DNA of 64,000 nt, taken from the NCBI GenBank assembly GCA_914767715.1, contig OU612071.1:14183493-14247492 (forward strand), read 5' to 3'. Positions 1-64,000 of the stretch are shown here, in pieces (the first letter of the stretch is position 1; every line of letters begins with the position of its first letter). Both the position numbers and the translations under genes were made by a program. This DNA is from Membranipora membranacea (lineage: Eukaryota > Bryozoa > Gymnolaemata > Cheilostomatida > Membraniporidae). The notes beneath the pieces are model-generated. The model was not told where the DNA came from. It worked only from the letters and a program-made list of their open reading frames with translations, and ran no database searches.

Positions 1-3000
1 ACCTTGCTCCTCATGCAGAGAAACAAAGTCTTAACAATTACATTGAAAGTGATACAATGAATGGGGACTTTGATGATGAGATGCCAGGAGTTGTTGTGGA
101 GTACACCCTGAGGATATGTAATGACAACTCCTGCGACATATGCCAGGAAGAGGGTAAGTACTCGATCTAAGTTACAATATGTCATCAACCTCGTCTGGTG
201 TCAGTAGAGGAGTTATAATTGCTCTTCTTCTTTTGAAATAACCACAGTTGGTTGATGTAACCAAAGATCATGAATACTCATTGATGTAACTGGTTTCGCA
301 CAAGAATTTTGAAGCCATAACGGAAAAATATCTGCAGTCACACAGCACTGAGATAATAAAGGCGATGGTGTACTTTTATTATTGAATATGTCAACCTGGA
401 GTTTATTTATTTGTATGTTATGGCACGATTGGCCTTATCGAACCCCCTTTTTGCGGTTGTGTATAACACTGCCTGTTCCATATTTTTTGACGGGTAAAAT
501 ATCTCGCACACTAAACAGATGATGGTGGTGGCAACGTTTTTTTATTCAGAATTGAAAACATCTGTTGGTGATACTTCATGCATGTTTTGTTATGTGCCCC
601 CCATAGAGCTGTAGCTATAAAGTAGCGTGAGAGTTGTGACCGTGGCTTTTTCAAAAACATGAATGGGTACTACTCACAAAAAAAACTCAGGCAACAATGC
701 ATTAGATTGAGCTCAATAAGGATTAGGTTTAGGAACCCTTAGATAAACTCGGATTGATTTTACTCGGACTATTATTTTCTCCTCTCAACTTCCCTTTCAT
801 AAGTAGGATATTTTTTACTGTATTTCAGGTAACAACCCACCTCAGGAACAGAATCCTGATGATGATAATTTAGATGAAAACCAAGAAAACAATCAGAGGG
901 GCAGTTTGCATTCAGGAGGTGGTAATGGAGGAAGACCTCGTAGTAATATCAGTGGTGGGCAAAATTGTTCTGGCCCACAAGATGGCGATGCATATGTGGA
1001 TAGCATGATAGAGAAATTGCAGCTCTTGCAATCAGAGACTCGTGAGTATAATTGATCCAGATGAAACAAAACATTATCAGACATGTTGGCGGGAGTAACG
1101 TAGTGGGGACTCAACACCAAAATCATCCTCGACCATATGTAAAGAGAAATAGATAGCACAATAGTAAATGCAATATTCTTTTTGGTATATACACTAGGTT
1201 TATTTGGCCATCCTATTTAACGACCCCCTTCTGTGCAAGTGGCTTGTGTGGGGTAGATACCCTGTACCCTTCCCGCTGCTGCCAGCTCTTTTTTCGAAGA
1301 GGCAGAGAGAGATCTGATGACGTCCGGCGTCAGGAAACAAACCTGGATCATCAACAAAATAACTGTACATAATAGGTGAAACCATTTTCTGTTTACAGTG
1401 CGTAGCAGGGTGATGAAGAAATTAGCACAAAGCAGCCAACTACCAGTAAAAGTCCTCCAGAAGCTCCATAATTCCCCGTACGCATCACAGTACATTGTCC
1501 CCCTCAATTCTAAAAGACTGATCAGATATGCTTTGATAATGTTCAGTACTATCGGCAGGGATGGAGCGAGTGAAGAGGCTGCGGTGCTCAGACAGGCTTT
1601 AACACATACCGGCTTTAAAGTCATCACAAAGGAATGGTCACTTACAACTGAGCTACTCGACAGCATCAAACACTTGCTGAAGGATCTATTGAGTTACTGT
1701 TCAATCCTATTCATCAGTATCATGTCGCATGGCAGTCATGGTGTATTGAAGGGAACAGGTGGATCTCAAATTTCAGTCAACCATGTTCTGGAAGTGGCAG
1801 CTGACATATTGCCTAACCATCTTCCTATGGTAAGCTTCTGGAAGCTGCTGATTCTTGCATTCTGCATTCAGGTGTTCTTAACCTGGCTTTACCCTTTGAA
1901 AATCAGAAAGAAAGCAGTCAATATATAACCAAAACTAACCAATCTAATCTAAGCGTTGTCATTTTAGATATTTCTGATCCAAGCTTGTCAGCAGGCATCG
2001 AAGAATCCTTCTACAGAAATCACTCCAGTTGTGTTGAGAAGGCCAAACACTGTCTTACTTATGGCAGCTCTACCAGATGGCGTAGCTGTAAGGGGGGCAT
2101 ACACTGGTGCTTTTTCTGATGTGCTCCAGAATTGTGGCAGAGCAGCAGACATCTGTAGGATCCACACCATGGCAGTTAGCAGGATGAAGCGTTTTGACCC
2201 TGTTGAGCAAGTTCCGATTCTGTTCACCACGCTGAACAAACAGCTTTTGTTGACAAACAGAGAGCCAATGAAGATAATTCCCCTGAAGCCTTTCACTGTT
2301 ACTCTAACTGGAACTGGCAATGCACATGTCAAAAAGCAAGAAGGGAGCGCTAAAATATATGAACACTCTATGACCGGTAAGGAAGTTTTAGCAGGTTTAA
2401 TCTTCACGGTCGATGAATTGAGCTTAGACGCTGATTATTATTAGTATGGGCAAATTATCTGCCATGATTTCCTTTGATTGTTTATATTCTTGCAGCAAAC
2501 AATACATTGTTCTCATCCATGCACCTTTCTAAAAATCAATTTGGTGCACATTCATGAATGTATGTATGTTTGTATATGACATTCACTTTATCTGCAGGTA
2601 ATGATCAAAAGTCATCAGGTGCGCCCTCTGAGTCTACTGGCCCTCTTAAAGAAACAAGAGAGTTGTCTGGGCAGCTCAGCACTCTGAGAAAAGGTATCTC
2701 AATCAGCCAAGCAACCATATGCCCTTTTATTTCAAATGCAGCATTAACCCTTTTGATAATCGGGTATTGTACAAGCCTTCTGTAGTTGGTGCAAGTCCAG
2801 TGGTAGAGTGCCCCAGTGGTAAAAGCCTTTGACCACTGGGACACTCTACCGCTGGACTTGCACCAACAACAGAAGGCCTGTGGGGTGTTGCATTGTTGAC
2901 TGAATGTTAACATGCACTCAACCATGTTAGAAACCAGTTGGTCAATTCCAGTATATAGCATAGTGTTGTTGACAATGACAAGCTCAGAGCATGGTTTCTA

Positions 3001-5319
3001 GGTATCTAGGGCACATTTATTACCTAAATCAAAAATCCAAGGATTCCTATTTTAGCATAAAGCCTTGTTTGCAGGTTTTCTGCCCCGTTTCATATCAACC
3101 CTTACAATACAAATATACCAACCAAAAAAGCTTTTACTCTTTTTTAGATGATGAAGATGATCAAATTGTCACAGTTGATCACGACCTGCAAACATCAGAT
3201 AGTATCCACTCCACTCCTGCAATAGAGTCGTTTGCCTGCAACTCCAAGACTGTGGAGAACGAGTATCAGAGAAAGATTGATGCAGATGAGAAAGGTATGG
3301 GACCTTTCCACAAGAATTTTGTGGCTAGTTATCTAGAGGAGTATTTACAGAGAAGGAGACTAATGATATTTGTGAAAGTATGCTTAGAGTTGGTTGATTA
3401 GATTATGTTAAGTGCGGACATCAAGTGATTGATATTGTTTTAATCGACTTATAATGGTAGTCTGTTTGAACTAATTTAAGCAATGGTTAGTAACTTTGTC
3501 ATTTTATTTAGATCGGATAGATGCCATTGTTGAGCTGAGGCTGATGCTGAGAGCTTATAGTTGCTCACGCTCTGCTGACTTCCTGGAGTTGAACAAACTT
3601 ACCCGTCTCCTGACAATGTTAGAAAGTGAACGGTTGCAGCTTCTGAAATGGTCAAGCAACATGCAAACCCGCCCACTGCTCAATGTCGCCGCTTGCCAAG
3701 ACCACACAGAAGTTATCAAAACCATCTTAAAGCCACTGACTGAGCACGAAAAAACCAAATTGCTAACCATGAGCAGGTGGACACCCTTGCATGCTGCAGC
3801 AGTCAGAGGTTGCAGTCAGTCAATAAAAACAATTCTTCTCCTCTGCTCGCCTGAGTTGAGAACTAAGCTTTTGTCGAAAGAGGATAAACGCGGCAAAACA
3901 GCTCTACAAAGAGCAGTTGAAAGAGGACGGGAGGCTTCTCAAAGTGCACTATTGAGCTTTGAAATCGCAAAGGATAGAACAGGGCAGAGAAGAACAAGTG
4001 AGTTGAGATTATTAATAAATCGTCTCCTTTTGATAAAGCTTGATCTTGTGTTGTTCCTAAGCCGATTGCAATTTAGAGGCTCATTGAAGATGATGGTCAT
4101 CACAACTGAATTATTCACATTTCGCAATTTTTGCATTTCACAATTCGAATTCGAGGCAATGTTCTGTTTTTTGTTAGTGTTTCCTGACACAGCCCAACAA
4201 AGAACACAGGAGGAGACAAAACCTGACAGCATACTGGTCCCACGGCAAAGGATCTCACTGACTAGCCGTCAAAGCCCTCCGGTAACGGTTTGTGTATTCA
4301 TTTTCATCTTATCTACCTTGTTTTAAATTGAGCACTCTGACATCATAATGCAGAGAATCGGAGTTACCTTCCCTTATGGGAAGCATCATAAGTAACTGCC
4401 GGACTATAACTAGTGATGGCAAATTGTCAGATATTGGCGAGACGGGACGAGACAGCAACAATATTGGAGAAGAGACCGAGACATATATCGATGCCGACAA
4501 AATTGAAAACCGCCACTTTATTGGCATCGGCAACGGTTTTTTTGATTTTTTGTTATAAAAAGCCAAAATCCGTGGCAAAAATTGTGTCAAAAATAGTGTC
4601 TATGATGAACAAGTCTCGACATTTGTCAAGAGTGTCTGTCTCGACGAGACAGTGTCTCGAGGGGGCAAGTCTCACGAGCCCAAGACCGTGACTTTCTTTG
4701 CCATCACTAACTATAACATGCAAATTGATCCTTGGGTAAATAGTAGTCTTTAAGTTATTTACTGCTGTTTTATGATTATTGGTAGTTTGTTATGACTGGG
4801 ATGAACAAATTTGGCTGCAGCTCCAGATTTATAAGAAAAAAAACCTGGGCGAGATGGTTCATGGTGCGCAGTGGCCAGAAGTGGTGGGATAATACCACAA
4901 GGACCTGGTAAGAGTGTTTATATTACTAATATCAAACATCTTGACTAATGTACTCTTTACTGATTTTTGATATAACTCTGTAAAGTGAATCTTTTAAAAA
5001 CCAACCATCATTTGGATGGCGAGATGGCGCAATCGGTTAGCGCGCTCGCTATTCACTGCCAGGCGATTAGTGCTGCAAGAGTTGTGGGTTCGAATCCCAT
5101 TGCGGGAGCTTTCAAGGTTGATTGTTCCAGCCCCCAGCCCCCCAAACAACTATGAAGGTCCCAACTAGGACAATCTTAGGAAGCAACAATTATAGTTTTA
5201 GGATGTTTTCAAATTTATTTTCTTGTCGGAATATTAAACAATTGAAAATTTTTGAATTTTACAATGTCTATGTTGTGCCATTTAGGGTTGATGATACATG
5301 GACCCTATGGCTCTGCTGA
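1..5319 (+). CDS. Caspase-like protease with C-terminal ankyrin repeats (5' end missing)
   Basis: Cysteine protease of the caspase (C14) family, expected to cut after aspartate in cell-death or immune signalling. Exons with matching phases: 1..153, 829..1041, 1399..1829, 1968..2376, 2598..2693, 3148..3294, 3512..3997, 4178..4281, 4786..4907, 5286..5319. The p20-like part (exon 1399..1829) carries the catalytic-His motif ISIMSHGSHG. The next exon opens with IFLIQACQQ, holding the catalytic Cys (family consensus QACRG, so the Arg-Gly is replaced), and continues into a p10-like part with VAVRG, matching the S1-pocket Arg region, and FTTLNKQLLL. Exon 3512..3997 encodes ankyrin-like repeats (TPLHAAAVRG, KTALQRAVERG). 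Exons 829..1041, 2598..2693 and 3148..3294 are acidic or low-complexity linkers. Prodomains, if any, lie upstream of the window. The last two exons are the least certain; an alternative acceptor at 4822 would give an earlier stop. The caspase call is strong, the gene end tentative. Confidence 0.82.
1195..1372. repeat. Interspersed repeat R1 in caspase intron
   Basis: Contains GGCTTGTGTGGGGTAGATAC and a CGAAGAGGCAGAG block. A related copy is at about 26670..26795, and part of the motif recurs in the SINE at 54145..54488. It is probably a SINE fragment. It lies in the intron between exons 829..1041 and 1399..1829. Edges are approximate. Confidence 0.5.
2771..2881. repeat. Long inverted repeat (50-nt arms, 11-nt loop)
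   Basis: The arms 2771..2820 and 2832..2881 are reverse complements at 46 of 50 positions, separated by an 11-nt loop. The repeat sits in the intron 2694..3147 of the caspase gene. Transcribed, it would fold into one long hairpin of microRNA-precursor size. The arm contains TGGTAGAGTG, which resembles a tRNA A box, so a fold-back SINE fragment is the alternative. The structure is seen directly; a function is not shown. Confidence 0.75.
4411..4709. mobile_element. hAT-type MITE with 8-bp target duplication
   Basis: A 299-bp non-coding element with terminal inverted repeats TAGTGATGGCAAA / TTTGCCATCACTA. It is flanked on both sides by the same 8 bp, ACTATAAC (4403..4410 and 4710..4717), the target-site length of hAT transposons. 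The interior is related throughout to the inverted copy at 25611..25886. It lies in the intron 4282..4785 of the caspase gene and carries no transposase. Confidence 0.9.
5015..5150 (+). mobile_element. tRNA-derived SINE
   Basis: The head has a pol III A box (TGGCGCAATCGGTTAGCGCG) and a perfect B box GGTTCGAATCC at 5087..5097. It does not close into a tRNA cloverleaf with a paired acceptor stem, so it is read as a SINE and not a tRNA gene. A tail motif TTGATTGTTCCAGCCCC recurs near 56930. It lies in the last intron of the caspase gene. Confidence 0.7.
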
Positions 5320-6780
5320 CAGGTGTTACAAAGATGTCACATCTAGGAATGCGTCTTGTAATCGCCGAAGCTGTTTCCCAACAAGACAACAAAGTAAGCA
5401 ACAATTTTCAGGGAGAACTAATTTTGCCAGTCTCCCGATGATGACACAATACATCTTTTGAATCAAGTTCGTAGTTGTTGAGTAAAACTCTGTCCATTTT
5501 ATTAACTATTGTTTTAGTTTATAGCTTTTAGTTTTAATGCTCCTTGTTGTTCACATGTCTGAAGACCAAGCACATAAGTGTTATGAGTTATAACAGAGAG
5601 AGCAGTTATAATCTCCTATTGAACTTTACATTTTTTTTAAACTGAGCCATGGTTCAATCTATATCGTTAAAACCAGTTTCTATTGCCATCATCATATCCT
5701 TTATATCTTAAATCTAATTTAAATGATCATTTTCCGCAAACAGAAATAAATGAGCCTTAGACAGAAAACTATAACTTCAAGCTTCTATAGGTTATTCTGA
5801 CTGGAAATTGCCTGAATTCAGGAAACAAATTTGCAATTTTTTTACAATCTCTGTCAATTGCTATCTGAGATTCACGAGTTGCTTCCTTTCCTGGTGAAAC
5901 CTTTAAAGATTCTCTGACAACGTTTTCTGTGGCGCTGTGGGGTTGCATCTTCTACCTTTTTGGCGGAGGACTCAGAAACTGCAACAGCCATCTGCTTATC
6001 AGCTCCAGCAGATCTTCTTGCCTGTGTTGTTGTTGGGTGACGTTTGGTTCATGAGGAGGGGCTGTTCAGTATTTATAGTAACTGTCTCATATCATTGCCC
6101 CTGCAGTACACAGTAGTTGACATACTTGTTCCAATTCAATTTAAACTGATTTGAGAAAGTGAATAAATGGGATTTTAGTGGTACACTAAGGCAAAATAAT
6201 AATATTTTAAGGAAAAGAATGAGATTCCATGGGCCATTTTCGTGAATTATTCGTTCACTCAATTGATTTCTTCCCTAACTGGGAAACTGAGTGATGCAGA
6301 ACTGAGACACAAATGCTGTCAAGTCGTTATTCCTTTCAAATGTTGTTCACCCAAACAAAAGAACTTACCCATGCTATATTTTCCGGTTACTGACGGTAGC
6401 ATACCGCACATGCAGGATTAAAAAATGATTAAACAAACCATTATATAGGTATATGGATCGGGTCAAGGATGAGAAAAAACAAATCATCTTGAACAGACAA
6501 CTTGAAGCCCAATGACTATTTGGACTGTAGCTATGTAGGTGATAGGTCTGCCGAGACCTGCTCTCGTATTGAGAGCAGTCTAATTGCATATTTTGGCTGC
6601 AGTGGCCTCCTTCAGATAAACATTCTCAAAATCTGTCCGACTTAACAAGAGATAATATCTATAGGTCTTGTTTAACTTTAATTTAATTTTAACGATTGTT
6701 GACAATGTAGCTTTGTTGAGAGAAAAAGCTAAGATATGGTAACCTGTCTTGACAAATCTAGTCTGCGCCCCTTCCCACCA
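5320..6780. other. Intergenic; one possible small minus-strand ORF at 5872..6048
   Basis: No convincing gene. On the minus strand 5872..6048 is open for 58 codons before a stop, with a basic C-terminus (PQRHRKRCQRIFKGFTRKG) and an internal ATG giving 39 residues. No splice acceptor was found just upstream, and no family is recognised. It could be a terminal exon or chance. Confidence 0.3.
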
Positions 6781-7209
6781 GCTTGTCAAGAGGGGCTACG
6801 GGTGTGGCAGCTTGAAGTTGGATTTCTCAAAGAGTAATATTAAGGCATCACACAGATATAATCCATTTCAAAATATTATAACAAGCAATTTCGAAGTACT
6901 AGATCCAACATGTATATTAAATAATTATAAATATTGAAATACATAAAAATAAAACAGAACTACAACAACACCAACAACGCAATACATTTCCTCAATAACA
7001 TTAAACATTTAGAAAATGTTAGCGTAATAAGGTGCAAAATATAACGAAGTTTGAGAGAACAAGGTCACCATTAACAGATTTAAAAATGGATGTTCATGAT
7101 GATGCTGTGGAGCATTTTCCAAAGATTTCATCGCAGACATACTTGTTCCGAATCACTTGTAAAAACTATCAATCACAGAGTATATAAGATCCATTACAAA
7201 AGTTCTACA

Positions 7210-10200
7210 TTACTGCAATCTGTGAGTTTTAGTTATGTGTTTGCGTAAGTTACTTGACACAGAAAACTTCTCATCGCACAGAGTACATGCATAATGCTTC
7301 TCACCAGTATGAGTTCTCATGTGTCTCTGTAGATCCGAAGCACTTGCAAACTTAGCCTCACACATCTCAAATGTATACTTGTACTTCTCACTGTGATACT
7401 TGCTGTGTTTAGTGAGCTCTTTCTGATAGACACATCTGAAGTCACACATATCACGTTTGATCAGACAAGGTGGATCAGCTGGCTCTAATGGCTGAAGCTT
7501 GTTATCCTCTGAACATGTGGAATGAGAAAAAAGACAATGGCTTATCTTTATTGCCACGCTGCACGATGTGTGTTAGGAAATGACGTTTTCCTCTCGTCAG
7601 TGCACAGGAAGCTCTTTTGAGGAAAATGTGGGGTCTGTTACAGAGTTGATATCAGTGTGAAAATAAGATATTGTCTCTCCAACAATTACACCGCTCTATG
7701 TTTATTGATAGGGACCACGGTGTCTATCTGCATCCATGGTATAGAGCAGCTTCCATCATGATTACATTTTCTCATCATTGGTACTGTCCAAGATAGTTGC
7801 GTTTGGTGGTGAAGTGATACAAGGTTAATTATGTAAGCACACGGCTCCGAGCTCTTATTGCAGGTACAGGGTATTTTGAACGGATGATGTGACAGACTTA
7901 TAATTATAAGCTGCCTTCGTTATGAATTAATTGAAAAACAAAACTTACCAGCCAGCCATAACCAGACACTTGGTCCTGTTTTATATCTGGTTGTTTGGCT
8001 CCCTCATACGGACCAAATCTAGTAAACCGGGCAATCTTGATATCAGTCCAAACTCCCTTCCCAGCATCCTTTGTCTTAGATTTAGACAGCGAGGGACCTG
8101 TAGGGAGGCTTTTACGCGATCTGTCTTCTGCACCCAATGTGACCTTAAAAATTATATAGAACAATAATTATTTATAACAGACCTTAGATGCTGTAATCAA
8201 CCCAGTAGTATACCAACTCTAGCAAATAGTTTCAATGAGTTATTTGAACGTTCGCAATCAGTTAACCATAAGAAAGCCTCCAACCTCCCAAAAAATAGTC
8301 TCACAACACGGCGATTAGCTATGCGTTCCCAAACTGCAAATTTCATGATCAACAGGCAAACATTTATTTGGCGGAAGACAAACCAGATTGTGTATGGTTG
8401 TGGCAATGTTGTGATTATATCCATATCTGAGTATCACCCATGGGTAAGAGAGGATAAATGAGACAATTATCTACAAACTCCAGCTGAAACTCCTCACAAT
8501 CTACAACAGTTAGGATTGGTATTATATTTGACTCAAACTAGCTGGATTCACATAATTAAAGGCCATTGCAGGTCTCAAGCAACGATTTCTGGCGTTTTTT
8601 CAATAACTGGAATTACTGTCATTAAAGTCATGGGACAAATTTAACTTTAAACATGAGTGAAACATTATTGACTGACCCCAGGGGGTAGTTTCAATTAGGG
8701 TGAGACTAAATGTTGGGGAGGGGTACAGGATTCAGCTACTCAGAGAAACATGGTAAACCATACCATTTATGTAATTGCTCTACTGGATGAAGCCCGACGA
8801 CCAAAATATATTCCAGATCAAGACTTACATATAAATGAGTCGTCAGTCTCGACATCATATTCTTTATAACTCTGAACGGAGGCAGCACATTTTCTACGAG
8901 GTAACATCTTCTTATGGTCAAACAGCATTTTTATATTATTATGTGCAAATCTGACCAGTGATCGTTTGGGTTTAGCTTCCTTCACAGCTGACAACAATTT
9001 ATAAGACATCAACAAGTATAGTATATCTATAGTAATAATTGCATGGACTAAAATAATAAAACAATCTTCTTCCATGGAAAACATTCCTATCAAACTTCCT
9101 TATTTGTGCAGATCAGAAATAGATCAATGGCTTCATCTATATCAGCGTGTGAACACAGTTGAACAAGAACATCGTCTTCCAATTGGAGTTATCTTCTTAA
9201 TGTCAAGGAAAAGACAATCATTTCTCTCAAACAAATTAAGATTTGATGTCATGTTCTTACCATTACATATGTGTGGAAATGTTTGCAAATGTTCACAATA
9301 TCTGAAGCTATTTCTTGTCAGCATTTTTTTCGTCATTTAATGTAAAGAAACATGAGTTCTAGACAAAAGTGTCAATGTTTATCTTTACAACACAACGGCA
9401 TCCAACAAAATTTGACCTGTTGAGGAATCAGATGGTGCTAGCCCAACTTATAAGACAGTACCTACACAATCTTATCGTCTTACCTTTTCTAGATTTAGCA
9501 GGTTTGGCTTCTTCCTCTGAAAGATTCTCTTTGTCCGAATCTTTCTCATCTGAGGACCACTCAAAGTCTTTAAGATTGTAATCATCACCAGCTGAAGTGC
9601 CGTCAAACTGCACTTTATTGGCGAACTCCTCAAAACTATCATTGAATCCTGTCCCTTTCTGCTAAAAAAAATGCGATGAAGTTTTAAATTCCATGAAGAA
9701 GGTGCTCGCAAATTGATTTGTCCTGTCCATGAGACCATCCCCATCATAAAGGGCTGAAGAATTAAGTCAACACTCAGTGATTCATCTGGTTTACAAAAAA
9801 GGAAGTGTGGTCTTTTTTGGAGCATTACACTTAACTGATACACTACAGATGAATTTATACAGATGTTAAGACCAATCCCGGATGGTATGGATTTTACTGT
9901 CCTCTTTGAACCTAATCTTTGTAGCAACACGCAACAAAAGGAACCTACTCTGTCTTTTCGATACATAGAGTAGTTTGGTTTTTTGGCGGGCATCAGGTAT
10001 GGGGTGAGGTATGAGTACTAAAGCTTAAAGTACCTGTACCAAAGAGAGGATAACTCTCTCTGCTTCAGAGATAATGTTACATTGCCAGTGAGTGAGTGTC
10101 GTGTATTCTTTGTGCCAGTACCAAGGTAACTTTCCAGTTGATTTACGGTGACACTCACCTTACTAGCACTGACTGATTGCTGAGCGATCTGTTTCTCAAG

Positions 10201-11423
10201 CTGAAGCTTGACTGGTGGAGGCTGGAACCTCTGGACTTGTTTTCTTTCTACAAATAGTTGAAGGTTACGTCTTATATGTATTAGACTGCAGATCAGCTAA
10301 TAATGGGCCTGTTCAAATTTTCGTATTCATACCAGTCAAAACCTGTGTAATGACGATGATGAGTGAGCTCTTGCAGTTTATCTAAAATTTGAAAGTCAAA
10401 CATAGTTTTATTTAATTGTAAGATGAATATAAGATATCAGACACAAGCATTTCATTATTGTAAATTAAGACTCACTAACAATATATTTCCAATTCATGCC
10501 CCTCCCCCACCTGTGAATCAGAGACTGTGTCAGGAGGGTCAGTAAAGCCTCACAGGTACCTCTGGCTGGTCTCTTCTTTGGAGTGACTTTTAGCGTGTCA
10601 TCGTTCGTCGGCTGTTTCTTAGTTTTCACCAGTTTTATTGTCCTCTTACATCCTGCTGTTACGGTTTGTGACTGATCATTACCAGGTTTAGCAGATCGGC
10701 TGGAGCTATTCTTGAAGGATGGCTCTGTTACAGGTAACCCTGAAAATCAACTCAAAAGCTTTAATTAGATCTATGCAGGAATAACCATTAGGATATCAGC
10801 TCTTAATTTCTGTCAGAATTAATTACATTAGTATTGAGCATGAATGGCACGATGGTAATCTTATCATCTAAGCTTATTTTCCAATTCTTATGGGACCAGC
10901 ACCCATGATGACAAGGCTCAAACCACAGTTTTATCCCAGGATTGTTAGGTTTTATTTGTTATTAGTGGCGTTTGAAATAAAACAATGGGAAGAATACAAG
11001 ACTGGAAAAGCTGTCATAGGAGCCGTTGTGGAGGAATCACAAGCTGTATCAATGTCTTCTACTAGGTTTCTTGTTTCAGTTGAAGTAATTTTCTGAATAT
11101 TTCAGCTAAGGGTAAGTGGGTCGTCAACTTCACAAATGTTGTCAATGTGTTGCCTTTCATTTTAATCAACAGCCAAGCCATTTGCCAACTTTGTTCCCTC
11201 ACCATGATGAATAACATTCTATTTCAAACAAATAACCATAAGACCGGAAAGTTCAAGAAGGCCACTTCTCCGGATGTAGACAATCCAGTCCACACAACAC
11301 AGCTTAATCGTACATGGTCTTACCTATAGACTTCATGAATTCATGGTTTCTGATGAGATTCTCGCTTCTGGTTCTCTCACAGCTGCTCATACATTTCAGC
11401 TGATCTGATGTGAAGTGGAGACT
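7210..11423 (-). pseudogene. PRDM9-like pseudogene (copy A)
   Basis: Decayed copy of the neighbouring PRDM9-like gene. Recognisable exons: 11324..11423 (KRAB-like, start codon lost), 10560..10739, 10159..10247, 9484..9661, 8829..8987, 8427..8500, 7949..8143, 7210..7508. Lesions seen by comparison with copy B are as follows. The start region is deleted and fused to upstream flank. In exon 8427..8500 the zinc-knuckle CEEC is CEEF and the donor GT is AT. Two codons are deleted in 7949..8143. The exons with the SET core (NCAR, WYGD) and the isolated zinc finger are absent, so the remaining exon phases no longer join. The finger array has only three fingers, and the first two each lack a cysteine (C to R, C to F). 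A truncated transcript cannot be excluded, but no full PRDM9 function is possible. Confidence 0.85.
10020..10075 (+). mobile_element. SINE fragment
   Basis: Matches the 3' part of the minus-strand SINE at 54145..54488 (shared GAGAGGATAACTCTCTC block next to CCTGTACC). It lies in an intron of the pseudogene copy A, with no counterpart seen in copy B. Confidence 0.6.
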
Positions 11424-12614
11424 TGTGGACAGTGGACAATTTCTTTTTGATTGTCCAATGAAATTGTTCACACATTTTGTCTTGACCATTGAGAGGACAC
11501 AACTTCTATTTGTATTCAGTGAGCAGATGAAAATAAAATAGTTCTCAGAGAATAAATGCTTCTTATTGACATTCAAATACCATATTGCCTTGTGATAACT
11601 ACATCAGATATGTTGGTTACTGTTAAAAGCTTATATATAACCACACTGTTGGGTGACAAAACCAAATATGTTAGCACACTCTCTTATTGAAATGTAGCCA
11701 CGGATTGTGGCCTCCAAGTCAAACAGAACCCTAGACAAACCTGGAATATGGTTGGTCCCTCCATAGATGCAGTGGGATATTCAAAGGGCTTTGTATCAAG
11801 GTTGGGGTGCTTTGGTACCAGCTTTTACAAAATCACACCGCCAACTCAGAGCGAACAAACCTGTTCTAAGACGATCCTTATTGCAGATCTGACAACATAA
11901 TTTTAAAATTTGTATTGTTTCATGCATTGATATGAATATTGAATGAATATATATCAATGGTTCCATGCCCTCATTACTATTATCTTCCATCGATCGATTG
12001 GAAATCATTTCTCATGACGTTATGCTAATATTGACAAGAGGCCATACTACAATAATCAGAAGAAAGTGGCCACAATAAAGAATAGCCATGTGGCAAGGCT
12101 ATCGCGATACCAGTCATTTTATGCCAAATTTTAATGGATGTTCAAGAGATAACCATTTCTCCATGTTGTTGTTCAGTTTTAAATACAGACATAATGTATA
12201 AATAAAAAAAATCAAACTGACAATCAAATAGCTGGTTATGGGTAGATCAGAGACTGCCTAGACTGCTCCAATCTTTGCCTTACTCTGAGACAGTGAGCAG
12301 CGTCAGTCTAGAGACGTTCCACCTCAGTTAGCTTCATCACAGCGGCGCTAAAAAACCGTGATGTCACTGTGATAAGTCAAACATGGACCCTTCTGAGATA
12401 TACTGATTTTTTTGATATGATGAGTATCATATACCATTAACCTCTACCATTACCAGCAGATATAGTCATATTTTTATTATCACCATGGTTCCGGACTCCG
12501 GCACCAAATCTCTGCAGTTGGTACATAATGACGGAAAAAGTAGAGATTAGGAAGGAATTTCAAACAACAATTGTAGTTTGTGGTTTGACTTCATGCCCTT
12601 TTGACAAGTGTGTT
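11424..12614. other. Intergenic flank of copy A
   Basis: The region up to about 12340 is alignable with the 5' flank of copy B (24220..25090). No coding exon or RNA gene is seen. Confidence 0.5.
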
Positions 12615-12840
12615 GGAGTTAGGGCCGTAGCTTAGAAAAAAATATAGGGGAGGCGAAAATCCAAGGCAAGTCGGAAGCATCACCAGTAGAGGTGCTGTAT
12701 ACTCCTCCCAAAGAAACTTAAAGCATATGATTAGCAAATGGAAATCACAGAGGAGCTGATTCTGAAATGGATTATCCAATGTGATTTGAGGCCGCTGTAT
12801 TTAGCTTTCTAGGGGAGGCGTTGTCCTAGGTGTGTTAGCT
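12615..12840 (+). mobile_element. MITE family 2 copy (GGGCCGTAG type)
   Basis: Starts at a GGGCCGTAGCTTAG end, followed by the AGGGGAGGC block, and closes with the conserved TTTCTAGGGGAGGCG block. The interior (AATTAGCAAATGGAA-like, GAGCTGATTCTG) is shared with copies at 44.7, 46.1, 47.0, 47.8, 48.9 and 60.0 kb. It carries no coding sequence. Confidence 0.7.
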
Positions 12841-13614
12841 GTCTTCCCACAGGCTACTTTTTGTCGAGTGGAGAGGGGACAACTCATATAGCCAAAATTA
12901 AATGTGTTTTGCCCAAATGTGGAAATAAAACAGTAGTAGGAAACAATATTAAATTTTGATAGCCGTCTTTGCGTTTATCAACCTTAATTAGCTAGAGGCT
13001 TACATTTATCTGAATCTGGAGGTGTGACAAGCTGGTGGAGGGAGGCTAATCTTTATCTCCACCCTTCCACCACATAATAAAGCTTGTCAAGACAGGCTAC
13101 AGGTATGGTAGCTTGAAGCTGGATTTCGCAAGGAGAAGTTCATTCAAGAACCATTAACGCATTACACAAATATAGCCCATCGCAAATAATATAACAAGCC
13201 ATTTCTAAGTACGAGATTTAACCTGTATATGAAATTATAGATGTTTAAATGCATCAAAATAAAACAAAACAAAAACAACAACAGAATACATTTCATCAAT
13301 AACATTATAACATTTAGAAAATGAAGGTACACAGACTTTAGGATATAATGCATACATAAGGAAGGAAAAACAAACAACAAATGTAAAGGGAAGTCAAAAA
13401 CAATTCATGTTCATAATCTTACAATTGCACCATATAAGGTGCAAAGTATAACAAAGTTTGAGAGAGCAAGGACACCTTTGGACAGATTTAAACATGGATG
13501 TCCATGATGATGTTCAAAGAAGTGTTTTCCAGAGATTCGATCGCAGAAATACTCGTTCCGAGTCATTCGTAAAAACTATCAATCATAGAGTATATATGTT
13601 CCATTACAAAAGTT

Positions 13615-16600
13615 CTACATCACTACAGTCTGTGAGTTTTGGTCATGAGTTTTTATGTGTCTTTTAAGATGCTGAACCTGTGTAAACCTAGCATCACATT
13701 GAGTACATGCATAAGGTTTCTCACCAGTATGAGTTCTCATGTGGTACTGTAGAGGTTGAGCTGTTGTAAACTTAGCATCACACTGAGTACATGTATAAGG
13801 CTTCTCACCAGTATGAGTTCTCATGTGTGTCTGTAGATTATTAGACTTTGTAAACCTAGCATCACACTGAGTACATGCATATGGCTTCTCACCAGTATGA
13901 GTTCTCATGTGAGTCTGAAGATGGCCGGCTTGTGCAAAACTAGCATCACACTGAGTACATGCATAAGGCTTCTCACCTGTATGAGTTCTCATGTGGTACT
14001 GTAGAGGTTGAGCTAGTGCAAACCTAGCATCACACTGAGTACATGTATAAGGCTTCTCACCAGTATGAGTTCTCATGTGTGTCTGTAGATTATTAGACTT
14101 TGTAAACCTAGCATCACACATAGTACATGCATATGGCTTCTCACCAGTGTGAGTTCTCATGTGTGCCTGTAGAGGGCCAGCTTGTGCAAACCTAGCATCA
14201 CACTGATTGCATGCATAAGGTTTCTCACCAGTATGAGTTCTCATGTGGTACTGTAGAGATTGAGCTAGTGTAAACCTAGCATCACACTGAGTACATGCAT
14301 AAGGCTTCTCACCAGTATGAGTTCTAATGTGTCTCTGTAGATCCGAAGCACTTGCAAACCTAGCCTCACACATCTCACATGTATACTTGTACTTCTCATT
14401 GTGATACTTGCTGTGTTTAGTGAGCTCTTTCTGATAGACACATCTGAAGTCACATTTATCACATTTGATAAGACGAGGTTGATCAGCTGGCTGTACTGGA
14501 TGAAGGTCTTTATCCTCTGAACATTTGAAAAGATAAATATACAATGGTTGTTTTGATTGACATGTTGTGCAATATGTGGTTAAAAAAGCACATGGTCTCT
14601 TTTGAGGAAAATATGGGGTTTGCCAGATAAGATTTCAAAGTGAGTACAAGACTATTTCAATCAAAGGGACTACAGTTTCGAACTTCATTAATGGTAAAGA
14701 GCAGCTGTGGTAGATTTTCAATCACAGCTGAAAATTGAAACTAAAATTTCATAAATTCATGTATTATTAGTTGTCTTCCCATGTCATCACTTTAGTAACT
14801 TTTCTAATTTTATTTCTTATGTGGTGGATTTTCTACCACAGCTGAACATTCAAAAATAAATTCATGAATCATGAGTTGTCTTCCCCTTTCATCATGTTTA
14901 TAACTTTTCTAATTTTAATAATAATATGCTTTTAATAACTGGATTTAATTATTACAATCCATCTAAAATATTTCATCAGCCAGTATTATAATAATGCATT
15001 TAATAACTGATTTCAACTCTTACACACCCATCTAGAATGTTCCCTGTTTCCTGCTGTTGCATCAGCCAGTATCATATTACATTATGCTTTTATATAACTG
15101 AACATCAGAAGAGTCTAGTCAGTTAGTATCCAGTAGCTGAAGTAACAAGACCTTAATATTTTAACTAGTCTACAGATCACCAATAAAGTGCCTTACAACT
15201 TAACCAACTGAAGTAAGTTTCTTGAGTTCTGCCTGCTGGCAGACCTCCCTGCGTTGACATAATGTTGCCTTGTTTGTACTCTGTTGTTAGACTGTAGCCT
15301 CCCTTGGGTAGTAGGTAGAGGCCAAGTGAAAACCCCCATTGACCTGATTGCCAGTCCAGTTCCAGTTCCCGTTCAGTTCAATCCAGTCCAGTTCCAGTCC
15401 AGCCCAGTCAAGTTTTCTCGCAAAGATAGTTGTAAACCCAGAGCCATTCCCTTCCCCCATGTGGTTATTTATTTTATCTATACCCCTTCCCTCCCATTGA
15501 TTATATTGTCCAACCCTCTTCCCCTGGCCCGTTTGCTTCCTTTTGTCTCGCCCGATGAATAAGTAGTAATAAAAGTTTGTCCATATTCCTTCCCTCCCCA
15601 ATTTATTTTGCCTGATAAATATGTTAATAGTTTGTCCATATCCCTTCCCTCCCAAATTAATCTTGCCAGATAAATAAGCCTACTATCTTTGTCCACATAT
15701 CCCCCCCCCCCCCCAAAGCCAGGTCAATTATATTCCCAGCCCAGATAGAGTCGTCGTACTCGTTACCCCCCCTCAGTTAGAGCTGTCGTACTCGGTATAT
15801 TCCAGGCAGATAGAGTCGGCGTACTCGTTTTAGAGAGTCAGCGTACTCAGTATAAATAGGCAATGGGCGTGGTTGCAGTGGCGGGTATCGCCGCCTTAGG
15901 GTAACCCCCTCAAAATCCTCTACACTTACAAGCTGTCTATGGAATTTTCCATGGAAAATTTCAAAATTTAGTATCACATGACCAGTTAGTATTTTGCAGC
16001 TGAGGTAACAACACCTAATATTGTAAACTAGTATACACTATACAGATAACCAATAAAGTGCCTTACTGAACTCAACCCACTGAAGTAAGTTCGTGAGTTC
16101 TGCCTGCTGACCAGACCTCCCTGCCTTGACATAATGTTGCTTTGTTTGTACTCTGTTGTTAGACTGTAGCCTCACTTGGGGAGTAGGTAGGGGCTAAGTG
16201 AAAATCCCCACTGTACCACTGCAACCATTGACCTGATTCCCAGTCCAGTTCCTCCCAGCTATCTTGCAAAGATAGTTGTAACTCAGAGCCATTCCCTCCC
16301 TCCCTCCCCCTATTTGATTATTTATTTTATCTATACCCCTTCCCTTCCATTTGTCTCGCCGGACAAAGATTCCCAGTCCAGTTATTCTCCCAGCTATCTT
16401 GCAAATAATATAGTTGTAACTAAGAGCCATTCCCTTCCACCCCATTTTTTAATTTATCTATACTATACTATCTTCCCTTCCATTTGTCTCACCGGACAAA
16501 TAAGGTAATATTCGTCCAAATCCCTTCCCCCCAATTTGTCTTGCAAGATAAAGAGGGTTACTACTTTGTCTATATCCCTCCCCTCCTCTGCCATTTGTCT

Positions 16601-19600
16601 TGCCAGATAAATAAGGCTACCATCTTTGAACTCGTTACCTTCCCCCTCAGATAGAGTCGGCGTACTTTGGTATATTTACAGGCAGATAGTCGGCGTACTC
16701 GATACATTTCCACTTGGACCCCTCCTGTTTATCATGTTTATTAACGATCTGATGGAGCTCAAAAATTGTTATCTATATGCTGATGACTGCCTACTAGTCA
16801 CCAGTGGGGAAAACCCAGACATTTCCACAAAACTTATGGAAAAAAGCATTCATCAAGCATCCAGTTGGTACAGTGAAAATTGCCTTGTTCTAAACAGCGG
16901 TAAAACGGATGTCATGACCATTTCTAATAAACGTAACATCACACCTCCGGAACTAAAATTTAACAATCTCGTTTTCAAACAATCTGACAAAATTAAGTAC
17001 TTAGGTGTGATTCTTGATAACAATTGAATTTTAAATCTCATACCAGTAAAATTAAACAAAAACTTTATCCAATAGTCACCAACTTTCAACGTAATAGAAA
17101 ATTCCTGACACCTAAATTAGCTAAGCTTTGGTACATTGGACTTATACGTTCTAATCTGGAATACAGCTCTCCTGTTTTATTTACGACTATGTCAAAAAAG
17201 AAATTTCAAAAATTGAGAATAGATGTTTGAAAATTATAGACTATAACAGTTCTAAAGATAATACTCGAAAGACCTACAACATCCCTGTGTTAACGTTGCG
17301 TTTCGAATATTTGTATCTGCTGACGTTTTATAAAATTGTTAATAGTTTAGTCCCAATAATTGATACCAATCTGCTCCCCGAGAAATTAACTAGAGAAACT
17401 CGGCTTGCTAAAAGTTCTGGGTTTAGACTATCCAAGGAAAATTTTAGATTTGCTTTAGCTAATTTCGGTGCTCAGAAGTTTAACGAATTACCCAATCATG
17501 TTAAGCTGAGTCAATCCCTTGCTACATTCGAAAATGCCACTCGGAGCCACGTCCTCAAACTTCTCAATTAATGAGTCAGTTCTTATCATTTCATTTTAGC
17601 CTGCTGCTACATTGTTCTAACTTTTCTTTTCCTAGCTATTGTGTATTAACTTGTGTAATGTTTGAGATCTCTGAGATCTAAAGAGATTTGAGATCTAAAG
17701 AGAATTACATTTGAGATCTAAAGAGAAGTTCAGTTCATTCAAATCTTTACTTTTCAACCATATATTATCGACTTGACCAACATCATTGATGATATTATTT
17801 CCCTTCTGTTTCTCTTTTTTTGTTTTCAAAAAAATTGTTTTCTGGCACTGAGTGCAAAACATTTCGAATGAGATGACTTTGGATGCCATTAAAAAGTATA
17901 TATATATATATGTTTTACTGCTAATTAATGCCTGCGTGTACTTTGTAATTTTACCTGTCATTGTTCTTGATTTTTAGTTACATGTCTTTTTAATTCTACA
18001 CCATATTTTTATCAATTTTTCTGTTTTCTTGGTACAAGTCCTAAGGACTTATTCTTCTCCAGAATAAACATGGAATATATATATAGAGTCGGTGTACTCG
18101 TTTTAGAGAGTCGGCGTACTCAGCATAAATAGGCAATGTGCGTGGTTGCAGTGGCGGGTATCGCCGCCTTAGGGAAACCCCCTCAAACTCCTCTACACAG
18201 CTTCCATCATAAGGTGAGCGATGGTATCAACAGGGTTATCCAATGAGTGAAGAATCTGGTATTTCAAAATTAGACGATTATGATTCATGCTAGTAAAAGA
18301 GATGTTCCTATTAATTAATTTGATTTTGGTTATATTTTCTTCCGCTCACCTGGTTTCTCATTGTGCCATCTCATATGTCTCTTTATAGTCCACTTATTAA
18401 CAAACTTTGCTTTACAGATATCACAGTCATAGAACACAGTGCCCTCCGGTACCATTGACTCTTTAGGTTTGGCTGTTGAGAGAAAAAGAAGTAAGTATGG
18501 GCTTTGTTGCCTATACTGCAAATATTGTAGATGTTGTAACGCAAATGGCTTAGTTTGACAGAGTAGCAACCTAAATCATGACACTCAAACTTGATCACTA
18601 ACTAAGTTTACTACCCGTAGAATATTGGTTGAAAATTTAGTCATTACCATAAGCTACCATAAGCACAAGTTTAGTAAGATCACAGATCAATTACACACAA
18701 ACCTGGTATAATAGAAGCAGAAAAATTGTCTTTGCTTATACCGAGATCAGCAGCATAATCATCTCCATACCAAACCAATAACTCATGTCCTGCAAAAAGA
18801 AATATATAAAAAAAGATAGACTCCTCTCATGAATATAATGGGTATACAAGAGAGCACTCTTTAAACAAGCGTTGTAGACGAAGAACTAAAAAAAGGGAAT
18901 GAAATTCGAAAATAATAGTTGGTCAGTACACAACTTCAGTTGGAACAAAGAGTAAAAGGAATCAACTCTAACCTCTAACTCCTTGGTTGGAATAAAAAAA
19001 AGATTTGCGGGCTAACCCAATCTAATGTTAAGCGTACACCTTCAATTTGGCACAACATCAATATTGAACGTCACCAAACTTTCATATCCTTGAGAAGCAC
19101 ATTTATAGCGAGAACAAAATCCCAATCTTAACAACTTATTACAGTATCTAATGCTGCACCACATCTGTATTATGCGGGATCAGATTTTCGGCTCTATCAA
19201 GTACCTGTAAATCTATGAGGAGCATTTTAATACTTAGCACATAAGTATCTGACCTCATGTTCAAAAATTATGCAGAAATGTGTTCAACCAACCTTTCCCA
19301 ATTTCTCTCAGAGCTTTATAGTAGATCTGTCCTCGGTACTGAAACGCTTCACAGTTTTGTTCTTGTTTAGTTCTGGCACAGTTTACATAACGTAACCAGT
19401 TAGACTGTTTCTCGTCTTGACCATCGATGTAGAATGGGTCAGTCTTATCTGTCACCTTAAAACATCAATAGGAAAATTTAAAAAGGTAATCTAGTATGTT
19501 GTGAGCCTTCAACATGAATAGGAACATCACCTAGCATCAATTTTATTTTAAATCTAGCCAGGATTGTCATCATCATGTCAGAATTACAATTTTTCGTCAT

Positions 19601-22600
19601 CAGTACCGTCCAAGGTAGTTACATTTGAAATGATTAACATGCTTAATTATGCAAGCACAAGACTCCAAGGTAAATGCAGCTATAGTGTAATTTTAACTGA
19701 TGCTGGGGTGGCATTAGTGAATTAGTTAATGAGCAGAACTTACCAGCCAGCCGTAACCAGACACTTGGTCCTGTTTTATATCTTTGACAGGTTGTTTGAC
19801 TCCATCATACGGACCGAATCTGGTAAACTGAGGAATCTTTACATCAGTCCAAACTCCTTTTCCCGCATCCTTGATCTTTGATTTAGACAGTGAGAGACCT
19901 GTGGGGAGGGTTTTACCGGCTCTGTCTTCTACACCCAATGTGACCTTTAAAAAATATAAAGAAAAAGAATTTATAAAGGACCTTAGATACTGCAATCAAT
20001 TCAGTTGTATAACAACTCTTGTGAGAGGAATTTCACTCAATATAGTCAAAGTAATGAAATGATTCAAACTTCCTAAGATGTGCTAACACATCATTGATAA
20101 TTAAACATCTCCAACACGGCAAAAATCACTCCTGACACGCAAAATGGTCAAGTGGCGAAAGACAAAACTGATTGTGTATGGTGAAATACCTGATCAATTT
20201 ATCCATACCTGAGTATCAGTCATTGGTTTGAGAGGATGAAGAAGGCAATTATCTACAAACTCCAGCTGACACTCCTCACAATCTATAATAGTATGAATCT
20301 GAATTATAATTGACTTAAACTAGTCCAAACTTCGGACGTTATGCCAATATCTGTCTAAAACTGGCAAAAACCAACCACTTGAGTTAGATGACAAATTTTA
20401 ATCTTAAACGAGAGTGAAACATGATTGATTGAGGCCAAGGAGTGGTTTCAATGAAAATGAGACGAAATTGTTTTCAGCACAAACTTATGCCAATTGAAAC
20501 CGAGGCAGGATATGGGATCTAGTAATCCAGAGAATCAAAATGAACCATGCCAGGTGTGATTATAATTTCTCTACTAGGCGATTCCCGACAATTCTACATA
20601 GGATATAACTTTTAAGGACAATTTCCGTATTCCAGATCAATACTCACATATAAATGAATCATCAGTCTCGACATCGTCTTCTTTATAACTCTGAACAGAA
20701 GCAGCACATTTCCTACGAGGTAACATCTTCTTATGGTCAAACAGCATCTTTATATTATTATGTGCAAATCTGACTGGAGAACGTTTGGATCTAGCTTTCT
20801 TCACACCTGATAAAAATATAAGACAGCAACAGCTATAATTTTCCATCAACTGCAACAATGGAAATAACTATGATATAAGAAACTAAATAAATAAGTTAGC
20901 AAATTTTGCAACTTATTTATTTGTGCAGACCAGAAATAGATCATTAAACACAATTGAACAATGTAGAATGTTCGTTTTTGTCTCAACAGGGAGTTTGACA
21001 TATTTTAGTGGAGTTATCTTCTTAATCTCAGGGAGAAGACAACTATTTCTAATATTTCTATTATTTTTAAGTTTCTGCTATAATACTAAATGTCTGGAAA
21101 TATTGTTTGTAGTGGTTGAAGCATCTAGACATATTATGTGTTAACATAACCGGGTCATTCTACATGAAGTGATGGAAAGTAAAGAAGAAAGTGGGTATTT
21201 GTAATAATAATAAGGAGTATTAATGTTTTTTAATCCACCACGACAGCATCCCGCAAATTTGTCCAGCTGAGATTTTTAAGTTGTTAGTCTAACCTAAAAG
21301 AAGGTAACTACACAAACTTGCCGTCTTACCTTTTCTTGACTTTGCAGGTTTAACCTCTTCCTCAGAGAAATTATCTTTGTCCGACTCTTTCTCATCTGAG
21401 GACCACTCAAAGTCTTTAGGGTCGTAATCATCATCAGCTAAGGTGCCGTCAAACTGTACTCTATTAGCAAACTCCTCAAAACTATCATTGAACCCTGTCG
21501 ATTTTTGCTGCAAACAGTGTAAAAGAGCATTCATAGTCCATTAAAGTTTGAGCCCCAGCCTCTTTCACTCAATCCCTCAGCCCCCCCCCCCCAAATTTAA
21601 GCTGGGACACAGTGGATGTGGGGGATTTTTTCGGAATACTAGATCCAAAAGACTAATTACTGATGTTTCAGGTTCGATTTTCATAGACAGTTATCAGACA
21701 GAAATTGTTTTCTGTAGATGGATTTGACCGCTATTTTCTTCATTATAATAATATGTTGTTTGTGATTAAGTGTCATTCATCATATGTGCAAGGAGAATTC
21801 TATTCTTCCTGATCTGTGTCACCAATAAACAATGAGAAATCTGAGATGATTTACAAAGGCGCTCACCTTAATAGTGCTGACTGGTTGCTGAGCGATCTGT
21901 TTCTCAATCTGAAGTTTGACTGGTGGAGGCTGGAACCTCTGGACTTGTTTTCTTTCTACAAATAGTTGAAGGTAGAGTCTTTTATATATTACAGCAAATT
22001 GCTTATAATGGGCTTGTCCCAATTTTCTTATATATACTAGTCAAATCTCTCTATGTAATGACAATGGATTAGTGAACACTGGCAGTTTATCTAACATTTA
22101 GAAGTCGAAGATGAGTTCTTTTATTGTAACAATAAACATAAGATATCAGACACAAGCATTCATTACGGTAAGCCAAAGCTGCCAGACGATGGACAAGTTG
22201 AAAAAAATGAAAATATCTTTAATTCATGCCATCGCTGTCCATCTGTGATTCAGAAACTGTGTCAGAAAGGTTAGTAAAACCTCATAGGTACCTCTGGCTG
22301 GTCTTTTCTTTGGAGTACTTTTTCGTGTCTCATCGTTCGTTGGCTTTTTCTTATTTTTCACCAGTTTTATTGTCCTCTTACCACCAGCCGCAGCTGTTTG
22401 TGACTGATCATTACCAGGTTGAGGTTTAGCAGATTGGCTTGAGCGATTTTTGAATGATGGCTCTGTCACTGGTAACCCTGTAAAACAGAACATTGCAAGA
22501 ATCAAATAATAAGCTCTTAGTTTTCTTTCAGAATAAATTTGATTACAATTGAGCACAAATTGCACAACGGTAAGTATAAATTACGAATGCTATCTATCTT

Positions 22601-22947
22601 TCAACTTGAATGGTATCATTGCCCAACAACAGGGTAATTGCTACGCTAAATCACCTCTGTTACCACCCTAACAATAGCCTGGGATTCAGGCCAACTATGG
22701 GGCCTTGTATGTATGATGCACATTAGTTGTGTTGGATACTGTGTTATCTTCTTGTGTATCACTAATGTGCATTTCTGATAAGACCTGTCACCACAAATTT
22801 ATTATTATACATTGCCTTACCTATTGACTTCATAAATTCATGATTTCTGATGAGATTCTCGTTTCTAGTTCTCTCATAGCTGCTCATACACTTCAGCTGA
22901 TCTGATGTGAAGTGGAGACTCAAATCTACATCCATATCCGCAGCCAT
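13615..22947 (-). CDS. PRDM9: PRDM9-like histone H3 methyltransferase with KRAB-like, PR/SET and C2H2 zinc-finger array
   Basis: In vertebrates PRDM9 trimethylates H3K4/K36 in meiotic nuclei and places recombination hotspots. Eleven exons: 22821..22947, 22292..22477, 21867..21955, 21330..21507, 20648..20806, 20209..20282, 19744..19944, 19293..19455, 18703..18789, 18350..18472, 13615..14516. All have GT-AG borders and matching phases, giving 762 residues. Order: KRAB-like (about 6-50, LSLHFTSDQLKCMSSYERTR); acidic region with DFEWSSDE; SSXRD-like basic segment (about 195-245) leading into DDSFIYCEEC; zinc knuckle C248, C251, C259, H262; PR/SET (about 247-425) with GKGVW, NWLRYVNCAR, ELLVWYGDDY. 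Tyrosines Y317, Y384 and Y400 align with human Y276, Y341 and Y357. Then one isolated C2H2 finger (YDCDICKAKF) and ten fingers in the last exon. The ATG at 22947 lies just before the KRAB-like segment; an upstream 5'UTR exon is possible (AG at its 5' side). I infer orthology from domain order and intron-separated modules. Confidence 0.92.
13640..14465 (-). repeat. C2H2 zinc-finger minisatellite of the PRDM9-like gene
   Basis: Ten fingers, the last nine at an 84-bp period joined by HTGEKPY-type linkers. The first two are divergent (CDKCDFRC, CEMCEARF); the other eight are nearly identical except at helix positions -1, 2, 3 and 6. Helix cores in protein order are SASDLQR, LAQSLQY, QAGPLQA, KSNNLQT, LAQPLQY, QAGHLQT, KSNNLQT, TAQPLQY, QVQHLKR. 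The order LAQ / QAG / KSNN is repeated, so a three-finger (252-bp) block was duplicated. Confidence 0.9.
14705..15110. repeat. Tandem repeats in intron 10
   Basis: Two units of about 112 bp (from 14708 and 14820, sharing CACAGCTGAA, AGTTGTCTTCCC, AACTTTTCTAATTTTA). These are followed by three shorter units with TAATAACTG and CATCAGCCAGTAT blocks. Non-coding. Confidence 0.6.
15115..16700. repeat. LTR-like repeat complex with TATA and AATAAA motifs
   Basis: A segment of about 350 bp occurs twice as direct copies (about 15115..15480 and 15985..16330), sharing CAATAAAGTGCCTTAC, GAGTTCTGCCTGCTG and TTGTTAGACTGTAGCCTC. Between and after them are short pyrimidine-rich units (TCCATATCCCTTCCCTCCC, TTGCCAGATAAATAAG). 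A TATAAATAGGCAATG box lies at 15850, about 200 bp before the second AATAAA, an arrangement like U3-R of an LTR. The TATA-proximal block recurs at 18120..18197 beyond the LINE. No gag or pol gene is seen. The LTR nature is inference. Confidence 0.55.
16700..18084 (+). mobile_element. 5'-truncated non-LTR retrotransposon (CR1/Jockey-like)
   Basis: Reverse transcriptase remnant in three pieces separated by a stop or frameshift (to 17027, 17030..17230, 17230..17571). It includes GPLLFIMFINDL and the catalytic YADD motif (LYADDCLLV), then KYLGVILD and C-terminal RT/thumb sequence. The element is truncated before the RT fingers and ends near an AT repeat at 18075. Both sides carry the same host repeat (GTCGGCGTACTCG), so it inserted into the LTR-like repeat. 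Confidence 0.8.
18085..18200. repeat. Right part of the LTR-like repeat interrupted by the LINE
   Basis: GAGTCGGCGTACTCAGCAT, AAATAGGCAATG and CCGCCTTAGGGAAACCCCCT match 15820..15925 closely. Here the TATA box is altered (CATAAATAGG). Confidence 0.65.
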
Positions 22948-23164
22948 CCTACAAAGGAAAAATTCATACATGAGCGTCAGAAAAGTGATAACTAAGATCT
23001 TTGTGACGGTGCTCACAGTCACATCTTTCAGGACAAGAAAAGAATGGGCACATCATCAGACGGCTCTCAGTTTAGTTAGAGCAATGATGGGCCTGCCCTA
23101 TATATTATTATAATAAAAAAAACTCACGTCAATTTATAGTATCGATACCCTGTGATACTGTGTG

Positions 23165-23400
23165 AAAAACCATAGGCCTAATGCTACTTGGTTTTTTTTC
23201 GGTATCAGTAGGCTAGGGGTCTACGGACTGGATCCTGATGGGGCACAGGAGCATTTGAGCTCGGGTGCTCTTCCTGACACCACCGTGATCCTCCATAATC
23301 GAACACGGGACCTCTCGACTGAAATACCCGTCCCATACCTTACCCATGTCATTACACCACGCGTGCCACTCCCTATATATATTATTATTATATATTAGCA
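23165..23400 (-). mobile_element. tRNA-headed SINE
   Basis: On the minus strand the head reads TGGTGTAATGACATGGG (A-box-like), followed about 40 nt later by GTGTTCGATTATGG (degenerate B box). The body extends to about 23165. It lies in the part of the 5' flank found only in duplication copy B. Confidence 0.55.
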
Positions 23401-23812
23401 TTATATTATTAATATAAGCAGAATAAAAATGTATAATATGCAAGTAGCATACTCAAATATTGTAACAGAATGATATAATTGTTCTCTATCGGTAATTTAT
23501 TGAATGATTGATGCAAAACTGGACAACTAGTATATATGTCCAGTATTGAACACCAAAAACCAAGCCTGCTGTTGCCAATGAGGTGACTGTGACGTGAGAG
23601 AAGGAAGGCTGAGCTACTCACTGTGATATATTTTAGGGTAAGTTTAGTTTACTCTAGCCTAGCTAGCTAAAAGTAGCTTACTCCGAGTCAATTATAATAA
23701 TTATTATGTTGATTGTAGCGTGGACTGTACTGTTGTAGGAGGACAAGTAGTCAATCTGCCTGCTACTACTGCTCTACTGTAACTGAGTTTAGTTAAGTTA
23801 AGTGGGTTTAGT

Positions 23813-23873
23813 AAGCAAGTTTAGTAAGTCAGTATGTTACTCAGTGTGTTTGTTACTAAACTTGCTTCTAAGA
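23813..23873. repeat. Short inverted repeat
   Basis: AGCAAGTTTAGTAA is followed about 30 nt later by its complement TTACTAAACTTGCT, in a region rich in GTTTAGT words. It lies about 0.9 kb upstream of the PRDM9-like start. No function is assigned. Confidence 0.5.
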
Positions 23874-25610
23874 ACTTGAAGTAGAGAAGAGAAACAGAGC
23901 AGAGGAGAGAGTAGATTTCAATAAAATAATTCCTCCCTAGACAACATTACAATGTGTCATAACGATCATTTATTACTGTTTCTACCTTTTCAAAACCTAC
24001 CTACTGATCTAAAAACTACTATTGGTTAAGATATGACAAGTAGAACAACCATATAACTGTTTATAGCCACAGAATTCATCAAAGGTTTTTTATCCAGATA
24101 TTATTTTCCCTCCACAATTCTCAGCAACTTCTGCTTTATTTTGAAAGGGAAAGCTTGATTGGCCAAAATATTTCTCAGTATTTCAAAACTGATTGTTGAT
24201 TGGGCAACCTCTTTAAGGTTGACCAATGAAATAGTTCCCACATTTCAACTTGATCTTCAAGTGGACACAACTTCCCTCAGCATTCATTGAGCAGATAAAA
24301 ATGCAATAGTTTTCAGAGAATATGCTTCTCATTGACACTGTGTTGTGACTGTTGACAATGGCTTGTGATAACTTGATTGATTATGATGGATAGGGTTGAA
24401 AACTATAGCCACTCTTTTGGGTGACAAAACAGAGCATGTTAGCACCCTGTCTTATCGGAATGTCGCTCCCAGATACAGATAGTGGCCTCGACGAACCTAG
24501 ACGTACCTAGACCTACATGGAATAAGTTTGTTCCCTCTGTCAAGAACTTTGTATCAAGGTGCGGTGCTTTGATGCCAAACTTATGTGGTATCACACCACC
24601 GTCACACAGCGAGCAAACCTGTTCTAAGATGATCATAAATGAAGATATAATATTATATTTTTTGAGAAGGCAAAAATTACATACCCTTATTGCTATTACC
24701 ATGTCCATTGATCCTTCGGTAATAATATCTAATGACGCTATCTAGTCTTGACATTTGGCCACTTTATTGAAAGTGGAGAAAAAAGTAACCACAAAAGATA
24801 ATGGCTATTTGTCAAGGCTGCCGCAGTACCCAACACCCACCCATAATCATAATTATGTGCCAAATATTGATCTTGTTGATTTGGATTTGGATACGGACTA
24901 ATACTCTCAATATTAAGATAAGTCAAAATAGGAAATCAACCAAAATGAAAGCCAAATAGCTAATCCGGGCTAGTTTGGAGTCTGTCTTGATTTACACTGA
25001 GACACAGTAAGCAGTGGCAGTCTAAAGACCTCCCAGCTCAGTCGGCTTTAACAGTCGCTGTGATGCAGCTATCAGAGCACATGCTGAGCTTTACTGATTT
25101 TCATCAACTGCTGTCCTTATGACATTGAACAAACTGAATGGATGTATGTATTTAATACAACGGTACAACCTCTACTGTAACTGTCAGAAATTTTAAAGCC
25201 AAAGCCGGATGATTTCAAATCAGAGCCTGCAATGATTGCACAATTGGATGAATAGAAATTGTGTCAGCATCTAAACAATACATCATACATGCTCAAGAAG
25301 AGTGCTTCTGAGTTTTTTCTATCTGGTTGCAGAAAGATATATTGCAAGAGTTTTGGCATTGTTGCATTCTCTTAATACACCAAGTTTCACACAAAAATCA
25401 TGTAAGACTCTAGAGAGGTTCTCATGGACTTTTGATGCAATATATCTCCTCATTTAGACATCAAGTCCTTCGTATCCTATGCTACTTCATTTTAATTTTA
25501 ATTTTAATTGATTTTGAGCGCCGAAAAAGTGTCAATCTGCTTATTATTCTGATTATTGTTCTCTGTGGTGCGTGGCGCTTTCTTTGACTGCCATCCAGAG
25601 TGGACAACAG

Positions 25611-25886
25611 CAGTGATGGCTAAGTCTTGGTCCCAGTCTTTTCACCTCTCTACACTGTCTCGTCTCGTCGAGACAGACACTCTTGTTAAATGTCGAGACT
25701 TGTTCATCATAAACGCTGTTTTTGTCACGGATTTTGGTTTTTTTGAGACCGAATATCAAAAATTCGTGGCCGATGCCAATAAAGTGGCAGTTTTCAATTT
25801 TATTGGCATATATGTCTCGGTCTCGAATTTTGTTGCTGTCTCGGTTTCGCCCTGTCTCGCCAAAATCTGACAATTTGCCATCACTA
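25611..25886. mobile_element. hAT-type MITE, inverted copy, with 8-bp target duplication
   Basis: A 276-bp element with CAGTGATGGC... / ...GCCATCACTA ends, flanked by GACAACAG on both sides (25603..25610 and 25887..25894). In reverse orientation it matches 4411..4709 along its length (GAACAAGTCTCGACATTT, CTGTCTCGACGAGACA). Internal deletions account for the length difference. Confidence 0.9.
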
Positions 25887-26885
25887 GACAACAGGCAACA
25901 CTAAATCCTCTGGTTCACTTGCCTAGACACCCAGATATTGACATAATTGAGGATGTGTAATTCATCTTTACTATTACCCAACAGCCATGCATCTGTTTGG
26001 ATACAGCGTTCATATTTATCTTTAGATTAGCTGAACCATTATTCAAACATGTATCTATTTTTGACTGGCATTTTAGAGGGGAGGTTATAGCTCTTTTCTG
26101 TTATCAGAAAACCGCAAAAGATAACGTGCATAATTCATCAATTTTGGCTTGGCTTGTTTCACTTAAAGTGTATTACCAATTCGATATACAAGCACAAAAT
26201 TATTTCACGTTCAAATATCGGCAAGTTTACAACTATTCTGCAGCAATCTTGACTCGTAGCTATATCTCTCCATTGGTAGTACTGGCAAGTCAGGATGCGA
26301 ACATCTGTCGATTGGCCTCTGGAGTGAGTGATCGAGGGTATGTACCATTTTCTACAGCTAAGGTCGGTTTCTTTAGGCTAAGCTCAGGTGCTTACACTAT
26401 AATATAGGCATATATGTTTTGGGGTTTTCTAGACTTATTATTACTCAAAGAGAAAATGACCCGCCATAACCTTCTTGCCGGTTAGTCCGCGAAAAAGGTA
26501 ATCTAGTGTACTCATTGTCAGATATGTTCCAATTTTGCTACATTCGGAGTTGCTTCCCTTAAAGCCGATAGCTCACCACTAGAGTCGGCGCAACCCGAGC
26601 TGCAGGGGAAGCAGGTAAAACTTTTATGATCTAAGGATACATATATTTCTGTTTCTATACAAAAGGTCTTATTCGATCGCCCTGTTTAACGGGCCCCCTT
26701 TAGCGCAGGTTGCTTGTGTGGGGTAGATACCATACATCATTGCACGCGATTGTTGGCTTCTCTTTTTTTGAAAGGGCGAGGGTGATCTTCTATGTTGGAT
26801 GTAATCATTTTCAATTAATTATTTTCAATTCATGATTCACCTTTCATATGACATTCAACTGCCGCGGCCTAATACAAAACAAGCT

Positions 26886-27062
26886 GCAGGCCGGTAGTTC
26901 ACCAGTGCCTCCCCTAGAAAGCACCTGTAGAACTTCCATTTGCTACATTATATACCTTAAATTGCTTACAGCTTACAGCCCCCCATCCCCCTAGTGATGT
27001 TTTGGACTCGTCTCTGACTTTTGCTTCCCCTAACATCTTTTCTAAACTACAGCCCAGACCTG
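26886..27062 (-). mobile_element. MITE family 2 copy
   Basis: Reads in reverse: CAGGCCGGTAGTTCACC with GCCTCCCCTAGAAAGC at the left, and TCTAAACTACAGCCC at the right. The same ends are seen in the copies at 47848 and 60016. It is shorter than most copies. Confidence 0.65.
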
Positions 27063-28769
27063 TGCTGATTTTAGTTTACATAGGAGCTAATGTGATATTA
27101 TTCTGGATCGCCTAGGCAGAATACATCCTTGCCAAACATGCTGCACTCATCACTAACTTACTTTACCTTTTTTCAACCGTGACCATCTTAAAATCAACCT
27201 ATGTTCCACCTTCTAACTGATACTATCGTTTAGAATAAATTCCACCTTCTAACTGAGACCAGGGAGGGATGGATACCCTCCCTGCTGACACTATCATTTA
27301 GAACAAATATAAATATTGAAATTATCCACTCCTTGCGACTGTAGACCATTATGGATAATCATGATTTGGACTGGGTCCTGATTGACTATACATAACTCAT
27401 ATACTGACCTGTGAGTCAAACTAACAGATGTCATACAGTTTAGATACATTTGGGTTATAGCTACATTGGCACCCATATAAATTAGTTACAAACGCACTTC
27501 CTTGTCTAGATTACAGATTGACTAGCCTGTCTCGACGAGCTTATCACGACGGAAATGAATGCTGTAACAAGAAGGGTTTGGTATTACAGGGTGCAAATAT
27601 GTGCTTGGCAGATGCTGAAATAGGGCCAGGTAAACTCTCCACATAAGAAGAAAAAGCTGATGATACTCCACCTTTGAACAGTAATATACGTGTATTGGGT
27701 AAGTTTACTATCACATTTTGATTGATATATCCTCGTGCAGATTTTCACCGGTCTATCTGTCCCTGAGAATTGTCGCCGCCCTGATTGATACTGATCTAAG
27801 GCAAGGCCATAACTGCATGTCACCTGTTGCTAGACAAGTTGCAGTTGGTGCTCTGTTCATCTGAAGTGCATGCCTGGAAGTTACTGATTTGATTTTAAAA
27901 TTAATTTATATCAATTACATACACCTGCATATTTGTGTTTAGTCAATATCATGCTAAGTTCACTAAAAAGTTTCACAAGTTGCCGAAGCTAAGTTCGCTG
28001 CTGAAGTTTTGTCATTTTAATGAGGCCGCCTTTAACTGTCGTCCAGTATTTACAACATTTGGTACGTCTCCACTTGTACGCTGCCGAATCTTCAAACCTC
28101 TACATTCTTGGGGAGGGGGTGGTATATTTTACTGTTATCCAAAAAGAGGGTTTACTTTTCATGTTGCCTTCAGATTGTTGCCACAATTTATATTTTACTG
28201 GCCTGCAGTCTTGGACCGTAGTTTAGAAAAGTAGTCGGAAAGGCAAAATAATTTGAGGGCGCAATAATTGCACCAGGTGGTGTACTATGATATCCTCATA
28301 TGAAAAACATGAGGCTAGGTGTTTAAACAGCAAATCATAGTGATTTTAGGCCACTTTCATAACCAGTTCAGGGGGGGGGGCAGTGTATCCCTGATTGATA
28401 GCCTCTAATTGATATCCTCCTTTGCCATTTGGATGAGGATGGTACAAAACCCTTCCCCTATTGATTGACTAGCAAAATATGCCAATGTTACATCAAATAA
28501 ATCAAACGCTTTAACAATGAGAGATGTATGTATACATGCATGAAGCCAATATTGCCGTTACAATTGTCCACTCTTCTATCCCCTAGCCTTGTCACTATAT
28601 ACCCTATTACAGACAGTCTGTTTTTATCAGCGTTGGAAGTAGCTTTTATGATAGATAGGCACATTCCCAGCACAGTTCGAGCGCTAAAAGGTTTTAATGA
28701 ATCCTAATAATGTACTTGCAGGAACTTTGGCTGCACCTGATGGATATTGGTCATGTTGAAGAGGGATGG

Positions 28770-30055
28770 CCCGGACAAAACATACTTAGTGATCAAGCAA
28801 ACTCTGCACTGAGGAAACTGAATGGTAAGCTGCCGCAATATTGGTTGGTCGAATAAACTATACATCTGAACCTGTGGCCTGCTGGTTACGAGGTTCCTCA
28901 TGTAAGACCCTGGCTTCTAATTTCTAGTTCGGATTGAAAGCCACCTCAAACCTTAAACCTTTAACTGTAATTAAATAAAAGTATAAGTAAATGAATAGTG
29001 AATAAGTAAATATTATGAGTCTGTTTCACTCGCTAGTGAGTATCCCATAATGCAATTTTCTTGAAGTCTCATCAGTTGCGCTGTGGGAATGTAACTATTT
29101 TGCTCTATAGGACGTAGAAATTAAATGATTTAGCTCATGTTGAAAACAAACATACTGGCTAATTTCTATGCCTTAGGTTTGGACGTTAACATAATCTCTC
29201 TTATAAATAACTATTGAAATACTCAACTACAGAGATTACAAAATTATCAGCCTAACTAATACAAGAAACTAAGGCTGAGCCAATTTGTTGCATTCTCAAC
29301 AAAAAAATTTATAATTTATATCGTTCTCTTAATGATAAAAACAAATGTGGCTCCTTTATTAGATTAGCTTTTCCTAAAAATCATTTGCTGATGACAGCGT
29401 TTGTGACCTTTGCCCTTTAATGTGTTTGTTGTTGATGGAATTTACAATGAACCGGTTTAATGTAGATCAAGTTTAACCCAATTGCCTGCATTCCAAGTTG
29501 CTCCCTTCCAGGGTGTGACCAGTGGAGGGGAGCAACTCAAAATGCAGGCAAATGGACGAAACTTAGTCGTAGTCTGATGGTATCAGTGAATAAGAGAAAA
29601 ATTGACACTCCTTTCTCGATAAGACTTTCTTAAAATGCTTTTGTTGCTGGAGTCGTGTGGGTCATGGGACGGTTTCGTCTCTTTTACCAGTGTTGTGTGG
29701 CATATTGATATAAGTACCGCTGTCTACCCAAAGTCCCATGCATGTTATGGTCAGGCAGTTACTTATGATAAAGTTGTGTCAGATTTGCATGGTGAAAAAA
29801 TTCAATGCTCTACTTGGCATGAATTATTGACAGTACAGAGAGTGAGAATTACCCTCCCTTATTGGAGGCACTTTTTCCACCATCAATAACTCATGTCGAG
29901 TAGACCATTAAAATTTTTTACCATGCAAGTCTGACGCAATACAACGGCCCTGACAAAGCATATTTAATGATATTGCGAATTTTGCATTGATTTTACTAAT
30001 GGTGATTTGCCGCAATATCTGTTGGTCGAACAAACCATACATCTGAACCTGTTGT
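28770..30055. repeat. Two copies of a dispersed repeat
   Basis: The blocks 28770..28875 and 29945..30055 share GCCGCAATAT, TTGGTCGAA, ACATCTGAACCTGT and a GACAAA(A/G)CATA start. No coding content is seen. Confidence 0.5.
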
Positions 30056-30899
30056 CTGTTAATTTATATATTTATGAACTCCAATTCTGTGATAAAGCCA
30101 TAGAAAAAGACAATGGTAAAAGCCATGGAGTGTGGTCCACCAGCTGTTCCTTCTTTTGGCTGTGGCAGCTATGGCAAAACAGGTAGTTAGCTGATATGAT
30201 CACTGAAAGTTCAGGACAGTTGGAATATTTCTGTAAGACTCTTACCACTGAGCTACTGACTGCATGGGTAATTTGATTCTCCTCCAATCATGTCTGTCTT
30301 GAATGCATTCTAGCCTTTGTTTTGGACGAGTTCAGATGAAAGTCGTTATCGTAATGTGAATGCTTGTTGTCACTGAGAGTATGAGGAATTTATGTATTAC
30401 ATTTGCTAGTTGTTTACCAATGTACAAGAGAACACAACTACAAAGTATTACAAATATGTTAACAGTATGAATGAGAGCCCCTACTTCATACATGAATGAA
30501 CAGATATGATAAGGGAGAGTGAGTGAAGTATTAATAGCTAGTAAAGAGCTTAGCTTGATGACTCTTGATCCGAAAGGAGAACTGAGCACCTCATATATTG
30601 ATTGATGCTGAATTATGTAAAAACAGCATACCGGTACCTATCCACGTATTCAGTAATAGATAGTATCATAAAAATAGGAAAACACCAGAAAATAAAGAAG
30701 AAAAAAACTACCAAAAATAACAACACAAAGGCAATCACCTAAGTAAAACAAACAAGGATGATTGTATGTATGTATGTTCCTTTATTATATCACTACTGAT
30801 AAATAAAATTGCTGGACTGCTGATAAAACTGTAAAATGGGCTCATAAAATGCAGGTATAAATAGAAAAAAATAAAAGTGGAAAAAGCATAGACTAAGAT

Positions 30900-31660
30900 T
30901 TATTTGTTCAATGTATTAATTGCAATGGCACGGAAACAGTTACGCCTCAGATTTATACGTGCTTTTACAGCAAGAAACCGACCAGATGGTAGCGTGTCAA
31001 ATGTCAATACTGGGTCAGTATAACTGGCGGTTATTCTCAGAGCCTTGGTCTTGAGTCGCTGCTCAACAACATGTTGTGGTTGTGGTAGAGTAGTGTTGGC
31101 TAGCTTCTCAGCAGTACCTGTCACTTTATATAGGTCAGCTTTGTTTTTCTCTGACATATGGTGATATATGGCAGTGGAGTGGAAAAGCAGGGAACTCTCA
31201 ATAAATGTTCGATAGCAGTTTAGCATGAGCTGATCTGATGTTCCCATGTAACGTAATTTACTCATGATAAACAGTTTCTTGCGAGTTTTAGATGTTATAA
31301 GCTCGGTATTTAGGTCAAACTTTAGCTTTGACATGAGAGTTGTGCCTAGATACTTGTAATCATTGACATTATCAATGCTGGTGTTGTTGATAGAGAGAAC
31401 AGGAGATGGTGGATAGTCTCTTGCATTAGTGAATGTCAGTGACTTAGTTTTGGTTGCATTGATGACCCTGTTTTCCTCCAACAGAGATTAGTGACGATAT
31501 TCTTTTTTTCTGTCAAGGATTTCCCATCTAGTTTCCTCAGCCTCAAGTTTTGAGCCAGTCTGATTGAAAGGTGTGCTCTTTTTTCAATGCTGGTTTTTCT
31601 GATATCACCGGTGTAATTCGTTTTGACAGGCAAAAGCCATCGCTGCAGTATTGAATGCAT
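30900..31660 (-). mobile_element. Non-LTR retrotransposon RT C-terminal fragment
   Basis: The minus-strand frame 30900..31481 encodes KTKSLTFTNARDYPPSP, DYKYLGTTLMSKLKF and SKTRKKLFIMSKLRYMG, the thumb and post-RT region of CR1/L2-type LINEs. Upstream sequence continues in another frame to about 31660. No catalytic YADD remains. A second partial copy of its 5' end lies at about 31700..31880. Confidence 0.75.
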
Positions 31661-31899
31661 TCTAGTGTTGGCTAAGAGCCCATGCTAGCTCCTGAGTCCT
31701 GATCTTGTTTTCCTCCTATGAAGAATAGTGTGGAAAAAGTTTATTTCTCTGTCGCATGTTTCCCAATCTGGTTTTGCCCAGCCTCAAGTTTTAAGCCAGT
31801 CTGTATTTTGGTCTGGTCAAAAGTTGTGCATTTTTTTTAATATTGATTCTGGTATCACCGGTGTAATTTGGTTTGTGCTCTCTACAGCCAAAAACCGAC

Positions 31900-33660
31900 C
31901 TATTTTATTTCTTACTTGAGCTACAATAAGGAAAAAAGGGATAATAAGTCTGAAGATAGTTTCACTGTTGATGGTTACCATCTTGTGCTTTTACCTCAGT
32001 TCAAACTAGCCACGGCCCTTTTTTTTCATTTTTATGTCATTGTGTTCATCTCATTCACTGAGAAATAAAATGTTTGTGTAATATGCTCTGGGTAAAAACT
32101 TATAAAATATTGCACCAAAAACAATAAATAATATAATAAAAGACACACAATCTATTTAGTTATCTAGTAAAGAGTATACTATTGTGTACTAATGACATAC
32201 ATTAGTACACAAGCAGTGAGGGTTTAAACCAACCAAGGTGTGAATGTTACTCGTCATCCGCTAATTCTGTCTGACATTTGTATCAATCTAATGAGCGAAA
32301 ATATAATGCCAGGAACTTTACATCCACAGGCCAGCTGATGTATAAGGGCATTTATAACAGTGTAGTTGGTATTTAGGTTATTTGTAGATTTTAGTCCTCC
32401 TCCTATCCTATACCTGCATCTGCAAAAGGTGCAGTTTACCGAAAAGTAGGCTTCGCTCAGTAACGACTGTCTGCCAGTTTCTTTCTCATCAAGGTGATTG
32501 AATGCCGTATTTTATCTAACTTTGTAATCCACAAAACAGTGCTCGGATTTTTTATGGTTACTCATCACTCTCCTTATCATAATAGTTGACAAGAGGAATA
32601 CACTGACATAAATTGGCAGTAGTATTCATAGCAGTAACTATACAAGTAGGTAACTAGAATAAAAAACTACACCTAGCTTACGAGGGGAGTTGTCTCCTTT
32701 GCAAACTTGCAGAGACAACTCACCCAAAAATCAATTAAGTTCCAGGGAAAACCAAACCTTGCTCATTGATCAACTGCATGATATTTGGTAGTTAGTTGCA
32801 TACATGATGATAATAGAAATGAGAAAATAATTGACAATATTTTGAAACCTATTATTTCAAAATTTCTTGCTCAATATAAATGATATCTTCAACTTTTTAC
32901 TCTTAGTATTGTTCTCTATCCATAGATTGAACCCCCTGTCATTATCATAGTGTGTTGAATTTGTCTTACTATGAAATGCACCGGAATTTTCCCTGACAGC
33001 AAACAGTCATACAAGCTTGTAAAACATACTTCACATCTTGATTGTACTTCATAGGTTCCTTTGTCCTTGTTGTAACCAGTTTGATATTTGTACTTTTTTC
33101 TCATACGTACCTTGTGTACCAGTGGATGGCGTAGAAAGTTAAAACATTTTCTTTTTCAGTTTTAGCTGTCAGGTTCTTGAGAAGCTTAGCTAAAACGGAA
33201 ATGTGGGTATTTTCTACAGCTACTAGCATGTGCTGTAACTTTCAGGGTCTGACTAGTCGTCTGAGAAGGTTCTAGTGTCTGATTTGCTCTCTTTTGAAAA
33301 ATGCACAATGTACCTTTTTGGTTGTAGCTATTAATATCTTAGCGGTTTATGTTGATTCCACCAACATGATAGGCTAAAATTTACTGCTTTCTTAATTCGC
33401 CTTAGTATTGCTGTTTTGCCTGCTGCGATTGATGTTTGTTGTCGGACTTATAGATAACCTCGGTTTTTTCCTTTTTTTGCCTATGGACAGTAGAGAATTG
33501 TAACCAGCTGCTATAGTGCGCTGCATTGCGCTTACTATTATATTTTACCTTTTACAATGACCAGGGCTATTATGGTGTGTGATGGACTATAAGGATAGAG
33601 CTCCTTGCATAACAATTTTTTTTCCCATATCCTATGATTGATTGGCTGTCCGTCGGTTCC
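31900..33660. other. Intergenic; nothing recognised
   Basis: AT-rich sequence with short ORFs only. No domain motif, tRNA or clear repeat structure is seen. Confidence 0.4.
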
Positions 33661-33663
33661 GAC

Positions 33664-34250
33664 GATGACTGAATTCTGCGAAATCATTGTTATCCAGCCG
33701 TCTCTCTGCTTGCTGTGCATCGCCAACTGCCAATCGACATCTTCTTTGCCTTGACGTTTGGTTTTACGGTGTCTTTAAATCTTAGCTTTGATCCGCCGAT
33801 TCCACGTGAGCCTTCACATAGCTTAGAATAGAGGATTTGTTTAGGTAGTCTTTCATTTCCCATCCTGTGGACATGTCCTGACCATCTGAGGTTCCTCTGT
33901 ATTAAGATGGTATATATACTCATCATGTTGGATTTTTCCAGCACTGTAGCATCTGTAACGCAGTCCCGCCATTTTTTATTCTGAATCCGTCGGAGTTGTC
34001 GCATCATATATGCATTTAGTTTGTGCGCATTCACTCTGCGCATTGCACTCTGTACAGCATTCACCAAAATAAATATCTTAGAATTACTTTTTTTTTCTCT
34101 CCTAATAATGTTGGCTGTGATCCATAGATCATAGGAAACAGCAACCCTACACATCCTCCAATTTCTTTTTTGCCCCACAAAGTAATTCCTAGCAAATATT
34201 ATTACGATGTAATATTTGAAGCCCAGGATAGTTTGCAAGTAAAAAATTTG
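33664..34250 (-). mobile_element. RTE-type LINE 3' fragment
   Basis: The minus strand encodes AYMMRQLRRIQNKKWRD, LRWSGHVHRMGNERLPKQIL and LRFKDTVKPNVK. These correspond to the C-terminal third of the reverse transcriptase in the element at 40803..42010 (LRWIGHVHRMGRERLPRQLL). It has diverged and is broken. Confidence 0.75.
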
Positions 34251-34289
34251 TGACTCTGTAATTTGTACAAGCTGAGTACACAATGATCT

Positions 34290-37200
34290 ATCAGTCTGGA
34301 TGCAGCTGCTCCAGCAAACCTGAACTATGGCCTTCCTGAAGCATTCATGTATCTTGTATTGCAGTTTAGCCGACTGTCAAGTATTTTTTGTCACAATATG
34401 AATAGTCCTTTCTCCAATAGTCTGTTAGGTTAATGGCTGGTTGGTCAAGCGATTGTCACCAACTCTCACTTAACACACTTCACATCATGTATGATGTTTG
34501 CCATTAAAATTCGTCGAAAATGAACCAAGGTCTACCTGAAGCTATCAAGACTCTTGTATCACAGTTTAGCCGACTTCCAATACGTCTTTTGCCACTACAT
34601 GACAAGTCCCGATTCTCACTTTAAAAATCCATTAAAGCCAATAAAAAAATGAAGAAGGTCTACTAAAGTCACTTGGCTTTGGCACTTGGGTATGCAATTG
34701 TCCCAATTTCTTGTTCTGTTCACTCTATATGGAGGCTGATGCAAATATGACATTGAAGATGAACAAAGGTTGCCCTGACGCCATCGTATCGCTGGTATGA
34801 TGGTTTGCTTGACTAATGATTATATGAGTGGACCCTTCTCCAATATTTTACAGTGGTCATGTTGATTCCTACAAGATGTTGAGCGTTGTTGAGTCAATCA
34901 TATTGACTGTTGATTAGTCTTCTGCTGCTACAGGAGCGGTCTTTCCCCAATACCCTTTAAGATTGATGGCTGAATAACATTGTGTTCAGCATTATGTCAC
35001 CAATCCTTGTTCTACTAACTCTACAAAGATTATGTTATTCCTATAATACCAACCAAGGACCTCCTGAAACCATCATGTCTTTTTTATCACATGTTAAACG
35101 GCTATCTTTTGCATCTACATGACTAGTGATTGCTCTAATATTGCAATTAGATTTAGAGCTGAACGCTGTTTTCAACCATCTGTCGCCAATCCTTGTTCTT
35201 CTAACTCTGCAAGACCAGCCAGGTTCATTTTGAAACCATCATGGTTTTTTTTCATTGTAAATCAGATCAGTAATATACATATTTCAATGTATTTAGATCG
35301 ATAATAAAGAACTTATCAATCATGTCTCTGGTATCACAGTTCAACCTTGTCTTTGGTTGATAAAAATATATCTTGGACAATACATACTCACTTACAGAAT
35401 ACCCCAATAAAAAGACCCTCAAGTTGCAATGATGTCAATAAATTGATAAATGATTAATGTGAATAAATTGATAATTAATTAATGATTCATTGATAAATTA
35501 ATTGATTTTTTTGATAAATAATTAAAAGATGTCAATAAATTTATGGCTGGTTGACAATAATTGTTTCCAAGGAATATGTTGGTGAATTAATATTTTGATC
35601 ATTTAGTTACTCCATCATTTTATGTTCCAAATAATGATAAATATTAAAATTTTATCAATATTAACATATATATACAAATGAGATCTTCAACCATAGTGAA
35701 TAAAATAATAATATGAATAAAAATAACACTTTTTTCTTATTTTACAACTTAAAAGAATAAGGGAAAAGATATGGATGCGCTTCACGCATTTATAACCGAA
35801 AATGACGGTCAACGCCAATGTAATATTTTGTTTAGCAGATAGGGTACTTGCCGTGTATTAGATATTGTTAATCTGGTGCAGAATTGACAAACAAATGAAC
35901 ACCATCACCAAGAAATTGTTAGAATCTTAACAATTTATGACAAAGGTTAGTGAAAGGGAGGCAGAGTATAACCTTATTTTACCAAGATGTTATTATTCTC
36001 TTTTAAAAATGAATATGAATTATAATAATTAAATATCATAAAAAAATGCAAATAAATAAACACAATATTTATGAAATAGTTATTACAGTTTTCAGCAAAT
36101 AATATTATAATCAGTCAAATGAATGCATTATTTATAGTAATGAACAACATATTAATTGAGCATTAACATCATAAAACTCTTAAAAGTCAAGACCTAAATG
36201 ACAATCCTTTGTCCTATATTGCTCAATGTCACAATTTTCTATGGTGAGATAACTCTCATATGTCTCTTGATATGAAGTAGAATCCTGTTTGTGCCTATGC
36301 AATCTGTCTCTAAGAAGACTGTTCCCAGCAGCACCTGGGAATCTGAACCGGGGTCTACCTATATTCATCATAATTATTATGATATCGCAGCTCACCTGTC
36401 CAGTTAGTTTAGTGCCTCAGTAATGAAAGCTTCACCCTCACGCTGATAGGGTGGTACACAGTGATCAAGCAGTCTATTACCTGTTTGAAAGAAAACGAAA
36501 TTATTTTGGTTATAGGCTTCAAATGAATTCGAGAAAATTTTATTGAAAAATTGAAATCCGCAGGATTTACAAGATAAATAATAAACAGTCAAATGTTTTC
36601 ATTTAAGTAATGAAAATAGTATCCATTTATTCATGGAGCACTAATATTTTTAATCTCCCTAATGATATGATAATCATTTGTCCATTAATGTTCAATGTCG
36701 CAATGTTCTATGGAGAGATAACATCCATATGTCTCTCGATATCATGTGGAATCCTGTTTGTGTCTTGAGTCTACTTTTGGTGACCAAATCTCTCATATCA
36801 CAGTTGACATTTATTCTTTGTATGGTCTCAGGTTACTGTATTGTGAGCCCTACCCCTTCACTTCGAGGGTGGTACACAGTGATTCAGCAGCCTGTTACCT
36901 GCTGCTCCTGTGAAGCGGAACCAAGGTCGTCCAGAAGTTATCATGTTTCTGATTTCTTAGTTTAGTCGCTCTAACAAGACCAAGTAAAGCCGTCTATAAA
37001 TCTTATATTTAGAAATATAAATTATATATATAATAAAATATAAATCATTCATATAATTGTTCTCTGTTTCCGGACAATAGTATTGAGCTGTATCATTTCT
37101 CTCCTATCACAGTTCCCTTGTCCATTAATTGGTCTTGCGTTACTGTACTGTGAGGCTAACTCTTACACTGACAGGGTGTTATACAGTGATCCAGCAGCTT

Positions 37201-40200
37201 GTTACCTGCTGCTCCAGTGAACCGGAACCAAGGTCCTCCAGTATTTATCATAATACTGTTTATGTCACAGTTAAGTTGATCAACTTCACAAATCTTCAAC
37301 AAATAAGAACTATATATAAACACTAATTCATAATGTATATTAATGAGACGACTTCAAACTTTTTATTAAATAATGTAGAATCCAGTTTGTGTCCATCCTA
37401 GCCCATCATCAAAATGGTAGCTCCATGCTGCACCTGAGAATCTGAACCAGGGTCTGCCTTTGGCGATGATATCTCTCGCATCACAGTTCCTTTGTCCATT
37501 GATTGGTCTCTGGTTACTGTAACATGAGCTTCACCCTTACACTGATAGGGTGCTACACAATGATCCAGCAGCTTGTTATCTGCCACTCCTGTGAATCGGA
37601 ACCAGGGTCTTCCAGTAGTTATCATGTTTCTGATGTCTCATCTTAGGCGACCCAACAAGTCAAAGTATGACTGTCATCTAGAAACCTCACATTTAGAAAC
37701 TGAAATGATGTATGATATGAATATAATATAATAATTGTTAATACAAAATAATATATTATACAATATGTAATATAAAAATATACATATATATAATATAATA
37801 TATTATAATAATTAATATTGATGTCAAATTTATTTGATGACACAATACCTGATAAGGAGTATTTATAAACACAAACTTGTATCCTATAATGATGAGATGA
37901 CTTCAATGTTTCTGTCGATTTAAATTAGGATCCAGTCTGTGTATAAGCTAGCTCGTCATTAACAAAACTGCTCCTAGCTTCTCCTGAGAATCTGAATCAG
38001 AGTCTACATTGTCGATCATATTTCTGATATCACAGACCCCTTGTCCACTGATAGGTCTCGTGTGACTGTAATCTTAGTTTACTCTGACACTGTCAGGCTG
38101 TTATGCAGTGATTCAGCAGCCGGAACCAAGGTCTTCCATTTGTGCTAATAAGAACTACATGGAGCGATCATATCATATGTGTCGCAGCAGGGAGGGTCAG
38201 ACACCCGACCACCCTTGCTGGTCACGGTTTATATGACTGTTTATTAGTCTTCCGCTGCTACAAGGTTGGTCTTTCCCAAATACCCTGATGGCTTTTCGAT
38301 AATTGTCTCTGAGGAACATGTTCGTAAATTAATTTTTTTACTAGTGTTATTTAGTTACTCAATCATTTTATATTTCAAATACACACTAAATATAAAAATT
38401 TGTATCAATCACACCAAATAAGTACGAATGAGATCTTCTACCATGGAGAAAAAAATAGAATATATTTTGGCAGACAAGATTCTTGACTTACCATGTATTA
38501 GATAATGTTAATCTGGTGCAGATTTGACAAAAAAATAAACAACCATCACCAAGAAATTGTTAAAATCTTAACAATGGACAATGTTGGCTATTGAAAGGGA
38601 GGTGAGAGGGAACTCTTGCGGAGTTAAATATTTTCACTGCTAGAGTGGCTTCTGTTTCCTATTCGAAAGGTGTCGATAAGATAATAGCCTATCAGAGCAC
38701 GGAGTTAACTCCCTGATCATAGGCATGTTAACAAATAGTTCTAAGGGTTCCTTAGTTGATTGAAAGAGGGCAGCTTCTCATTTCTACTCCGCCTGATAAA
38801 TTTCATGAGTTTGATTGTCAAGGCAGGGAGAAAGTATCTATCATAGGGGCAGAAAAAAAGCTTTTTATGCCTAAACTTGATTATTCTTTTTTAAAACAAT
38901 CATGAATTATAATAATTAAATTAAACAAATGACATAAATTAATAAACATAACATTTACGTCAAAGTTATGGTATATTAAAGAATATCATAAACAGTCAAA
39001 TGTCTTCATTCTTTACAGTAATAAAAATCAGTATTCATTTAAAATCATTGAACACTTATATATTTAATCTCCTACATGATAATCCTTTGCCCTTTATTGT
39101 TCAATGTCGCAACGGTCTGTTGTGAGATAACTCCCATATATCAGTTGATGTCATGTAGAATCCTGTTTGTGTCCATGTAGCCTGTCTATAAGAAGACTGC
39201 TCCCAGCAGCACCTGAGAATCTGAACCAGAGTCTCCCTTTGGCGGTCATATCTCTTGTGTCACAGTTCTATTCTCCGTTGATTGATTTTGTGTTACTTTA
39301 GTGTGAGCCTTACTCTGACACTGACCAGGTGGTACACAGCCTGTTACCTGCTGCTCCAGTGAAGCGGAACCAAGGTCTTCCAGTAGTTATCATATTTCTT
39401 ATTTCTCTTTGGGCAGTTTCCTGTCCAAACCAAAACTTAAAAAAATAATAATGATGAATTATTAATCGAATATCATAAAAATAACCAAAAATGTGAGTTA
39501 ATAAATAATAATAACAGTTTTCAGCATAGTAGTAGTATTCCATTTTATTTAAATTTAAAACACAGAGAAAAATTACTCCTTCAGACCAATTGTTGAGATA
39601 ACATTATGAATCCAATGTAAACACAGGATAAAATTTTGAAAATTCTGTTGGCAAGATAACAAAATTCTTTTGGTTAAAGGCTACATTGAGCCATGTGAGC
39701 CATGCTCTGACACTGACAGAGTGTTACACAGTGATCAAGCAGCCTGTTACCTGCCGCTACTGTGAACCAGCACCAAGGTCTTCCAGAAGTTATCATATTT
39801 TTGAAGCCTCAGTTTAGTCACTTTAACAAAACCAAGTAAAGACCGCCATCTAGACACCTTAAATCTAGAAATAGAAATTAAATAATGATACAGATATAAA
39901 TCAACAAAGTACATCAACAGAATAATTGTTCAATAACGGATAAAGGAACGGATAACATTCACCAATCAACAGCTTCTGATACTGGCCTGTTATATGCGTG
40001 CTATAGTATATTGAAGGAACACGAATCATGCAGAATTTAACAATAAGCAAATAACCAGATCAAGGAACTGGTAACAGCCACCAATCAACAGTTTGTGATA
40101 CTGGCTTGTTGTATGTATGCTATAGTATATTCAAGGAACATGAATCAGTCTGTATTCAACAATAAGCAAATAATCAAGACAGCGTGTTTAATTTAACCTC

Positions 40201-40300
40201 TGATTATCAGCTACAACCCCAATTCTAAATAATTCTGTATCATTCACACACTGCATAGCCCCCATTCAAAATTTGACACAAACGACAAAATCAAATAATG
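34290..40300 (-). pseudogene. Decayed array of D8C-like cysteine-rich domain exons
   Basis: At least seven minus-strand copies of an exon pair. One exon encodes GNRLLDHCVPPYQ-type sequence; the other encodes a GRPWFRFTGAAG-type start. The first type lies near 36457, 36876, 37183, 37557, 38106, 39336 and 39728. Together they resemble the WYRF-GxAG...CVPPxxCG core of the D8C (uromodulin/OIT3-type) extracellular domain. The best stretch is 37398..37625 (TTGRPWFRFTGVADNKLLDH). Others carry stops, for example near 34300, where the Trp codon of GRP-W-FRFAG is TAG. Older remnants at 34.3-35.3 kb keep only ASGRPWF. The array is probably what remains of a secreted or membrane protein gene family. A short functional gene inside it cannot be ruled out. 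Confidence 0.6.
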
Positions 40301-40665
40301 TTTCTTAGTACTATGTTAATAAATTAATTTTTTGACTACTGTCATTATGTTTCTTGAGCATCGGCTATGTTTCGAAAACATAATAAACATAAAAAATTGT
40401 ATAAATACCGGAAAATAATAGCAAATTTATAAAAGTGAGATCCTCCACAATGGGGAAAAGATAATATGAAATAAGAAACAATCTTTTCTTCCTTATAATT
40501 CAAAAGATTACAGGGAAAAATATGGGTGAGCACAACCAAAAGTGAGGATCAACACAAGTTTGGCAGACAGGGTGCTTGCCATGTATCAGATATTGTTAAT
40601 CTGGTGCAAAATTGACAAACAAATGAACACCATCACCAATAAATTGTTGGAATCTTAACATTGGA
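35575..40665. repeat. Three large direct repeat units
   Basis: A block with TTAATCTGGTGCAGA..TTGACAAA and CCATCACCAA.AAATTGTT occurs at about 35850, 38490 and 40575. An AATTAAT..TT-rich block about 270 bp earlier does the same (35575, 38319, 40310). The units are about 2.6 and 2.1 kb and each carries D8C-like exons, so the array grew by tandem duplication. Confidence 0.65.
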
Positions 40666-40802
40666 CAACACTAATAAGTGAAAGAGAGATGGGAAGGAAT
40701 TTTTGCAGAATTTAATCATTGGCTGTTTCCTGTTTGAAAAGTGTCATTAAAATAGTAGCACAAACTCAATTATTCTCCTTGGAAGTATTTATGAAATATA
40801 AT

Positions 40803-42010
40803 AACTACTGTGTCTAGAGAGGGGCTCTGGCAAGTACTCCGGAAGTTTGGGTGCCCAGAGAAATTCATAAACCTGACTGCATCTCTCCACGATGGAATGC
40901 AAGCCCATGTATCATACGGAAATGCTCAGTCAAAAGATTTTGGTGTCCCAACAGGTGTCAAACAGGGCTGCGTCTTGGCCCCAACTCTGTTTTCACTCTA
41001 CCTCGCGGCTATGCTGGAAGTGGCTTTTAGGAGCACTGAGGAGGGAGTGTATATACAGACACGACACAACGCAGATCTGTTTAATGTGTCACACTTCAAG
41101 GCCAAGACCAAAACTGAGCGTATACTTGTACAGGAAATGCTCTTTGCTGACGACAGCGCCATCGTTGCTCACACTGCTGAGGAAATTCAAGCCTTAGTAG
41201 ACCGGTTTGAAGGTGCAGCTAGAAGCTTCAGTCTTAATATGATAAACATCAAGAAGACTGAGTGCCTTTACCAACCAAGCAAGCTAGTGGTGCCACCGCC
41301 CATGCCCTCTGATATTAAGATCAACAATGAGAACCTTGTTCAGTGTAAGAACTTCGTCTATCTAGGAAGCACCATCTCTGAATCAGCCAAACTCGACAAA
41401 GAACTGATGTATCGGATGGGTAAAGCCAGTGCTGCGTTTGGTAGACTACGAGATAGGCTATGGAATAACCACCATGTATCTATCAAAGTTAAGTGCAAGG
41501 TATACAGAGCGGTTGTCCTGTCAGCCCTACTGTATGGTGCGGAGACCTGGACAATATATCAGTTCCAAGTAAAGAAGCTGCATGCTTTTATGATGAGGCA
41601 TCTGAGACAAATAATGAGTGTTTCATGGCGAGACAGGATAACAAACGTTGAGATTATAAAGAGAGCCGGACTGCCATCCATGGCCGAAATGCTTATCACA
41701 AAAAGTCTGAGATGGATTGGGCACGTCCACAGAATGGGACGCGAGCGCCTACCGAGACAGCTCCTCTACTCGCAGCTGAAGATGGGACAGCGAAATCAGG
41801 GTGGACCAAGACTCCGATTTAAAGATGTGACTAAGAGAAACATGAAGCGGAGAGACATCAAAACGCATGACTGGCAGTCCAAAGCGTTGGATCGTCAATC
41901 ATGGAGGACAGTCAATCAACCAAAAACATAGAACAGTCATCGTTGTCAACCGACGGACTGCAGATGGTGATGAACCTCATTTGATTAGTGAACCGACATT
42001 GTAAATTTGA
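40803..42010 (+). mobile_element. 5'-truncated RTE-type LINE with intact RT reading frame
   Basis: Encodes about 376 uninterrupted residues to the stop at 41931. Motifs: SREGLWQVLRKFGCP, VPTGVKQGCVLAPTLFSLYL, the catalytic FADD (MLFADDSAIVAHT), NFVYLGSTISE, LLYGAETWT and LRWIGHVHRMGRERLPRQLL. Truncation falls just before SREGLW, so the endonuclease and early RT are missing. The open frame suggests a fairly recent insertion. The last exons of the D8C-like array lie directly upstream. Confidence 0.88.
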
Positions 42011-43093
42011 AAGCATGTTAATGCTACAGGACAAGAAAACTCTCAGTCAGCGTTGATTTGATTCTAAGGTAGTTCCCCTACTTCACCCTTGCAATGAATT
42101 ATTTTGACTCTAAAATGACCTGCTAATTGAAGAACAATCAGCTGTGATTTGATACTCTGAAATAATCTGTCTTTTGAAATTAGCTGAAGGTGATTAAATA
42201 GTAAAATTAACTCTATAATACAATTTTTACTTGATTAATTTTAAGGGTGAATTTGGGAAGTATCTGAGAATCAAAATCACCTTTAATATGTCTATTGATA
42301 TTTAATTAGAGTCATTTTGATTCTAACTTTTCCTTTTTATGTGTGATCATATTCAAATGTATACATTTGCTGGAGTTTTATTTATCAATATAAAGGAAAA
42401 AAACTATACTGATTTAAATGATGTCTGGGAGTAAAGCATTACATATCAAATAGTTAAACTATATTTATATGTTATTTCAGATCAAATAGTTAAACATTAT
42501 TTATAGGTTATTTAAATTAACCGGAATTTTGTGTTTTAACATTTGGTTTCCAAGACACACCAATTTATAAAACAAATTGTTAGGTGCTTATTTCATTACA
42601 AATCATACCTTCTAAAATGCTGGAGGTTAAAAGTCAATATGCAAAGAAAAATGGATGCGGGATAAGCATAGATGACCATGGGGATATTATAATGACTGTT
42701 GCTGCTGCTTTAAAATGTGAATAAGAGGTGGCGATATCTCCTGTATCTTCTTAGTATCAATATGATAAATCTCTCATGTCTTATACGTGTTAGCTCCGAG
42801 GACCTCCAGTCGTCTATATTGTTCGTAAAAAGCAGTAAAAAGGTTACTAACTACTAAGCTACTTAAAATTGCGTCGAGTGGAATTTGCATTTGTATTTGC
42901 AGATTATTTACAGAAGAAGCGGACTGGTAATCAACTGATGTTTGTTTCAAAAATGGAGCAGCAAGTCGTTGGAATTGAAGCATCCAAAATATCTAACATC
43001 ACAAACAATGTGTCAAAAAGTTCAACATCTTTATATGATAGAATTGATGATGACCATCCACAAATTCTTGTCTTTTATCTTAGTGAAATATTT
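42011..43093. other. Intergenic; nothing recognised
   Basis: AT-rich DNA between the LINE and the lectin gene. Short ORFs only, with one short direct repeat (ATCAAATAGTTAAAC at about 42447 and 42481). Confidence 0.4.
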
Positions 43094-46000
43094 TTATGAT
43101 TTAATTGATGAACTTGAAATATCATCGCTGAGATGAGAACTTGTGTCAATGAAAAGAGCAGAGAGGTTGACAGTTTGATCATTGAGGCAGTCAAAGTCAA
43201 TGGCTGCAGAAAAAAAAACCAGGTCCAAATTTCATCTAGAAATTTATGCGCAAATTTTCTAGGTTGTCTGAAATTTCCAAAAGCTCTAGGCTAGTAGGTA
43301 TGCATTGCATGGCAAAAACAAGATTTAAAAAATTCAAAGCTTATGGTTGGTTAGCTGCATAACAAATAATTTGTACTGCTTTATGTTTCAGTGTTTTGGC
43401 GGGCAGCTAAACTTCTCTAGTGATCTTATTTACTTACGTTCGCAGGCATAAGCAAGTTTTCTTCTACATGTCCAGTCATTGTAATGGTACTGAGGAGCGA
43501 CACCCATGTCAACACACTGATGTCTACTTGAGCCAGTGTCACTCGGCTCGCCGGGGCCCAACAGATCACCGTTGAAAGCGGTATTATCCAAGTTGAAGAA
43601 ATTTTGTGATCCGGGATTATCTTGTTGACCGCTTACCCAGTTATAGTCGTTACAGAAACAAACCGTTATCAAAACAACACATCAGAACTTCAAACAAATT
43701 GAAGGCATTCAGTCAACAAGTATTAGATTATCTATTTCATGTCTTAGACATAATCATTTCCATTTTTTCTGTGTATTTAGCCTAGCCATTTTTGTCTCTC
43801 ATTTTTCTTCATTTATTTTTGCTCGCTCTGGCATGACATTCGGAAGAACATTGTTTTAATGATGAACATTGTTTGTCAATAATATTAAAATAAAATATCA
43901 ACACAAAAATTGGCATGTCATGAAATGCCTTTCTCTTTGAGTCATCTACATGAAAAATCTATCAAATCAGCCTAAAATGTCTCTGAAGATTGTCACTTTC
44001 TAAGTAGCTAACTACAGAAAGTAGTGCTGGTTAAACATTCATAAAAATAAGTTAATAATAAAATGAAAACAAATTGAAAAAAAAAAGAAATTAAAAAAGG
44101 AGTTAAAATCAAATAATGTAATAAAAAATGAATATTTGAGTTCCGCCCGCCTTTTTTTGAACTGATGATATTGTATGATAGTGAACATACTGTGCTCGAC
44201 CAGGAGAATGAACGTCCGTAATATGACCTGGAAAGCACAAACTTTGTCAAAGTTCAGGAAAACAGGCAGCAGTTTGAAGTTAAAATTACACCATATATTC
44301 TTATTAAGCCTCAATTCTGATTGCATATTTTCATGTCGAATTTAGAAGTCACAAACTATACTGAACAGAGGCTCAAACACAATGTAAACAGATTGAGCAA
44401 TAAAGTCGGGATAAGTCCCCGCCAGAAGGCTCTAGGGGATCAAACACATGGTGACCAGGAGGCCAGGTGCAGTATCCCATTTAGTTTTCAATAAACCAGT
44501 TTCAGCTCCCATAAAATAAATTTAATTGGCAAGTTTTACTGTTGCTTCCTAATCAGTAGATTGGATACCATTAATGTGTGAATTTCAGTGATGCTGGTTA
44601 GTAAGTAATGTACCTTGAGGTTGAGAGAGGTTAAGTTCAGGCACTTTTTAATTCATGACCGTAGTTAAGAAATAATAGTGGGGGAGGCAAAAGTCTGATG
44701 CAAGTCTGAAGCTACTGAAGTTACTGTAAGCTCTTCCCAAGCAGTTTAAGTCATATAATTAGCGAATGGAAATCCCAAATGAGTTGATTCTGACATGGAA
44801 TACTCAATTATAGCATTGATAGGCCACTCTATAGAGCATTCTAGGGCATTGATAGGCCACTCTATAGAGCATTCTAGGGGAGGCAGAGCGTCCCTGCCTC
44901 CCTTAGAGCTACAGGCTGGTAATTAATTGTTGTCTTCTGATCTTTTTCCACAAATTTGTTGACGTTAAAGTCGATGAACAGTTTTCAAAGACTTCATTGA
45001 TTCCTTACCACAATTATCAACTATGGCTTTGATTATGTAATTATGTGTTAAAGTTCCAGACAGAGTGTTAATTGGAAATTGAAGTCTTACCATTCTCTTG
45101 CCGAACCAGTCCCAACGTTTCAGCTTGCTGAGCATTTTTCACAACCACGAGTTGGGTGTTACCACTTAAAGCAGCACATTCATTCTTAGCCTTATTCCAT
45201 CTTTCCTTTGTTGTGAAGAATTGATAGCAGGTATTGTCCAGTATGCCATCCCTTTTCCAGTCACCTGGGCAGGGCGTTGGGAGGTTCAATGGTCCTGTTG
45301 GAGAGAAAAAACCAAATTATAAGAATTGCGCGAAAACTGTCAAGCCAATGTGTTTGCTCTCATTGCCCGGTGGGTCAGATCAAGGAGTTAGAGACTCCTT
45401 GGTCAGATGGTACTGTTCCTCAAAGTACCTTTATATATCATAGAAAGTGTTAATTAATTCAGTTTCACATTCATTATTATCCCAATAGGTGTTCTCTGTG
45501 ACCTGGCATTGGTTCTTTTTCCTACCCAACAGCAAATCAGAGCCAATCATTTGTGGATAGTAGTGTCATGATATCAATGCTTGCGAGCCCACGCTCTAAA
45601 GTGAGTAAACTATTTCTATTAATTTAAACCAATGGTAAGCTGCATTGCAAAGTCTCCTGAGATAATTTAGATTTTACACTTTCCAAAACGGTGAGGGGTT
45701 TGCTTAATGTTACCTAGCACTTAACTTTGACAAACTTTGGTGGGAGTCTGTATTATGAAACAGGAAGAGTATATACAAGTTAGACTTAAATTTAGCTATT
45801 TAAACCGTGTTACAAATAAGGAACCTTGCTTTTAGGGTTGGATAAGATACCACACTGACCACATGATATGCTATATATATAAATACTGTATATCTCTGAT
45901 CGATAGAGAGTGAATTAATTCACTTAGTAGACAGAGTACCATCACAAGGAATCTGGAGCAACCACCCTTAGCCAATTTCATTAATCAGAGGAAGGAACAT

Positions 46001-46630
46001 GTTAGGTACTCTTATTAAATTGACTCTAGCGATCAGGGATACACATGTTAATAATGTAGTTTGGATGTCAATGTGGATAAGGGCTGTAGTTTAGAAAAAA
46101 TGTTAGGGGAGGTAAAATCCGAGGCAAATCCGAAGCATCACCAGGAGGGGTGCTGTAAGCTCCTCCTCAATCAATTTAAGGCATGTAATTAGCAAACTGG
46201 AAGCCCAGAGGCGCTAATTCTGACATGGATCACTCAATTATGATGTTTTTAGGCCACTGTATTTAACTTTCTAGGACTTATGCTTCCCCTCCATGATTTC
46301 CTGAACTACGGCCAATTCAGACCCGTAGTTCCAGGGGAGGCAGGGAGGCAGGGCCTGTGGATTCTCGATGTCATTGTGGATACTTACTCTCACATATATA
46401 CTCCAGAGGGTTGGAGCACAACCAATCATTGAGCCGATACGCGATACCTGAATCTACTTGATCCACAGTTCCCATGTCAACGCATTGCCTAGGGCCCTGA
46501 AAAATATTGTTTGGCTCTCCAGGCCACCAGAGGTCAGGCGTACTGACGTCAGAGCCATCAGTCCACTTGAAAGTTGATGAACCTGTAGCTATCTGCTTCC
46601 CCCCTACCCAATAGTATTGTTGGTATAAAC
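43094..46630 (-). CDS. C-type lectin-domain protein (5' part not found)
   Basis: Predicted carbohydrate-binding extracellular protein with two CTLDs. Exons: 46388..46630, 45091..45294, 43438..43647, 43094..43203; phases are consistent (all internal joins phase 1). Exon 46388..46630 is the second half of CTLD1: YYWVGGKQIATG, WWPGEPNN (EPN, the mannose-type Ca-binding motif), QCVDMG and LNDWLCSNPLEYICE. Exon 45091..45294 is the first half of CTLD2: PCPGDWKRDG, TCYQFF, KAKNECAAL. Exon 43438..43647 is its second half: YNWVSG, GPGEPSD (EPS, not EPN), NDWTCRRKLAYACE. The last exon adds a Ser/Asp-rich tail and a stop. The acceptor of 43438..43647 lacks AG (CG in its place). The first half of CTLD1 was not located. 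MITEs occupy two introns or flanks. Confidence 0.75.
44660..44920 (+). mobile_element. MITE family 2 copy
   Basis: CCGTAGTTAAGAAATAAT...CCCTTAGAGCTACAGG, with the usual AATTAGCGAATGGAAATCCC and GAGTTGATTCTGACATGG interior. A 31-bp segment (GCATTGATAGGCCACTC...) is duplicated in tandem inside it. It lies in an intron of the lectin gene. Confidence 0.7.
45897..46070. repeat. Dispersed repeat, copy 1
   Basis: Shares GATCGATAGAGAGTGAATT, ACATGTTAGGTACT and the GGTCAG/GATCAG end with 61477..61640. It lies in the lectin intron next to a MITE-2 copy; the second copy also lies next to a MITE-2 end (61360). Confidence 0.6.
46079..46370 (+). mobile_element. MITE family 2 copy plus extra end
   Basis: GGGCTGTAGTTTAGAAAAAA to TGAACTACGGCC, followed directly by another reversed end (GACCCGTAGTTCCAGGGG). 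Its right edge abuts the donor side of lectin exon 46388..46630. Confidence 0.65.
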
Positions 46631-46955
46631 CTTAAATAGAGAAAAATCAAAATCATTATTAGATATGTTTGTTGGTGAGGTTTAATGATTATTTGTTAGC
46701 CACTACATTGTGGTAATCATAATAGACAAAAAGAATACACTTTAAATCCTGTTATGTGTTTTAGCAGGCTAATTAGTGTCATCGATATAGGCACGGCATA
46801 TATAAAAATTATGAAATACTTGATTGATGTGATATCATGGATGAATGAGGAAATAGAACCATTAAATATTTTTTGTGCATAACATAACACATCAATAGAG
46901 AACATGAATATTAAATACTCAAAAGTTGTATTCCATTGAACCATCACGCCATTAC

Positions 46956-47235
46956 AGGGCCGTATAGTAGGAAAAATTGTAGGGGAGGCGGAAATCCATG
47001 AGGATGTGAAGTAAGACCTGTCTGGTTGAGTATTGTAAGCTCCTTCAAAGCGTTTGATTGATTTAAATAGCATATGGATGTTCCAAATGAGCTGATTCTG
47101 TAATAAATATTCAATTATAGCATTTTTAGGGGCCACCCTATTGAGCATTCTAGGGGAGGCAGAACTCCTAGAACTACTGGTCTTCACAGGTTCGTAGTTC
47201 TAGGGGAGGCAGGGACGCTCTGCCCTCCTGAATTA
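46956..47235 (+). mobile_element. MITE family 2 copy
   Basis: CAGGGCCGTATAGTAGG to the GTAGTTCTAGGGGAGGCAGG block, with the shared interior. It lies upstream of the lectin exons. Confidence 0.65.
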
Positions 47236-47583
47236 CTTGGATAACGAGAGGAGAAGTGCAATCAACAATACTAACTATCAAATTCAGTAGGTACCTAAAG
47301 CAGTAACCAATGCCCGTGATTCAATATGAAACCAAATATTAGGAGGCTCAACTGTAGCTTTAAATGATTTTGATAACTGACCAGTTTATATAGGTCTATG
47401 TATATACTCTATTATTGCTGATCAAAGTCAATGAAAAATGAAGACCATGCATTAATGAATTTCAACCAGAAGATATGAATGAAAGTACTTACTGTATATT
47501 CCTCGTACTCGATAACATCTTGGTGATCAGTCAGCAGAGAGTTGCAGAGTCGCAATGATTTTACAGAGAAAAACCATCCATTT

Positions 47584-50500
47584 TTATAATGCAGCCAACC
47601 CTGGGTATGGCCATATCTACAAAAGCGTGCTGTGATTGGTCAATGAAATAAAATAGAGCTCTCTGATTGGTCAATCAAATTAAAACTGTCACTGGTGGAA
47701 CTCAAACCTCATGATGGCTTAGTGTACTTTTGTGATCTTCTTTAATGACCTTAAGGAAGATTTATGATATTTGTGGAATGCCAAAGCCTGACTTTGCTTT
47801 TCCTCAAAACAGGATCTAGTAGATAGACAACATTCATCATACTCACAGTGCCGTAGTTTAGGAAAAGTGGTAGGGGAGGCGAATGTCCTTGAGGTTGTAA
47901 GCCCTCCTGAGCCCCCTGCCTCATAAGCGTTTCGATGATATAAATATCTAATGGAAGTACTAATCGAGCTGATTCAGACATGAAATATTCGATTATAATA
48001 TTTTTAGGCCACCTTATTCAGCATTCTAGGGGAAGCAGAGCGTCCCTGCCCCCCTAGAACTACGGGCCTGTACTCTGCTGCAGTGAGAACTTTGCTGGGG
48101 ATTGCTGTTAGCAGTGTTACACAATCAACCATGCCCCAATGATCTCAGCAGCAAGCCCATTTTAATCTACATGTTTGTGACCTTGAAAGATCTGTCAGAC
48201 TCAGGGGTGTGTATTGCATAATAAATTTCTAAAGAGAACAGGTGGATCATTCTTTGGGTAATCTGCTTGCAGTCTGTTCTTCCCTATGACGGTAGTGAGC
48301 GAGATCATACTTATCTAGTCAGAGAGTAAAACAAAGTCAATTTATATACACTGTTCACCGATTCAAAGTTCAAATGGCATCACAAGTTTACAAATACCAT
48401 TTTACTGGACAGTCAGCAAATTGAATTTTTTGTTTATCCTTTTCTTCATATATTTTCTTTACCTTCAACTTGTGAACAATCTTCTGCTTGCAGATCTTCG
48501 AGGCGCCTCCGATCAGACCTGTAAATGAATATCCCTATCATACCATTGCATGAGAATGTCACTGAGCACTGATTCAGCTCAAAATATGGAAGCCAAAATA
48601 CCCAATAACATCAACCTCCTTCACAGAGTACCATCAGGTAGCCTTCACACAAAGGCGATACGTCTGTTGTGCTAATATGAGTTTGTCTGTGAAGCGTATT
48701 TTTTTACACAAAAACTAAGACTAATATTTCTATGGTTCAGATCATATTTTACCGTAGGATTGGAGCTCAATTTTGTTTTAGCTAGAAACAAAGCAGTCCT
48801 CAATCACCACGTTGGGCTTTGTGCAAGGCAAGTGATTTAGCTACTTTATCATATTATTGCCCATAATTCTAGGGGAGGCAGGGATACACTCCCCCCCAGA
48901 AAGATAAAGACAGTGGCCTAAAAACACTATAATTGAATAATCCATGTCGTAATCTGCTAATTATATGGCTTATAATGCTTTTGGAGGAGCTTATAGCATC
49001 CCTTCTGGTGTTGCTTTGGACTTGTCTACGACTTTAGCCTCCCCTATCAATTTTTTAAACTACGACCCTGTTGTCAAACACAACCACATGAGATTAGTAT
49101 GAATTGAAGGAATTATTCTGTGTCATTAACAGGTTCCCATGCACTTGCCCCGGAACACTTGACCAACTTTAAACATGTGTCAACGACCGTGTTATAATAA
49201 ATTAATAAATAACCAGCACATTCTTAAGCTTAAAAATGTAGGTCAATTTTTAATATTGAGCCATTTGTTATTGCCAACTCTGGTTTCAATTTTTTGCCTG
49301 GTTGTTGTTGATCTTGGCAAGAATTTAGACATTAAATAATGTAGTACTGTCCTCAAAGGAAGGGTGTTAAGCCAATTAAGATTATCTTCCTTCATTGTTG
49401 AAAAATCAGACCATAGCATGAGCCATAAAAAATGATTGTAAAACTTCACAAACCAGTTATTCGCATACTTTTGGCAATGTTGTAATAATTTATTTTCATT
49501 TGAATCTGTAATCCTTTAAGCAATATTCAGAATCTGTCGGTACTGAAAAGCTTAAAGGGCAACCAGGGTCTTAAACAACTTCTCATTGATTAATAGCAGA
49601 TTGCACCTTCTGCGTAGGGAAAAAGACAAAATCTAATTTGGATGATTATTCAGCCAGCATTCTTGTGAAACATTTCAAACTCAGCTCAAAGAGAATACCA
49701 CAGAGCAGTTTCCTGTTCCTGTTATTATTTAGCCTTTGCTCTATCATCATTACAGCAGTGACTTGAAACCTCTCCTAAACTGAAGTGTAACCAAGCTTAG
49801 AGTCAGCAACTACTTTGAGTTTTCCATCGCGTAATGCATAAAGCTGACGCTGCCTAGCACATTATTTACTACCCATCAATGCATTGCTGCAAAACCTTGG
49901 TTGCCCTTTAATTTAAATATAATGCTGAGTCAAAATATAAATCATTAAAATATCACACTGTAGTTATCTTAAGCTGAAACATCAATCATATTTGAGTAGA
50001 ATTTTTATTGCTCATAACACCTGAAAATCGTTACAAAGCACATGGCTATAGCGTAAACAATTTTTGGCTTGAATGAAAAATGTTTGCAGTGCCAAAAGCT
50101 TAATTGATTGATTATATCACGCCACTATATTTCTGATTTTTACCATAAGCTAACCAAAATATAAATCATATTGGAGTATAAAATACACAACCATTGACTC
50201 GAATCAATATACTTGTTTTGCAATACAACACGATTCTGGCCCTGAGTTATCCGACAAAAACCGAAAGAAATCAGATCTTGGCTCACCAAACCTTTAACCG
50301 ACCTTGCATTAGACTAGATCAGATTCACGCAACATGAAGCCTGCCTCCTGAGCCCCCTGCCTCATAAGCGTTTCGATGATATAAATATCTAATGGAAGTA
50401 CTAATTGAGCTGATTCAGACATGAAATATTCAATTATAATATTTTTAGGCCACCTTATTCAGCATTCTAGGGGAAGCAAAGCGTCCCTGCCCCCCTAGAA

Positions 50501-53500
50501 CTACGGGCCTGTACTCTGCTGCAGTGAGAACTTTGCTGGGGATTGCTGTTAGCAGTGTTACACAATCAACCATGCCCCAAGGTTATTGTTGATGGAACAA
50601 TGATCTCAGCAGCAAGCCCGTTTTAATCTACATGTTTGTGACCTTGAAAGATCTGTCAGACTCAGGGGTGTGTATTGCATAATAAATTTCCAAAGAGAAC
50701 AAGTAGATCATTCTTTGGGTAATCTGCTTGCAGTCTGTTCTTCCCTATGACGGTAGTGAGCGAGATCATACTTATCTAGTCAGAGAGTAAAACAAAGTCA
50801 ATTTATACACACTTTTCACCGATTCAAAGTTCAAATGGCATCACAAGTTTACAAATACCACTTTACTGGACAATCAGCAAATTGAATTTTTTGTTTATCC
50901 TTTTCTTCATATATTTTCTTTACCTTCAACTTGTGAACAATCTTCTGCTTGCAGATCTTCGAGGCGCCTCCGATCAGACCTGTAAATGAATATCCCTATC
51001 ATACCATTGCATGAGAATGTCACTGAGCACTGATTCAGCTCAAAATATGGAAGCCAAAATACCCAATAACATCAACCTCCTTCACAGAGTACCATCAGGT
51101 AGCCTTCACACAAAGGCGATACGTCTGTTGTGCTAATATGAGTTTATCTGTGAAGTGTATTTTTTTACACAAAAACTAAGACTAATATTTCTATGGTTCA
51201 GATCATATTTTACCGTAGGATTGGAGCTCAATTTTGTTTTAGCTAGAAACAAAGCAGTCCTCAATCACCACGTTGGGTTTTGTGCAAGGCAAGTGATTTA
51301 GCTACTTTATCATATTATTGCCCATAATTCTAGGGGAGGTAGGGATACACTCCCCCCAGAAAGATAAAGACAGTGGCCTAAAAACACTAATTGAATAATC
51401 CATGTTGTAATCTGCTAATTATATGGCTTATAATGCTTTTGGAGGAGCTTACAGCATCCCTTCTGGTGTTGCTTTGGACTTGTCTACGACTTTAGCCTCC
51501 CCTATCAATTTTTTTAATTTACGACCCTGTTGTCAAACACAACCACATGAGATTAGTATGAATTGAAGGAATTATTCTGTGTCATTAACAGGTTCCCATG
51601 CACTTGCACGCGGAACGCTTGACCAACTTTAAACATGTGTCAACGACCGTGTTATAATAAATTAATAAATAACCAGCACATTCTTAAGCGTAAAAATGTA
51701 GGTCAATTTTTAATATTGAGCCATTTGTTATTGCCAACTCTGGTTTCAATTTTTTGCCTGGTTGTTGTTGATCTTGGGAGGTATTTAGACATTAATTAAT
51801 GTAGTACTGTCCTCAAAGGAAGGGTGTTAAGCCAATTAAGATTATCTTCCTTCATTGTTGAAAAATCAGACCATAGCATGAGCCATGAAAAATGATTGTA
51901 AAACTTCACAAACCAGTTATTCGCATACTTTTGGCAATGTTGTAATAATTTATTTTCATTTGAATCTGTAATCCTTTAAGCAATATTCAGAATCTGTCGG
52001 TACTGAAAAGCTTAAAGGGCAACCAGGGTCTTAAACAACTTCTCATTGATTAATAGCAGATTGCACCTTCTGCGTAGGGAAAAAGACAAAATCTAATTTG
52101 GATGATTATTCAGCCAGCATTCTTGTGAAACATTTCAAACTCAGCTCAAAGAGAATACCACAGATCAGTTTCCTGTTCCTGTTATTATTTAGCCTTTGCT
52201 CTATCATCATTACAGCAGTGACTTGAAACCTCTTCTAAACTGAAGTGTAACCAAGCTTAGAGTCAGCAACTACTTTGAGTTTTCTATCGTGTAATGCATA
52301 AAGCTGATGCTGCCTAGCACATTATTTTCTACCCATCAATGCATTGCTGCAAAACCTTGGTTGCCCTTTAATTTAGATATGATGCTGAGTCAAAATATAA
52401 ATCATTAAAATATCACACTGTAGTTATCTTAAGCTGAAACATTAATCATATTTAAGTGTAATTTTTATTGCTCATAACACCTGAAAATCGTTACAAAGCA
52501 CATGGCTATAGCGTAAACAACTTTTGGCTTGAATGAAAAATGTTTGCAGTGCCAAAAGCTTAATTGATTGATTATATCACGCCACTATTTTTATTTCTGA
52601 TTTTTACCATAAGCTAACCAAAATATAAATCATATTGGAGTATAAAATGCACAACCATTGACTCGAATCAATATAATTGTTTTGCAATACAACACGATTC
52701 TGGCCCTGAGTTATCCGACAAAAAACCAAAAGAAATCAGATCTTGACTCACCAAACCTTTAACCGACCTTGCATTAGACTAGATCAGATTCATAAACATG
52801 GTAGAGCTTCTACAACGCGGTAGTGTCAGTAATGCAACATATCAATATTTGACGGCCAAATCCCTGTACCTACCGTAATACCGAACTTATAAGACACCCG
52901 CCTTATAAGTGAAGCGCCCCAGCGGGAAAAAACAAAATGCTTCATTTATAACCCCCCCCCCACCCATAGCTATGAGGCACCCAATAGCTATAAGGCACCC
53001 AACAGCTATAAGGAACCCCCCAGTTATAAGGCACCCCACAGCTATATTATATAATATATTGCTGCAGTACACCCGGTGGGACTTGAACCCATTCACCAAC
53101 CAATTCATCCACTCACTTCCGCGTGCGCTATAGGTGAGGTATTACGGTACATTTTCCCTTCGTGAAATAAATTTAAAACAAAATGATAGTGACAGCGAAT
53201 GATAAAAAAAACAACTTATAAACCCATTACATTAGACCATGGTTGACAATCACGTCACAACTGATTGAAGTGGTATCCAAATTCACTGTGATCCAACATT
53301 CTGCCTGCAGGATAGCTTTGTCTATCTCTGAAGCACAGCGGCAGTGGCGCTGCCTTCCATCAAGTAAAGCAACTCCAAGAGTTAAAGGTTATGAGATAGG
53401 AAGGCGAGTGGTCCATTGAGGCCAAAATATTTCCAAATCATGGGTTTTTTATTGTATCCTCGATTTAGGTAATTAGTTCAGGTAAGTAATGGTAAGGTAA

Positions 53501-56500
53501 GGTAAGGTAAGGTGAGGTAAGGTAAGGTAAGGTAAGGTAAGGTAAGGTAAGGTAAGGTAAGGTAAGGTAAGGTAAGGTAAGGTAAGGTAAGGTGAGGCAA
53601 GGTAAGGTAAGGTAAGGTAAGGTAAGGTAAGGTAAGGTTAGGTTAGGTAAGGTAAGGTAAGGTAAGGTAAGTAATGGTAATGCATGGTAAGGTAAGGTGA
53701 GGTAAGGTGAGGTAAGGTAAGGTAAGGTAAGGTAAGGTAAGGTAAGGTAAGGTAAGGTAAGGTAAGGTAAGGTAAGGTAAGGTAAGGTAAGGTAAGGTAA
53801 GGTAAGGTAAGGTAAGGTAAGGTAAGGTAAGGTAAGGTAAGGTAATGGTAATGGATGGTTAGGTAAGGTAAGGTAAGGTAAGGTAATGCATGGTTAGGTA
53901 AGGTAAGGTAAGGTAATGGATGAACACAAAATATTATAAAACGAGCCTCATATGGAATTACACAACACTGAATAATCTGGACATTTTTTCCTGTAGAATA
54001 ATTCTACTCCTCTTGTTAGTAATTACAAAGCTTTGTGTGATTGAAAGCAAAGCAGCCCCTTTATTTTAATTGAAATTGAGTCCTACCACTACACAAGATG
54101 TGAGATTTCCAAATAATCCACTGATATCCAGTTAGATATTATTACTATGAATATTGAGTGTCATCATCATCTTTGAAGCGGAGAGAGTTATCCTCTCTTG
54201 GGTACAGGTATTGGGACCCATAGTACTCATGCAGCACCCTATAGCCATGCCCACCGGAAACCCGGCTACTCTTTATATCGAAGAGGCAGAGGGGGTGCTT
54301 TTTACTGCGTGTGGGGTGTGCAAACACACAGTTGACCTTCGGTACTTTTAGTCCCGTTCCGCAAGGACCTAGCTAGGATGAATGGCGTGCCAGTACCAAA
54401 TCACAAATGACTGCCGGCGCTGGGAATTGAACCTGGATCTCAAAGATCACAAGTTCGTACCCTTAACCATTACACTACTCCTGACTCCTATGGAGTATAT
54501 GGAGTATTAAATTTGGCATATGTTTGCTTTACAAAATAGTGTTGATTGCTTCCCATCAAAAGATATTTAGGCTATAATTGCGTTTTTGGGATTGTGATAT
54601 TTGCTTGGGTAAAAAAAAAAGGCAAATCGCATGCCGATTATCATATTTTTCAAAGATTTTCCCACACTTCAGAGCACCATGATCTGAAATTTCAGCATTT
54701 CATTCATATTTTCATGTCATAGAGCAATATAGAGGAGAAAACCTAAGTGGTTGAGAAACGTTTAGAAGAATTTTCTTTTTATTAAAGCAAATGGTTTCAG
54801 CTGTGTCCATGGGCTATTTAAAATGTTGACATGGTGCTCCCAATTAGCCTGAGATCTTCCAAATGATACCAAATATTGGGAGGCGCAACTGTAGCAAATT
54901 TCACATCGTGCGCTGAGGCTAATAGAATTTTAACTTACAGGGCAACCAGGGTTCCAAACAACTTCTCATTAATTAATAGCAGATTGAGCCTTCTTCATAG
55001 GGAAAAAGACAAAATCTAATTCGGATGACTATTCAGCCAGAATTCTTGTGAAACATTTCATCCATCAAGTACTCAAACTCAGCAAAAATAGAATACCACA
55101 GGGCAGTTTCCTATTCCTGTTATTATTCAGCCTGTGCTCTATCATCATTACAGCAATGTCTTAGAACCTCCCCAAAACTGAAGTGTTACCCAGCTTAGAG
55201 CCAGCAACTACCTTGAGTTTTGCATTGCGTAATGCACAAAGCTGATGCTGCCTAGCACATTATTTACTACCCATTAATGCATTGCTGCGAAACCTTGGTT
55301 GCCCTTTGCACTAAAAGTAGAGTTTTTATTATTTATTATTATTTTATTATATTTTTAAATTATATTATATTACTTAATTTATATATATATATATATATAT
55401 TTTATATACATACTACACATGATAATATTATAATAACATGTTATCAGGTTAGCCTAGTGGTTAGCGGATTGGATCATCGATCTGACGACCGGGGTAATAT
55501 TCCCGTGCATGTCCACTGATGTTACCTGAGAAGCCAAGTTCGGTAGAGTGTTCCAATGAGTACCAGCGCTTCATGTAGGTTCTCATAAGGCAGGGTTGGC
55601 TATGGAGTGCTTGGACCCAGTGACCGGGCGGTAATGATGTTGTGTTCACCGTTTAGAAGTACCTAATGTGGCTTACATTAAGCGGTATTTAAATGAACTC
55701 ATTATTATTATTATTATCATTATATATTATATATGTCAGGCAGCATCATGGTGAAGGTGTTGCTATAATTTATTCATTGTCCATATCATCACACATGAAA
55801 CGATTTTGAGGTAACTTTTATTAACTACATCAGGAAGTACTTGTGGCACGGTCACCCAAAGGAGATGCGAAAATAAAAGCCTCCGTTTCTATTTCATAAT
55901 AAATTGTAGTGTGCCACAGTATCTCTCCATAATGAATTATAACTCCTTGGTAACTCACCTGTAAGATTTGAAATTAATAAATAAATAAATGAATGAATAC
56001 ATACTTATTTATTTATAGAGGTTAGCTTGAAAGTATACAAAAAACAGAGCAGTAATGTATTGAGAAGAGGAAAAATTTGTCATTTCACACCGGCTTGAAT
56101 TCCCTAAATCCAAAGCTAGCCAACGTAATCTCTTTTCTATCTTTACTCTATATATCCTAAGACTAAACCATAGTCAAACCAAACCATGATCTCTAGGAAA
56201 TATTTATTCTTCATGAATAAGAGCTTGCACGTTGGCATCAATCTCATTCCATATCAGAAATGTAACTGACTCTCCAGCATATATAACATACAATATAAAA
56301 TGTACATGTTCATATACATTTACTAATAAACATACAGATACATAAACATAAATATATACATATAAATATGATTATATACATATATAAAATTATTTACTAT
56401 CATATGAATAATAATCTCTAAATGATTGCCTGTTAAACTAAGTATAAATCTAAGTATTTAATGGGGAAAGAGTCTATGTGCGCATACTGAGGCATTCCTC

Positions 56501-59500
56501 GCACCCTTGATTGCCTGATATTTTGCTACTCTTCGTAGGCAGCTCTAAAAATAAAGCAAGAATGCTGATTAGGCATTCATCAAGTGGCATGAATAGCACA
56601 CGCAAACCTCACGCATCATCTAAAAACACCCAAATAAGGATTTTCATCCGATATATTACATTTCATACTAACAGCAAGAAATTAAGGATGCTATGGTGCT
56701 GTGCATTCACTCTTAACTTGCTTTCTTTTGTTGTGGTTTGTGAGAGAGCACAGCTGGTCTGCACTTGCACAATGATATTACAAAAAGCTATTGCACAATG
56801 CTATTGTGCAATACTATTGTACGATGATATTGCACAGTGCTATTGCAAATTGCAATTGATCAATGCTATTGCACACTAGCACAATGCTATTTGGGTGTTT
56901 TAAGTAAAATCACGAGAGTTACTGATTGATTGTTCCAGCCCCCTGTGCCATTTCGTGTTTATATCACGCATTATACTTGTGTCTATTTCACTTCTACCTA
57001 AGTATCCTTAAAATGGATAAGTTGTGTATTCATAGATGGTTTACATAAGGGGATGATGATCTCCGACAGGACGTGACACTGCTGATACTGAATTTAAAAT
57101 TTTCTTATTGATTTATGATCACCAAGAGAAACCGCAAGTAGGACAGTGATTTGGGTTAGACTCTCATGATGATCATATACATCATAGCATCACATACTTC
57201 AGTCAACAACTCATTGTAGCTGCATAATTCTTAAGTGAAAAGACAGGAAAAGAAATATTTAATGTGTTGACCCTGGTATGATTGGCTGTTGGGCCATCCA
57301 CCAGTCAATCAGAGCAAACACATTGGCTTCCTGACACCCATTGACCTGTCATCACTTGATTAGACAACTGACATGATTGGATGTTAGGTGAAAAGAGCCA
57401 ACTGTCAGTACCAAAAATGGGCACTTGATATATGTAGTTATATTCAGCCGGCCGCAGAAGTCAGAGGGTACAGATAGAGATGGAAACAAATGCACCCAGT
57501 AACCTCCATGGTATTTTGTAGTCACAAGCATACACAACGAGCAGAGAGAAGCAGAAGTAATCCATCAAAGATGTAGCGAAGATAACCGCAGCATGCTAAT
57601 CCGGTCAGAAAATAGGAATTCCAGTGACGCAGTAATTTGGTTTCCCAACACGTCATAGTACCAAGTACCAAGTAATCTCCAGGGTGACACAGAAGTAATT
57701 AACCAGGAAGTAACAACAACAAAGTCAGCCCAAAAATAGAACAACAAATTCCAGAGGGTAGACTGAGGAACAGCAGCAATATACCACGTGATGTGACCAC
57801 AGAACGGTTTCATATAACAGAGCCGCAAGAGACACTAATCCTAGTACCAAGTACTAATTAATCTTCAGGAATTTGGTTTTCCAAAACGTCATAGCACCAA
57901 GTACCAAGTAATCTTCAGGGTGACACGGAAGTAATTAATCTTGGAGTAACAACAACAAAGTCAGCCCAAAAATAGAACAATAAATTCCAGAAGGTAGACT
58001 GAGGAACAACAGCCATATACCACGTGGCGTGACCACAGAACGGTTTCATATAACAAAGCCACAAGAGACACTAATCCACTTATCCGCCGACAGCTAATCA
58101 AACGACAACAAGCAGAGTCAGCACAAAAATCAACACCTATTTAAAGGCCGAAATTTTGAACAGTAAATTAGTACAATTTAATTCTTTGATCAGCACAGTC
58201 AACTTTTTACATAGCTAGTAAAAGACATTATATTTTGATTTAATAAATACTAGTTTTAAATCAAAGATCTTTGTTGGAACGCTAACACTAAAGTGGAGTC
58301 TAAGGACCAATATATACTGTGAGTATCATTTGAATTACATTATCATTTTTTATAAGTATCAAGACAATAAACAATAACTTTAGTGAATATACTGTTGTAA
58401 TTGATTTCTATGCATATAGTAATTGGCAAAGTAATTAGGGACAGTTCGTCAGGTACTCAGACGTTAGGTCATATTCACTAAGAGTTTATAAGGCAATTTT
58501 GCAATCAACTAAAGTAAGTCGTTGTTAATTGTTACTATAACAACACTCTGAAACAGATTCAAAATTAACTTTAGGAGGTTTAATCATTGTGACCCACCAT
58601 AAACGCAGGTATTTCGCGTAGATGCTCATATCAAAGTCGGAAATCATTGTGACCCACCATAAAACGCATGTATTTCGCGTAGGTGCTCATATCAAAGTCG
58701 GAAATCATTGTGACCCACCATAAAACGCATGTAATTCGCGTAGGTGCTCATACCAAAGTCGGAAATCATTGTGACCCACCATAAACGCAGGTATTTCGCG
58801 TAGGTGCTCATATCAAGTCGGAAATCATTGTGACCCACAGTTAAACGCAGGTAATTCGTGTCTGTGATCATATCAAGTCGGAAATCATTTAGAAGTATCA
58901 TTGGGAACTATTGTTAAAGCAGAACAGAATTAATTAGTATTCATATTTGCTTGGGGGTTAAATACATTAAGTTTCGGAATAATAGTTAAGGATTAGATTC
59001 TTGTGTTTTAAAGAAGTAGGACGCTACCGATTTAAGATAAGATATCTCTAATCTGTGAAACATTAATTCAACATTGAATATAGAATTTGAACATCAATTT
59101 TAGAGTGACCACAGACTGATACCTCTTTCCTCCACTAGAAATTGGGTTGGAGTCTTTAGCTAATTTAACTTGGCTAAGAGGCCTGTGATACTGATACACC
59201 GCCTTGATTACCTGATTGGGCTTCCAGGCACTATACAGAGATCAAGTAGGTGCTCATAATTAAAATCAGTCACCTAAGTTGAATAACATAAATATCAAAC
59301 GTACCTGAACACATTCATAAATAGTGATTGTGTCATATTAACATCTAAGGATAATATTGACTTTGTGGTGTAAGAGCATTGTCTCGAAACTCATCAAGAG
59401 TTTTACTGTTAGAACAAGACAGGGGTCTTAGCAGGTTATCGGCAGGAACCTTTCTTAAACAACTTGAAGGCAACTTCTAGTGAAGCTAAGAAGAGGTCAG

Positions 59501-62500
59501 GCTCAATAACAACCCCTTAGTAAATTGCTTTGTGGAGTAGTGGGAACCAGCTGTTCGTCACTAGAAATTAATAAGTTAAATACCTCGTACTCACCAGAGT
59601 GCTAGCATTACCAATTGGAACCACGTTTTAATAGATTTGAGCGATCTTGTCTTTCTTCAGTGCATGAAAGAGGAGGTAACTCCAAATTAGAACTACCAAT
59701 AAATTACACAACAATAAAGTGACATTTTGAAGTGTCCGGAGTGCAAGATTTAAAAGCACAACTACAAACATAGTTAGAACCAATTTAAAAGCAGGACGAC
59801 AATTTCCGTTCCTCACAGCATATACTCTCTTAAAGTATATGCACACAGTGAGTTAGAAATTCCGTTCCTCACACAACCACCTGCCAATCAGAGCCAACAC
59901 ATTGGGTAGCTGACATGACTTCTCACATGAGCAGACAACTGACATGAATAACTCAGCAAAACTTAATTCAGCAGACTTTTCAACTCAGTTGGCCAGGAAG
60001 GAAGAAGATCACAGCAGGGCCGTAGTTCAGAGCAAAGGATAGGGGAGGCAAAAGTCTGAGGCAAGTTCTAAGAACCAACAGGAGAGACGATGTCAGCTCA
60101 ACCCCACGCAATTTAAGGCATTTATATAATACCTGGAATTTCCAGGAGCTTTTTATGACATAGCATTTTCAATTAATTTGTTTTTGAGCCGCCTTATTAA
60201 GCGTACTAGGGGAGGCAGTTCATCTCTGCCTTCCTGTGAACTACGGGCATGCGCAGTGAATGAAATATTTAATACTTTACCCTCTTCCGTTTGCGCAATG
60301 GCTAGCACGTTATTTTTATTAACATTTTCAAATATTTCTTATGCTTTTATTGGCACTGCGCAGATAAGATTTCTATTATAAAAAAAAACTATAGATGCCA
60401 ATAAAGAGTATGCAATTGAATAAGGAAGAGTTAAATGAGATGTTATATTTGAGTGACATTTAAGTGAAACTTAATGATTTTATGCCTCCTGTCTTCGAGA
60501 CGTGAATTTGGTTTTTGCAATAGTAATAGGGCCATTTCTGACCCTTCATTACACGCGACCCATAAAAATTCAGAAACTAAAATTTCCAATTTATTATACC
60601 ATTTTGGTCTTGTACTGTAACTTCCATCAATAATCTTACCAGCTTACAGATCATGGTTGTCACAACTGTAACAGATAATAACTCAACTTTTAACTAATTT
60701 AGGTCAAAATTTTTCAGCCAAAATTCAGAAATTCAGAAAGATGTCAGTATAATTTATTGTCAGCATGATGAACTGCAGGAGATTGTCTAGCTTTTGATCG
60801 AAGCGATTGGCTTTACATCTTGAGAAATTTGGATTTTTGTGGCTAAACCAGCTTTATTTGGTCCAAAACATGCACTCCTCTCCGGCCAAAAAACTGAATT
60901 AGGTTAAAGAAAATGTTATACACACTAGCTTCCATTAAACTATAGAGTATTTCCGAGGTTCTGTCAGTGGCGTTTGATCATAGATTCAATAGTTGAGAAG
61001 TTATGAGCATAAACATTTCTCACTCGATGTAAAACAATCACCCAAAAAGGTGATCCATTGTTGCACACAATGTGCTTTGCATGTTATTCTGCATATATTT
61101 TCATCACGCTTTTGCATAACGTACCGTTAATGTACAATTAATCAAGTTAGAAACATGCCGTTTAAAAATAATAGCGATATTAAACATAAACCAGATTACT
61201 GGCAACGTGTCAGTGAGTAAATTTCTGAGATGGGACAAGTAGTTCCTGAGAAACTGAAAAGGCGATATATCATGTTAAAACTATGTTAAGTTTGAACTGT
61301 CAACACTCTACACCCGACAGTCATGGAAAAATAGTTTATCATCATCAAATTCCTGAATTCAGGGCCGTAGTTTAGAGAAACCGTCTGGGAAGGTAAGAAT
61401 CTGTGAGCTGAATATAAACACCAGGTGAGATGCAACCTGTGGGGTCTAAGCACTCTGAACACATGATATACTATACTCTGATCGATAGAGAGTGAATTGA
61501 TTCACATAGTAGTAGTACCATCGCAAGGAACGTGATATGACCACCCTAGTTCATTTTTATCATCTAGGGGTGGTTACATGTTAGGTACTGCTACTAAATT
61601 CATTATAACGGTCAGATATACACGTGATTATAGTCTTGGTGTGTGGTTTTACGGTATATGAATGGCAAATGCGTGGTATGACCACCCGAGTTCATTTTTA
61701 TCATCTAGGGGTGGTTACATGCTGTGTACGCATGTTTACATGGCTTTTCATCTTGTTAGCTTTATTTCATAATATCATTTTTTTATGATCAGCCTCAGTA
61801 AGGACTGGGCTTTCGTTCAAGTCAGTACACCATGGTTTGGTGTTACATTAAGCGAATAGTTTATGTAAACCACTCATAAAGATTCTACCTTTTCTGGATG
61901 GTATGTTATAACAGATATTTATATATATATTACAATTTTTTCATGCACTAAAAACTACACTGAGTATTGGAATAATGCTGCTTTGTTATCAATATCTTAT
62001 ATATACAAATATTTTTCTTAATGTTTTCAATATTATTCGTTAAATAGATATGCTTAAACTGGAATTTTGTTTAAGTCATACTCAAATACTTGCTAATTAT
62101 GATAATGATAACTCCCTAACAATGTTCGAAAATGTTTCACTTTCCAAAAGTTACACCTCTTAGTTTCTGGTATGAATTGTTTGTGTAGAGATTTGCAAGC
62201 TCAATCCGATTTTGCTGACAATATCAAAATTTTACCCTTAGGCGAATAAAATTTACAATGTCAATTAATCAGCTTTGCAATGTTGGAGAGACCTATCTCA
62301 AGCACACAGATGTTGTGCTGCATTCTAATGCTGTATTGGTTCACCTCAGTTGTAGCTTGCTGTAAAGATTATCTTCACCATGTAAAATTTTAGTCCCTCT
62401 AGAGTCTAAAATAGGGAAAAAATACACAGATAAACCAGTGTTTGAGGAATGAAATATGGGATGGTAAACTCCCTTGTTTGATAAAAAAACCATAATGAGA

Positions 62501-63567
62501 ATAAATTTTTGAGTATATATGGTTTACTTTTGGACGCCTGCTGTCGTTACCATATCTCCTGTGATGACCTTATGCTGGCTTTGAGCTGATCAGTTGTTTC
62601 TATGGAACATAATGTCTCAGCAAAAATTGTTTTCTTATTGTGGTTAATTATTTCGAAAGCAAGCCTTCAAGGATATGGCAGCTAGTAAACACATTGCATC
62701 TCCTGCTTTAACTTTATCACACAGATTAACAGGCGAGTAATGAACTGAGAAGGCATGTCAAAGCCCACTTCATATATTGCCTATTCTGCACATCAATAGT
62801 CCTAGTTAAAAATATAAAGTAACCACAGCAATTTCAAGATTGTTACCTCTGGGGTGTGTCGGCAAATTCTTCTGGTTTCTATGAGGGCGCACTGGAATAT
62901 ATCGTATTTGCCCTACAAAAATAATTGCAACTACAAAATGAAATGGGTCACCATTTCTGTAATGTAGCAAAGTTTTCTGAGTGTCAAGAGGTGTTAAATG
63001 AGAATGGAAGAGAAATGTATAAAATTATTGATCAGAATCAAGATGTCCAATCAAAAAAGTCCTGGTCCTCTGATTGGAAAAGATTAAAACATTACTTTCA
63101 CTCAGGATTATTTTTGTTCTTAGTATAAATTCCAGACTTACCAGTTATGACGGTTGGCTTGACATGTATCCTAACACACCTAAAAACAATACTTTGTGTT
63201 AATATTTGATTTAACATTTAGTTAAGTTGATCAGTAGGTTGCAAATTTGCAATGATGATTACAAATATTGACACATTGCATCATTTGGAAGTTGAATTAA
63301 ATATGATAGTATCAATGGTTGGGAAGGTATGGGCCCAAAAGCTGCACAACTACAGAAAAATATTGACTTTGATCTATTTTTAGTGTATCATGTTAATTCA
63401 TTGATTGTTTGTTGATTATCAGCAGTGAGTGAAACTAAAGCCTATTTCATACCTGTGTTTTAATGGCCGATACACCACACAAGCCACAAAAGCAGCTATG
63501 ATTAGTCCCAAGAAAACCAGTGCCACTGTGATAAGGTCAGATTCAGCTGATCTCCTGGTGGGTCGCT
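47584..63567 (-). CDS. Single-pass membrane protein, 3' end (tentative)
   Basis: Short minus-strand exons with matching phases: 63453..63567, 63142..63179, 62847..62912, 50924..50979, 47584..47616. The first encodes a basic stretch (RPTRRS) and a transmembrane segment, LITVALVFLGLIIAAFVACV, then VYRPLKHR. The next three give a basic tail (RCVRIHVKPTVITG, QIRYIPVRPHRNQKN, GLIGGASKICKQKIVHKLK). The last adds IWPYPGLAAL and a stop. The extracellular part would lie beyond the right edge. The first three joins are well supported. The link across about 12 kb to 50924..50979, and the final exon, are inference from phase alone. Exon 50924..50979 has an identical-length copy at 48463..48518 in a tandem duplication. 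No family is recognised. Confidence 0.45.
47848..48074 (+). mobile_element. MITE family 2 copy with inverted ends
   Basis: Left end CAGTGCCGTAGTTTAGG and right end CTAGAACTACGGGCCTG are inverted repeats. TACTC lies on both outer sides (one base from the left end), a possible target duplication. The left boundary of the 2.4-kb duplication falls inside it. Confidence 0.75.
48463..48518 (-). other. Duplicated short exon (copy of 50924..50979)
   Basis: TTTACAG acceptor, 56 nt encoding LIGGASKICKQKIVHKLK after a split Gly codon, then a GTAAAG donor. Unchanged in both duplication copies. If spliced in, it could replace or add to the other copy; two copies in tandem would shift the frame, since 56 is not a multiple of 3. 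Confidence 0.45.
48867..49072 (-). mobile_element. MITE family 2 copy (reversed)
   Basis: ATTCTAGGGGAGGCAGGGAT at the left and TTTTTTAAACTACGACCCTG at the right. The interior is the reverse of the other copies. The duplicate is at about 51329..51532. Confidence 0.65.
49556..49907. mobile_element. MITE family 3 with TTAA target sites
   Basis: A 352-bp element with inverted ends AGGGCAACCAGG / CCTTGGTTGCCCT, flanked by TTAA on both sides, as in piggyBac-type insertions. No transposase is present. The duplicate is at 52016..52367; independent copies are at 54939..55305 and 63933 onward. Confidence 0.8.
50344..52792. repeat. 2.4-kb tandem duplication, copy 2
   Basis: Direct repeat of 47903..50327, separated by 16 bp. 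It contains the MITE-2 part (50344..50513), exon 50924..50979, a reversed MITE-2 (51329..51532) and MITE-3 (52016..52367). Confidence 0.95.
52016..52367. mobile_element. MITE family 3 (duplicate copy)
   Basis: Same ends and TTAA flanks as 49556..49907; it arose through the segment duplication and not by independent insertion. Confidence 0.8.
52955..53045. repeat. Short tandem repeat (GCTATAAGGCACCCAACA type)
   Basis: About five units of 17-19 bp (CAATAGCTATAAGGCACC). The same words (CTTATAAGACACCC) lie just upstream at 52889. Non-coding. Confidence 0.65.
53060..53135 (-). mobile_element. tRNA-headed SINE fragment
   Basis: The minus strand carries a perfect B box GGTTCAAGTCC (53079..53089) about 40 nt after a GTGAGTGGATGAATTGG stretch in the A-box position. 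It lies next to the 18-bp tandem repeat, which may be part of the same element. Confidence 0.5.
53136..53480. other. Intergenic; nothing recognised
   Basis: No ORF, repeat or RNA motif is seen here. Confidence 0.4.
53488..53925. repeat. GGTAA pentanucleotide satellite
   Basis: About 430 bp of near-perfect (GGTAA)n with interruptions GGTGA, GGTTA, and longer GGTAATGCAT / GGTAATGGAT inserts that recur at 53675, 53845, 53885 and 53917. It is not a telomere repeat. Confidence 0.95.
54145..54488 (-). mobile_element. tRNA-derived SINE
   Basis: Minus-strand head with A box TAGTGTAATGGTTAAGGG and B box GGTTCAATTCC (54423..54433). The body extends to CAAAGATGATGATGACACTC near 54150. A 3' fragment of the same family is at 10020..10075, and its R1-like words recur at 1195..1372. 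Confidence 0.75.
54939..55305. mobile_element. MITE family 3, independent copy
   Basis: 367 bp with AGGGCAACCAGG / CCTTGGTTGCCCT ends. The flanks are TTAC and TTGC, so the TTAA site has decayed or the element was not inserted at TTAA. It has an extra CATCCATCAAGTACTC block compared with 49556..49907. Confidence 0.75.
55446..55720 (+). mobile_element. tRNA-derived SINE with (ATT)n tail
   Basis: The head GTTAGCCTAGTGGTTAGCGG is an A box. A degenerate B box lies at GGGGTAATATTCCCGTGC. The body runs to TTAAGCGGTATTTAAATGAA and ends in an ATTATTATT tail, typical of a SINE 3' end. Confidence 0.75.
55721..56767. other. Intergenic; nothing recognised
   Basis: AT-rich, with short ATA/ACATA-rich patches at 56280..56400. 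No supported gene. Confidence 0.4.
56768..56891. repeat. Tandem/palindromic repeat (GCTATTGCACAAT type)
   Basis: About nine degenerate units of 12-16 bp built on ATTGCACAATGCT. The core TTGTGCAA / TTGCACAA is self-complementary, so the array can fold into several hairpins. Confidence 0.65.
56892..57633. other. Intergenic; nothing recognised
   Basis: 57295..57385 resembles 59875..59950 (AATCAGAGC.AACACATTGG, AGACAACTGACATGA), so the stretch between them may be an insertion or an expanded segment. Confidence 0.4.
57634..58078. repeat. Direct repeat of about 209 bp, two copies
   Basis: 57634..57842 and 57870..58078 match along their length (AATTTGG start, AACAACAACAAAGTCAGCCC, ACCACAGAACGGTTTCATAT, GAGACACTAATCC end), with an offset of 236 bp. 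Confidence 0.8.
58582..58882. repeat. 60-bp satellite, five units
   Basis: Units start at 58582, 58642, 58703, 58764 and 58823. Each contains AATCATTGTGACCCAC and TTCGCGTAGGTGCTCAT. A partial sixth start is at 58883. The unit length changes between 59 and 61 bp, so no reading frame is preserved. Confidence 0.9.
58883..60015. other. Intergenic; one small hairpin
   Basis: No gene is seen. GCATATACT / AGTATATGC (59818..59842) is a perfect 9-bp inverted repeat, sitting between two copies of AATTCCGTTCCTCACA-like sequence. Confidence 0.45.
60016..60250 (+). mobile_element. MITE family 2 copy
   Basis: GGGCCGTAGTTCAGAGCAAA to TGTGAACTACGGGC, with the AGGGGAGGC block at both ends. The interior is more diverged than in the 47-kb copies. 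A lone left end recurs at 61360. Confidence 0.7.
60251..62846. other. Intergenic or intron; repeat copy at 61477..61730
   Basis: 61477..61640 is the second copy of the repeat at 45897. Inside it, GACCACCC...AGTTCATTTTTATCATCTAGGGGTGGTTAC occurs twice (about 61540 and 61680), its ends being complementary. Nothing else is recognised. If the membrane-protein model is right, this lies in its large intron. Confidence 0.45.
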
Positions 63568-63932
63568 CTACAATGTGAAAATTAAGCCTTGATAAATATC
63601 AACCCCATCTTGCTTATTGTATATTCAACTTTCGTTGTTTCTAATTGCTCAAAGGTAAAGTCAGTCTAGCAACACTTACACTGATGTTGATATTGAAAAA
63701 TCTTTTGAAGCTTGAAGAAAACTGAGTAGTTAGCATTCTTCATTATAATTGATTGCTGGTGCTCTTTTCGGTATTTTGGTAGGTCCTTTGTAGAAGCCTG
63801 CCTGCAACGCTAAGTATGACAGCGGTACAGTTTGAGTCAGAGTTGCGTTTTGATGAAGTAAGGCTACTTTCTGGTGCCCAAATACAATGAACAGTTATTC
63901 CCTATCTAATATTCATACAAATCAGAACTTAA

Positions 63933-64000
63933 AGAGCAACCAAGGTTTCAAACAACTTCTCATTAATGGCCATTGATTAATAGCAGATTGCACCTTCTGT
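63933..64000. mobile_element. MITE family 3, cut by the window edge
   Basis: TTAA followed by AGAGCAACCAAGG and CAAACAACTTCTCATTAATG, matching the left part of 54939..55305. Confidence 0.7.

Follow-up and report, generated by a model that had tools for sequence, protein, structure and literature searches.

We describe a gene that is intact, belongs to the PRDM9/PRDM11 branch, and has the architecture of PRDM9; on balance, we expect it to work as PRDM9 does in recombination, a reading drawn from its sequence and held with moderate confidence. About its identity as a PRDM9-type gene we are highly confident: the PR/SET domain is nearest to that of PRDM9, which accounts for the top three of 15 matches in the PDB, and a KRAB-like segment is present, both in agreement with the original prediction. 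The gene is a new member of a known family and could probably mark recombination sites.

The gene lies on the minus strand at positions 13615–22947 of the window, by which we mean the whole stretch of DNA that was analyzed (64000 bases, with no N), and its product of 762 residues ends in a TAG codon. The predicted chain of 11 coding exons was confirmed in its coordinates and in the length of its product. Each of the 11 exons is bounded by a start codon, a stop codon, an AG acceptor, or a GT donor as required, with AG/GT at the internal boundaries, and none of them contains a premature stop, a frameshift, or a disrupted splice signal. The splice phases are consistent along the whole chain, so the matching phases that had been claimed hold within this gene, to which the comparison was confined. 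The start codon is preceded, at a distance of two bases, by an AG, which hints at an additional, non-coding exon on the 5′ side.

Exon 1 (22821–22947) contains the start codon and the KRAB-like segment (aa 1–43), and exon 2 (22292–22477) encodes the end of the KRAB-like alignment and a basic linker. Linker sequence continues through exon 3 (21867–21955) and exon 4 (21330–21507), the latter acidic, and exon 5 (20648–20806) encodes the segment that precedes the knuckle, the expected place of an SSXRD. A zinc knuckle of the form C-x2-C-x7-C-x2-H occupies exon 6 (20209–20282), and the PR/SET domain is divided among exon 7 (19744–19944, with Tyr317), exon 8 (19293–19455, with Tyr384), and exon 9 (18703–18789, with Tyr400). 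Exon 10 (18350–18472) carries an isolated C2H2 finger (aa 438–458); exon 11 (13615–14516) carries an odd finger (aa 479–506), nine 28-residue fingers (aa 507–758), and the stop codon. In domain order, a KRAB-like N-terminus, the knuckle, the PR/SET domain, the isolated finger, the odd finger, and nine 84-bp fingers follow one another, which reproduces the vertebrate PRDM9 order that had been proposed, except for the SSXRD. The isolated finger followed by a tandem C2H2 array confined to a single last exon is a feature of membership in the PRDM9 family. Pfam matches the protein to PRDM2_PR at 133.2 bits (cut-off 27) and to C2H2 fingers far above their cut-offs.

The 3.8-kb intron 10 also holds, on the plus strand, the remnant of a reverse transcriptase (16611–17568) that is separate from the gene product and appears to be of LINE type; the Pfam match covers 16611–17024 only. 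Judged by eye, short, similar stretches seem to flank the remnant near 15800–15930 and 18090–18200.

Evidence of identity comes from the PR/SET domain. In a search of the PDB by sequence, which returned 15 sequences at an E threshold of 0.001, the three best matches were PRDM9 (155.8, 149.8, and 149.8 bits), followed by PRDM11 (110.4 bits) and PRDM14 (74.9 bits); PRDM4, PRDM5, PRDM10, PRDM16, and MECOM score 36–63 bits, compared with 150–156 for PRDM9. Across the knuckle-SET region, 79 of 167 residues are identical to 4c1q and 76 of 167 to 4ijd (45–47%), which we take to be mouse and human PRDM9, respectively. As predicted, all four ligands of the C2CH zinc knuckle before the SET domain are kept, as are all three catalytic tyrosines, Y317, Y384, and Y400 aligning with human Y276, Y341, and Y357. 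The human residue numbers assume a chain offset of 194, which places a Tyr, Cys, or His at each of seven expected positions. PRDM11 (PDB 3ray) has F at the position of PRDM9 Y341. With its three tyrosines kept, the SET domain is apparently competent, in line with the suggestion that the methyltransferase could be active.

At the N-terminus, the alignment indicates that the KRAB-like segment is real but below Pfam detection. The first 60 residues score 96 against human PRDM9, whereas 2000 shuffles give a mean of 19.3 and a maximum of 43, so that none of the 2000 reaches the observed score and the claim of such a segment is borne out. Against it stand the domain and structure searches: Pfam finds no KRAB in the 60-residue N-terminal fragment (only DUF7785, E 0.023, below its cut-off), there is no KRAB among the 25 of 27 families listed for the full-length protein, and a PDB search with the fragment gives no match at E up to 10. 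The alignment spans the junction of exons 1 and 2 and so also supports that splice. The human KRAB and SSXRD sequences that served as the alignment reference are those we presume for PRDM9.

The SSXRD-like segment of the original prediction did not fare as well. The sequence ahead of the knuckle has a score of 18, a value reached by 1825 of 2000 shuffles, and a Pfam search with this fragment gives no match even at E 10. When the knuckle is included the score rises to 80 (0 of 2000 shuffles), because of the knuckle itself. Exon 5 is nonetheless constrained, with 10 synonymous and 5 non-synonymous differences from a tandem copy of the gene described below; exon 1 differs from that copy by 5 synonymous and 2 non-synonymous changes over 33 codons.

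The nine-finger array (13630–14385 on the minus strand, as computed from aa 507–758) is an 84-bp minisatellite with a 252-bp super-repeat. Tandem Repeats Finder reports a period of 84 (7.9 copies, 84% matches) and a period of 252 (2.8 copies, 92%), the latter indicating that a three-finger unit was itself duplicated. Fingers 4 and 7 of the nine share the highest pairwise identity, 98% in DNA. Of the 24 columns, the four with the highest diversity are the contact positions −1, 2, 3, and 6, and among 10626 four-column sets no other reaches their diversity in any of six choices of fingers. A minisatellite array with diversity concentrated at the DNA contacts is a further feature of PRDM9 membership; tandem C2H2 arrays other than that of PRDM9 also vary at contact sites. 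By Baker's formula, the contact-site share ranges from 0.316 to 0.545 over the six finger choices, for an array judged alone, apart from the other finger genes of the host: it is 0.316 for the ten adjacent fingers, all of which the published rule would take, 0.398 for the nine regular fingers, and 0.545 for the inner seven. Table 1 of Baker 2017 (PMC5519329) gives 0.331–1.000 for complete PRDM9 orthologues (one without a value) and 0.158–0.331 for SET-only orthologues. Set against these ranges, the array leans to the complete class only if the edge fingers are omitted.

In mammals, PRDM9 chooses the sites of recombination: its fingers pick motifs, its SET domain marks nucleosomes, and its KRAB end connects to breaks. 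If the gene described here works in the same way, the finger array would recognize a particular motif in DNA, the SET domain would methylate H3K4 and H3K36 beside the bound motif, and the KRAB-like end would, as it does in mammals, tie the marked site to the machinery of meiotic breaks. The turnover of the fingers would then be driven by a biased loss of their target motifs. The alternative that survives best, which we regard as possible though rather unlikely, is a PRDM9-family methyltransferase and DNA-binding regulator whose role lies in transcription or in the development of the germ line and not in placing recombination, a role that may apply to partial PRDM9 orthologues, as PMC6116924 suggests. 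The share calculated over ten fingers falls in the SET-only range and agrees with such a regulator. The KRAB-like segment has been kept, however, as have the three tyrosines, positions at which all fish PRDM9-beta carry substitutions (PMC5519329), and the contact columns are the most diverse in every choice of fingers, all of which argues against this alternative.

Next to the gene, on the same strand, lies a decayed tandem copy (6888–11423). Four blocks (6888–7572, 7761–9663, 10136–10858, and 11311–11423) match part of exon 1, exons 2–7, part of exon 11, and the 3′ flank, and they cover the introns among exons 4–7 and the intron between exons 2 and 3. Seven non-finger exons are matched in order, which sets aside the notion that the matches at 7–11 kb are mere cross-hits between fingers. 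The copy contains no match to exons 8–10, the source of the isolated finger and of two catalytic tyrosines out of three, nor to the initial 27 bases of exon 1, including the start codon. Its exon 6 has lost one knuckle cysteine, the histidine, and the donor GT, and its finger array is reduced to the odd finger and two more, with two finger cysteines changed.

Over exons 1–7 the gene and its copy differ with Ks 0.389 and Ka 0.070 (Ka/Ks 0.18) and no stop in 322 aligned codons. This constraint provides independent support for the gene model, rules out a chance chain of exons, and implies that selection probably maintained both copies through most of their separate history, the decay being recent. 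In the last exon Ka/Ks is 1.46 over 81 codons, with a non-synonymous rate higher than in exons 1–7, and synonymous differences are scarce there, 3 in 44.7 sites compared with 61 in 199.5 sites in exons 1–7 (Fisher p 0.0006, a test chosen post hoc). The low synonymous divergence of the last exon suggests that the two copies exchanged sequence later in the region of the fingers. A fuller account would have a very early-branching animal, possibly a sponge, in which recombination is guided by PRDM9 to rapidly changing motifs of its own and in which its finger exon repeatedly exchanged sequence with that of a second copy that was constrained for most of its history and then lost its catalytic exons; taken as a whole, we consider this doubtful.

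It is improbable that the gene has itself died recently or that its exons are mis-joined. A gene in decay would sit naturally beside a decayed neighbor and with a reverse-transcriptase remnant in its last intron, and the model was built from genomic DNA only, yet all 11 exons are free of lesions and Ka/Ks over exons 1–7 is 0.18.

A tree of the SET domain, which had been proposed as the check on the assignment to PRDM9, agrees with it in part. The tree comprises eight PR/SET cores, those of the gene and of seven of the 15 PDB sequences, the rows for PRDM1 and PRDM2 being partial; the second sequences of PRDM9, PRDM2, and PRDM1, together with five further families (PRDM4, PRDM5, PRDM10, PRDM16, and MECOM), lie outside it. 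In this 8-row tree the gene groups with PRDM9 and PRDM11, and with no other family, at 89/91, below the level of starred support. PRDM14, PRDM12, and PRDM1 are rejected as nearest kin (p-AU 0.019, 0.00108, and 0.00605, respectively), whereas a constrained partnership with PRDM2 is not (p-AU 0.107). Constraining the gene to PRDM9 alone or to PRDM11 alone gives a likelihood equal to that of the best tree (lnL difference 0.00). We infer that the gene is of ancestral type within the PRDM9/PRDM11 branch and split off at about the time those two parted or earlier, as would be expected of a gene from an invertebrate. No relatives in viral and genome contig collections were confirmed by tblastn. That a member of another PRDM family gained a PRDM9-like finger array by convergence is very improbable, since the PRDM2 partnership left standing in so small a tree is outweighed by the zinc knuckle, the KRAB-like segment, the isolated finger, and the highest scores, all of which indicate PRDM9.

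Several other features were noted in the window. CpG observed/expected is 0.47 for the whole window and 0.32 in coding sequence, and TpG/CpA is 1.24; the depletion across the window together with the TpG/CpA value points to a heavily methylated germ line. Such depletion is compatible with a sponge host without being diagnostic of one; given the 45–47% identity to mammalian PRDM9 and the position in the tree, a vertebrate host seems unlikely. On the plus strand at 1380–4323, an ankyrin-repeat ORF follows two ORFs whose caspase-domain matches narrowly exceed the cut-off, and the three may perhaps constitute one gene. The minus strand encodes a C-type lectin domain ORF (46374–46631) and a second C-type lectin match below the cut-off (43433–43681). 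On the plus strand, a 69-residue ORF occurs twice in nearly identical form (48319–48525 and 50780–50986), the two instances being some 2.5 kb apart and forming a repeat, and a satellite of about 87 copies of the pentanucleotide AGGTA occupies 53480–53916. ARAGORN finds no tRNA genes in the window, and the one Rfam tRNA match in it narrowly passes the cut-off (29.1 versus 29 bits).

The gene is a new example of a known family and not a new discovery. Homologues are already reported across animals, and the idea that the full architecture dates to the base of animals is in print: PRDM9 has been called ancestral to all animals (PMC11703093), and PMC13186367, with reference to Oliver 2009 and Ponting 2011, states that cnidarians and sponges have full-length homologues, takes this to imply PRDM9 in the animal ancestor, and describes the retention of its function as unknown. 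Oliver 2009 (PMC2779102), which is cited for the sponge homologues, does not contain the word ‘sponge’; it reports PRDM9 genes with concerted finger evolution in Nematostella, Lottia, and Capitella, and positive selection at −1, 3, and 6 in the Nematostella fingers. For the sea urchin, PMC8835667 mentions KRAB-bearing homologues, or KRAB-related sequences, and a 710-residue PRDM9 with ten fingers is reported from the clam Mulinia (PMC10451705). Reviews and studies from 2018, 2025, and 2026 (including PMC6116924, PMC13186367, and PMC11703093) describe PRDM9 as old but regard what it does beyond vertebrates, or beyond mammals, as not known or not examined. A recombination test of an invertebrate PRDM9 was not found in the PRDM-related literature that was searched, a scope outside which most subscription papers fall. 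With its complete catalytic residues, KRAB-like segment, and reshaped array, this locus is a good candidate for asking what PRDM9 does outside vertebrates.

Compared by description with the PRDM9 genes of Nematostella, Lottia, Capitella, and the sea urchin, the gene is likewise of PRDM9 type and probably from outside vertebrates; if the host is a sponge, it belongs to the same class as the full-length cnidarian and sponge homologues. PRDM11 is its next best PR/SET match and shares its clade, but has F at the Y341 position and trails the best PRDM9 chain by 45 bits. From vertebrate PRDM9 (Meisetz) the gene differs in its 45–47% identity over the knuckle-SET region, in a KRAB-like part below Pfam detection, in an SSXRD that is not recognizable, in the decayed tandem copy alongside, and in a recombination role that is read here from its parts. 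It resembles vertebrate PRDM9 in the shared order of KRAB-like segment, knuckle, PR/SET domain, isolated finger, and array, in its catalytic tyrosines, in the 84-bp repeats held within one last exon, and in the diversity of its contact sites.
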